A stretch of 64,000 nucleotides of DNA. Source: Antedon mediterranea. Lineage: Eukaryota > Echinodermata > Crinoidea > Comatulida > Antedonidae. Both the position numbers and the translations under genes were made by a program. Positions within the stretch are counted from its first letter, which is position 1. Every line of letters starts with the position of its first letter. The stretch is taken from the NCBI RefSeq assembly GCF_964355755.1, contig NC_092672.1:35274501-35338500 (forward strand), in the 5' to 3' direction. Under the pieces are notes generated by a model. That model made no database searches, was not told the DNA's origin, and was given only the letters and a program-made list of their open reading frames with translations. This document shows positions 1 to 64,000 of the stretch, piece by piece.

Positions 1-110
1 ATTTCTTCTTTTCTTTTTACTTGCCTATTTCTTTTATAGTTTATGCCTAACTATTCATCATAATAGATGTTCTCTGTATAAATTATTTTTATTCTGTTTT
101 TTTTTGGTAG

Positions 111-169
111 TGATGGAACACTAAATCCAAATGGTGTGAGATTTGGTAGTTCAGATATTTACTCTATTA
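111..169 (+). CDS. AACS: AACS internal exon (third from last)
   Basis: The acceptor is TTTTTTTTTGGTAG at 110 and the donor GTAAGT begins at 170. The exon encodes [19 protein letters not shown] and leaves one base of the next codon. It is too short and lacks a start codon, so a plain ORF scan misses it. Confidence 0.92.
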
Positions 170-2579
170 GTAAGTGTAAAACAGTTTATCCTAAAAGTAA
201 TTTATGCAAATCTTATTCCCACAAGTAGTTGATGCTTGAGGTACTGATAAATATTTAAATAGCGCCCGCAATATTCGTAACTATTTTGTACTGCATCCTA
301 TGTGTTTGTCACTCTATTGGCAATAGGCCCACCATAAATAAGACGGAAAAGTCTCAAATACAAAGTTTTACCCTCATTATTTGTAGAGTTTTTACATGTC
401 TCAGAAATTATATCTCAAGTTAAGTCTTTGATATTTAATCATGAGTTAATCATATGCTACTGGCTAACTTTTGAGAGGCCTAAACAAATTTACTTTTCAG
501 TTGAGCCGATGATAGAGATAGAGGACAGTCTTTGTGTTCCGCAGTACAACAGTCAACGAGAAGAAAGAGTTGTCTTGTTTCTAAAGATGTCAAAGGATTG
601 TCCGTTTGATGACCATATTGTTAAAGCTGTTAAGACTAAAATCAGACAAGGGTTGTCTGCTCGCCATATTCCCACCAAAATACTGCCCACTCAGGATATT
701 CCTGTAAGTTTTTCATAAAAAATTGAATTGAAAAATTGTTGATTTTAAAGCAATTTTTTACCTTCCTACAGCGTACATTTTTTAGTGTCTTTGAAATGCA
801 TTTAAGAGTCTTCAATTCTCCCATTTTACACTAATAAGGTTCTGTGCTGTATGATGCGTTCAGACACAAAATGATAGGGTTAGGGTAACACCATCAGTGT
901 GAACAGGGTGTTAGTGATGCGCAGCAAATTTTACCTTCATTTAAGAGTCAGCATTTATAATGCATTTATACACAAAATGTTAGCGCCGACGTACACTAAA
1001 ATGCTGTAACACTATCATAGTGAACAGGGTGTTAGTGATGCGCAGCAATGCTGTAACACCATCAGTGTGAACAGAGTGTTAGTGATGCGCAGCAATGCTG
1101 TAACACCATCAGAGTGAACAGGGTGTTAGTGATGCGCAGCAATGCTGTAACACTATCAGAGTGAACAGGGTGTTAGTGATGCGCAGCAATGCTGTAACAC
1201 CATCAGAGTGAACAGAGTGTTAGTGATGCGCAGCAATGCTGTAACACCATCAGTGTGAACAGAGTGTTAGTGATGCGCAGCAATGCTGTAACACCATCAG
1301 TGTGAACAGGGTGTTAGTGATGCGCAGCAATGCTGTAACACCATCAGTGTGAACAGGGTGTTAGTGATGCGCAGCAATGCTGTAACACCATCAGTGTGAA
1401 CAGGGTGTTAGTGATGCGCAGCAATGCTGTAACACCATCAGTGTGAACAGGGTGTTAGTGATGCGCAGCAATGCTGTAACACCATCAGTGTGAACAGGGT
1501 GTTAGTGATGCGCAGCAATGCTGTAACACCATCAGTGTGAACAGGGTGTTAGTGATGCGCAGCAATGCTGTAACACCATCAGTGTGAACAGGGTGTTAGT
1601 GATGCGCAGCAATGCTGTAACACCATCAGTGTGAACAGGGTGTTAGTGATGCGCAGCAATGCTGTAACACCATCAGTGTGAACAGGGTGTTAGTGATGCG
1701 CAGCAATGCTGTAACACCATCAGTGTGAACAGGGTGTTAGTGATGCGCAGCAATGCTGTAACACCATCAGTGTGAACAGGGTGTTAGTGATGCGCAGCAA
1801 TGCTGTAACACCATCAGTGTGAACAGGGTGTTAGTGATGCGCAGCAATGCTGTAACACCATCAGTGTGAACAGGGTGTTAGTGATGCGCAGCAATGCTGT
1901 AACACCATCAGTGTGAACAGGGTGTTAGTGATGCGCAGCAATGCTGTAACACCATCAGTGTGAACAGGGTGTTAGTGATGCGCAGCAATGCTGTAACACC
2001 ATCAGTGTGAACAGGGTGTTAGTGATGCGCAGCAATGCTGTAACACCATCAGTGTGAACAGGGTGTTAGTGATGCGCAGCAATGCTGTAACACCATCAGT
2101 GTGAACAGGGTGTTAGTGATGCGCAGCAATGCTGTAACACCATCAGTGTGAACAGGGTGTTAGTGATGCGCAGCAATGCTGTAACACCATCAGTGTGAAC
2201 AGGGTGTTAGTGATGCGCAGCAATGCTGTAACACCATCAGAGTGAACAGGGTGTTAGTGATGCGCAGCAATGCTGTAACACCATCAGTGTGAACAGGGTG
2301 TTAGTGATGCGCAGCAATGCTGTAACACCATCAGTGTGAACAGGGTGTTAGTGATGCGCAGCAATGCTGTAACACCATCAGTGTGAACAGGGTGTTAGTG
2401 ATGCGCAGCAAACTAAATGAATGACTCTGTCTTTGTTTCAGTATACATTAAGTGGAAAGAAGGTTGAAGTTGCCGTAAAGAAGATTATAGCTGGCGAGTC
2501 GATTGAAAGTCGGGGAGCTTTCAAAAATCCAGAATCGCTCGATTTGTTTGAAAACATTTTAGAACTCCAGGACTTCTGA
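111..2579 (+). CDS. AACS: Acetoacetyl-CoA synthetase, C-terminal part (partial gene)
   Basis: The three last coding exons (111-169, 501-703, 2442-2579) join in phase to give the end of an AMP-forming acetoacetyl-CoA synthetase. This cytosolic enzyme activates acetoacetate with ATP and CoA for sterol and fatty-acid synthesis. Recognisable blocks are [17 protein letters not shown], the [10 protein letters not shown] segment and the C-terminal [14 protein letters not shown] block. The lysine after SGK in that block is the A10 motif of the adenylating superfamily. The protein ends [13 protein letters not shown], as animal AACS proteins do. The N-terminal two thirds lie upstream of the window. All three introns shown or implied have AG acceptors, and both internal donors are GTAAGT. 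Two AATAAA signals (2610-2615, 2615-2620) follow the stop. The odd feature is the last intron, nearly filled by a 47-bp tandem array. Family assignment is from remembered family sequence and is very secure. Confidence 0.95.
501..703 (+). CDS. AACS: AACS penultimate exon
   Basis: The acceptor TTACTTTTCAG ends at 500. The exon's first two bases complete the split isoleucine codon, and 67 codons follow before the donor GTAAGT at 704. It carries the [10 protein letters not shown] and [14 protein letters not shown] segments. Confidence 0.95.
704..1000. other. AACS last intron, array-proximal part
   Basis: Intronic sequence. It contains a telomere-like GGGTTAGGGT at about 877, a single degenerate 47-bp unit, and two imperfect copies of a segment with CATTTAAGAGTC and ACACAAAATG (about 797-880 and 935-985). 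The minisatellite may have seeded here. Confidence 0.5.
1001..2410. repeat. 47-bp minisatellite, about 30 copies
   Basis: The unit runs from ATGCTGTAACACCATCAG through GTGATGCGCAGCA and repeats with an exact 47-base period over 1410 bases. Substitutions (GTGTG/AGAGTG, AGGG/AGAG) gather in the first six or so copies, and the rest are almost identical. Each unit contains AACACC...GGTGTT, a 6-bp inverted repeat with a 14-base loop, and the near-palindrome CAGCAATGCTG across the unit junction. A diverged lone copy lies at 886-930. Confidence 0.97.
2442..2579 (+). CDS. AACS: AACS last coding exon
   Basis: The acceptor is CTTTGTTTCAG, only 31 bases after the end of the 47-bp array. The exon begins [14 protein letters not shown], which includes the A10 catalytic lysine, and ends at TGA 2577-2579. 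Confidence 0.95.
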
Positions 2580-2609
2580 TAAGTATAGAATAATTTGGAA
2601 TTATTCAAC

Positions 2610-2620
2610 AATAAAATAAA
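2610..2620 (+). promoter_or_regulatory. AACS polyadenylation signals
   Basis: Two overlapping AATAAA hexamers lie 31 bases after the AACS stop, in an A-rich tract. This is a normal position for a short 3' UTR. Confidence 0.55.
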
Positions 2621-3060
2621 AACAAAAAAACTTTTAAGCAGAAATTTTAACTTTAAAAAATTCAATTTGATCTTTGATATGAAATTATGATAAACATTTA
2701 ATTACAAATTTGACCTTTGACGTAGAATAATAAAATTATAAATTTAAACAAGAATCATTCAATTAGAAATTTGACCTTCGACCTTGGCAAGACAATATAA
2801 ATAATTAAGGGAATTTCCCTTTTAAATTATGTCTTTCATTTAATATTGGACATGAATATTGATAATGCTGAATTTTAGCTTATAATAATTTGTTTCAACA
2901 TAAATACATTTTTTATCCTAGTGTGACGAAGTGCCTTTAATTGTTTCAATTTTTAATTAATAACTTTCATTTAATTAACGGAGGTGTCTCAGGCACTGCC
3001 TTTGCAGCTGTATTTTACACCCATTCTGTGGATCGGTTGATGTATACTTCTTGTACACAT

Positions 3061-3187
3061 TTGGTTGCCACTAGGACAAAACACAAGAACGTTAGTGTAA
3101 CGCAAGGAGTTTGACCAATCACAACCAATTATGGATTATTTTAACTGCTGTCTGTCCTCGCATTGTGTCCCTATTGGGAACGAAGCA
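3061..3187. mobile_element. Family A MITE, degenerate copy
   Basis: It starts TTGGTTGCCACTAGGAC and ends CTATTGGGAACGAAG, a diverged form of the AGCTTGGTTCCCACTAG terminal inverted repeat. The interior shares TTGACCAATCACAA with the other copies. Confidence 0.6.
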
Positions 3188-4419
3188 TAAAATATGTTAC
3201 ATTTAAAATAACATTAATTTTCGATAGCAAGTGTAACTATTTCAGTTTTTCAAATACAGTAACTGCTGTACTAATGATGCCTACAACTCAATCCAAGATG
3301 TTTTGATTTTGTTGTTTATTTACATGTTACATCATATTGATGACATTTTATTAAAAGCCTTTAACTCAGCTATGCTTTTTGTGTAAGCAATAAGTTTTAC
3401 TATTAATTGTAGGAAATAATTTGTTTTAAGTAATATTTGTTTTATGTGTTTATAGTCATTTAATATATTTAGAGAAAATGAAGAAAGAAAATCCACGTCT
3501 TAACCACCTAGAAACACTAGCGAGCTTTCTTTTACGTGACACGCACAGCCGGTTACAAAGCTATCGAGTCAGTCAATCTGTGTATGTTCATATGTTTTTA
3601 ACATGCTCAGAATGACTGTTCGACTCAACAGCTGTGTAATCTAATAATAATGAAATATGTGTAATGATAAAGATGGGAAAATCTTGAAAGGAAGATAAAT
3701 TGCTTAAATTGATATGCAAATTTCTTTTAAACATATTTAATAGTGGCATAGTTTATTATATTTTTATTTTGTGATATTTTTATTATTATTTGTTTTTATT
3801 TATTGAATTCTTGAATATAGATTGTTTCTACATTTGGGTTTTCAATTAAATAAGTTTTAACATTTTAAAATTTATCAAATGTTATTAAATGTTTTCAAAA
3901 ACATTATTATTTAATCATAGTAGCATTATTATATAACAGTACTGTGTGGTTATTTTGTGGGAAAATTAATTTAATTAATGTTATATTTTAGGATAGTTAT
4001 GGTTATTTTTTTAGACAAAACCTCTATAATTAAACTAAAAATACAAATATTTAATAAATCTTAACAATGGTTTCATTGTTTTATGTATGTATTAAATTTT
4101 TTTATTGAATTATCCTTTAATAATAATACAGAATTCTAGAGCGCCCTTCACCATCAAAGTTGCTCAAGGCACTTTTGAATGTTTGGACGGTATGCAGTCA
4201 CCATAGAGATTAAATGTACAATCAAATTTATTTTAAAATTTAAAATGGAAAGAATTATGTATAAGCCTGGGCAAAATGATGAGTTTTTAGACATATTTTA
4301 AACGAATGGCGAATTGAGATATTATTTGATAATAGTATTTGATACTACAACTACTACTACTACTACTGTATATCTGTCCAATTTAGGTAGGCTTATTCAA
4401 TGCAAGGACCTGATCACAC

Positions 4420-4853
4420 CGAAAACAATTCGACCAATCATGGCACAGTAATCTGTACTGTCGCTTGTTATTGGTCAACTCATTTGCGTTGTTCCTGCGT
4501 CGCTACGCTGGAATCAACATGCCATTCTAAAGCTTGGACGTAAACGCAACGCAAGCGTTTTAACCAATGACAAGCGAAGTTATAGACAGTTAGCAATCAC
4601 AACAAGCGAATAAGACATCGCTTGTGATTGGTCAATTCACTTGCGTTGCGTTACGTCCTTGTGTTGCGTCGCTAGTGGGAACCACGCTTTACCCAAGTAT
4701 ATACGGCACTGTTAAGCTTGGTTCCCACTAGGACGCACGCAAGGACGTAGACGTAACGCAAGCAAGTTGACCAATGACAAGCGACAGTTCGAATAATCCA
4801 TCGCTCGTGATTGGACAAATCCGTTGCGTTGCGTCTCTAGTGGGAACCACGCA
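4420..4853. mobile_element. Family A MITE cluster (three copies)
   Basis: A degenerate fragment (about 4420-4510), a copy truncated at the left (4530-4690) and a near-complete copy (4714-4853) lie head to tail. The complete copy begins AAGCTTGGTTCCCACTAG and ends CTAGTGGGAACCACGC. The interior repeats GACGTAACGCAA and GACCAATGACAAGCG motifs in inverted orientation, so each copy could fold back. No coding capacity is seen; short frames here are shadows. Confidence 0.85.
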
Positions 4854-5662
4854 TTAATAACTGAAGTTTTTAAAAATTTGTTTACTAAAATTCTGGTATG
4901 GGTGTGGTAATTAAATGTCATATCAATACGGCCAAAAAAATCATATTTAATTAAAAGTTATTCCCAATAGAAGTGAATCCTTGAATATAAGGATGATAAA
5001 CAGATAGCATCATACTGGATGATATTAATGACAGTTGCATCCTGTAAATTAACCGACTGGAGAGAGTGAGGGGTAGGGTGGTAGACGCGCCCATTGCCAT
5101 CTAAGTCGAGCGGTAACGGCAATACAAATATAGAATCTATGTTATTCTTTATGACCATACACAGTTTTACACACAACGCGGAGCAGATGGGCGTTTTCCA
5201 CTCAGGATAGATACAGATTCTACGTGGGACAAGATACGCGGTTTTCTTCTCAGGATACAGATTCTACGTGGGACAAGATAAGCGGTTACCGCTCGTCTTT
5301 GTAAATTGGCATTATGTCAGAATGAGAAATTCTCGTTATATTTCTTTTCCATTAACATCACCTCAACAATGGCTTTTAAAATTTAGAAAAACTAATTTCA
5401 TGTGTTTAAATTGCTTAAGTCTGAACCTAAATATTTTGCTACGTTTTTATTCGATATGTCGGTCGGTCTGTCTGTCTGTCGGTAAACACTAACTCAAATT
5501 TGCGCACGCGACTGCAGCCATGTGGCCTTGTTATTTGAAAAGTCGGACAAGATATCTACCATGAAGAGCGTAGAAGAAAACTGGTTAAAAACACTTTTTT
5601 TACGGAATACGATAGTTTTTATTAGCTTTTAAAAATACTGTATTCACAAAAGTCGCAACACA

Positions 5663-5865
5663 GTGAGTGAGTGGCCGAGCGGTTAAGACAGTGGAACCGT
5701 CATTACGTAGCCATAACTCGTGTGCACTTTAAAGAACCTAGTACTCGAGACGAGTAGGGGGTTACCCCGGTGTATTGGTACATCACGGCCACTGATCACC
5801 AACTGGGCCCTCTGGGAGATCAGTCTTTGACTGAAGAGGTTACCCAATATAAATATATATGTCAA
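5663..5865 (+). mobile_element. tRNA-derived SINE fragment
   Basis: GAGTGGCCGAGCGGTTAAGAC matches the 5' half of a serine or leucine tRNA, including a good Pol III box A (TGGCCGAGCGG). No intact box B follows, so it is not a working tRNA gene. About 150 bases of unrelated body follow. Confidence 0.5.
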
Positions 5866-7930
5866 TTCATTATCTAGTTTACTCTTCGTTATTTTATGAC
5901 ATGTATTTTACAAAGCGTATTCATGTGTGCTTCCTTTTTGTCACCGTCCTCGACCGATTTGTTCATTAGCGTGGGTGTAAACCAAGCACAAGTAGGCCTA
6001 CTACATTTATATTAAATTTAACCGCATTTTAGCAAATTACGATTGTTAGAAATCATAATAATTGGTTTCTTGTGCAAATAAACGTTCAATAATAATTCAT
6101 AATACAGTAGTTGTTATTTAAATTACGTTAAAACATAGATGATGAATTACCGTATAATGCCCTTAAATTATTTTTCTGGAAACAAATGAACAAGTACTGT
6201 GATAAGTAGGCCTAGGCCCATAGAGATCTCTAAGTTGACCTAACGTAATAAAAACGTAACAAAGTAATACAGTGTAGGCCCGTAATAACCAAGAAATAAC
6301 TGGATGAATCAAATAAAGAAAGACTTACAAGGACAAGTAGACACTAACACATTAATAACAAACCATCCTGCCATAACTTGGACAAAAATGGAAACAAATT
6401 GTGGAAAGCGATGTCGGAAGACGGAAAACGTTAAGAAGAAAGAAGAGTAGGCCCGTAGGCCTACTTCTCACAATTTCGGAACAAAATGTAATGTATATAT
6501 ATTACAGTATATACACAGCCTTTTATTTTAAAGATGTATTGTCCCTTGAAACACAAAAAAATGAAGGTCAAAATATTCTAAATTTAAAGTGGCCATATCA
6601 AAGTAATATTAAAGTTATTCACTTTAAGTCGAAAATTCGAGCCAAAAACAACAAGTTTACGTAATTAACAGGTAAATTAGTTTGATTACATTTCATCTGG
6701 AAAATCGTCACGAGCAAAAGTAAACAAAGATTTCAAACCATTAGTACGCATTATGCATATGCTAAATTAGGATTGTATACAACTCGTCACGGTTAAGAAG
6801 GTATTTTCACACAGATCATGAGGAAGTTTTATGATTAGGCCTATGCATACAGAGTAGCCAAACAAGCTCGTTTCATTATGGGATATGTTTTGATTGAAAA
6901 CTTTGACTGGAAGTCAAAGTAATTTTTTTAACAAAAAAACGTCTGTATTTCAGTTAAATAATTTTTTTTTTCGAAAAATTTTTGGTGATAGTTAATAACT
7001 ATTATGATACTTCAAAATGACCCACGTTTTTTCGAAATCTTTTATTTTTTATTTTTTTGGAATTAGTCAAAGGGACAATACATCTTTAAATTTTCATAAT
7101 TATAATGACGACGGGCCACAGACCAATAGAATATCGAAATATTCTCAAACAACAAGAAACATTTATAATGGAAAATGAAACAGATTTCCGTGAAATAATT
7201 AGCAACAAAACCATTCCAACAAAATGATTAGATCTTTCGATTGAATATAATTGCTTTAACTGTATGAAAAGACTAACTTAAGACCCATAAAAGCAGGCGG
7301 CATTGGTCCCTTTTCAAAGGGCTGATCCTATTAACGTGGATACTTTATTATTCATTGCTTCTATAGAGCCGCCGCAGTCAGTTATTGTTACCAATATATA
7401 AGCAGTGTTAACTAATTACCAGCGGAGTAATATTGTGTATCTAAAACTGGCTAATATTGTGTTTTATTGCTCATAAATCCATATTTAGAGACGTAGCGCT
7501 CTTGAAATCTTCGATTCATTTGTTTTATTAGAAGCGAAGTTGGTTTATTGCAAACAGTAGTGTAATAATACTATTTTAAAGAACTATTTTGTTATATGAA
7601 TACGCCGCATAACGCACTTAGTAGTTCAGTCCGTGCTTAGCACTCTCTGGATTCGCACGATCAATCACTACCGAGTTTACGTTGGACGGGCAGACGTGAA
7701 AGGTGCATTGCTGATTGCTGCTGGACGTTATAGCCCCGTGTTTTTGTATGTTTTACTGCAAAGAAATTTGATAACTTTCGTGTGTATGGTTCTAACATTT
7801 TAACTAGGATATTCGTCTGATTGTTCTTCAAATTTGGTTGCTAGATATGTTCTTTTAAAACAAGGATTTACTGATTATACCGATAGTTTGTGCAGACTGT
7901 TGCAGCCTAGCCACACGCACAGAAGACAAC

Positions 7931-7988
7931 ATGTCCCATAACACAGTCGTGTGTGACTTGGTTTTGTTGTTGATTTCGGGTTTAGTAG
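7931..7988 (+). CDS. TMEM132 exon 1, signal peptide
   Basis: Starts ATG at 7931 and encodes MSHNTVVCDLVLLLISGLV plus one base, then the donor GTAAGT. The hydrophobic core fits a secretory signal. The next exon completes the split glycine codon, which supports this as the true first coding exon. Alternative upstream starts are not excluded. Confidence 0.85.
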
Positions 7989-10900
7989 GTAAGTTGCTAC
8001 GGGCCTAGATTTTCCATTTCATTTATTTTTCTCATTCAAACATCGATAAGATTATTTACGAATGCATTTATTGAGACAATAATAAACAAAAACATTTCTT
8101 TTACATCTGTACAGAACAGTATTTAAAATACCTGGGTTTTTATAAAGTAGAATTTGTGTTCGGAAGAAGGATAATACTTTACAACAATTTTTTAATTTTA
8201 AGCTTTAAAAGTAATCTCAAGTATTTTGAGAAAAGGATTTTTTAAAGTTTGATTTTGAATTGGTCTGAGCATTAAATTGATTAATATTAACGATTGTAGG
8301 CCGGTGGAACCAATCGATATGTGATTGATACTTTTAATGTAAAATGATTTATAAGCTGTTAACATTCAGTACCTATTAAGGATTATTTCATGTCATTTTT
8401 TTATCTTTCAATTTGTGTATTCTATAATTCGTTGTTGATACCATGAAGTAACACAAAATGCACAGTCGTGAGAAAAGTAGAGACACCAACGAATTGTTTG
8501 ACTAGCATAATTTTACCAAAAATAAACTTTACCGTATGCAGTGTGAAACAAACCATGCCAACTGATCAAATGTAGGCCTACTGTACAAACCAATTCAGTA
8601 AATTTTGTTGAAATCGTCGCGTTAAATTGTTAGCATATTCATTTTGGCAGCATTCAATTAATGTTTTTAAATCTACAGTACCAATATTAGTCCAACTGTA
8701 TCTTGGAACATTACTGTACTTTTTGAAACATTAGTTGTAACTGGGATGCAGCTCTGCACCTATTAATTGCCTTGAAATTGAGAAATAGCTTCCACCACAA
8801 CAGTAGTATGCTTGAATCTTAGCGTTTAAACAGATAACTTAAGCACTGAATTAAGCCTCTGTTTGTTCAACAAAGACTGCCTTTTATATCGGTATTGCTA
8901 TACCAGACTGTTGAATGCAACATTGACTTTAGTGGTAATACTATATTACGGCTTTTGATAACTTTTAAACCTGTGGGAAAATATGGAAGACAATACAATG
9001 TAAATTGTAAATAGAGTTTGATACAGAAGTCAGATAGGGATACTGCCAAAGGGCATTGAATAACAATAAACAACTTTAAATTGATAAAAATAGATTTATA
9101 TATTGTATTTGCTTCATTTTGTATTTAAAAAGTGTACAGAGTAAAAACCAATGTACAATTTGATAATAATTTTTATAAAAATGTTTGAAGTGATAAGAAA
9201 CAAAATTATATTTAATATTTGTAAATATTGTATTTTATTAATCACGGGCACAAAATCATATACAGTACTGTATGCCTACACTAAATAGAGAATTGTCTGT
9301 TTAAAAGACCAACACATAGAAAATAGCATTGTCTGTCTGTAATAGCAGTTAAATGTACTGTACACTCTCAAACTTACAACACTAATGTAGCCAGTTAACC
9401 ATTCAGTTAATGTAGCCAGTTAACCATTCAGTTAATGTAGCCAGTTAACCATTCAGTTAATGTAGCCAGTTAACCATTCAGTTAATGTAGCCAGTTAACC
9501 ATTCAGTTAGTGTAGCCAGTTAACCATTCAGTTAATGTAGCCAGTTAACCATTCAGTTAATGTAGCCAGTTAACCATTCAGTCAGAGATGTTGCCAGTTA
9601 ACCATTCAGTCAGAGATGTTGCCAATGTTGAAAATCACAGCAAGGAAGCTTAAAAAGACAAGAACCCTTCCGAAGCAATTTTACTCTCGCGTCTCATCTT
9701 ACGCTTCCCCGATGAGAGTTCACGTAGTTCGGTCGGATAGATTGCCGTTGATTCTGATTGTGAAGCACAGATAGAAACTAGCTTCTGGCTGACCTGGCAG
9801 GTGGAGAAGTGCTACAGTTAATTTTATTCTCCCTTGGGGTAGTAGAAGTTGAATATCAAGGCTCAAATTCTGGCCTAAGAAATTATGATGATTTGGTTAA
9901 TGGTAAGAATGTTGTGTACTGTAGTAGTCGATGGTTAAGCACCCTGAGGGTATTGAGGTGTTGGTTACAAAATACTTGACTTGCTGTAAAGTCATAAGGG
10001 TTATACTTTATACTGAAGTTAACATCCTGAGGAAAGAAAACATTTTATTATTTTGAGGAAGTAAATTTATAGAAATCAAATTATGTAGAAACTTTTCAAA
10101 ATGAAAAAAAATGCATACATTTACATAGATTTAAGATAAGATAATTTTTTATTCTAAAGTATAGACTTAAAAAATAATATGAAAAAAACATACTTTTAAT
10201 TTATTGAATATTCATATAAACCATAATAACGGCATCAAAGTTTCTACATCTCTGCCTTTAACAAAAACTCAGTCTACATTCCAAGACCTAATAATAAATA
10301 GTCTTACAACAAAAATTGTACAATTCCGTCTTTCTCGCATTTATGAAGCAAATTACCCGTCACTAAATTCAATTTAGACTCATAAATCTCAAGCAATTCT
10401 AAGGGTACATAAAATGCATGCTAACACAACACGTTAGTGATAAAAAAAAAATGCTGTTTTTTTAAATACAAAAGTGAAGGCAGTAAAAGATGAGTGTACA
10501 ATGCGATGGTACTGTACGCTAATGTGTTTGAATTAGCTGTAGTAATTTGTTTTATTTTGAGAGTAATGCTAGTTTTATCGTGTAATTTGCATTTGAATAT
10601 TGTCAATTTTTTTATCTAACACAGTGACTCATAACTCATACTGCCGACACAACTACAAGCAATGGAAGTAATTTATTATTCAGAATAAACACAACGCACA
10701 AAGAAATCTTGTAAAAAATAGCATATGTACAATCCTTATACAGTTGTGTAATAAAACTGTTAATCAGTCGGCTACACACAAAAGAATATGAAAAAAATAT
10801 CTGGAAAAACAAAACCATTATTGTTTAAGCTCTGTCTACATTATCAAACATTATGTGACAAAAAAAATTGATGTGCCTTATATATGGACATGATGATCCT

Positions 10901-13900
10901 ATATATGGACATGATGATGTCATATTGCTACCATATTTGGGTACATCACACTTTTTTTGATAGTTTGATACTAGTGTAGAGAGAGCTTTATAAATAGCTA
11001 GTAAAGTCTGCTTGTTCAGTTCTTGTCAAGTAGACAGTTATCACAGTACAAAATACAATTAATAATATTCAAATTAAATAATCAAGAAATATAAATATTT
11101 TGACTAATAAAAATTTAGCTATATAAAAAGAGTGTATATTATTTTTATTTGAGAGGGGTATTAAAATGAAAAGCATTAAAGATAAAAACACGCATTTAAA
11201 TTAATCCAATCAATGATGTTATAAATCCTTGTTGTGTTTTGTTAAAATATTGGAAGTCAATACAGAGTTTAAAGGGCATTTACAAGTGTGTTAAAATAAG
11301 TTAGACCCAATTAACACCAGTGTAGTTGATACAGAACAGTAGATAATTACCGTAATAGTGACTGACTAGTAACCTTTGACATTAACCTTTGACATTTAAG
11401 ATTAAATTGACTTAGTATGTGTATCACCAAAAGTTATAAAATGGGGAGGGGAGCTACTGTAGTTTGAAAGGTGGCTAAAAAGAGAGTGATGTGACATTAT
11501 AATTGTTTTGTTAGTTTTTCATTTATCTGTTTTTGTACGGTATATCTCATTGGCCCTGTTTCTGCTGCCAACTAAATACCGTATATTATACGGTATTTTT
11601 TGAATACCGTATATATACGGTATATTTTTGGCAGCAGAAACTGCGCTCATAAAAAATATACCGTATTTTGTATACCTTATTTTCCCCACAAAATTTGTGG
11701 ATAAAATACGGTATTTACAAATTTATACCGTATTTTTTGTACCCGTTTCTGCTGCCAATAAAAAATACCGTATTTTTTTTTTACATGACAAAAGGTCAAC
11801 ATTCGTGTTTTTATTTTCTGTCGCTGTCAGCTCTTTTACACACGTGTATATATATATTCGGCGAAAATGTGGAGCGAAGACGTCACAGTTTTACTAAATA
11901 AATTTGTGTGGGGAAGCTAAAATGTCTGGCCAACTAAAAGGTAATAAAAGGGACAACCACATTTATAAAGACATTTCTAAAAAAATAAAGCAGGAGTATG
12001 GAATAGACTTGTCTCCAAAGCAAGTAAACTCAAAGCTGAAGAGCCTGCGAAAGCAGTACAATATTGCAACATAAAATAACTCGGGGAGGGAACGAATTAA
12101 TTGTCCCCATTACGATGTTTTCTGTGCTCTCACAACATCTCTATCACTAGGGCTAGGCTGTTGAAAGTGAGACGTAAAACTTCCTTTATTGCGACTTTTA
12201 ATTATCGATCAAATAAATGAATGGCAATTTGGGTAAAAAAGATGAAATTTAACACGACCACCCAAGAAGTATTGTTAGCAGAAACGGGGTACTAAAAAAT
12301 ACCGTATTTTATACCGTATTTTTATACCGTATTTTGAGCAGTTGCAGCAGAAACAGGCCCATTCTCAGAGCAAACATAATTGTTATGTTTATTTTATATG
12401 CAAATGACAATAAATGAAAGATATTTTTTCACTGATGAATGAATAAAAGTGACCCTGGCTCTACTGTACATACTATTCCAGTTTAATATATTTTAACTTA
12501 TTTTATTTAGGTTTTCTGTAAGCATGCATTTTGTTTGTTGCGCATTTTAATTGGCAAGTATTTGTTTAATGAATTACACAACTGATTATTAAGTACTGGT
12601 AAACAAAGGAGATATACTTAAATTAGTTATGCTTGGTTAGTTAGTACCAACTTAGGCCATTTAAGAAATTAATTAGTGGCATCCAAATGTGAATATAATA
12701 TTTAAATATTTGAAATAATTATTGGATGTAAAAACTACGACATTCAGTGTAGTAATATAATAATTTATTTATTTGGAAGTTACACTTTTGAAACGGTAGC
12801 ACACTTCTTGAATGAAGATGTGTCCAGAGTAAAAATAAGTAAAATATAAGTTACAGAAAAGAAAAAAAAATTTACAAAGAAACTTAAACTAAATTATGTA
12901 CAAAATATAAAAAATAACATAACAATACTAAATAGAGATACAGTACAGTAGCTGTTTAAAAATAAGTATTACTAACATATTAACAACTAACACAATTTAA
13001 GCTGATTAGAGGTTAACAAAACTGTGTGGAAATGTGCCATATTCAATGGGTTTATGAGTTTGAAAATGTCTTGGGTTGTTGCCTTTTAAAGTCGCTTATT
13101 CATCATATTTATTCATTTATAAGTAAAAAAACTGTAAAAAATGTGCTCAGTCTAAAATAGTCCTACATGAAGTCTGCAAAAGAAAGTATAGCAATCACAC
13201 TTCCCACTTGAAACTTCCAAACAACAATCCAATTATTACACTACTTGTAACTAATTCCCAGGTAAAGAATAACAATGACATGATGAGTTGAATCCTTCTG
13301 CCATTTGACAATTATCAGAAGAATGTTTAAGCCCCCCCTTCAAAGCAATATAGGATGTCTACAGGTACTTAAAAATCTTCATTAATAAGCTTCCCATTGC
13401 TCCCTTTCAGCCATAGTTAACCAAATTAATCGTATTAAGTAGGGATTTTACAGTTCTCAAAGAATCCAATTTAGAGTCTAACAATAACCAGAGCGATGCA
13501 TGAAGTACCTATACATTGTTTCATTCACATATCTCTGGTCCTTTTCAATGTCGACCGGCAGTGCTTGCCAACTTTCGATTGATCTTGTTGAAATCAGGCT
13601 AAGTTGCTTGCTATTGTCTGGCGGTACTGTTGAAAACTAACAAGGTATAAACAAAGTCATCAGGCCATGAATGGAGTCTTGCTGAATTCTGAAATTGATC
13701 CTATTGAAAACACCTAAAAGAAAAGTCAATCCTTATAAAGCCGCAGGGAACCATACAGAATATATCAACGTACGGCATGTTTCTTGTATTTGTTTAATAC
13801 CAACAATTGTCTATTTTACTGCAGTGAATTTAGATGAGTTATTTTGCAAGTACAAAACTTATTGTGTAGTTGGCCTAGGTTTGTTTGTTGGGTAAAATGG

Positions 13901-16900
13901 TCGGTTTCGGGTTCCTGTAACGTAACTCCAAAACTTTAAACGTTTTTTATTTTTGTAATAATTAACTTTGAAAAAGAATACTGCAACCTACACTAAACCA
14001 TTTGTTTGAAGGTATCGACATTTCACGATTATAATTTCAAATGTACCAATGAAAACGCTATATAGGCGCCAGTTGTGTAGGTCATTAATATTCATGTGAT
14101 TATAAATAAGTAGTAATATAACACATCATATTTCAGCCTAAATAAATGCACTTCAACTTTTCACAAACTAATTCCTTTAATCATAGAGATATTATAGTGC
14201 TATGCTTTAATAGAATATTCAAAACTCTAACCACTGCTACTGTAGTGTGGTATTATAGGTGTGACTTAACAAGTATGTATCACTGAAAAAAACAACAATA
14301 AGCCCATTTGAGCAAACAATAGGGTTGATTCATCCCATTCACAAAGTTGCTTTCCTTTCTCCTCATACAATAGAGATTATTACATTTTAATTAGTTATTT
14401 TATACATCTGTAGCATTCCTTTATAAAAGTATTAGTTTGAATTAGTGCAAAGGATACATTAGATTAAAAGTATTGGATTAAAAGTATTAGATTAAAAGTA
14501 TTAGATTAAAAGTATTGGATTAAAAGTTAGTGGAAGTTCTGTTGTATTATACTCTATTTTGTACTTTTTTGTTGGTCATAATTTAATTATGTTCCCCAAA
14601 CAATTCTATAGCAGTAATTACGCATGAGAGCTTACTTATATGTGATATATAAGAATGAACTATTATTAATTTCTGTATTTCGTAGAAATTCAATTGATTA
14701 AATGCCTGTATAATTGGCCTAACATGCATTTCTAAGTATTTAAAAAATAAAATTCATTGAAAAAAAAAATACAAGTTTAACTGTATATATTTGTATTAAA
14801 AAAACTACTGATACTTTTTCTTGTTATTTCTGTATGTTATTGTTAGTAGTTACATAATTAATGAACATACAATCATCTACGGCCATTTTCAGCAATATTA
14901 TTTCAAAAGTTAATGCAATCTTGTAATCTATTGCTAACACACTATGTAATGTTTCTGTATGTTCAATAATAGTACTGATATAGCTCACTTATTTAGAATT
15001 ATCTTTTATCATAGTTGATATTGTCAAGTGCACTAGCTATACAATACAATGTATGTACTGTATATGTTTTAAATGTTATGTACTGTAGGTACAATACCAT
15101 TCCAAAGTACAGTATGTTTTGTTATGCTTTTCTGAAACTCTTGTTTTGAGGTTATACTTGCTACCAGTACCACTCATTCTCCTCCCCCCACCTAACTTCC
15201 TCCCCATATCACCCATTTACCCCCACCCCCCATTCCTTCCCGTACCACTCAATCTTTCCCCGCCACTCTCTTTTACTGTAACTTCCTTCTCATATCACCC
15301 ATTCTCCCGCCTCCATTCCATCCCGTACCACTCATTCTTTCCCTCCTAACTTCCTCCCCATATCACCCATCCTTCCCGTACCACTCATTCTCCCCCCCCC
15401 CTCCCTTTGTCACATGCAACATTGGTTTTTTATTTGATTTGATTTTTTTGCATCTCATCAAAAAAAACATGCACAATTTACGATATATATAAAATTGAAA
15501 TTTAAAAAAACAGATACAGAGATGCAAGATAGTCCATGAAAGTCCTATGGGGTCCTCAATAACAAATTTAGAAAAGACAAAAAAAATTACAATTTACATA
15601 AAACATACTTAAAAATACTGGTACATTTTCGAAATGATTCCCTGCTAGATTAATTTGCACCGTTGTACAGAGGATTCGCATCAAGCGTTCATATTTTTCC
15701 CGTTGCACTAAATGCCGCTAAACATGTAAAATTGTAATTTATAGTTGCAGTTGTTCATAATAAATTTATGTGATGATGGATGGTGTTATGACTGTTGCAT
15801 TTGTGTTCAGATTGGCTTTGTATTTTATGTGAGGAGAAATATGCATGTTATACTTGGATGCAACATTTACAATATAATCTTCAAAATAAGACAAGACAAG
15901 TATTATAGTATGCATCAAATTATCCACCACAAAATAATATCACTAAAAATTATAATTAATTGCGAACTGTACACTATCAGTCTGATGAAAAACATGTACA
16001 TATGGACATACTGTATGTATATTTTGGGTGGGCTTTTAAAGATGGCTGTCGAACAGATAAAGTCGTAAATTTTGTTCAACTTAAAACACCATGTACTAAA
16101 CTTTTCAGCTAAGTACTGACTTTCCATTAGTTTTGTTAGAAAGTCTGTAAATTAAAAATAATACTGGCTTGAAATCTTCAATAGACCGTGTGTTATGACA
16201 AACTAGAAATAAAAGTTTTCATAGCATTCCAATTGAATAGCTTGATAGCATTTGTGTTATGTTATAACCACATTATTGTTAGGCATTTATGGCTGACGCT
16301 GATTTTACTAGATCTACCGGTACTTAAGTTCCGTGCTCGTAAATATCCTAGCAAATGGAAAGGTAGAGCCACAGAGAGCAATCAATGCGAGCCCTATCAG
16401 AATAAGGCCATAAAACGGTGGCTATAAAACGTAGATTGGTAAACAGCTGAGACCAGTACAAAATCATTTTGTACTTGATGACCCTGTGTTAAGTAATTAG
16501 AAGTAAGACTTTGAACTCATTTACAATACTTAACGATATTAGCCCTGTTAGATTAGTATAAAAGTCTATAGTATTTTGTCATTAACATACAACTATACCA
16601 TTGATTTGGACCTTTGGTAGACGATTGTATAGATTTAGTGTTAGAGTGGAAAGACTTTGTAGATAAACGGCAGATACAGGAGGTAATTAAGATCACTAAT
16701 AATTTGTTAAGGAGGAACAGAAACCAGGATCAACAAATTCACCGAACCTTTATTGTTGCTAAAGCTATATAAAGCCCTTGAATTTTAAAATAGACAAACA
16801 TCTTTGTACTTATTAATTTATTTTGTATGTATTTTGTAAGATATCTCCAAAGGTAAATTACTACAAAAAAAGAAAAATAACAATGTTGTGGGTATTAATG

Positions 16901-19900
16901 GAGGCTATACAATAAAATTAGCAGAAAGCTAATTCAAAATGATGACAGCCAGAAAGAATATGGCAGGCTGTCAGATGACAGTAATTCCTCTTTACAGTAC
17001 AGTAGCTGGCTTATTTTACTCAAGCCGATTTCTACTACGTTAATTTGTTAATAAAAAGCGTTGACTTTGTATACGCATGAATATTCATGCCTCCAAATCC
17101 CTGTCTACGCATGCGCATAAGTGAATCTTGCAAACATGCGCATAAGTGAATCTTGCAAACATGCGCATAAGTGAATCTTGCAAACATGCGCATAAGTAAA
17201 TCTTGCAAACAAATTCGCCTATGTAGTGGAAAATCTGCTTTACAGTAATGTATTTTCCATAAACCTGTCCCTGCCCAAATTTTCCTTTTTAATGCGTTGT
17301 ATTGTGTAATTATATTGTTCATTCGCTAGTTACTACAGTATAACATTTGGTGTTTGTGCAACAAGCGTAACTACAGAATATACATATCCATATATGAATA
17401 ACAAATTTTATCTGATAAAACTTTTCTATAGCATTCCATTGGTTGAAAAGTCAAATGTATTTGTGTTTTTCTTTACCGGTTTACACGTTTTATACATACC
17501 GATGATGGGAAAGGGGCAACAATTTTGAACACACGTAGGATATCATGGAACGTATTATAATGTATATAACACCATGTGTGATGCTATACACTAATACTCA
17601 TTAAGCCATATCACATTATAACGCTTGATTACCTGTTTAAACTATTTATTCCCACTTCGCTGATTTTCATTCGACAAAATAATTCGATACCTACAGGTGG
17701 AGTATGGCAAAACAATGGTAATTTCCATCGTAACGCTCTCTTCTGAATATGTCAATCATATACTATTCAGCTCCGCGGATCAATAACCTTGAAATCAGTG
17801 AACGAATTGCGAGCGTGAAATTGAAACCCATTTACCGTAGCACTTCATAAACAGATTATAACCAGCCTAGCAAAGAATCTTTTACCTACTGTCTGGATTG
17901 AAAAGTTTTTCGCACCTTATTGATTCACCAGTTTCCGATATTTCACAGACTGAGGAATCGTTTCTGAATGCACTCATGCATATCGTTTACTCCTACACTT
18001 ATGTCGTTGCTTATAAACAGAAGATGTGTTGTATGGTATACAACTTTTGGTTCACAATTCATTGATTTTGCGATTTGCCTCAATTTTGTTTTGGATTGTC
18101 TGTGTGCAATTCATCATGATGTTGCGATTTGCACACGTTTTGGTGAAACGTGTCGTAAACACGTATCTTAATTTGAAAGCTATGAGGTTAAGTGCTTTGT
18201 TTAAAACCATAGATTAGTGATGTTATAAACTAACTTGTCCTAATAAATATGCTGTAATTTAATAATTAAATCTGTTGATTGATTGTTGATTTCTTGAAAT
18301 TGTCCATTATAAATTTGGTTAAGTTAAGTAATGTAAATTTACATTAGATAGTCTACTTTATCAGCATAAGTTTGCTTCCAATACAGCGAGGTGAGGTTAT
18401 ACAATACAGCGATATACAAATGTTGCAAAAATAAAAACTCACGTCACAAACCAACTACGAACAAAGAAAACATTTCTAACCTATAGAAAAAGATATTGCA
18501 TTAACTTGATATAAAAAACCCATCTTTTTGCATGCTGTGTTGGTGGAATTCGCAAAGATACAACAAATCCGCAGATGCGTTGGCCTTTGCCAGGCACAGT
18601 TGGAATGATAGAACAGTAACAACTGACTCGATAGGTGCTCTAGCGGGACTCTGTGAAGTTTAATGTTCCAGGCCTGCAGTTCATCACATTCTAGGCAGAC
18701 TGAACTGTAGGAGGTCTAGCTAGTTTCTGCCTGAAGCTAATTTTGACAAATAGTTAGCCTAGCCTAGACCAATCAGTGACAGAGCAAATGGAGTTTTATG
18801 GCTTTTATTGCTAGATACAGTATCATCATACTGTAGTTATTTTTAATGGAAAAAGATCTTCTTGTTGTCAATGTTGTGTAATATACTGTATACAGTATAT
18901 CCAACCCCGAATTGTAATTTAGGCTAATTTTTTTTTGGTTTTATTTTAGTTTAAAATGAATTATTGTTAAATCAATACTATTTAAAAATCATTCTGATAA
19001 TAAATCTAAAAAAAAACACTGTAAAAAACATGATTTTTAAAATAAATAAAATATGTGTATGAATCTATAAAATTTAAATATGTAAATTCAAAACTTGAGC
19101 ATTTGACTCTTTAATACATGTGTGATACCATTATTTTGTATTCATTTTAGACAGACTATTTGCTATAAAAAGTGTGAAATATGTTAATTATTCATGATAT
19201 TTTAATTATTGTATTCAAAAAGATCATATTATCTACAGTAACCCGCATGTAACACCAATAGACTAGTTTTATTTGACTAGGTTATTGCACTAAGCAAAGT
19301 AATAACATAATAATGGCATTATTATCAGTAACTGTAATTTCCGATAAACTTTGCCCATGTTAAATTCATAAGAAATGTTGTGAAACAAAGTGCATGGTAA
19401 TATTAATAACGAGAAATAAATGTACTAATCGATCATACTGTATTTTTATATTTATGAGAAAAAATAAATTTGAGCAATAATAATAATAATTGATGTATGT
19501 TATGTCTTTCAGGTATTGCAGCCTCATCAAACAGGCCGTCAAGTATACGACCTCAATCAACTTACTTATCAGCGGATCTCAACGCAAATACTAACTCGTC
19601 ATTCTTCGTTCAAACCCGAAAACACAACTCTGAAGAGATTTTGCTTCGTGAAAACATTACGTATAGCGGGCATGGCTTGTTTGTCGATAAATTAGTATGG
19701 GATGTGCAGTCACATGGGGGCGCTGTGTCAGCTTCGTACGGACCATTTCATGTTTTTGAAAGTGACTCTTTAATATTTAATAGTTCTGAACTATATAATT
19801 TAAAAATACAAACTCATATTATAACAAAACATATTCAAGCTTATAGCCCAAGTTTAAATATTTTATTTCACTTAGATCATAAGCAATTAAAAGTATTAAA

Positions 19901-22900
19901 CGATTTGTCAATTTGCATCGATTTGCATATCTTGTACGCTGAGGGCGCTATTGTATCTTCGTGTATGCTAAATAAGTCAACAGGATCGTGTTTCCTCGAT
20001 GTGCCAATACCTATGGAATGGTGGTTGGGAATTGCGGATGCTTCATATCAAAACTCAAAAATGCAATTGTCCTATAGCGTATCAAAAACTGTCACGGGTG
20101 AATGCACACGTAAGGATAACAGTCTAAAAGGCAGAGGAATGACTACCACGCAAAAAGGCGAGGAATCGAAACAAGCGCCCTCAGTATACGTACATGTAGG
20201 AGAAGTTCCGCTTCAACCGTTTGGAGGACATTATTCTCGAATTGACGATAAGAGTAGAGTAATCATCAAGGCTCCAGATAACAAAGACGTGAGCCCTACT
20301 CACGGTTTCCTTTTTCCCGTCGGCATCCCGCAGGATCTTGAAGCGGAATCGTTTTCTATCAAGTAAGTTCTATTGTTCATTTAGTACGCTACAATACTTC
20401 TTTGTTGATTACAAAAAAACATTGCAAATTTTTTTGAAAAATTGGAAAAATTTATTTACGGTAATGTAATTAGACAAACATCATTTAATTCAACACATCA
20501 TTTCATCCTAATAATTAACTGGCGCGCGACAGTTGCTATGTGACTATGATTATTGAATGTAAATGTAATATAGTGTACAAGACATGACCTACTTACGAGC
20601 CAATTAATGTTGTGACGCTCCATTCAATTTATACACAGTTTGTTCACTAAACCTATTTCCATTTGCAATAAAGCCTTCAAATTTACATCTTCTCTCTTTA
20701 CCGAAAATGAATCACACTTAGTCATATTAAGAACTGATTTAAGACAAATTTTGTTGGCGTTTTGTTCATTAAGAAAATGAAGGGAAAAGTCATTAACGAC
20801 AAGATGCATAGACCGTATGCAAGAAAAAACTGATGTGACCCACATGTATTTGCGACCTATATTAATTTTTTTTTTATTTTGCTGCTAATACTCGTGAGAT
20901 TAAAAACAGAAGGCCTGTTTATTTAGAAATTGTATTATTAGACTTGACATAATTTATTTAAATATTCATTGGTTTGTTATTGTACATTATAGCCTTTGTC
21001 TGCAATTTGTCAATTGTGGGTTAAGTTTTTAAATTAAGTTTTAAGTAATTATGACCCTGTATTGTCCATAGCATCTATTTTTTTAAAAGCTGTTTGCTTA
21101 TGTTTGTATAGCATTTTATCATGGTTATTTTTGATATTTATTGCATGTTAATGTTAGTAATATGTATCACAAAAGACTACAATTAACAAAAAATATTAAC
21201 ATTTAAAGTACAGTCTATGTAAATAGTAGTTTTAGATTGCCAGTTTTACCATATTGATGAGCAAAGTTTGTATTTTAAACCGACATATTATGGCTTCCAC
21301 TGTTTATCAGATAAAAAATGGTGAATAATTTTCAGTCCAGATCCAGTCATATACAAATATTAATGTGAATGAACTATCAAACCTTACTGTATGTGATGTG
21401 CCCATATATGGACATGAAGATGTCGTATCCTACCATATTTGGGCATATCACTACCATATTTGGGCATATCACACTTTTTTTGTCAAACTAGTTTGATCGT
21501 GTGGACAGAGCTGAACTCTTATAATACTGTATAAGGTTTTAATACATAAGAACATAAGATGAACAAAGCCTACTATAGACCGGTGAGGATACTAGTTATA
21601 ATACGATGTCCTCTAACAGCTGTTTGGAAATTGAACGTACCAGTGTCTCGGTGATAGACATTTACAGTACCATCTTACTGTATAGTGGTTAATCAAATAA
21701 AATCACATGCATTCTTCTTACAATGAAAAGTTTTTTAGCCTAAAGGTGACCTCCGTGTCACCTTTCAATAATTTCAAATCCCCGTAGCAATATCTTCTGT
21801 TTGTAATTAATACTCACTCCTCCTAAAGGAAGCTATCAAAAGGAATCATCTTGTTTGCACCAGCTCCATAAAAATGGAAGCTTAAGGGGAATGAACTCGC
21901 GTACATGTAACATCTTTGTTACAAAACAAAATATAATAAATCTTTGTCCTTGAATATCATAATTAAAATTCATTTTTTCTTATGAACATGCTACAATGAT
22001 GTTTGCCTTGCGTTATTCATTATCCATCTTTAATAGCTGAGTTTGCAGATTCCATGTCCCTTAAGATTCGATTCATTTTTATCGAGAAGAATATATTTTA
22101 TGCGCTTCACCAATCCAGTGTCATCAATAAATTATTTGATCAATTTGGAAAAAAAAAATGGTAATTATATAAAGAGAAAAAAGTTGATAACTGTTTAAAT
22201 GTTGATGATTACAGTCCCTGTCCTCGTAAAACATCTAATGATAGATGATTCTATCTTAGAAGAATTAGTATAAATAAAATGATATGCTATACAGTATAAT
22301 CTTTGTAACTAGGCTTATTAATATCATTTTAATAGCATTTATAAACTCTTTTGATAATTTCAGCATAAGTTATTAGGTTTCTGTTAAACTCGCTAAAAGT
22401 TGTTGAAAATTTAATGAAAAGTTCCACCGGGAGAAATAAATTCACGGACATGGTCATTCACCTTCCATATAACCAGAGAAAACGCTTTAATGGGATAACA
22501 AAATATTTAAAAAAAAAACAAATGTTATTACTGATTTAATGTTGTTACTGATGCATAATTATAATAATATAAAAAGTTTGGAACGGATGCAACACTTGAA
22601 TCACCAGATTGGTGTTTTTCGCAAGGCAAAAGTTATCATTTACAGTACGTATAATTACAAAACTATACAAAAAGAGACACAATTCTTATCCAATACTGTA
22701 CATTATACCTGTACATTAGACATCAAATATTATGCAGAGTATAGTCTCTAGAGTTATGGGTAAGAAATTTTGCAAAAATTGGGAGGTAAGATTATGCATG
22801 GATTAACAAAGGATCTTGCTGTCTTGTGTCCAAAATTAGGGATTATAGCATGGGATTACTCAAGTCATATATGGTATCATTGTAATACTTATAATGGAAG

Positions 22901-25900
22901 ATGAGCTGAAGTTAATATCAGCAAGGGAGATAATAATATCGGTGAAAGAGATAACATCACCGAATATTATAACGATGTTGATTTCGCCAATGAGATTTAT
23001 GTTACAAAGAAATCGTTGATTCTCGGCTTCATCAAAGACAAATTAACTCTCTGTGCTTCTCTCTTTATGACGTTAATTAGGCTGAAACACGGTCTGCAAC
23101 TAAACAACTGAAAGATAAAATAAAACGACAAGATAGAAACCTTGATAAAATTGATTTCGTAGGGTTGTGGCCTCTGGTGATATTGCATGATTGGCCAAGA
23201 GGCAATTTGGTCTCGCATTTAATTTGTTTCCACTTTACTACTAAAACAACCAATTAAGAAGTATCTTGATGGTTAAACAACGTTCTTATATCAAACGGTT
23301 TTCCTCCCTACCAGAAATACTTAATTAGTGTTCTAACTAGTCATTTCTTTCTTGGCGCCGGTGGGAGTTAGTTCAATTCACAACTTTTCAATAGATTATC
23401 CATTATGGTTTTTGAATGCAAGAACATTTTAGTTTTAGTTAGTAGATCTTTTTTCTTCAGAATTTAATTTAAGATACAAAACAGAAAAATATGTAAAAAA
23501 AAAAACTTTTTAACCGTAACCGTTTTTCATTTTTCGTTTTATTTATTAAAATTATAAGAATATGTATTGTATTAATTGCACATAAGCTAAATAGGTAAAT
23601 TTAGTAAAATTTTGTTTTCATTGAAAAATTGTTATTTTCCAGAATAAAACCAAGAAAAGGCTTAGCAATAACAGCTATACACTACTATGATGCTGTAATA
23701 CCATGGCAACATTCAAACAGCTCCGACGAAGAATCCACAACCATCACATACACCTTGACGTCTGCAGAGAGTCTAGAAGAGTTCAACGCATTGTAAGTAT
23801 ATGGTTTTTATTGATTAAAAAAATTGCATTACAAATTTGACTTTCTAGTAATGTGCAGTACTGTCCTGTAGTGTTTTCTTTTACCAGTTAGTGCATTTTG
23901 ATACTTTAGCCCGAGGTTAAATGAAAGGTCTATTGCACAAACAAGCAAGGAGAGAAAGGTTGCCTTGAAATGCATCCACTAAACCATGGCTAAATCATTA
24001 AATCACACTTGTCATGATATCAAGTCACTTGCCTATGACCTTGGCAATAGTCACTTTGAATCATAAATCCAGATAACTTAATTTGTCAGAAGAAATAAAT
24101 AAATGAAAAAAATGATGACCAGTAAGATACAGTAGCTCCCTCGCTTGAAAGTATGCTCCGCAGACGATATCATATCGGATAGTGCTCAATGCAATTTCTT
24201 CTTTTCGTAAATACATCATCTTTCAGAAAGAGGTATATTGTTGGTGTATCTAAAAGCGGCGCTCTCCATCGTTGGTTTGTTTAAATTTAAATGTTTGTTG
24301 TGTGTGAATGAATGAATGTGTTGTTTCCACAGCATTTATTTGTCCTATATAAAATATCAGAAATTTGCTTTCTGTACACCACATATAGCAAAAACACATT
24401 TAGTATAGTTTTCTTGACCTTTACCTGGTAATGATGGAACGGAGGGGCATGCTTGGAAAGAGTAAAGGTGGAAAATCATAAAATCCTCAGATGAAAACAT
24501 GATCTTCAATGTCATTTTGTCTCTTTTTTATGTTGAATGATTGTTTCTATTTTCATATTCTTGAATTCAATGCTGACTGTAGGCCATAAGTGTAATAAAT
24601 CCGTTGTTGCAAACCTAGATAGATGTGAACAGCACACAGCAGATCTAGGAGTCTTTCAACACTAAGCCTTCTGCTAGGCCAAGATTTCAAGTTTCTTTGT
24701 GAATTCAATGTTCAACAGCTTACATAAAGTAGCTTCAAAGAGGTTACATCCTGCTATGAATTTGCTCACAGGATTTTGTGACTCATTCAAATTTTGATAT
24801 AATCTTAAGCTCTGTCTACACAAAAAAATATGATATGCCCATACAGTATATGGACATCATGATGTCATATCACTACCATATTTAAGCATATCACTACCAT
24901 ATTTGGGCACATCACACTGTTTTTGTCAAACTAGTTTGATAGTGTAGACAATATCAAGTTGATATTAAAACTACACACTTATTGAACTATGAATCAAGAT
25001 TAAATCTAGTTGATAAAAAATATTTTTTTCAATTCAAAACTAGTACGTCAAACATTAATATTTTAAATTTTAATTACTGTAAGTAACCATGAAAAAATAC
25101 ATTACATAATTTCTGCATGCTGTAATATAAAATAAAACTGAAAAATAAATTGAAAACATCAGTAATTTAGTGGTGTTTTCATGCCATCCAAAAATTAACC
25201 GAAAAATATTTTTATTCAAAACATTATGCAATATAGAAATGTTTTTATTTTTTTTATCTTGGTCTGCTTGAAATAAGATATCAGTCTTTAGTTGATGCCG
25301 TAATCGCTTCATATCTTATCTAGGCCAGTATTTATGGTTATGCTATAGATCCAGTCTTTACAAGATGCCGCTATACATATTATCTAGGCCATTATATTGC
25401 TGTTTTGCAGCGGATTCATTTCCACTTTAATCCGTGAGTTTTAGTCGCACAGCAGACGAATCAAAGGATTGATTAACTTCTTAATCATTCTCAGAAACGA
25501 AATAAAGTGGTATGATTATAATTACAAGATTATGATAAAACATTCATTTTAATGAATTTTTCTCATTTTCACAAATCCTTTGAAATGCTCGTGTACAACA
25601 TTTTCCAAATTGTTTAATTATTTATTAATGCCATATAACAAAATTAAACACATTACTTGTTGGTACCTTGTACAATAGCAAGAATAATGAAAAGCGAAAA
25701 CAGAATTTTAATTTGTATATATAAATACTTATTGATGGATTCAAACATGTACTACAAAGGGAGAGAGGCATTATATACCAATAGATAAAAGTTTTGGTCC
25801 TCTCTCCTTCATCTTTTTTGTTTTCTTTGTAATGTATTATACCATATGGACAATTGTCTGAAATAAAAATTGAATTGAAATTGAATAGCATTATTATATA

Positions 25901-28900
25901 AGTTTCCATTATCATACAGCGTGTACTGTAGGCCTTCTATATAGGTTTCTTGTATTTTAAAACACTTGCGCCATTTAATAATACCATAATATAAAAAAAT
26001 TGAACATATTAATTTTTGGTACCTTGTACAATACCATTATTAAATAAGTGTACATTATTATATAGCATTTAATGTAGGCCTTGTATAGGTTCTTTCTTGT
26101 ATTATAAAACATTTGCATATACAGAATACAAAGTTTTTATAAAGGAAATCCATGGGGAATTGTTACATGAACTCTGCCGTCTATGACCTGTTTGTCGGAA
26201 CAATTTAAGTACAGTAGTCCGGGCTTAATCCTAAAGAATCACTTTAAAACACTACTAAAGTTGGTTTCTTAAGCCCGCTTCCGCTGTGTAGTCGCTAACA
26301 AAGTTCTAGACAAGATGAGCATGATATTAATCTTAAAACTTCATCACTAGCGATCGAGAATTTTTGCGTGTGCCAATGCCGCTAATGCAACTTAAAATGT
26401 TAATACTGCGATAATATCAATGTCGGTGTTGTTATCTTACGGATTACGTCGGCTTGTTATTTCCATTGGGAAACATTTGGGAACTATCAAGTTGAGGATC
26501 ATACAACATTTTAAGTAGCGGTTTGTCTGTCCTTCAACATCTTTTGAAAGAGTATACAGACTTTGTAATGTCACATAGAACAAAGATGATTTGATTTTTT
26601 TTATATATTAAATTTTAAAAGAAAAAGTTATACTGAAGCAATAAGAAAACATTTCTGGTTCAATTTCAGTAAGCTATCATCTTTGATAGTAATGTTTTCT
26701 AGCCTTGACATTTTTTTTCAAAATATCATAACATTATATGACGTGTCATATTATCATGTTAAACCACACATCTATCTAGCTCTGTCTACACTATCAAACT
26801 AGTTTGACAAAGTGTGATGTGCCCAAATATGGTAGTGATATTCCCAAATTTGGTAGTGATATGACATCATCCTGTCTTTATACTGTATGGGCACATCACA
26901 TAAAGTTTGATAGTGTAGACAAGGTTTATGAATTCGTTTGTATCTTCCAATTTATAAAAAATCGCTTGCGATCTTTTGAAGGGGAAAATAGAATTGCTAA
27001 TTTCAGGTTTTTAATCTCACTAAGAAGTTTGAAATATATAGACTACGTGTAATTATTATTTAAATAAACATCTGATCCTGATTTAGACTTTTTAATAAAA
27101 TATTGCAAGAAGATGTTTCTTTTTACATCCTTGCCCTTAACATGCACTCTAAAATCAATGTTTTCAAAGTACTAGAGTACATATAACAGCATCAATCAAA
27201 TAGCATTATAAGGTAGTACAATGATAAAACATTAATGTACCTATGAGCTGACATGTTTAAACAAGCTTTACCATGTTGGAATAAGAGCAATGATAAAACA
27301 TTAATGTACCCATGAGCTGACATGTTTAAACAAGCTTTACCATGTTTGAATAAGAGGAATGGTATCTTCATTGGGATATAAAAAGTAAAACCATGAATAT
27401 TTTTCAAAAACATATTTCTATGAAAACAAATATTGTTTACTTTTAATATTCATAAAGCTGGTAAATCCCTTTTTTAGAAATTATCTCTTTTCAGGAAACA
27501 GTGAAATTGCACTCTTCCCTGCTCTTTTCAATAAAATAAAATAAATGTTTTGATAGCCCAATATCATGGACCAACAAAATATGTTTTAATCGTACGTGTC
27601 ATGAGTAAAGGATGCGGCTTCAAACTAGCGTATCTGATTGGTTCGATGCCTCTTATAGGATCTCTAGTTGTTTTAATTATCTCCGATACAAACAGGACAT
27701 TTAAGACCAAGTTAACAGTTGGATAACACTAACACTACATCATATAAAAATCTTGTTTCATTTCCAGACAAAGTTATGCTTGTAGATTTTAATTACCAGG
27801 TCCTGGAATGTTTACCCTATCTTTTTATTTCAGGTGATAATTAAACTTTGTCCGATTATTTTTCTTTTCCTTATGGACACCATAGAGCCAATCACAACTT
27901 AGGATCTGAATCGTAAAAAACAGAAGACATAAAAAGGGGTTCCTTAAAGTGACATTTATGCTGTAGTAAAGCAGGCTGTGGTAGATACAAGATTTTACGA
28001 GTAATCAATAGCGTCCTGCATGGTCGACAAGACCATTAATCTTTCCGCAAATAAACCAGAACAAAGAATTTCCATCCAGTAAAAACACTTTGGTACTTTT
28101 AAATAATTAAAATAAAATCTTTTAAAATGCTGGTAAATCTTGAAAAGTTATCCCTCTAAGGAATAATTATCATCAGTTTTAATTTATTACAGCATCACTT
28201 TAATTTTTCATATTTTAATATTTATCATCAAGTTAGCTTTAACAAAATTCTCAAACCAGTCGTAAATTTTCTGAAGGCTAAAGGTCTTTGTGGATGTGGC
28301 AGATGTCTGTGTATTTTTGTTACAAATTATTGCTTTTAACTTTAAAACTAAAGAAATTTTAAGAAGTAAGTAATATTGATAATGATATACTGCCATTTGA
28401 TGGTGTCCTTTGCTTTGTGGTGTATAAATTTATTGTTGCTGGCTGATTTATGTTTACCTACAGTACCTGTCTGACATCAGTCAGTGAATGCAATCTTTAG
28501 CTGCTTCTGTACTTAAAATTGGCCTAGCACACAGAATGATTACAATACGTCGTCGTGGAAATTTCCCCCCTTTTCCCACTGCAGGGGAGTGTCTTAACGG
28601 AGGTGCTGATGTTGTGGCCGACCCATATTAATTTTTTTCTACATAATACATATTTAATCTCAATTTGTTTTTGTTCATGAATGTTGTCTGGTATGTACAT
28701 GTATGTACTATACATGTAAATGGTATCCAAACTGACAAGCACCTGCTTTTTATGGTACTCTATTGAACATGTCATCCACATTACAAAACATACTGTAAGA
28801 ATGTAACAAACTTCCCAGGTCACAGCTTGGAGGAAGAAAGCATATGCAGGGCAAAACACTTAACATAAGAAGGAAAACAATAATTGTAAATGAATAGAGA

Positions 28901-31900
28901 TGACTAATACAGTTAGTAGTGTACAAAGTAGACCAATGAACACTAGCAATTTAGTATTAGATTCTTCATTTTTTGTTAAGTTAAAAATGTCAAAATTAAT
29001 GTTTGCTGGTTAGAAAAAAAGTGGTTTTTTTTGTCTAGCAAGGTTACTTTAGTCTGTGGTATTTGCTTGCTATGCGTTGCTTATTTTTCTAGGGTTTTTA
29101 CAACTACTGTAGCGTACAACTATTTGCTAGTGGTAAAAAAAAGAAACAATTGTCATAAAATATATAAAATAAGAAAATGTTTTTCAATTTGAAAAAAGAT
29201 GTACAGTACAGATCATTTTATTGAGGCAAATTTTGGTTCATACTCATAGAAAAAAAGTTAAAATGCAATTATAATATTACCTCATTATTTTAGCCTATTT
29301 TACACTTTTCTCTATAGTATTAGTAGTTGAATGAATGAATCAGCATGCTTGTCACTTTGTGGGTTGTTGCAATTTCTGCCGAAACATCCCAGGAGACGAA
29401 CTAGCTCACCCAGAGAGATTATCAAATATTTTTAAATATCACTACATCAAACGCCCCCAGGGATTGAAATCTTTTCAGAGAATATTTTTCAGGATTATAA
29501 TAGGTGGTATTTATTGTTGTGAATCGGCTAGTTATGAAAGATTTAACAAAAGCTGTGCGGCTTAACTTCATCTGCGTATGAACGTGACAATAGCAATGTC
29601 GACATGAAAACATTAAAGCTGCGGTATCTTGAGCAGAGTTGGATTTTATTCCAAGGAGAAATAAATTATTCTGTTTGTCTGTGTCGGCTTATATTCTAAC
29701 GTCGCTCCGTTAACTTCCGATAGTTACAACCGTCGACCTTTGTCTTAATTTACAGTCTCAAATTCAGTTTACCTCACAACATGTATGCTTCTGATCCAGT
29801 TTCTTTTATCGTAAATTTTATGGTATTTTCAGGACGTGATTTATTCTAATCAAAATCATCCCTGTCATGATGTAATTAGGTATTGGATATTTCACAAGTA
29901 GGATATTTAATTACACGGAGATTGCCACCAGCTTCCAGGAGAGCAACCGGTTTTATTTGCACTTAACCTGTTAATATCCCAATTTCATAGGTTAAACGAG
30001 GTCACCAACTTGCTTTTACCATTCTTTTTGTTTGAGACAAAAAAATCTGATCATAAAATCATCAAACTTGTCAAGAATAGACCTACTTTTTTGACAAATT
30101 TAGTAATATTTAAATTTGTATAGAACACAGTATTGTGTATATATAATTTCATAGATGTAAGAATTGCAGCGTTAAAAAAAAAATACCCAAACTTGCTTTA
30201 TGATACGTATACAGACAATTCTTCATGCTCTTTGAAAAAAGAAAAACAATTCTGAGCATAAAATCATCAAACTTGTCAAGAATAGACCTACTTCTTTTGA
30301 TAAATTTAGTAATATTTTAAATTTGTATAGAACACAGTATCGTGTGTATAGTATACAGTATATACAGTATGCCATAGAATGGGATGTAGGAAGCAGAATT
30401 GAAAAATAAAATACAGAAATGAAGAATTTTCAAATGAAATGGGTCACTGAAATGCCAGCATGCAGTTCTTTGTATTTTTATAGTCTCAAGTTCCTTTGTG
30501 AAGCTGATGCAAGTGGGTTAAATGTTCAATTTATTAATAGGTTATTGTACAGAAATCAGAGCAATTCAATAAATGAATAATATATTCGGTAAAAAATTAT
30601 TCTGGTTCTGAAAAAACACCACATAATATTTTAGCTTGCAAATATAACTTGAAACATACAAAACTAATATTTATATATCTGTACGGATTCGGTAAAAATA
30701 TTCTGGTTCTGAAAAAACACCACATAGTATTTGGAGGTTTTAGCTTGTAAATATAACTTGAAACATGCAAAACTAATAATTATATTATGTATATACCCGT
30801 ACAGTAAATAAAATGTAAAATTATGTGCTATGGTATATAACTGTTGCTCTTAGCAGACACGATACTACAGAAAGTTTATTGTCACTAGACATGATACTGT
30901 ATAATTATATCAACTGAACAGACTTTAAAAAAGATATCATTTCTACTGTACTTATTAGTGGATATATCCTTGTGAATTAAGTATGAAACCAAAAGAAGTG
31001 TAATGGTCTCTTATCAGACTTATTATGTTAACAGACATTATTTATGATGCATTACACAGAAAACGAGCATTATTGAATGTGGCTCCAACATGTTCTATCG
31101 CAATGATTGACATGCCGTCTGCAAAACTAAAATTAATGTACTAGAAAATTCATAAATAGTATTTGTCATTATGTTTACAGAATTCTAAATGACCAATTTG
31201 AGAATGAAATATTTTATAGTATTAATGTGAATTGTTATCCTTTCTTTCAGACCGCCTCGAGAGGTGCCAATATTTCTGGTTGAGTTTAAAGTGATGAACG
31301 AATCCAGTAATAGCCGTCACATCAGTTGGAAAGTTGACATTATGCAAGATGGCGTCACGGAGTCAACAAAGCTGTCGGCCAAGGTTAGCTTAAGCAGAGT
31401 CAACGTGTTGGCGCTTATACCGATTGCTGAGGTGAGAATTAATGTGGCTTGTAATTATTACAATATCTGTGTTTTTTAAGAAATAAAGTTAAGCTCAACT
31501 TTTTTATACATCCGGTAAAAAGTTTATTTCATACTTCCATCGAACACAAGATATGATGATGTCATATCACTACCATATTTAAGGATATTACTAACATATT
31601 TGGGAACATCACACTTTTTATGTCAAACTAGTTGGGATAGTGTAGTCAGAGTGAATACCACTTTATAAACTTACTGTAGTGTTTAAGAGAAATATCTTAA
31701 TTTAGTGTGATTGGTGAGTACAGCCACTTGTGGTGTTCTTTCTAAAAAAATGTCTTTAAAAAATTCCTTAATATGCATCGTTAAAACTGGATTTTTTCTT
31801 GGAAAATAAGACATGATCTACCAAAAAAAAAACCATTTTTCTCTGGGTTTCGTTTTAGTATATTGATATGACTAAACTGTCTTGAAACGTAATTTTAAAT

Positions 31901-34900
31901 TACTGGTTTACAAAACTACATAATTAGTTCTTAGCAGTTATAATTCTTTCATGTTTATAAATTTGTGGTCCTTTTTGAAATAATCTTGATTGGTAATCTA
32001 TGTAATCAGGCTGAATTCTCTGATATTTACATTGTCTGTATATTTGATAGCGTCATTAACATATTCATTGAGGGAGATAAAGAAAGAAAACATACTGATT
32101 TCCCTGGGGAGTGTTGATTGAATCTCAGTATTGATTGTATAAGGCATTAAATAAACACAACCACATTTAAATTATTTCATTAGTACAAAATGCTTATTAT
32201 ACCGTCCAATGTATGCATTCAGTCATATCATCATTTATTTGTTACCATGTATTATTAAACATATTTATTCCTTTGCATAGTTCGTTAAATATTTATGCAT
32301 TTAGTTATTCACTCAAGAACCTTTTAATACATTTTTTAATAGAAATATCTTTTCTAATGTTTAATTCATAGATTAATATCATTTACTATAGTATTGCATT
32401 CATAATATAACTGTCTGTACCATGGTTTTTTTGTTAAGGTCCATTTACACTAGGACGATAACGATCAACGATAAATAGACAAATATGCATTTTTCATACA
32501 TAAAACAAAAAAAATATAAAACTTTTCTTCCTAGAACTATAGAATAACAATCTATGCTTCCTTTGATGAAAATGATATTTTCACACGTCCAATCAAATGA
32601 CGTCATGATTAGTAAGAGCAAAAATATTCTTATATAAATTTGTTTTTATTTATCATGACGTCAATTGATGGGAATTTAAAAAATATTTTATCGAAGGAAG
32701 CATAGATGGTTATTCTGTAGTTCTAGAACAAAAACCTTTCTAATTTCTTTTGTTTTATGTAAAAAAAAATGCATGCTTTATATATTTATCACCGATCGTT
32801 ATTGTCCTAGTGTAAATGGGCCTTTATGCTTTATTTTTCAATTTTGTAGTGAACAATACATTTTAAAATCTAAAAAACGGCCTTTGTTATAAAAGATCCT
32901 TCAGTATGCAATAGCTAATCCAAGAATAGGTAAATGGTCACATTATCAATATGGCAGCTAATCCTATAACTTGCTATGAGATTAAACGGATTAGAACAGA
33001 TAATCTATAGCCGCTGTACAAAATCTGTACACAATTGAAATTATATGCAGGATTAGTATAATATATTACGAGCAGATTAAAGCGATCTTGTTGCTACGGT
33101 GAAGGGTTTCACGTTTTCTAGAACGTGAACTTCTGACCTTTTCAGATGTTTATCGATGTAATCGGTTTGTTAGGTAAAAAAAACCGATTCTAAATTAGAC
33201 AATGTTTTTCATGGCTCGTTTTACAAGCCATTAAAATAGAAATTTGTTTCTCGGCTTTGACTTGTTAATGTATCCGGTGTGTTTCAGTGAGTCACATAAA
33301 CTGTATTGTATTTAGAAAAGGTGAATTTTTAAAAGGTCTCATATAGTATGAATAGAATGCTGAAAAAGAAGACTATAAATAAAACTTTCTACTGTTTTAA
33401 GCAGCTTTGGTATTTATCAATGTTAAAACTAAAGTTTAAATCACAAGTGAACACAATAAATATAAACCATCTATGACATTTATTTTTAAACAAATTAAAA
33501 TAATATTAAGAATCTAACTAATTATATCCATGAACATCCATACCAAATGCTTAGTGTATAATGTTGAACTTTCTAGATAAACTATAGAAATATATATATA
33601 ACTTAAAGTAATTATACTTTCTTGGGTAATATTATACAATTATTTAATTGTTATGTTATTATCCCGATAATATTAAAAATCCATATTATGTAAATATATT
33701 ATATAAATAGATAGTGTTACATGTCAAATTGTACCAAAATAATATTTTATACTTGCATAAATATTGTATTGCTGTGAATTTTAATACTAATAGTCACGCC
33801 ATATGTTTAAAGTATTGCAATGCCAGTGCAATTTGCCAAATAGCTATACAAACTGTACTAGCTATATTTTTACCAGTAACAGTAGTTATATTATGCTGTA
33901 ATGTTTAATAGCTTGATATATTACTATTATTATATTATTATATTACTGGTTCTGTGGTATTGAAATGTACTAATATTTTATTATCTTTCTTTATGGTTAA
34001 AAGGCCAGGTGCGAGCAAAAAATTTCTAGTGATCATACATTCCAATAATTATCGTTCTGTAGTTCACCTATGTGTCATAATTTTTGGGATTTTATTTGTG
34101 TTACACAAGCTTGTTGAAAATAAGCACTTTCTTATCAGTGGGGGGATAGTTCAAATTACACAGTAAAATCTCTATTCTTTTGTACACAAATTTTGTAAAT
34201 AGAGAGGCATTTTAAACGGTGTGGTAAAAAATGTTATCGGATGACTAAATATAGGTAATATAACTTGAATATTACATTTCTGATATTTTTATTCAACTTC
34301 AGATTTTTATTTTCATGCTGTAGCAAAAATTATCCACCGTATATCCATCATCTTTTTTCACCGTCTAGGGAGTCACCAGACATGTTATTACATTAGGTTA
34401 ACTACCTAACTACTGAAAAAAGGTCTTTCTGGTTTTTATGGAAGAATTTTGCCAAATTTTGTATTTGACCATATTAAGAGAAATTCATGTTTTTTCGTCT
34501 TGATTTCTGTTACAAATATTTGATTTATGTACAATTAACCAAATATTATATTTAAACTTCATGCCTGTATCTGAGCTTTAAGTTAATTGTTTTATAGTGT
34601 AATATATAGTACAATGAACTTACATTTTAAGCTCTGTCCACACTATGAAACTTTATATGACAAAACAATATGATGTGGCCATTTATAGATATTATGATGT
34701 CATATTATCACTACCATATTTGGGTATACCACTACCATATTTGGGCATATTGTACTAGTTTTATAGTGTAACTAGAGCTTTACTTATAATACTTTATAAT
34801 ACAAAAACATAACAATTAATGTTATGAATTTACGGTATTATAATATAAAATGTGAGGTAATATAACTTTTGTTGTTTTTTCTTTATAATAGAAAACTGAA

Positions 34901-37900
34901 TTGGTGAATACTGCAGTTTTGAATAACGAAAAAGTTCGTGCTAAGCTGAAAGTGTTTGCTATCTCCCAAGACCATAGTGTAGTGGACGTCACAAACCAAT
35001 CTGCCTGTACATCAGCTGACAAGAACATTCTTAAGGTAAGTCTATTGGTCCAGAGTAGATCCAGCAGGGCAAGTCCAGTAGGGGTAGGTCCAGCAGGGGC
35101 AGGTCCAGCAGGAGTCCATATTATATTAATTAATAGTCTGTTAAAAATAGATATCATAAAGTAGCTCATAATTTTAGTTTAGCTGTCAAAAGAGGGAGCA
35201 TTTGTGCCTGTTTGTAGACAAGACATTGTAGTAGACCATATAGACTAAAGCTCTGTCTACACTATCAAACTTTATGCGACCAAAAAATGTGATGTGCCTA
35301 TATATGGACACGATGATGTCATATCACTACCATATTAAGCATATCACTACCATATTAAGCATATCACTACCATATTTGGGCACAGCATACTTTTTTTGTC
35401 AAACTAGTTTGATAGTGTAGACAGAGCTTAAAGGATTACCAAGCAATCAAGTGCATACTCAATTGCTAACAGTGATATAATAAAATGTTGAGGCATTTGC
35501 ACCAATTGGAAGTCTTCACTTATCACCACTATATTGTATAACACCAAATTACAACAGCTTTTACGGGAAGATTTCACAATCTTGTGGTATTTTTACAAAC
35601 CACATCTGCTCCTAAGCCACCCTTTTAGGCATCGCATACGAGCAGGTTTATGATATCGATGTAGGGGGTTTCTGGAGTGACATTTATGCCGCAGTAAACT
35701 TGCCTGGTAGATAAAAGTATTTTACGAGTACAGTAATCAAAATTGTTATGCTGTACACAACTGGCATAAGCAGCTGTTAATCATTACGTCGAGCATCAAA
35801 TCGGGATGGTGAAATCGCGGTCACGTTCCTCCTCAAACACCGTGCCGTCTTCTGCGCAAGAATTGTTTAGTTTCCGCCTTCATTTAATAATAGGTTTAGA
35901 ATTGTGAATTTATTTATATATTTTGAGGAAAATAAATTTCGGACAAAAAAATTCCTAAAAAATAAATGCTTTTTTCCCCCTTTATACGCATCCAACAGCA
36001 AGTAATAAACTATTTAATAATTTATCGTGCTTATAAATGAAGTCTCATTTGAGGCTTAGGGAGTGGAGTTGTGAGTTATTACCTTGGTACTAGGTCAGGA
36101 TTGATTGGATTGGAAGGCAAGCAAGCGCAAGCTAGAGCTCCACTACGCTTTACGGCTTAATATAATATAAAATAGTTTGTTTTAAGCCTCTGGAAAATAT
36201 TGTATTTTTGTGTATTTTTTCAGGTAGAGCAAAATTGCAGCTATATGTTCTTTGATGGCAGTGAAGATAGTAGCAGATCTGACATCAGTATTACTGTCAA
36301 CTACCAGGGCAAATCTGTAGATCTCAGTCTGTGGGTGTGGATACCTGAGCTCCCTCTGATCATTGAGCTGTCTGACCAGAAACTAAGCCTGATTAAGGAA
36401 TGGAAAGTTCCACACAGAGGTCTCAGAAGGTGATTATAACACTATACTACTATTATTTTGCTAAAAATGTATTGCGCAATATTTCCCAAGTGGGACCTAC
36501 CATAGGACAACTGCTTACTTTTTTTAAAACACAATCCAAGATATCTTGTAATTGCATCGAAAATGTTCCATACAAATTAACTCCTTATAACATTTTTTTA
36601 AACATTTATAAACCCATGCATCCTCTCACCCTCTCTTAACTTCCAATCTCAAGTCCCATCAGAAACCAAGTCTGATTGAGAGAATTTCCATCATACAAAG
36701 GCATCAGAATATTTATATTATTCTATTAGTCTATATCGTGCCTAGATTACTTGGATAAACCGACAACAGCCTACTCTCCTCATAAAAAAAACTAAAACTC
36801 TGGATTGATTGAAAACAAGTTTTTAATTTTGTAGCAATAAAGGGCAGTTTACTTGTATAAACCTCTGTCTACACTATCAAACTAGTTTGATAAAAAAAGT
36901 GGGATGTATCCGAATATGGTAGTGATATACCCAAATACGGTAGTGATATGACATCATCATCTCCATATATGGGCACATCACATTTTTTTGTCACATAAAG
37001 TTTGATGTGTAGACAGAGCTTAAGAAACAGAAATAAAGGTTAAAACTAAGGTTAAAATTTATGAGCTCTGCAAAGCTCAGAAGAAAGTGTACATATTTAA
37101 TTTGGTAGTATTTCAAATCAAAGTACATTCTTTTGAATTAATTTGCATCATTAAAGTACAATTAGTAATTATATAATCTATGTTTTGATGCTCACCGCAT
37201 CTGAAGAATCATTGGCAGCAGTTTATGACCGATCGTGCCGTACGAAATCAAGCGTTTTACCGTTACCATACAATTAGTTGGGATAAATATCGATCAAGTG
37301 CAATAAATCAGTATAATACATGTTTAGAAAGCGAAGAAGTCTTGACATTTCACCACGAGTCTTTCAATCGCACATTTCTATTGAAGAAGTCAATGTACAG
37401 TATAAAGAAAAAAATAAATAGATTTTAAAAATGTCACAACATTTGTAATATTAAGTTACTGTACTATATAAGTGAATAATCTTAAGCTATGTCTACACTT
37501 TCAAACTTTATGTGACAAAAAAATGTGCTGTACCCATATATGGACAGGATGATGTCATATTACTACCATATTTGGGCATGTCACTACAGTACCATATTTA
37601 AGCACATCACATTTTGTTTGTCAAACTGGTTTGATAGTGTAGACAGAGCTTAATAGTTGTATGGGTTATTTTACAAGACAATTATACCACAGAGGGAAAT
37701 AATGGCAGACACATTCAAGACATTGGCTGGAAAGTTGAAAATATAGAATCATATGAAAATTAAAGCTTTATAATATTATATTTTGTACAGAAATAGACGT
37801 TCTACTGACAGTAACAAATGTAAACTACGATATCAACAAGCAACTGTTGCAGTTTATACTCGTTTCTACACCAAGCACGCAAACTCAGGTAACTTTAAAA

Positions 37901-40900
37901 TCTACTTTATATGAACGGTGGCTCTAGAGTGAATAACGAAAAATTTGATGAAATGAATGATGAAATGTAGGCCTACAGACTGCTGTTGATTGCTTGAAAT
38001 CATTCCAGCATACTGGTACATATATGTATGTAAAGCTCTGTCTACACTATCAAACTAGTTTGATAGTGAAATTAACATGCCCAAATGTGGGAGTAATATG
38101 ACATCGTCATGTTCATATTTGGGCACATCACATTTTGTTGTCACATAAAGTTTGATAGTGTAAACAGAGCTTTACGTATATGCATTAAAGGTTGCCCTTG
38201 CTAAACACTTAATAATATTACAGTACCTCATCATATTAACATAAAGCCACTAGATATTTATACATGTAGTTGATATTATGTATTTTATTTATTTTTGCCA
38301 CTTCAGGCAGGAAGGTTCACATGTTCGGAAAAGATACAAAGGAAGAAGTAACAAGTTTGTTGGCTCCTACTCAGTTCACCACCAGTGACCCCAAGATTGC
38401 AACCATTGATAATCTGATTGTGTATGGACATTCAGATGGAGTGGCCTCTGTGCAGGTAAAATGCAAACCTACAAACACTCTTGATATAATGGCAAAAGTC
38501 TCCCGATAATGGCGGTACTCTTCCGATTTAAATGGCGGAACTCTCCCTATTTAAATGGCGGAACTCTCCCTATTTAAATGGCGGAAGTCTCCCGATTTAA
38601 TTGGCGGAACTCTTCCAATTTAAATGGCGGAAGTCTCCCGATAATGGCGGAAGTCTCCCAATAATGGCGGAACTCTCCCGATTTAAATGGCGGAACTCTA
38701 CCAATAATGGCTACACTCTCCCGATTTAAATGGCGGAACTCTCCCGATTTAAATGGCGGAACTCTCCCGAATATAGCGTGACTTTCCCAATAATGGCATA
38801 ACTTTCCAATAATGGCGTAACTTTCCCAATAATGGCATAACTTTCCCAATAATGGCGAAACTTATCCGATAATTGCGGAACTCTCCTGATATTTGGTTCA
38901 TTTTTCCACTCTCCTGCTTAAATACAATATTTTTTGACATTTTCCGCCATGTTCACTATTATAGATGCCATATCTTTCTATTTTTTAATAGCGCCCTAAT
39001 TAGTTTGAGTTTGGACATGCTTTCATAAATCCTCCCTAGGATTTCAGTTTCCAAGTTGAGAGGTCTGTAAATGGACAATTAGAACACCATTACGATCTGT
39101 TTCGCGGTAATAATAGATAGATCAATTGAAAGAACAGACTGTTGCCTTGTTTTCTATTATTGGCAGTACCATACAATTAGTTTGTTTATAAATAAAAATG
39201 AGCTTGAATTGTTGTAGGTAATTCAAAAGCTGGTGTTTTTTTTTGTGCGTGTGAGAACAGTAACCAAGATTTTCGCACACATTAACGTCTAATGAAAATC
39301 CTTCTGTGTTTATCCAAATTTACAGTCAGCTTAAGTACATTAAATCCATGCATTTATGAGATTAACATTACAATTTGTTCGTCGGCAGATACATAAGTAT
39401 GTTGAATCCATAATTGAATCCCAATCCCTTGGGAATAAGACAAAGTAACGCAAACTAGGTAACCTGGTGAATTTAGAGTATAATCAAAAACCACTCATGG
39501 GTGATAGGATTAAATTCAGATTACCATTTCTTTACTAGGATTTGGAGATTAATCCCAAGATAAAGCAAATCCCACAACACTTATTTTAGTCTATGTATTA
39601 TGTTATGCACTCAGTTATGCATGATATTCTGATTGCTATTTTAGATTGAGATCAATAGTCTCTTCTTGGTATTTGAGATTATCCCTATATTATAGATAAT
39701 CCCTATATTAGAGATAATCCCTATGTTATGCTATATTGGTATTAATATCTTGTATTCTATTCTATTTTAGGTGATGCCAGGTGAAGGTAACAAAGCTCTA
39801 GCTCACAAGGAATTTACAGTGGGTGGGGATAAAGTGTCTGTGACAGACCTTCACATCTCCATGGTGACTGGCCTCCGTATCCATAGTGTTAGGGATGTTA
39901 ATGTCAAGCTTTTGAAGGCTGTACGCGTGGAGGCTAATGACCAACTTATTGCGAAATATCAGGTTTGTATTTTAATGGAATGAATTTTACTTTTAACAAT
40001 GAGTACACAGTTTTTAATAATTAGTAAGTAATATCTATTAAATATTATGATTAAAATGGCAGCATATAAATCAATTCTATTTGTTTGGCTTTTTTAGGAA
40101 GGAATTTTGGATGTGACTTTGGGATTCAGCGATGGCGCTATATTGCCATTGCGTCATGTCTCAACTGAAGATTACTTCATCAAAGCATTGAGTCACGACT
40201 CCAACATCGTGATAGACAGGTCGGATGACATCCAAGCGGCAGTTGTAGCGATCGCAGAGGGCGCTACAACCATCGATGTAGAACTTAAATTGCCACGAAT
40301 TTGTCACAAGAAACACAAATCAACAAATAAAATTTTGTCAAGGATATATCCTGTCAACGTATCATTTGCAACTGAGAATATTCAACAGAAATTGAGAAAA
40401 ATTGGGAAGGAAGACGAAACATCGGGAAACAAAGCGGCTCCAGGTGCCGCTACCGGAGAAGCTTCCCAAAGTGGTAAAGTTGATTTTGGAATTGTCCACG
40501 CAAACTTTGATCCTAGCTTGTATGAAAACGACCTGGAAGAAAAGTCGTCGGATAAGGGGAGCAATAAAAATAAAAATGTGTATTCAATACCATTAGACGA
40601 GATAAACTTTGATCCTGTAAATGACCCAAATAAAAATTCTCCCAACAGAGACAGAGACAGCGATTTAACAAATGATATTTTGAATAACATTGAGAATAAT
40701 AAGAACAAGTCATCCGCTATGGAGATCGGCATGTACGTAATGTTGGCAGTGTTTGCCTTAGCTATCACAGTGTTTTTGCTTAATTGTATGGTGTACATGT
40801 ATAGAATTGGCCGCAGAAAGAAGGTGCCCCCAAGTGTGATCGGTAATTATGCAACTCCAAACGAGAGTTGGTCGTGGCTTGGTCGAGAGATGGAATCCGA

Positions 40901-41297
40901 TGCCATGAAAAGACAAGGTGATTGTGATTGTGAACAAGAGCAGACAGACATGGCATTGACGCAGGTTTACACCGAGAGTGAAGTCAGCGTTGAACACCAC
41001 AGCACGTCATGCTCAGAATCACCAGCAGATTCTGGAACCCATGATCTTAGCGAGACAAACTTGGACGTGGAAGAAGAGATTAATGTCACCGATGAACCAC
41101 CATCGGTTGATGAAGGTGGCACAGAGGACTCTCCAGAAGAAGCTGAAAAGAATATTGATCCTGTTGAAGAGAGTCCAATGCTTAATAAAGATATTCAGGT
41201 GACTACTGTGAACCCAAATGCAGAGAATGAGGAGGCTGTGGAATACGATCAGTTACTGGCGCATTTAAACTCACTGCAAGCCGAGATTCAAGCTTAG
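7931..41297 (+). CDS. TMEM132-family single-pass membrane protein (complete, 10 exons)
   Basis: Exons 7931-7988, 19513-20362, 23643-23792, 31251-31431, 34892-35035, 36224-36429, 37791-37888, 38307-38455, 39771-39962 and 40098-41297 join in phase to exactly 1076 codons (1075 residues), a normal length for TMEM132 proteins. Residues 1-20 form a signal peptide. Residues 21-883 are the ectodomain; the family is described as having cohesin-like and Ig/BIG-like domains. The membrane span is at about 886-910, followed by RIGRRKK stop-transfer residues and an acidic tail with the family NESWSWLG motif (about 931-938). TMEM132 proteins act in neural adhesion and actin coupling. Features include a furin-type RNRR at about 530-533 between exons 6 and 7, and no phenylalanine in the tail. 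I cannot assign a vertebrate A-E subtype; position next to AACS recalls TMEM132B, but an invertebrate gene is probably pre-duplication. Confidence 0.95.
9384..9622. repeat. 25-bp tandem repeat, about 9 copies
   Basis: The unit is AATGTAGCCAGTTAACC followed by ATTCAGTT. Eight copies are near-identical and the last ones are lengthened to about 28 bases by AGAGATGTTG. The unit contains the palindrome GTTAAC. Confidence 0.95.
10827..10989. mobile_element. Family B MITE, copy B1
   Basis: Starts AAGCTCTGTCTACATTATCAA and ends TAGTGTAGAGAGAGCTT. The interior carries ATGTGCC..ATATATGGACATGATGATGTCATAT and CTACCATATTTGGG-type blocks shared by all family B copies. Confidence 0.85.
11551..12361 (+). 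mobile_element. 811-bp TIR transposon with subterminal ATACCGTAT repeats
   Basis: The left end is GGCCCTGTTTCTGCTGCCAAC and the right end GTTGCAGCAGAAACAGGCCC, terminal inverted repeats of about 20 bases. Both ends are packed with TACCGTATTTTT and its complement, repeated about ten times as a subterminal array. An inverted internal pair of the GGCAGCAGAAAC motif (about 11630 and 11740) suggests partial internal duplication or nesting. The interior carries a broken Myb/SANT-like reading frame. Superfamily is uncertain; Myb/SANT proteins accompany PIF/Harbinger transposases. The target-site duplication is not clear. Confidence 0.75.
11867..12074 (+). pseudogene. Broken Myb/SANT-like (MADF-type) DNA-binding frame
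   Basis: The first piece (11867-11920) reads MWSEDVTVLLNKFV before a stop, which matches the first helix of Myb/SANT-like domains (W-S-x-x-x-x-x-L-L). The second piece (11922-12074) is one frame over and reads IYKDISKKIKQEYGIDLSPK then QVNSKLKSLRKQYN, matching helices 2 and 3 (I..k......QV..KlksL.kqY). The pieces are in different frames with a stop between, so this is a decayed transposon-borne DNA-binding protein, unless a tiny intron is spliced out. Confidence 0.6.
14460..14530. repeat. 14-bp tandem repeat, about 5 copies
   Basis: The unit is ATTAAAAGTATTGG or ATTAAAAGTATTAG. Simple AT-rich minisatellite. Confidence 0.85.
15175..15410. repeat. Pyrimidine-rich degenerate tandem repeat
   Basis: C/T-rich on + (G/A on -). 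CTTCCTCCCCATATCACCCA and CCCGTACCACTCATTCT recur two to three times with uneven spacing. The proline/serine-rich frame here is a by-product of the repeat. Confidence 0.8.
15420..15720 (-). mobile_element. Probable non-LTR retrotransposon 3' tail
   Basis: On the minus strand it ends TTTGATGAGATGCAAAAAAA followed by TCAAATCAAATAAA. This pattern (GATGAGATGCAA(A)TAAA plus a short tandem tail) is common at 3' ends of CR1/L2-like elements. No coding part is preserved here. Confidence 0.4.
17111..17210. repeat. 25-bp tandem repeat, 4 copies
   Basis: The unit is ATGCGCATAAGTGAATC followed by TTGCAAAC, with an exact 25-base period. Unrelated in sequence to the 25-bp array at 9.4 kb. A minus-strand repetitive frame here is an artefact. 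Confidence 0.95.
18881..18900. repeat. Perfect 20-bp palindrome
   Basis: ATATACTGTATACAGTATAT is its own reverse complement. The ACTGTA/TACAGT words recur widely in the window, so this may be a local extreme of a common word. Confidence 0.7.
19513..20362 (+). CDS. TMEM132 exon 2, N-terminal ectodomain
   Basis: A large 850-base exon (residues 20-303) after the acceptor ATGTCTTTCAG. The family also has a large second exon. It contains segments such as NSSFFVQTRKHNSEEILLRE, PIPMEWW and VYVHVGEVPL that fit the TMEM132 N-terminal domain. Several N-x-S/T sites suggest glycosylation. The donor GTAAGT begins at 20363. Confidence 0.95.
20363..23642. other. TMEM132 intron 2
   Basis: 3.3 kb. Contains MITE B2 (21371-21512). 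I see no other recognisable structure. Confidence 0.55.
21371..21512. mobile_element. Family B MITE, copy B2 (left end lost)
   Basis: Contains GATGTGCCCATATATGGACAT and two CTACCATATTTGGGCATATC blocks. It ends GATCGTGTGGACAGAGCT. The left terminal repeat is eroded to AACTATCAAACC. Confidence 0.8.
23643..23792 (+). CDS. TMEM132 exon 3
   Basis: Residues 303-353. It begins by completing a lysine codon and reads IKPRKGLAITAIHYYDAVI, with the family RKGL element. Donor GTAAGT at 23793; 150 bases. Confidence 0.93.
24806..24950. mobile_element. Family B MITE, copy B3
   Basis: Starts TTAAGCTCTGTCTACAC and ends CTAGTTTGATAGTGTAGACA. The interior has the usual ATGATGTCATATCACTACC block. Confidence 0.85.
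25790..25893 (+). mobile_element. Probable retroelement 3' tail
   Basis: ACCATATGGACAATTGTCTG is followed by AAATAAAAATTGAATTGAAATTGAA. An A-rich tail with short TTGAA repeats is typical of LINE/SINE 3' ends and resembles the tail at 50262-50302. No upstream body recognised. Confidence 0.4.
26777..26927. mobile_element. Family B MITE, copy B4
   Basis: Starts TAGCTCTGTCTACACTATCA and ends AAAGTTTGATAGTGTAGACA. Orientation is opposite to B1-B3 judging by the interior order. The 82-codon frame across it is not a gene. Confidence 0.85.
27221..27359. repeat. 69-bp tandem duplication (2 copies)
   Basis: ATGATAAAACATTAATGTAC begins at 27221 and again at 27290. The two 69-base units differ at only a few sites (C/T, GGA/TGA), so the duplication is recent. 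Confidence 0.9.
27936..28010. repeat. Block shared with intron 5 (copy 1)
   Basis: AGTGACATTTATGC, then TAGTAAA, GGTAGATA, ATTTTACGAGTA and GTAATCAA occur in the same order at 35664-35740. Either a dispersed repeat or a duplicated intronic element. Confidence 0.6.
30007..30350. repeat. Imperfect tandem duplication, about 200-bp period
   Basis: ATAAAATCATCAAACTTGTC and AAATTTGTATAGAACACAGT each occur twice, about 200 bases apart, with small indels. Confidence 0.85.
30587..30790. repeat. Imperfect tandem duplication, about 105-bp period
   Basis: ATTCTGGTTCTGAAAAAACA and AATATAACTTGAAACAT each occur twice, about 105 bases apart. The second copy carries a short insert, GGAGGTTTT. Confidence 0.85.
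31251..31431 (+). CDS. TMEM132 exon 4
   Basis: Residues 353-413, after the acceptor CCTTTCTTTCAG. It encodes EVPIFLVEFKVMN and ISWKVDIMQDG, typical beta-rich ectodomain. Donor GTGAGA at 31432, phase 0. Confidence 0.93.
31547..31651. mobile_element. Family B MITE, copy B5 (partial)
   Basis: The left terminal repeat is missing. The interior ATGATGATGTCATATCACTA and the right end GGGATAGTGTAGTCAGAG are kept. Confidence 0.75.
32436..32824. mobile_element. 389-bp foldback element (MITE)
   Basis: The left arm begins AAGGTCCATTTACACTAGGACG and the right arm ends TCCTAGTGTAAATGGGCCTT. The arms stay complementary for well over 100 bases, for example TAGAACTATAGAATAAC opposite GTTATTCTGTAGTTCTA and CCAATCAAATGACGTCATGA opposite TCATGACGTCAATTGATGG. 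The ends flank TTA/TA. No coding frame. Confidence 0.88.
34628..34780. mobile_element. Family B MITE, copy B6
   Basis: Starts TAAGCTCTGTCCACACTAT and ends TTTTATAGTGTAACTAGAGCTT. Interior CTACCATATTTGGG occurs twice. Confidence 0.82.
34892..35035 (+). CDS. TMEM132 exon 5
   Basis: 48 codons in phase 0 (residues 414-461). It includes KVRAKLKVFAISQDHSVVDV and a cysteine (SACTSADKNILK) typical of this region of the family. Donor GTAAGT at 35036. Confidence 0.93.
35247..35430. mobile_element. Family B MITE, copy B7 (full length)
   Basis: Starts AAAGCTCTGTCTACACTATC and ends GATAGTGTAGACAGAGCTT, intact inverted repeats of at least 20 bases. The interior CACTACCATATTAAGCATAT is duplicated. Confidence 0.9.
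35664..35740. repeat. Block shared with intron 3 (copy 2)
   Basis: AGTGACATTTATGCCGCAGTAA, GGTAGATA and ATTTTACGAGTA occur in the same order and spacing as at 27936-28010. Confidence 0.6.
36224..36429 (+). CDS. TMEM132 exon 6
   Basis: Residues 462-530. VEQNCSYMFFDGSED is followed by LSLWVWIPELPLIIELSD, the most recognisable stretch of the family (VWxPxLPLxIxLSD), then EWKVPHRGLRR. Donor GTGATT at 36430. Confidence 0.95.
36861..37021. mobile_element. Family B MITE, copy B8
   Basis: Starts ACCTCTGTCTACACTATCAA and ends GATGTGTAGACAGAGCTT. Interior GGTAGTGATATACCCAAATA is in reverse orientation to B1. Confidence 0.87.
37483..37651. mobile_element. Family B MITE, copy B9
   Basis: Starts TAAGCTATGTCTACACTTTC and ends GATAGTGTAGACAGAGCTTA, flanked by TTAA on both sides. 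Confidence 0.88.
37791..37888 (+). CDS. TMEM132 exon 7
   Basis: Residues 530-563. The junction with exon 6 reads GLRRNRRSTDSNKC, followed by LRYQQATVAVYTRFYT, matching the family 'YQ.A.v.v.T.F' region. Donor GTAACT at 37889, phase 1. Too short for an ORF scan. Confidence 0.92.
38032..38172. mobile_element. Family B MITE, copy B10
   Basis: Starts AAAGCTCTGTCTACACTATC and ends GATAGTGTAAACAGAGCTTT. Occupies most of the 418-base intron 7. Confidence 0.88.
38307..38455 (+). CDS. TMEM132 exon 8
   Basis: Residues 563-612: KVHMFGKDTKEEVTSLLAPT, then DPKIATIDNLIVYGHSDGVA, an Ig/BIG-like segment. Donor GTAAAA at 38456. The tandem ATGGCGG array begins about 50 bases downstream. Confidence 0.93.
38456..39770. 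other. TMEM132 intron 8
   Basis: Begins with the 23-bp ATGGCGG array (38500-38895) and ends with a short ATCCCTATATTAGAGATA repeat (39680-39735). The middle is unremarkable. Confidence 0.55.
38500..38895. repeat. Degenerate 23-bp ATGGCGG tandem repeat, about 18 copies
   Basis: The unit is close to AATGGCGGAACTCTCCCGATTT; units of 19-24 bases are mixed (some lack the TTTAA part). AATGGCGGAA resembles the YY1 core (AAnATGGCGG). Starts about 45 bases after the exon 8 donor. Confidence 0.93.
39771..39962 (+). CDS. TMEM132 exon 9
   Basis: 64 codons in phase 0 (residues 613-676), from VMPGEGNKALAHKEF to NDQLIAKYQ. It includes DKVSVTDLHISMVTGLRI, which matches the family motif 'V.DL.v.lV.GL'. Donor GTTTGT at 39963. 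Confidence 0.94.
40098..41297 (+). CDS. TMEM132 exon 10, membrane span and cytoplasmic tail
   Basis: Residues 677-1075. EGILDVTLGFSDGAILPLRH begins the last ectodomain block. A long Asn/Lys/Asp-rich stalk (about 800-883) follows, then the span MYVMLAVFALAITVFLLNCM, basic RIGRRKK and the NESWSWLG motif. The tail is Glu/Asp/Ser-rich and ends in a short amphipathic QLLAHLNSLQAEIQA. Stop TAG 41295-41297. Confidence 0.96.
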   Translation, partial: EGILDVTLGFSDGAILPLRHVSTEDYFIKALSHDSNIVIDRSDDIQAAVVAIAEGATTIDVELKLPRICHKKHKSTNKILSRIYPVNVSFATENIQQKLRKIGKEDETSGNKAAPGAATGEASQSGKVDFGIVHANFDPSLYENDLEEKSSDKGSNKNKNVYSIPLDEINFDPVNDPNKNSPNRDRDSDLTNDILNNIENNKNKSSAMEIGMYVMLAVFALAITVFLLNCMVYMYRIGRRKKVPPSVIGNYATPNESWSWLGREMESDAMKRQGDCDCEQEQTDMALTQVYTESEVSVEHHSTSCSESPADSGTHDLSETNLDVEEEINVTDEPPSVDEGGTEDSPEEAEKNIDPVEESPMLNKDIQVTTVNPNAENEEAVEYDQLLAHLNSLQAEIQA

Positions 41298-41671
41298 TCA
41301 ACAATAATTTAAATGCTTAGATATATATATTCAACAAATTTTATTTACAAAGTTTTTATGGACGATGATTGTATTGTCGAAATGAGGTGTCTGGAAACGT
41401 CCAAATATGTGGATCATGCAATACCAGAAACTTTGTTAATTGGTGTTAAATATCGGATGTCTTTTCTACATTTGATTAATTTAGGCAGTTGGAATAGTTG
41501 AGTTGGCTTCAGCATCGTTATTATGTTGTAGACAGGGTTAGGCTGTTCATTTCAATATTTATATGTAGTATAAACATAATATTGGCTAATATGATACATG
41601 TTTTTTTATAAATCATTATTTCACTGATCACTACTTAGCATTTGTGAAAGGTTTATTTTAAACAAATTTCC

Positions 41672-41677
41672 AATAAA
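41672..41677 (+). promoter_or_regulatory. Candidate TMEM132 polyadenylation signal
   Basis: The first AATAAA after the stop, 375 bases downstream. Other A-rich candidates follow, so the true 3' end may be further along. Confidence 0.35.
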
Positions 41678-42174
41678 ATCTTATTAAATTATGTTTAGGC
41701 ACTTTAAAGTTACATAAGGCTTTGCATACTCTAGTATGTTTTGTGGTGCTTTTTTCAAGAAAACACATAGAAAGAAGGACATATATATTCTTCTGATGTC
41801 ATTATCTGAAAGAGTTGTCCCTTAAATAGCCCATGGTGTCTACAAAAAAGTCGCATAATCATTTCTCAATGAAAATCTCAGAAAATGGTTTCCGGGTGTT
41901 CTACCTTATTATTTATTTGTCGTAATAACCTCTCATATTAGATATTGCGAAATACAATATCTAGAAAGTAAACGCTTATACGCACAGCTATTCCGAATCA
42001 AAAGTCGCCATTAGTGTACACTTACCGATGTGTTAACTTTTGATCTCGGAATGTAGAGTATACCTACTACAATATTGAAATATATTCGCTAAAAATTAAA
42101 ATTTACATTAAATTAATTTTTACCATATTATTACAATTAATATTTAATAAATTGCATCATGTCAACATTTTATT

Positions 42175-42335
42175 TACTGCAGTTACTGTAGTAATTACAT
42201 TGCTTACTGCAGTAATGGAAGAGTTTTGTTTTTATGTAGAGGTTTATGAGGCAGTTACTGCAATAAACAATGTGTATGATAAATACTAATAAACAGTTAA
42301 AAACTTCCTAAAGTATAGTTACTGCAGTAACTGCA
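42175..42335. repeat. Cluster of TTACTGCAGTAA palindromes
   Basis: ACTGCAGTTACTGTAGTAA, CTTACTGCAGTAATGG, GGCAGTTACTGCAATAAA and TAGTTACTGCAGTAACTGCA occur within 160 bases. The core is a palindrome in all four. Confidence 0.75.
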
Positions 42336-42677
42336 GTAGGATAATTTTGACATGGTCTTTTAAAAGCTATTGTAAATTTTATTTAAATGTATTTGAAATT
42401 TATTTTCTAATGCTAGCTATCAATTTTTCTACAAGATAAAATATTAGCGCCAAAATAACTATGACATGAATTAAGACTACCTAATCCACAGCATGTTATG
42501 TATTGTAAATTTATTGTATAGATCATATAAAATGTACATAAATATATATATATTTGATTTCTACTCTTGGTAGAGTATATCATGGTTAATGATGCCTATA
42601 AAATTGCCAATAATTTAAACAAAATATTCTTTGTATACAATACAGTAATACCACTTATTTAGTCTATACTGCTCTGA

Positions 42678-42745
42678 GCAAGTATGGCATAATGGTATAT
42701 CGGATTAGTATGCAAGAGGCATGGGTTCGGTACCTGTCTGTGTCA
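42678..42745 (+). mobile_element. tRNA-like SINE head fragment
   Basis: A box A-like TGGCATAATGG and a box B-like GGTTCGGTACC are about 40 bases apart, as in tRNA-derived SINEs. The fold is not that of a functional tRNA. Confidence 0.4.
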
Positions 42746-42764
42746 TATTGCTTGTAATATCATA

Positions 42765-42872
42765 AAGCTTGGACAAACCACAAGTAATTTGACCATCGTG
42801 ACGTGATGAATACTCCAAACTGTCGTTTGTGATTGGTAAACTCACCGTTTCGTCAAAATGGGAACCAAGCTT
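42765..42872. mobile_element. Family A MITE, degenerate copy
   Basis: Starts AAGCTTGGACAAACCAC and ends AAAATGGGAACCAAGCTT. Interior GTTTGTGATTGGTAAACTCA matches other copies. Lies 30 bases after the SINE head. Confidence 0.7.
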
Positions 42873-43208
42873 TAGGCAACATACTTTACTCTCATTGCCT
42901 CGTATGTAAAGTAAAATAATGTCACAAATATAATAGGCTTATATGGTTCCGAATTCTTTTCCCAGATTTTGGACTATATTTCATGTCTAAAAATAGTGGT
43001 TTTACTGTAGTGGTATAAAGAAATTAATTTGTTAGGAATTATTTCAAACATGAAAGGATATTGTCTTTAATTGATAGATTGAGCATAATTGTTATCGGTA
43101 AATATTTTCATGGTATAAATAAACATTTTCATTAAAAATATATATTTACTTGTACAGTGTATATCTTTTACTTGGCAAATTGTTTATAAAATTATATTTT
43201 ATCGCGTT

Positions 43209-43214
43209 TTTATT
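43209..43214 (-). promoter_or_regulatory. TANGO2 polyadenylation signal
   Basis: AATAAA on the minus strand, about 40 bases past the TANGO2 stop. A good position for a short 3' UTR. Confidence 0.5.
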
Positions 43215-43250
43215 TTGTGGCAAAGTTAATTAATAAATTGAGCTTTACTA

Positions 43251-43398
43251 TTAATATTTGCTATCTAATGAAGATTTGATGTTAAAAACGGTTGTTTTTG
43301 AGGACCAGTTTGTGTTTTCGCTGTCCATCGGGTCAATTCTGGTTTTCTCTGTGTAGGTTACCTTCCCATCGTTGTCAATAAGTATCACTGTTGTACAT
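43251..43398 (-). CDS. TANGO2: TANGO2 exon 7
   Basis: Residues 230-278, TTVILIDNDGKVTYTEKT, then IDPMDSENTNWSSKTTVFNI. Stop TAA at 43253-43251. Confidence 0.94.
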
Positions 43399-45984
43399 CT
43401 ACAAATGTAAAATATTTGGTTTTTATTTAATGTTGTGTTCCAAGAATTAACACTAAATCTTATGGTCTTTTATGTTCTCTGCTGCTTCTCTTTGGAATTC
43501 TCTCCCTCGTCATTTTACTAACTTCTATTGCTATTTTAAAAAAAGAACTTAAAACGCATCTTTTTAACAACCAATATAAGCGCCTTTGATTTTTACTTCG
43601 GTTTAGTTGATTCTGGCGCTATACAAATACCTAAATTATTATTACTAGTATTATTAGTACAGTGCTCTAGGATGTAGCTAATGGAGGGGGAGGGGGGGGG
43701 GGGAGGGTGAGAACACCAGAATGAAAATACAAGCAGCTAGCTTTTAAAACATTTTTTACCTTGTGCCATAGATAGGAGAATCAACAAAAGCAGTTTTTGG
43801 TAAAGCTTTTGATAATTCTTCTTCGTTTAAAAAAAAGTTTACTTTAGTAGCCAACCTGTAAGAAAATAGTACAGTGTGGGTTAGTAATTATAGTTTTTTT
43901 TTAATTTTAAAAGCTGCGCGATAAATTTGACTGAACTATATAATATATTTAGTTGAAATATTTGAAGTTGTAAATTGATCATATCATATAAATTGTTTAT
44001 AAACACACAGCTGCGAGATTGAATAGACAGTCAGATCTATCTATCTATCTATCATCAAAATGAAGACGGGCGGATTCTCATGGCTGGCGCATTAGGATTA
44101 GAGTTAAGGGTGATGGTCCGAAGCTCAATAAATGTTTTTACCTACCCATCATTCCCTTGTGCATATGAAATCAAATGCTTTGTGAGTTCTTCGGCCGATA
44201 TTGTAGGCTTATCTTTTAAAAGTTGTTCTAAATATTCTTTACCAGCATTTGCCTTGGGCCATGGTTGGAATAACAAAGAATTTGAGACACCATAGTATCC
44301 TGGAACAAGAAACAGACAATAGCATGAAGAAAATAATAACAGTTTTTAGTAATATTATATTCATTTTTTTTATATTTTAAATTTAGATGAAATGATGATT
44401 GGAAGTTACGTTACCAGTTTCCAAGGTAACTGGCTCACTTTCTGATCTGTTGCTATAGTAACATATTTCTGGTTTATAATTCCTGAAAAATAAAAGCAAT
44501 ATTAATTATATTCATGGCTGTAAGAGACTTATGTTTGGAACAACGGCTCCATTGTTTTTTGCGGGCAACTAAATCCTTGAAAATGTGCATCAGTAAGGTT
44601 TTTCATTGAAGAATTATTGTGAAAGTTAAAACATTCTGGCAAGTGGCACTTTTGTTTCATAGGAAATCGTTCCCTTAATAGGAGTGTCTGGTGTCCCCTA
44701 TAGGAATGTCCAGTGTCCCCTTATTAGGAGTGTCCCCTTAATAGGATTGTCCCCTTAATAGGAGTGTCTAGTGTTACTTTAATAGGAGTGTCCAGTGTCC
44801 CTTAATGGGAGTGACTGTCCATTGTAAAAAAAGAGATGTTCCACTATATGTATGTGTTGGGGGTGACATATGCTTCATTTATTACCTAAAGTCCATTGTT
44901 AATAGATTGAAACCATTGTAATCTGTTCCAGTGAGTTGCTTCAAGTAAGAATATCCATCAATGTCACTTGTGAGAAAGTTAGTTACTAGGGAGCCTGTGA
45001 AAAGATAACAATCAAAATGGATTATATTATGCAGGCTAACTTACTTGGGACTAGTTAACAAGTATGATACAATACATAGGGAGGAGGGGGAGGAGGAGGA
45101 AGAGCCAAATCATGACAATGTCACATGACAATCATGGGTTGTATTCCCTATAAATAAGCATTGGTAGGATATCTGAATACAATAACAATATTAACAAACC
45201 TCTGCCTTTAAGTTCTGGATTCACATGTTTGTCTCTGATGTTTAACAGACAAGCCACCTTTCCCATTTTTGAGATGCCTAGCCATGTTCCACCTTCTTTA
45301 CCTGGAGTCATATCAACACCTTTTTGATTGGAGGAAAAGAAAATAAACCACCATTTTATTATTTTATCTTTAGGTAGTAAGGTTGTAGAATTCTATTTTT
45401 CACCCCTTCTCCAGCTGCTGCCTTTGACTTTCCTATCATCACCCCCACCCCCAGCATCCTTTTCTTTTTTCCCCAGCATCCTTTTCTTTTTTCCCCACAT
45501 ACACCGACCAAAAAAAAAAATACAAGAACGACCTGTGGCGGCGCTCGGATTTATTGATTGAGTCGCTCATCGCGGTACTTCATTAATAATAATAATACTA
45601 AAAAAGCAAAAAAAAACTGAAAAGGTAAGATTATACACTTATCATTCAATTTTTAGCTTAATATACGTATATAAATTGTAAACTGAAAGAGAAAACCTCC
45701 ATAGATTAATTACTTAAAATCAAACTATGGCCTAGGCTAAATGCTAGGCCTAGGCAATTCACAATCGTTCACTGTAGTCCCGGGTGCACAGGAGGAAACC
45801 CCTTCATCGCACTTGAAAACTGAATAATTTCTACCGTCTTACCACATAGAACGTCTCCGTTGGACTCTAAAAACTCGGCAGGAAGTGCTGGTCTGTCAAA
45901 GAATTCATCTCGATTAAAAGCTAATACAAGTTTATAGCCAATAACGCCAGAATTCTCATTAACCATAAACCAAGTAACGCACAT
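43251..45984 (-). CDS. TANGO2: TANGO2 homologue, NRDE-domain protein (complete, 7 exons)
   Basis: Minus-strand exons 45984-45843, 45319-45200, 44994-44886, 44482-44415, 44299-44146, 43855-43760 and 43398-43251 join in phase to 279 codons (278 residues; human TANGO2 is about 276). Signatures in order: N-terminal Met-Cys, LAFNRDEFFDRP (the NRDE motif), GKEGGTWLGIS, GRGSLVTNFLTSD, YNGFNLL, ICYYSNRS, YYGVSNSLL, DSPIYGTR, TTVILIDNDGKVTYTEKT and a C-terminal NWSSKTTVF. The fold is related to Ntn hydrolases; the protein is linked to Golgi organisation, lipid homeostasis and mitochondria, with exact biochemistry debated. I chose the start at 45984 because the family begins Met-Cys; an in-frame ATG at 46062 would add 26 residues. 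It converges on TMEM132. Gene identity is very secure. Confidence 0.95.
43474..43665 (+). mobile_element. Non-LTR retrotransposon 3' end, inserted in TANGO2 intron 6
   Basis: Reads SAASLWNSLPRHFTNFYCYF, then (one base out of frame at an A run) KELKTHLFNNQYKRL. This is the conserved 'LWNSLP...FK..LKTHLF' end of L2/CR1/RTE-like reverse-transcriptase ORFs. GGCGCTATACAAATACCTAA and a TTATTATTA tail follow, the usual 3' UTR ending. It is opposite to TANGO2 and disrupted by the frameshift. Confidence 0.8.
43683..43712. repeat. G-rich run
   Basis: GGAGGGGGAGGGGGG-type purine tract that could form a G-quadruplex. In TANGO2 intron 6. Confidence 0.7.
43760..43855 (-). CDS. TANGO2: TANGO2 exon 6
   Basis: Residues 198-230, ending FVDSPIYGTR, the YGTR motif. 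Acceptor CTTACAG, donor GTAAAA. Confidence 0.93.
44034..44053. repeat. (TCTA)n microsatellite
   Basis: About five perfect CTAT units. Confidence 0.9.
44146..44299 (-). CDS. TANGO2: TANGO2 exon 5
   Basis: Residues 147-198, YYGVSNSLLFQPWPKANAGK and the helical EYLEQLLKDKPTISAEEL. Acceptor TTGTTCCAG. The donor is GTAGGT; using the next GT would insert a stop. Confidence 0.93.
44415..44482 (-). CDS. TANGO2: TANGO2 exon 4
   Basis: 68-base exon, residues 124-147, NYKPEICYYSNRSESEPVTL. Acceptor TTTTTCAG, donor GTAACG. Confidence 0.93.
44676..44830. repeat. AGGAGTGTCC tandem repeat
   Basis: About seven copies of AATAGGAGTGTCCAGTGTCC or shorter forms (17 and 24 bases mixed), in TANGO2 intron 3. Confidence 0.88.
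44886..44994 (-). CDS. TANGO2: TANGO2 exon 3
   Basis: Residues 88-124, SLVTNFLTSDIDGYSYLKQL, then YNGFNLLTMDF. Acceptor TTTTCACAG, donor GTAATA. Confidence 0.93.
45200..45319 (-). CDS. TANGO2: TANGO2 exon 2
   Basis: Residues 48-88, VDMTPGKEGGTWLGISKMGK, then the family 'LLN.R' stretch and KGRG. The acceptor AATCAAAAAG has purines next to the AG, but the coding phase and homology make it secure. Donor GTTTGT. Confidence 0.92.
45320..45842. other. TANGO2 intron 1
   Basis: Pyrimidine-rich stretch (45400-45510) with a direct repeat of CAGCATCCTTTTCTTTTTTC. Nothing else seen. Confidence 0.5.
45843..45984 (-). CDS. TANGO2: TANGO2 exon 1, NRDE motif
   Basis: Encodes MCVTWFMVNENSG to GDVLCG, with NRDE at residues 25-28. 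Donor GTAAGA; the split glycine codon continues into exon 2. Confidence 0.94.
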
Positions 45985-46062
45985 TCTTTTATTTAGAAAC
46001 TTGAGTGAATTTACTGTCAAAAATGAAATCGAGGTGCGTCGTAGACATGTTTTTAACGCCAT

Positions 46063-46436
46063 TTAGAACTAGAGGGCGGTGTGCTTATTTTTCTTTTAAC
46101 TAGAGAACTAAAAAATACAAATATTAATATCATACAATAAAATCTTTAATCAATACATCTGTCAATTACATTGCAAATGCTTAACAAATGCTATAGAAAT
46201 TCACACGTGAAATATAATTGAATACAGTTTGGCCTCTTGGCCTACATTGTATCCGCACATTAAATTAATAATAAAATGCCGGCTCCTTTTAACTCCTTAA
46301 CAGCACCATTTTTATTCAATCGGTGTCAATTAGGCCTAGAGTTAAAATAAACTATATAATTAAATATATGTTAAAATTTGTATTTAAATTGGTTTCTCGA
46401 ATCTTCTAGTCTAGTACTATACTATTATGGTTAAAT
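46063..46436. other. Gap between TANGO2 and its partial copy
   Basis: Would hold the TANGO2 promoter if the start lies at 45984 or 46062. AT-rich; I see no clear core promoter element. Confidence 0.4.
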
Positions 46437-46999
46437 GTCTTCGTAGACCATTTTGTATTGGAGTCCATTGGGTCAACAATCATGGTTCTTTCTGTAAAAG
46501 TTGTTTCTCCTTTTAATCGATTAAAATTACAGTTGTAGTTCTGAAATAAATCAATTAAATATATTTTATGAAAATGCTCTTTGTTTTTAAAATCCTGTAT
46601 TACTTTTGTTATTTTTTTAAAATGTTGTACATAATATGTTGTACATTAGTTTCCTCAAGTTTCTTTGTAAATAGGCCTATAACTTTTTCTCTTTAACTTT
46701 TATTTCACTTACTCTGGACGCACCTTCATTCAAGAATGCGTGTGCCATGACTGTTTCAAAAGCGTAGCTTCCAAATAAAATGATTATTAATAGAGATAAT
46801 ATTAATATATATAGTTTAGGCCCTACTGTTACAGTCCGACGTGATGCCTGTACCTTGATACAACAGTAGGCCTACAAATCAACTTACCACACACACATCT
46901 TCATTGGAATCCAAATAATCGGCAGATTTAGTAGGTTTTCTAAAATATTCATCTCGATTATAACCATTTTCACCTGGACTTTTGTTGACCATAAACCAC
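46437..46999 (-). pseudogene. Collapsed partial duplicate of TANGO2
   Basis: Minus strand, 375 bases upstream of the extended TANGO2 start. The first-exon copy (46999 to about 46900) reads MWFMVNKSPGENGYNRDEYF then SADYLDSNEDV and keeps a GTAAGT donor. It lacks the Met-Cys start and the KLVLAF segment before NRDE, and is one base shorter at the donor. The last-exon copy (about 46545-46437) keeps its acceptor and reads TTVILID, then a frameshift and stop, then FTERTMIVDPMDSNTKWSTK. The five middle exons are missing. Retained splice signals show a DNA-level duplication, not a retrocopy. Confidence 0.85.
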
Positions 47000-47211
47000 A
47001 TGTTTAGTAAATTCTGTAAAGCGCCTAATTCTTGATTTGACGTGGAATATTTAAATTTTAATTTCCAGCAGGATGGTCAGAACCAAATCTGCATCTAAAA
47101 TCTATCCACTTTGACCTAAAATTGGATCAAAAAACAAATTATTTACCTGAAAAAACTGTAATTTAAAGCAAAAAAATAGTCGAATTGATCTTTATCGTTT
47201 CTAGGCCTAAA

Positions 47212-47457
47212 TTAATTGATTTTCAGTGTATCGCCTGGTCGTCCAAATACTATCCTGGTTTGTCCTTGCAGACTGAAAACTAAAGTGCAATTTTCTATAC
47301 TTTTTTTTTGTTCAGCTCTGTAAATGAATGTGTTCGTATCTGATAATAAGTTTACCCGGTAAAAAGATTGTGGTCCATTATAAAAGTATATGGCGCCACC
47401 AACGCCAGTGCTTATGTAAAAACTTTTAACGCCATTCTGCCAAATTGGAGCTTCGAA
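47212..47457 (-). other. Unassigned 81-codon open frame (no ATG)
   Basis: Reads from APIWQNGVKSFYISTGVGGA through LLSDTNTFIYRAEQ and TRIVFGRPGDTLKIN to TAA at 47214-47212. Composition is protein-like (beta-rich, several Gly, no low complexity), and a possible acceptor TTTGGCAG precedes NGVKS. I do not recognise it. It could be a terminal exon or decayed gene fragment, or a chance open frame. Confidence 0.3.
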
Positions 47458-47775
47458 CAGCGATGAATATATTAAAAAAATAATAAAATTAAATAATATA
47501 TTTAGTCATATATAAGACAGTGATGTATATTCCAACTAATTTGAATAAAGTCCTGTTTATTTTCAGAAGTGGTTGTAGAAAAGCCCACGTCATTATTATA
47601 TACATACTTCTATATTGGTTACCACACTAAAATGCAAAGCAATTTCACCAATTTGTGTTTGGTCAAATTGCGTTACGCGTGTGACGTATACGTTCAGCTT
47701 TGTTCTCAGTAGGACGTCGTAACACAATTGGATGTAAGTGCAACGATCTGTCACAAGCGATAAATTATCCATCTA

Positions 47776-47915
47776 AAGCGTGGTTCCCACTAGCGACGCA
47801 ACACAAGGACGTAACGCAAGGCAAGTTAATTGACCAATCACAAGCGATGGCTTATTCGCTTGTGATTGCTAACGCGTTTACGTCCTTGCGTTACGTTCTA
47901 GTGGGAACCAAGCTT
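47776..47915. mobile_element. Family A MITE, 140-bp copy
   Basis: Starts AAGCGTGGTTCCCACTAGCG and ends TTCTAGTGGGAACCAAGCTT. Degenerate relatives flank it (about 47640-47770 and 47916-48090). Confidence 0.92.
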
Positions 47916-48967
47916 TACGCGACTGGACGTAAGGGCAATGCAAGTTTTGTTTGAATCACATCGTGATTGGTCAATGGTAGGCCTACTTGCGCTGCGCTTA
48001 CGTCATACAGTACCGTACTTGCCGTACGTCTAAGCTTGGTTCCTCCCACTATTTTGTGGGAACCAGCTTTAGCGGAAACCAAGCTTCGAGAGATAGAAAC
48101 TTCGACCAGTCTTTAATCTGTCAATAATTTATTTTTAACACTTTGTCTATTTTAAAGAAAAAATTATTACATGATTTTTAACTTCCTAGATTCATGATAT
48201 TTCGTTATATAGTGCCAATAACATTTATAGACCTATGTTGTAACAGAATGGCGACTTTATCGTCAGTACCTGGAATGTTGTAAATATTTATGCAAATTTG
48301 CAAATAAATATGCGTACTTTACGTTGAATATTTTTAGTGCTGTACTAAGGCGCTTGTAGATTTGACTTGACAACCTGAATCAACCTTTAGGCCTATTATT
48401 ATTACCAGTTTATGTACTCATTACATTATAGGCACGGCAGATGGATAATAGGCATATCATAAAATGTATTTGTCATCGCAGTCAATGTGGTATTGGTATA
48501 TTTTAGTCAGGCATTAATAGGTAAGTCAGTTTTATACCCCCTTCCTTGAGCGTTTTACTCGAGCATAGTACTGTAGTAGCATGTCGCATTTTGGACCTAC
48601 AATGCAACGACAATCCACAAAAGTACGTTGTATATTAGAGGTTATTGAACTTATTCCTTGAACAATGTGCTGCCGGTATACTATTGTATTGTAATTCGTA
48701 GTAATTTCGTTGTCTTGTCAACATTTCTTCGCAAACAAAATACAACGAAATTGACCGGATACAGATTTATATATTTATTTCCACGTACGACAATGGACAA
48801 AAGTAATATGATTGGTTCATTACAGAGGCGCAGAGGACACGTGCGTTCATTAATATCGAGCACGTCAATGTCAATGACGTACGCGACGCAAGTTAGTTGA
48901 CCGTTGACCGATGACAAGCGAATATTCCATCGTTGATTTGCCCATTGCGTTGAACCAAGGTAATCTC

Positions 48968-49148
48968 AAGCGTGGTTCCCACTAGCGACGCAACGGAAGG
49001 ACGTAACGCAACGCAAGTGAATTGACCAATCACAAGCGATGGCTTATTCGCTTGTGATTGCTAACTGTCTATAACATCTCTTGTCATTGGTTAAAACGCT
49101 TGCGTTGCGTTTACGTCCTTGCGTTACGTTCTAGTGGGAACCAAGCTT
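48968..49148. mobile_element. Family A MITE, 181-bp full-length copy
   Basis: Starts AAGCGTGGTTCCCACTAGCG and ends GTTCTAGTGGGAACCAAGCTT. The halves contain GACGTAACGCAACGCAAG and CTTGCGTTGCGTTTACGTC as mirror arms, and ATTGACCAATCACAAGCGA against TCGCTTGTGATTG in the centre. Best-preserved copy in the window. A fragment precedes it at about 48885-48960. Confidence 0.95.
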
Positions 49149-49149
49149 A

Positions 49150-49184
49150 ACAACCGGATGCTGAGCTCAACCGGATGCTGAGCT
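49150..49184. repeat. 17-bp duplication next to the MITE
   Basis: CAACCGGATGCTGAGCT is present twice in direct tandem, immediately after the family A element. Confidence 0.8.
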
Positions 49185-49767
49185 CTGGAGATCAAAGGGT
49201 TTATACGTGGCTGCGACAATATCAGTTCCCCTCCTCTTAAAAGACACCACGCGATAGAGAGAATATTGTACATAGTACAGTACTGTTGGTATTTGTCGCG
49301 CCAGACATAAGATCAAAGGACTGTTACGAGTTTCTATCTTGGCAAGGAAAGCCCCAGTGTAATGTTGTTAGATTGCCTTGGTTGAACCATGGACCTATAC
49401 TATAGGTCCTGGTTGAATCAAGCTTTATGTCACCGTTCATGTGAACTGCGGCAAACGTATTGATTGTCACATAGGCCTTCTACTATTGTTGATTGATTAT
49501 CTCGCATATCCGTTTATTTATTTGTTCACGGTTGTATGTTTACAACAAGCAATTTATGTGTGAATCAATAATGATTAATAAACTCATTCACAATCTACAA
49601 TTTCACCAGTCACTGTAGACTCATTTCCTTTACGTCCAATCGAAATGTCATCATTTGTCATCCTTGTAATACAATAATAATTACTAACTTTTTTTGGAAT
49701 AACGCTTTTGCATACAATATCAAATGTGTACTATACAAAGCATTACAAAAAAACCCAAAACATAGTA

Positions 49768-50302
49768 GAGCTGCTGTAGCTTTGTGGTTAACGTGCTTGC
49801 CTTTCCATCCCATAAGTCCAGGTTCAATCCTGACCTAGCGCATGCCAGGGTTGTAACTCACAACTCTTTCAACTCCACTCCCTCTAATCCGATAAATTAT
49901 AGTAGTTATCCATCCTGTATTTGGCGAGTTTGCGCTCGCATGTTGTATGCATATGGAATTTTTAAAAAAACATGAAAAGAAGAGGGCAGGCATAAACTAA
50001 AGTACGGGATGCTGATATTATAGTATTTTCCGGGTAAAAAACAATCTGGGGAGGTCTCCTCTTTTACTTTACAAATTGAAATGAAAATGTTTTTTAGCGC
50101 AATTTGGAAATTTAAGGAAGTAAAAAGTAGACCAAATATATTTGATTGGTCCAAATTATTATAATTTATCCACAACATGTAGCCCCGTTCATTACTGTTG
50201 TTCAGTACTAATATTTATCATTCTTGACTCGTTATATATTTTACTTGAATTTATTATTTTCTTGAAGGAAGAAATAAATGTTAAGTTGAATTGAATTGAA
50301 TA
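49768..50302 (+). mobile_element. tRNA-derived SINE with TTGAA tail
   Basis: Head: box A TAGCTTTGTGG (49777-49787) and box B GGTTCAATCCT (49821-49831), 34 bases apart, as in tRNA-derived SINEs. The end is GAAGAAATAAATGTTAAG then TTGAATTGAATTGAA. The length between (about 530 bases) is long for one SINE, so the middle may hold unrelated sequence. Confidence 0.6.
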
Positions 50303-50342
50303 ATGTCATAAGTTTCTTACTAAAACCGAATCGGACCTGAAA

Positions 50343-50390
50343 GAAAGGCGGGGAGGGGGTGCGGGGGGAATGGGGAGAGGGAGGATAAAT
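50343..50390. repeat. G-rich tract
   Basis: GGCGGGGAGGGGGTGCGGGG and the following GGGGAGAGGGAGG have at least four G-runs; a G-quadruplex is possible. About 500 bases before the NRF-1-like promoter. Confidence 0.6.
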
Positions 50391-50855
50391 AAACCCGTTG
50401 ATTTAATGCATAACCTTTGAATCTGATCGACCATATAATTTTAATTTAACAAATCCATTAAATACACGCCCGTATTAATTATATTTACAGTATTGTCGTT
50501 TTACGATAAACAAAGGCCATGTCGGCTTACTTTCACGTTCTCCTTGAACAAAGCTTAGAGATAGGCCTAGCCCTACATTTTTAATACCATGTATAAAAAT
50601 GCAGGTTATATCGTTGATTGGGTAAAGACTATAGGCCCTGTGTTGAATTTTCTTTCAATATCTTGATATTTTGTAGGTCACTTTAAAACCTGGAGAACAA
50701 ATAAGAATTAATTGTACGATATTTCAACCCTCTATTATGACCCCTGATAACATCCGGGAATATCCCCGGCATTTACATTTTTGTTGTTACAAAAACAATT
50801 GTCATCGATAGTCACGTGTATTATGGTAAACAATCAGCATTATTTATAAAAATAT

Positions 50856-50871
50856 CCAATGCGCATGCGCA
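50856..50871 (+). promoter_or_regulatory. CCAAT box overlapping a palindromic NRF-1-like site
   Basis: CCAATGCGCATGCGCA: a CCAAT box runs directly into TGCGCATGCGCA, a perfect palindromic NRF-1-type site. It lies 240 bases before the ATG at 51111, with a TATTTATAAA stretch at 50841. Good candidate proximal promoter of the downstream gene. Confidence 0.6.
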
Positions 50872-51110
50872 GGTCCGTGAAATAATTTTAGTTCAAACAA
50901 CAAAGGCTGACAGCGCAACAATGGGAGAGGAAATGAACGTGAGTAATAACAGGAATAGATCGGATCGTGCGCACTGAACCGATCACACGACGGGTCGCTA
51001 TTAAACCACTTGTCAGCAGCGGCAGTTGATGAAAATAAACAGTGCACACGTATGCACGTGGATAGATGTAGCATAGAGTATACCAACACAGAACGGGAAT
51101 AATAGTCAAA

Positions 51111-51155
51111 ATGGTGCAGATAAAATTACAAAGGAAAATTGAGGTTATCAGACAG
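51111..51155 (+). CDS. Candidate first exon of the repeat protein
   Basis: ATG in a good context (AAAATGG), 15 codons, donor CAG|GTACGT. Lies 240 bases after the CCAAT/NRF-1 element, and the phase matches the exon at 62800. Confidence 0.5.
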
Positions 51156-54100
51156 GTACGTTCATTTGAAATTATTTTAATAATAGATACAACAAATATT
51201 TTTGTTCATTTGTTTTAATTAATTAGTGGAGTTCGTGATCGACCGATCAATTCCAGAAGCAGTGTTATTAATCATTCATAAGAACCGATTGAATTATTAA
51301 TCATCTATTTACATAAATATTTTATTAAATAATAATTAATAAAGCATTAGCAATTAGTATCATAACGTAATTTCTGTAGATATACAACTTAAGTACGTAC
51401 TAGTTTGTCTTAATTAATAATGTCAGTTATGGATAGGGGTGAATGTAGTGAGAGAGGGTAGGCCTAAATGCGTGGTCTGTATTTTGTTAATAATTGACCA
51501 TGAGATACCGTAGCAATTGTGATTAAAATTCCATATCCGATCATCTGACTAGATTACCGCTTGCTGTTAAATCATATAGTACACAATATGTCTTACAGAA
51601 AATGTTGTAGTCTTTTACAAATCGTTTAATGATCAGTCATTTTAAAGCTAAACAAGCCAGTCAAAAGTAAACAACATACGGTATAAATATTACTTTGAAA
51701 TCTGTTGAAGCGCGAAGTATGACGCCTGCTGTGTGATATGATAGCCAGGGTCGTTATTTATTTATGGCTTAATGATAATAATATTATCATGCACGAAAAA
51801 TACATATACTTTCCGTCATGATGATTTACTGCAGAGACCCGCTGTATTGATACAGTCATAGGTACCCTTATAAATTACATCAGACCCGCTCTCATAATAT
51901 TGGTTTAATGAATATTCAGTTTTGGTGAAATTAAGAGTTGTAGTAGCTGTCTAGTATGCGAAAATGACTTTTGGATTTTGGAATGAGTGGGGGACGGGAG
52001 AGGTGATTCAGGAGGTCCGTCAATAATATTAAATAATTTAATTGAATTAACATTAAATAAATAAAGCAATATCAAACAACAAACATGGCATGAGAGCATT
52101 GTGTTAGTGGTTATTTCATTGAGGAAATCAAAATGTAAATATTATTCAACCACGAACAGGATTTTTTTTTTTATGATGGTAGACGTCCGTCGTATATTAA
52201 ATAATGCATGCATTATCGTAATGGGTAGGCCTCAACGTTTAGGCAGCATGTAGTATTACCAGAATTGCAGATTTTTCCTCTCAAATAATACTATAATACA
52301 GTTTCGACTTTTTTATGTAATGATTAATTTACCTTTATTAATATCATAACAAACAACAACACAAAACAAACACGGAGTAAAAATATGTTTAAAGATGAAA
52401 TTAGGGACCTCCGAGAAACCTTAAGGGGATTGTTATAGGAGGCCCACTAAAACTAGTTACATTAATTAAAATACGTACCGTACCGTAAAAAATAATAAAT
52501 AAATAAATAGACGAATAGACCATGACAGGATTAACATGGGATGCGCATTGTTAGGAAATACCATGATTTTTGTCCGTAACCAGCTCAAGATAGGCCTACG
52601 TATGACACGCATGACGACGTGTGCCGAAATGTTTATCTCTTTATCAATTAGGCCTTTAAGACAATGCATTTGTATATGTTTGTGTCTATATTAATAATAA
52701 CGGCAAGTGTTATTCCACCACGGAGACTGAGAGCATGATTTCCATCGCGGTCTCCATTAGGGACAGCCCCGACCGAGTATATTCGGTTTCTTTTGTTGTG
52801 TGGCACGTTAAAAGAAAAACTAGCATGCAACCGTGTTTTGAGTTTCATTGATTATTGCCACCAACAGTGACGTTGACCAGTATCACATGTTGTACATCGA
52901 CATATTAATTCTTTTGTTGATTTATTTTTATTCATATTTTACGGAATAATTTTGATTAGTTTTAACGCCAGATGGTTTAGTTGTGATCTTGTTTCGTACT
53001 TTATGTAACATTCAAAAGCAACGAGGAAAATCCGCCATAATCAAAACGTATAATAGTAGACCTAATATATGAGTACATAATTACGTCTAAAGAGCTCCGC
53101 TCTACACACACATTATACATATATAATTTAATTTAAAGAATTCAAACTTAAAACCACACATACTTTAATTAAAGTGTGCGTTGAAAAGTTGATAATGTAT
53201 GTATAGACCTATGGTCTGATATGTAAATAGACATAACTTGAAAGCAATGAGGAAATTCCGCCATAGGCCTAATCAAAACGTATAGGCCTAATGTAGACCT
53301 ATGAGTCCATTACGTCTAAGTAGCTCCACTCTACCCACAATTATACGTATAATTTATATTTAAGGAAATCAAACTTAAAACCACACGTACTTTAATTCGG
53401 CCAACGTGTGCGTTGAAAAGTTGATAATATTATAATGGCGGCCTACTATGGTCTACTCATGTAATAATACATCTAACTTGAACAATTATTAAATATAATG
53501 ATTGGGCCATAATTATAAAGCGTATTGGAATACCGTCGTCCACTAGATTAATTCTATTTCTGTTTTCATATTTTAAATTGAAATTGCAGGCTTGCCAATT
53601 TTTTCACGAACAAAACCTTTAAAAATCTCTGTTTTGAATGATAAGATTGTATCGATTTGTGGCGGAAGCAATCATTCTGTATCTTGGCATTATCCGCCGA
53701 CGACAGAATGCTGTAGGCCTAAGTAGTAGTGCTAAATAGATCGCTTATAATCATGAAACCATGCAGGAATTGAATTTACTTGTTTCATAATCACTGTACA
53801 ATTTTAATACTAATGACCTTTCGATCAAAATACTCGGGTCGTATAGTAGTTATTGGAATGATATTTGCTGTTCTTTCGTTTTAAGCCATTTCGCGTTACG
53901 CCACTGCGTACGTGCATCTTGTTCATAATCAATGAGAAATAAGTTAATTGATGAAATAATTGTTTTCGACACATTTTGCATTTTCTCTCACTTTTTAAAG
54001 ACATTATGTAACTGAAATTACCGGTAAAATCTGTTAATTTCCCAAATTAAGGGCCGTTTTACAAATCTTAATTAGAGAGATTTGGGTCGACGTGACCAAT

Positions 54101-57100
54101 CCTTCCTTCCAGGAGATCATTAGGTCTACAAAATTATAGGCCTAGATATATTATAATAGTGGTGGTCAGTTAGACTAAGTTTTAAAATGTATCTTCTGTT
54201 GGAGACAGCATTAATAATATTCATGAGAACAATGGAATATTGGAATATAAAATCACAATATCATGTATTTAACTGCACCCATGAGAGACGGACGATCCAG
54301 CTGTTTGACGGTCTTTAAAAAAAGAATAAATTCAATATTGTCTTGTACGGTAATCCTGTATGAGTGAATTACACTTAACCAGAGATTGTACTATTAGAAT
54401 AATGTTCACATTATTTAATCCCGAATAATAATGTAGCAACAACATTGTAGTATCTGGTTCTATTAAAGGAAGAAATTAGATCGTCTTTACAGTAAAACAC
54501 TAGTTGTTTATATAGTTTTCAACTCCATGATTTTCTAATAAGGGGAAAGACTTTGGACTGAACTCAACCTTATCCTATATTTAAAATTGTAATTTTCAAA
54601 ATTTAGAGCCAGCTCAACGAAACATGGTATAAAACATCAATTGCGCAATACCAAACGAACAATGAGAACATTAAAATGTATGGTGTTTAAACGAATATTT
54701 TGAGCTGTGTGTCTTGATGTTTTGAAAGTAATATTGTTTGCCATTCCATAACCTTGACATTTAATTGTACTCTGTACTCATTATTTTTTTTTATCGGCCT
54801 TTTATTTTAAACAACAACAACGACTGTAACTAACCTTAAATAGGCCGCCAACTATTGACTTATATTGATTGTCTTATCGTCCTTCGGATGAAACATTTAA
54901 TAGGCACGCCGGTTATTATAGAACTTGATTATTAAATGAACCAATCAGTGGGCCTAAACTTACAATTAATCCTAAATATCCACCACCAGCCACCGACTCC
55001 CCTAACAATTACCCTCTCCGACACCCCGCAATGACCCTCCCCGACACCCTACCCTCTCCGACACCCCCACAATAACCCTCTCCGACACCCCAAAATTATC
55101 CTCCCCCGACACCCTACCCTCTCCGACACCCCCACAATAACCCCTCCGACACCCTACAATTACCCTCCCCGACACCCCCACAATTAGCCTACCCTCCCCG
55201 ACACACTACCCTCTCCGACACCCCCACAGTTACCCTCCCCGACACCCCACAATTACCTTCCCCGACACCCTACCCTCTCCGACACCCCCGCAATTAACCT
55301 CTCCGACACCCCAACAATAACTCTCTCCGACACCCCACAACCCTCTCCGACAACCCCGCAATTACCCTCCCTACCCTCTCCGACACCCACACAATTACCC
55401 TCCCCGACACCCTACCCTCTACGACACCATCCAACCCACTCACACTCAGATATATTATTTTTTAGACCTCTCTCATTATGGACATTTTCTTCTTTATTTT
55501 GCCATATGATGCTCTCCGATTATTATTACAACACTCATAAATGCTATGACCTTTACAAATAAACCGTGACGTACTTTGTCTGAATATGTTTATAGTTTTT
55601 TATGTTAATGTTATTTAATGTATATCATCGTTATCTTGCATTTTCAAGCAATTGTTTTTGTGTCGTGTGCAGTCGTAACCTCCGTGTGCACTCGCATTAT
55701 TGAGAGGCGTAAACGATTTACGCGCAACGTACGTAGGCCTATTTAATTTTTCGGTGCAACGTTTGTTTTGAGAGCGGCGCTTATTTTAAAACTAACATAA
55801 TAATGTCCTGTCTGTACAGTTGCGAGCATCAAGCCGACATCGAGCCAAATATAGGGCCTATGGACAATGCACTGAACATTTTCATTCAGAATATAATAAG
55901 TAATCACATGTATTACATGGCAAGTAATGTAATTTAACTTATGGAAATAAATAAACGTGAAATGTGGATTAGATTGTCATTCGCTAATGGGCTGAGGCCT
56001 AATTAAGACGCGCCAATAAACCGTGAGCAGATGTCGTATTCATTTTGAATGCCCTGTGTGAGAGGCCTAAATATCACGGTAATTATCGTCATTTGCTTTA
56101 TTTTCATTTTTGCTGCTCATTATAATGACATTTCATTTTCGTCATTATCACGTGTGCCACAATAATCTGTGACGTAGCCACTGGTAATATCCGTTATGAG
56201 TATTACTATTTATGATAACAACTATTTATGGCACCTGGATGGATATTATTGTTATCATTACGGGTATATTTGTCATCGCCATCGTAACTCTAAAATCCTT
56301 ATGATCATTGTCATTAAATGATGTAACCGCTTTCACCAACCACAATCATTATCATATTATCATTATCAAAACATTGTACAGTATAGCCGCATCACTGTGT
56401 ACAACCACAACCACAATATTCCAACTGAGATTTTGTTAAACCTCAACAACCGTAACTTTATCCCCAACCCCCACAACCACCTCCTTCAATCATGGTCACC
56501 CACAAACATTTTATTCCCAGCTTTGCAGATATCTCCTTTAAATAATATTTGGCCTAACTGGAATTCTATTGTGTACACGTTGAAGGCTTATCACTAAGAT
56601 CATCAGTCAGATATGGAATTCGTTACCATGGTAATATAACAAATTATGATATCATAATTGTAATTGTGTCAATATAGGCCTATACAAGATCGACCCTGTA
56701 CCATGAGTCCACTATCGTATTATGAGAATGTGATTGTTGATTTAGGAAGGAAATGATTTGACTTTAGATTGCATTGTCCAGAAATGTTGGTATCAGTCGA
56801 GTAGGCCATTTTTTCTTAATTTGTCTTAAGTTACGATTTTTGAAGGAAAAAAAAAGATTTAATGGCACACAATTCGGGTGATTGTGAAGTTCCGCTTTTC
56901 CTTGGCGCTGAGTATAATTATGCTTATTAGGGCGAAATGGTCATGGCTGTCTGTAACAAAGTATTTATTTTTAGAATTTATTTTTAAAGGTCAAGTTCAC
57001 GTAGTACTATACAGGTTCTTTAAATAACAATAGTACAATAAACTCAAATAAGTTGTGGTAAACCCCAACAGAATGAGGGCGCTATATAATGTACAGCCTA

Positions 57101-60100
57101 TAGCAATCATCATGATTACGCACACAGTACAGAGAGTTATTACAAGTTCTGAGTTTCCTTTTAAATGTTGGTGCGCCCTCTATTTTTTTTTCTTTTAGGT
57201 CATAACGCCTGTATAATCGTATTTAATTCATGAATATTTTCATGAAACTGTTCATAATTCGTTCACGGACGAGGGCGTTAATTTTTTCACGTAATGTGTG
57301 AACTTTTATAAAATCTGGTAAAAGTAAAGCGCTCTTCTGTTATATATAAAAGTATGCCTAAAGTATTCCAATGATTTTTGTAGGATCTGTGGCTATTAAA
57401 TACAGATTTTTCATATTCGTTAATATTTTAATACGTAGTTACCAGGGACGAGTGAAATTACACTAATTTTAATTTCACTCTTCCCTGGTAGTAACGTACT
57501 AAAAGAAAATCACCTGTATGATAATTAACTACGAAATTTTAAAGATTTATAACCGAAAATGTTATAAATTCCCTCATCAATTACCGTACAGCAAGACAAA
57601 ATGCTTTTACATAAAAAGTACGAGTGTATATCAAATTTAAACCATAATCTCAATTGTTAGTGGCATTTAAATTGATCGATATGTTAGTGGTTACACAGTG
57701 GTCATACCGTTGTAGGATTGGGTTGTCGCCGGCAGAGGGTGGAGTTACAAGCAGACGACAGCTTGTGTCTTTTGTACGCTTGATGTATTTGACAGCAGTT
57801 TGTGTTTAATCTCTGCTCAAGTTGCCAGTAAAGGCAGTTAGAGAAGTCAATTTGAGAGGAATTTAAATAAAGAAGAGAATAGACGATGATGAATGGAATG
57901 ACGAACGGGGTAAGAACATTAATGAAGTTTAAATTGTTCAACGCCATTTGATATCGCAGTATCCAACAACTGTTCTCTGTGTTTAGTTAGGAAAATGTCA
58001 AATTGATGTTACACGGTTTTAGTCCGACCATGGTCCGACAGTCGGCAGAATATCCAGACATTTAAATTAGTTAATACAAAATGATACCGCTTTTATATAT
58101 ATATATTTTATTTCAATGTACAGTTGCTGTAAGTAGTAGGCCTATATTAGTAGAATTATTATATTGCCCGGGCATTAGTAACCTAAACCAGGAAGGGACA
58201 ATGTCACGCCAAGTTAGGTTCTATTTCCAAATTAGGCGCCAAATTAGGTACTCATTACAATTTTCTACCATTTTTTGAAATGCAGTTTTACGGTATATAA
58301 TGCGAATGTATTGAAGCTATAGTGTTAAACTCCCGAAACATCCTATGTATCGTTTCGATCCCGGTTTCGACCTCCTGATTTACATCGTATTCGAAAAATT
58401 ATGATTAAAAGTTATAATACTATACTTGAAATTTAGCAATTTCAACTAATTACACCACCTGTAGGAGGCCATATACTGTATACATATTTCGGAGTATTTG
58501 AAAAATGAGATGCCCAGTCGGCCTGCTGTGTTCTGTGGTGGATTGTGGATATTGTATGTGGGAACCTGGTGTATGACTACTATCGTTTATTTATCACAAC
58601 AGTTGTTTTAACCATACTACTAATGCTACTAATTTGTCAAATTGTGCATACAGAACTCAGTAGTGAAGGTCCCCCCATCGATCGTGGATACGATTATGAC
58701 GTAAGTCGATCCTGGCAGCAGCTTAAATCAGCTTGGTCTATAATTGTTTCTATATCGTATTTATTCAATCATTTTATAGAACGTGACTTGCCCGTGTAGT
58801 TAAAAAAAACGAACGCAAAAACTGACAAAATTTGAACGGGCGTTTACATTTTGATAATGGTATGTGTTTGTACGCGCGCGTAAACTTGTGTCGTTTGTGG
58901 TATACGTCACTGGGTAGAGGTACTACAATAATTGCAACGTGGACATTGTAATTTATAATGTATATACAGTAGGCCTACCGTATAATAATTGTGTATAGAT
59001 CTGAAAAGCAACGATACTAGGGTTTAGATAAATGAAAATCTAAACTTCACTTAAATTTTGTTTATTACATTGGCCTTCGACAAGTAGGTTTACCCATGGT
59101 TTATCAAGTACTTTTGGCACTTGAGCTGGCCACTCGTAAAACCATCAAGCCACTTTTCGTGCTTAATTCACACTCTTTAAACACATTTTTTACTGCGAGA
59201 ACTTTGGTTATACGAGTGTAATGCCAGGGGTCAAGTTATTCCATGTTTAAATGCAATAAATTGTCTTTAAAATAGTTTGAGATTTTGAGAATTTTCCAAA
59301 TACCGCGCGTTCAAATATTGATACTGTATAATGGTACGCGCGCGTAAATACGGTTCCTTTTTAGTGCCATTGACTTTTTATATCAGTAATCCATAGGCTT
59401 ACAATGCTTATAGATCATAGAGTTAGACTTAAGATGATAACAATAGGGTGTTGTACAACGGCTGCTGTGTGACTCAACGAAGTTTACTTTCTTTTTATGA
59501 TTGAAAACAATTGTTTAGTTTAGGCTTTTCACAGGTAAATATTCTATACTCGCGTTAACGTAGTATCGGTTGCTTGTCTAAATGATTTGTCTGGTTTTTC
59601 ATAGGCCTGCAGGCCGTACACAAATGATCGAATAATTTGAGTTACTTACGCGCGATCTTTTGCATCGAAATTTGGCGGTAACGCGTTTATTTGTTCTGAG
59701 ACCATTCATACGTGTAACTAAAGGAAACACGTAGATTGTAGTTTTCTCAAATCTTTAACATTTACAATTTAGCGAAATATTTGATGCTCCACATGCCGCA
59801 TACCAAAGATTAAACAGTACTTAAAGTTGGCATGAGACAATATTTATTCTTCCATGGTTATGATCTTGTTTTAAGAGATAACGTTACACTAGCCTATATA
59901 GTGGTAGGATATATTATAATAACACGTGTATTATAGGCCTAAAACTGGTATAACCGTGACCAATTACTGCATGCAGGCCTATGGATGAATAAAATCGGCC
60001 TAGTGTTCAATCAATTTCTTTCACATTTTGTCTCCTGTCTCTAGAAGGCTATTAAGATTTCGAACTACTATATATATCACGTACCGATAAACATTGACAC

Positions 60101-63100
60101 ATTTAGATCCCAATTTACATATTTCTTTCATTAATAATTTAAATATCATCCAAATTGAACCACACATTAATCAACTCACGCGGAACCAAGATTGCTACAG
60201 AATTATATTACGCTTCCGTAATTTGTAAGTGTTTCCATAGAGCCATAATACAAATTGAAAAATTCCCCATAAAACAGCTTACAATTGTGTATTATCATAC
60301 TTAAACTATAATTCATAAAGAAGGCGCTGATGCGTGATAATTATGTACAACTGCAGTATATTAATGAACAAGGAAGCGCCTATATTTTATAGTCTGATCC
60401 GTGAAGCTGTACAACAGTTATGACACACTAAGCTAAATCAGAAAAAATTAACTATCTCTCATATTTTATCCTGTTGTTTAATAACATTTAACGTCCAGGT
60501 AAGGGGGACATTTTTTACAATCATTTGCTAGGCTGAGGTAGGCCAATAACTTTACTTTATTGCGTGTTGTGTATGCATGTCTTCAACTTGTAACTTGTTT
60601 ATCGTAAACTCATGTAGGCTCAGGTATACTACAAGAACATCCGTATCGGTTCATAATAAACAAAATTTTTAGAGGAAATGAAATTCATTTTTAATTATTA
60701 TTTTCTACTTATTGTCTAGAGCAGCATTGAGTACTGCATCCCTTGTCTGTTCTGCTTTAGGTCCTATAGGTTACCTGTCATTTTGCTTTTGGTGGTTTAA
60801 GTATTTTCTTGAAAAAATATTCCCTTCTCACCAAAGAGTTATTTTCTCACAAACTCCGCGCAATTCTAGCGTCGCCAGGACAGCTTAATATTTTTTTTCC
60901 TAGATTATTTTGTAAATGCTTAATCTAGGGGAGGTAAAGGAATGCAGCTTTATCAATTTTTAAGTAGGCCTACAGTACACCAGATTCGGGTTATCAGCAC
61001 CAATCCATTACATTGACGTTTTGTAGTCTTTATAAAGTATTTGGCTTTATCTCTAGTGACTTTCATCATCACCAGCTTATTCTTTTCGTGTCGTTACGTT
61101 TAACTTGCATTAAACATTCATATTTTAGGCCTGTATGTTTGTCTGCAAATGTTTTAAACTAAATCCGACAACCATCTCCTCCGCCCAGAGTCCATAGAAA
61201 TTTCAATAGGCCTATTTAAAGAATATACCGTCTATAGATATTAACCTGTCAATTTAAACTTGGCGTCCATTGGTCTCTGCGCGTCACTATAGTTTAAACA
61301 TTCCCCTTATTACATCAATGGTCACACGGGACATCCCCTAAACGTCACTCTTCTTCGGACGCCACTACTGTATGAATTCCGTTCACAAAAAGAAATATGA
61401 CTATTATTAGCTTAGTAAGTAAACGCGGCAATGTTTATTCTGCGCCCAAGTCTCGCATTCGCCTATAGGGACCAAACAACCCATACAGCCCACAATTATT
61501 ATGTCAACAATGTTTACTTTTTATTCAAGTCAGACTCAATCCGACCAGAACTCCCTTCTCAATTATTTGTTCTTTAAGAATTCTAAAAATAATATCGATC
61601 AAAATTCGGCCTGCATACCGATTACATTGTGATGTACAAATAAATGCAATTAGTTTCGTTTTTAATGACATTCCTCTATAATATCATGTTCTGGTCTAAT
61701 AGAAAATATGTTTTTTTGTGATTTAGGCCTATATTTGTTTTAATACTTGCTAAATATACACACTCTGTACTTTGGAAAAACGAACGAATACATTTGGTAC
61801 AGGCCTCCTTCACGTATTGGTATTGCAACACGCGTTGCCTAAATCAGGGATATGTAAAATATAAATTAATTAATTTTCATCTATTTTTATAAACAATTTA
61901 TTTTCATCTCTGTTACAAAGTTTACAAACAATTAAAATTTTTAATGTGTTTACTAAAAAATTTGAATTTTTGATACAGTATATTATTTACTGTACGGAGA
62001 TTATGGAGATACTGTGTATAAACTGCGGGAAAGTTCACTAGATTTGCTATGTGAAATTCCAATGTTTCTTGTGTTGGCATCATTCGTGGTTCTGAGTCAA
62101 CACGGCATCATGGATTCACATTGTTAAATAGGCATATAATTAGTGTGAACCACGTATATAAATATCTATAGTTTACTGACCAATTTGTACAGAAAATTAG
62201 GGTGTGGACCACCAAAGCGATGAATCTTTTTAGCTGAATCATAAAATCAATATTATATATTAAGACCGTGTGATCATAGACAAACATCAGAGAAGTAGGG
62301 AAGGATAAAAATGATCAATTTGACAAACATCAGAAGAAAATTATTCATAAAGGATAAAATGATCAATAAATATATTATGTAGATACACGACATTTAGCAA
62401 AACGAAGGGAAGGGTCATGACATGGGTTATAAACCATTATAGAGGATTTAGGAATTAATTAGGCGGTCTAAACGGTCTGAATTTTAAGGCTCAGGGATGG
62501 GGTAATTGTAAACAAGGCCATATAAAAAATAAAGAAAGCGTGTAACTAAAGTATCTAAAGAGATCTCACGAATTTGCTATTAAATACGTGAATTTTGTAC
62601 ATATCGACATTTACGGGGAATTTGAATCTGGCACTGACAATATTTCAGACGGCAGATCTTTAATAAAAATTGAAACCGACTAATTTTAAATTAGAATGAA
62701 TATTAATTAGTGATGTTTTATTTAACACTCGGATATTTATAGAATTTATTATGTTAATTGATGTTATAATTAATTAAAATGTATTCGTTATTTTCACAGG
62801 AGGTCTGCGAGTACGATCTTGAACCGGAAGATTTCGAAGAGGAACTAGAAAACGGGATGATACCAACACAATACAGCGAGACCACAACCATCATACCACG
62901 GCCGGCGTACGAAGTTTATTCACACGGCTGCCGGTTAAATATCATCGACGAACAACGCTTTAAAGAGGAGGTTCAGGTTCGGCCAGGAATTCGTCAAAAA
63001 TATTTCAACACTACGTCTTATATTTATCCGGAAAGTTCTCGAAGGCGGTACAAAAGTTCGATACAATTTATACCAGGACTTAAAACGAAGCATTATACTT

Positions 63101-63249
63101 CGACCGTTTACACTTTCCCAAAATGGGCTCAAAGGACTTACTCAAGCGCAGTGAAGCACCGTGATGCCGAGACGTTAAAATGGTATAAATGTTCCGTACA
63201 AATGGAAGCGAAAGACTTTGTTTCAATCAAGCTCATACAAGTTTCATAA
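51111..63249 (+). CDS. Unrecognised protein with periodic-tyrosine (about 15-residue) repeats
   Basis: Proposed model: exon 1 (51111-51155, MVQIKLQRKIEVIRQ, donor GTACGT) joined to a terminal exon (62800-63249, acceptor TTTTCACAG), both phase 0, giving 164 residues. The terminal exon is well supported as coding: long open frame, strong acceptor, balanced composition. Exon 1 is less certain; an alternative donor exon is at 58623-58700. After an acidic stretch (residues 19-33) come aromatic residues at 40, 55, 69, 83, 99, 114, 129 and 144 (all Tyr except Phe69). They are often preceded two to three residues earlier by Arg/Lys and followed by Ser/Thr-Ser/Thr-Val/Ile and, in early units, Pro. No signal peptide or membrane span is seen with exon 1. 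I know no family with this pattern and assign no function. AATAAA lies at 63565-63570. Confidence 0.55.
53010..53470. repeat. Imperfect tandem duplication, about 230-bp period
   Basis: GCGTTGAAAAGTTGATAAT, TTCAAACTTAAAACCACAC or TCAAACTTAAAACCACACG, and TTACGTCTAA each occur twice in the same order. Copy 2 carries extra AGGCCTA insertions relative to copy 1. Confidence 0.88.
54985..55450. repeat. C-rich CTCTCCGACACCCC minisatellite
   Basis: About 25 irregular copies of ACCCTCTCCGACACCCC with ACAATT spacers, about 465 bases, strongly C-rich on + (G-rich on -). It mixes units of roughly 17, 18 and 26 bases. Confidence 0.93.
57702..57947 (-). other. Small signal-peptide-like, cysteine-containing frame (unproven)
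   Basis: 81 codons from ATG at 57947: MALNNLNF, then the hydrophobic VLTPFVIPFIIVYSLLYL, then five Cys in the following 40 residues (NC, NCC, AC, LC). The 3' end contains a possible donor ACG|GTATGA. Could be a secreted-peptide exon nested in the intron, but may be chance. Confidence 0.25.
58623..58700 (+). other. Alternative upstream exon for the repeat protein (candidate)
   Basis: From ATG 58623, 26 codons (MLLICQIVHTELSSEG to GYDYD) end at a perfect donor GTAAGT in phase 0. Splicing to 62800 would give ...GYDYD-EVCEYDLEPED, continuing the acidic/tyrosine character. Confidence 0.3.
62800..63249 (+). CDS. Terminal exon of the repeat protein
   Basis: 149 codons and a stop. Begins EVCEYDLEPEDFEEELENG and carries the whole periodic-tyrosine region. 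The acceptor at 62798-62799 follows a TTATTTTCAC tract. ATG at 62779 is intronic in this model; if used instead, the protein would be MYSLFSQ plus this exon. Confidence 0.8.
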   Translation, partial: EVCEYDLEPEDFEEELENGMIPTQYSETTTIIPRPAYEVYSHGCRLNIIDEQRFKEEVQVRPGIRQKYFNTTSYIYPESSRRRYKSSIQFIPGLKTKHYTSTVYTFPKWAQRTYSSAVKHRDAETLKWYKCSVQMEAKDFVSIKLIQVS

Positions 63250-64000
63250 TTTAGTCTCGTTTTGTGTACAATTATAGATTTCATAATACTGTAGCTTTAT
63301 TATTATTATTATCCAGATATCAAAGCCTTTTACGAAGCGATTGAAAATTTAATGATGCAAGCAGTTCAGCAATATGCGTGACAAGATTCAAACCATTGCT
63401 TATTGAATATCACCATAGAAACGTATTAGTTTTAATAGCATATCTCGTTAAAATATTACAATAACATGAAATTCAATAATGGAGCTATGACGTCACAGAA
63501 GATTGTTCTGTTTTGTTCTCATCTCTAGCAAATCATCCCTGGCAAATCATCCAAATATACTAATAATAAATGTTATACTGCGTTGTTTGTGAACAGGTTG
63601 TTGTCTATTATGAGACAGACAATTGCTACCTGATGACCTAGTTAACTCTAACTTAAAACAACAATTTTGTTATAACTTAAGTTAATCTTCTGGGTTTTAG
63701 TATTGTACAAAAGTGAACCTATATTTAAAATGCATGATAATATGGTACTATGGTTGTAACCATCAGTGCTTGGTTGTACTATGGTTGCAACATTCGGTGC
63801 CTGAGTAGCTCTCTTCTCTTGCATCTGTTGTTCAGGTTGCAATCTCGTCAGAGCTTCTTGTTCCAGTTAGCATCATCAACCGTCAAGTTCATCTAGCAGT
63901 GTCTTTCGTGATAACTTCTTCTTTGGCCCGCCTGAAGGAAAGAGAGATCACATCAATACAATCTTATATGAAAAGTGTTGTACTACTGTTACATATTAAA
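63250..64000. other. Downstream flank
   Basis: Probable 3' UTR to the AATAAA at 63565, with a (TTA)n run near 63298-63312 and a duplicated TACTATGGTTG motif near 63745-63785. No coding sequence supported. Confidence 0.4.

Follow-up and report, generated by a model that had tools for sequence, protein, structure and literature searches.

The closest described relatives of the protein reported here are the refilins, refilin A and refilin B (RFLNA/RFLNB, formerly FAM101A/B, also Cfm), small proteins whose filamin-binding regions BD1-BD4 were reportedly defined by Gay in PNAS in 2011. Mammals have two refilins, and papers on the mammalian proteins describe binding to the actin cross-linker filamin and actin bundling; RefilinA binds FLNA repeats 19-22, this binding survives deletion of BD1 or BD3 and is lost on deletion of BD2 or BD4, and the rat refilins are described with an N-terminal PEST/DSG(X)2-4S degradation signal (PMC5087682). 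Filamin partners contribute a beta-strand that lies beside strand C and occupies the C-D groove (PMC10164935), and the filamin ligands of known structure described in these sources each attach by adding a single strand (PMC10164935, PMC4554727). A search of titles and opening lines of abstracts in the open-licence refilin/FAM101 literature turned up no title on an invertebrate refilin, which is not evidence of absence.

The window, meaning the whole 64,000-nucleotide stretch analysed here, corresponds to C3:35274501-35338500 of the Antedon mediterranea assembly (354 Mb, 18 contigs). Joining window positions 51111-51155 and 62800-63249 (phase 0, GT donor, CAG acceptor) gives a 164-residue protein that matched Pfam PF15068 (FAM101) with an E-value of 2.4e-14 and 54.1-54.3 bits, twice the curated cut-off of 27 bits. 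Residues 28-152 aligned to profile positions 84-208, 125 to 125 with no net gap, and a 58-residue piece searched alone covered 59 positions with one net gap; profile positions 1-83 had no match in the 164-residue model. Searching the 354 Mb genome with FAM101 returned three matches, with the 62800-63249 exon the only one above the cut-off, so that Antedon has one above-cut-off refilin where mammals have two (PMC5087682). The other two matches were rejected as second copies, one at C3:772514 (16.9 bits, in an Arg/Ser/Thr-rich frame that by eye is unlike refilin) and one at C10:8160271 (13.8 bits). The initial annotation had found no named repeat family with this signature and had held that its proposal would fall if a known domain clearly matched; PF15068 is such a match. 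The protein is almost certainly a refilin. The family was already described, and what appears to be new is a diverged member of it, not a new kind of repeat.

For comparison we used an approximate human RFLNB sequence, which we take to represent the human protein. Its score of 302.9 bits on the FAM101 model puts it near enough to the real one to be useful as a control. BLASTP of this sequence against the window exon gave an E-value of 1e-12 at approximately 25% identity, with three gap positions that fall in the N-terminal part; the last 86 core residues aligned without gaps, 22 of them identical. What the Antedon protein has in common with refilin A and B includes a C-terminal core of approximately 125 residues, aligned to the FAM101 profile with no net gap.

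The long exon lies within a 159-codon open frame, stop to stop, and has a splice acceptor sequence at its edge. Both features argue against the exon being a decayed or untranslated refilin relic, as does the spacing of its repeated units, which is preserved despite the low identity to the human sequence; the missing N-terminal profile match and a gene model made from sequence alone would fit a relic, which we consider highly improbable. The 5' end is less firm. Under a simple donor rule, positions 41300-62799 contain six candidate phase-0 first exons of at least eight codons, and the one at 51111-51155 is the sole candidate beginning MV...LQ, a start that presumably resembles the N-terminus of human RFLNB. 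Adding this exon raises the FAM101 score by nothing, and a competing first exon at 57886-57909 has a donor, GTAAGA, that looks stronger than its GTACGT. Its open frame and splice signal make 51111-51155 a plausible but unproven, putative 5' exon. Residues 1-48 of the resulting model are acidic (computed pI 4.1) and the model, with its putative 5' exon, contains no DSG motif, in contrast to the PEST/DSG N-terminus of vertebrate refilins. Two DSG(X)2-4S matches occur in the plus-strand frames of 41300-62799, neither with an upstream Met in its open frame. Inside the proposed 11.6 kb intron, CTCCCCGACACCC-like units form a C-rich array at 55000-55430. The features of the locus are collected in Table 1.

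Table 1. Features of the Antedon refilin locus, in window coordinates
Feature	Position	Strand	Basis and remarks
3' end of acetoacetyl-CoA synthetase (AACS)-like gene	1..2573	+	TIGR01217 matches, exon by exon
TMEM132 gene, two long exons identified	19494..41297	+	PF23481, PF15706, PF23487 above cut-off
TANGO2 gene, between TMEM132 and refilin	43251-46062	-	matches at 44148-45984; 43251 end by eye
Putative first coding exon	51111..51155	+	15 codons in phase 0 with a GTACGT donor; based on its open frame and a splice signal
Proposed intron, GT...CAG	51156..62799	+	sequence signals; 11.6 kb
Last coding exon, refilin core	62800..63249	+	149 codons and stop; Pfam FAM101 54.2 bits
Strand-like unit Y40 (YSETTTII)	62872..62895	+	rank 1/157 against filamin ligands; out of 15-residue phase
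Unit F69, type A	62959..62982	+	30-residue repeat; rank 7/157
Unit F84, type B	63004..63027	+	30-residue repeat; rank just 13/157
Unit Y99, type A (YKSSIQFI)	63049..63072	+	repeat; rank 2/157
Unit Y114, type B (YTSTVYTF)	63094..63117	+	repeat; rank 3/157
Unit Y129, type A	63139..63162	+	repeat; rank 6/157
Unit Y144, type B	63184..63207	+	repeat; rank 8/157
Possible polyadenylation signal AATAAA	63565..63570	+	consensus only

The genes around the exon also bear on its identity. The TMEM132 domains were found in frames 19494-20366 and 40098-41297, and PF23481, one of these domains, has a single match in the genome. Thirteen of the 15 TIGR01217 (AACS) matches fall in C3:35268562-35277073; taken exon by exon none exceeds the whole-protein cut-off, TIGR01217 also picks up related synthetases in 12 of the 14 control genomes, and a Pfam search of the frame at 338-715 in the AACS-like region named nothing. 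The AACS-like exons, TMEM132 and the refilin lie on one strand within 69 kb. A human chromosome 12 copy-number interval is reported to contain FAM101A, NCOR2, SCARB1, UBC, DHX37, BRI3BP, AACS, LOC100129380 and TMEM132B (PMC4074351); a refilin gene has AACS or AACS-like sequence and a TMEM132 gene in its neighbourhood both there and at the Antedon locus. This shared linkage supports orthology with FAM101A or with a single ancestral gene, and AACS-TMEM132-FAM101 could possibly be an ancient microsynteny block. The genome has a second TANGO2-bearing locus at C8:25099068-25101761. Just upstream of the TANGO2 gene in the window, at 46406-47076 on the minus strand, are pieces that by eye resemble the first and last TANGO2 exons; the piece tested scored 13 bits against the TANGO2 cut-off of 22.6, and the region is perhaps a partial, decayed TANGO2 duplicate.

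The core of the protein is built on a repeat. Aromatic residues stand at positions 40, 55, 69, 83, 99, 114, 129 and 144 of the 164-residue model (Y, Y, F, Y, Y, Y, Y, Y), all eight where the initial annotation had placed them. When the 149-residue exon product was compared with itself by ungapped BLOSUM62 scoring and set against 3000 shuffles, it scored 87 at a shift of 30 residues and 41 at a shift of 15; the top score across shifts 5-79 was equalled by no shuffle, nor was the score at shift 15. The earlier view of an old, protein-level period in a real coding exon is right. The core alone scored 41, 87 and 23 at shifts of 15, 30 and 45 and just 14 at 60, with values of 4 to 20 at the adjacent shifts of 14, 16, 29, 31, 44, 46, 59 and 61. 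Residues 67-151 are a protein-level repeat. Aromatic spacing by itself was less decisive, with p=0.017 at lag 15 and p=0.0096 at lag 30; over all lags from 2 to 30 the aromatic period was not significant, as 33% of 5000 shuffles reached the best lag. DNA identity among the six units from 69 to 144 is 11-24 of 45 bases, in agreement with the high divergence noted earlier. The motif basic-x-aromatic-x-[ST]-[STA]-[VI], claimed earlier for most units, fits just three of the eight (99, 114 and 129).

The simplest and best register is exactly 15 residues, running F69, F84, Y99, Y114, Y129, Y144. It takes F84 in place of Y83: against Y114, F84 scores 30 and Y83 scores 1, whereas against 99 and 129 Y83 (8, 5) outscores F84 (3, -7), which places position 84 in one of two alternating unit types. 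The excess of self-similarity at shift 30 likewise indicates two alternating unit or strand types: type A comprises FKEEVQVRP (F69), YKSSIQFIP (Y99) and YSSAVKHRD (Y129), and type B comprises FNTTSYIYP (F84), YTSTVYTFP (Y114) and YKCSVQMEA (Y144). Position 40 resembles 114 (17) and 84 (13), that is type B, yet it is out of the 15-residue phase. Position 55 is no copy of the other units (-11 to 3 against seven units), and a register starting at 54 scored -16 to -33 against six.

The aromatic period of 15 is common to the window protein and the human RFLNB sequence used here, which has F, C, Y, F, Y, F at the six period positions. Five of the six are aromatic and 125 residues align to 125 profile positions, so the spacing that the initial annotation described is kept in the family. 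Self-similarity in this human sequence is weak (23 at shift 30, reached by 15 of 3000 shuffles) and lacks significance at shift 15, where 474 of 3000 shuffles did as well, so the period is much clearer in the window's protein. Because four of the six period positions of the human sequence are Phe or Cys, a phosphorylatable tyrosine is not what is kept, and nothing in the analysis supports the phosphotyrosine array that had been suggested. The broader idea, that the exon has no relation to refilins and belongs to a new repeat family in which phosphotyrosine or other ligand sites are arrayed, could draw on the regular tyrosines and on the lack of a solved relative by sequence (phmmer of the 156-residue frame against the PDB gave no matches at E up to 10). 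Set against the strength of the FAM101 match and the shared gene neighbourhood it is extremely improbable, and as a new family it is rejected on the FAM101 match.

We scored each of the 157 eight-residue segments of the protein by its mean BLOSUM62 likeness, in a hand-chosen register, to four filamin-ligand strands, those of migfilin and integrin beta2 (PMC4554727, PMC5882645) and the beta1 and beta3 tails taken from PDB alignments. Units 40, 99 and 114 ranked first, second and third, units 129, 69 and 144 sixth, seventh and eighth, and units 84 and 55 thirteenth and thirty-first. Five segments scored at least 8, a number found in none of 5000 shuffles, and the sum of the top five was likewise reached by none of 5000; 153 of 5000 did as well as the best single segment, which means that the likeness draws its strength from how many units share it. 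The five include two off-register segments, at 39 and 111, and with migfilin alone the best segment lies away from any unit, the signal coming mainly from the integrin tails. Control TMEM132 frames of 290 and 399 residues had zero and two segments at or above 8. What the units have in common with integrin beta tails and migfilin is a strand pattern, Y/F-K-S-[AS]-[VIT]-x-x-[VI], often then proline, and no homology is claimed. By eye the strand is followed by PR in unit 40, PE in 84 and PK in 114, and by proline then G in 69 and 99; units 129 and 144 are without proline. Integrin beta tails and migfilin contribute one strand each in the described complexes, whereas the window protein has six or seven such strand-like units in a row.

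Taken together, the exon is likely to encode the C-terminal part of a FAM101 (refilin) ortholog, a core with tandem strands predicted to dock on filamin, and the short beta-strands proposed earlier for the units are probably right. Each 15-residue unit would be one short beta-strand added to strand C, in the C-D groove of a filamin Ig-like repeat, much as integrin beta tails and migfilin dock. With several units in tandem, a single small protein would be able to hold on to several filamin repeats at once and to convert filamin from an actin-branching into an actin-bundling protein. Given the refilin identity, we lean toward the view that several units dock on filamin as strands. By analogy with the mammalian refilins, the Antedon protein would be expected to bind filamin and bundle actin.

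Another reading is that the refilin core makes a fold of its own, either a small beta-sheet or a stack of 30-residue hairpins, with just one or two strands touching filamin. The self-similarity peak at 30 residues would then mark two-strand units, and the finding that only the BD2 and BD4 deletions abolish RefilinA binding to FLNA 19-22 (PMC5087682) would be in keeping with this reading. The filamin ligands of known structure, however, bind by adding one strand each (PMC10164935, PMC4554727), and several units, beyond one or two, resemble them; a single-sequence AlphaFold model was unusable (pLDDT 44.6, pTM 0.34), and such a low-confidence model of the lone chain says little for or against. 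A self-folding core is, on balance, unlikely.

The presumed filamin partner is plausibly present in the genome, as two loci have CH and filamin-repeat matches. At C9:25741498 a CH match precedes 25 of the 102 filamin-repeat matches, which lie on its own strand from 25757867 to 25785737 (rows counted by hand), and on C5 a CH match and seven repeat matches mark a second filamin-like locus. Each of the two CH matches reads through one stop, and we infer that the CH and filamin-repeat matches form single genes at each locus. Two CH domains were also seen at C1:39195632-39196297 within a 3586-codon open frame, which may be a single, very long exon that encodes part of a large cytoskeletal protein.

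The docking of tandem strands on filamin can be extended to the family. Refilins in general may consist of six or seven tandem strands that dock on filamin, exactly 15 residues apart and alternating between two types, a proposal that we advance tentatively, as possible rather than probable. One refilin could then staple together several Ig repeats, or the two arms of a filamin dimer, and a division of labour between alternate strands would account for the loss of RefilinA binding on deletion of BD2 or BD4 and not of BD1 or BD3. The 15/30-residue register is a direct, testable prediction of the sites at which refilins would grip filamin. Antedon has a diverged refilin, with one above-cut-off refilin match and one TMEM132 match in the genome and a neighbourhood in common with human chromosome 12, and if the two-type array is true and the host is an invertebrate, as these single matches suggest, the array would predate the vertebrates.
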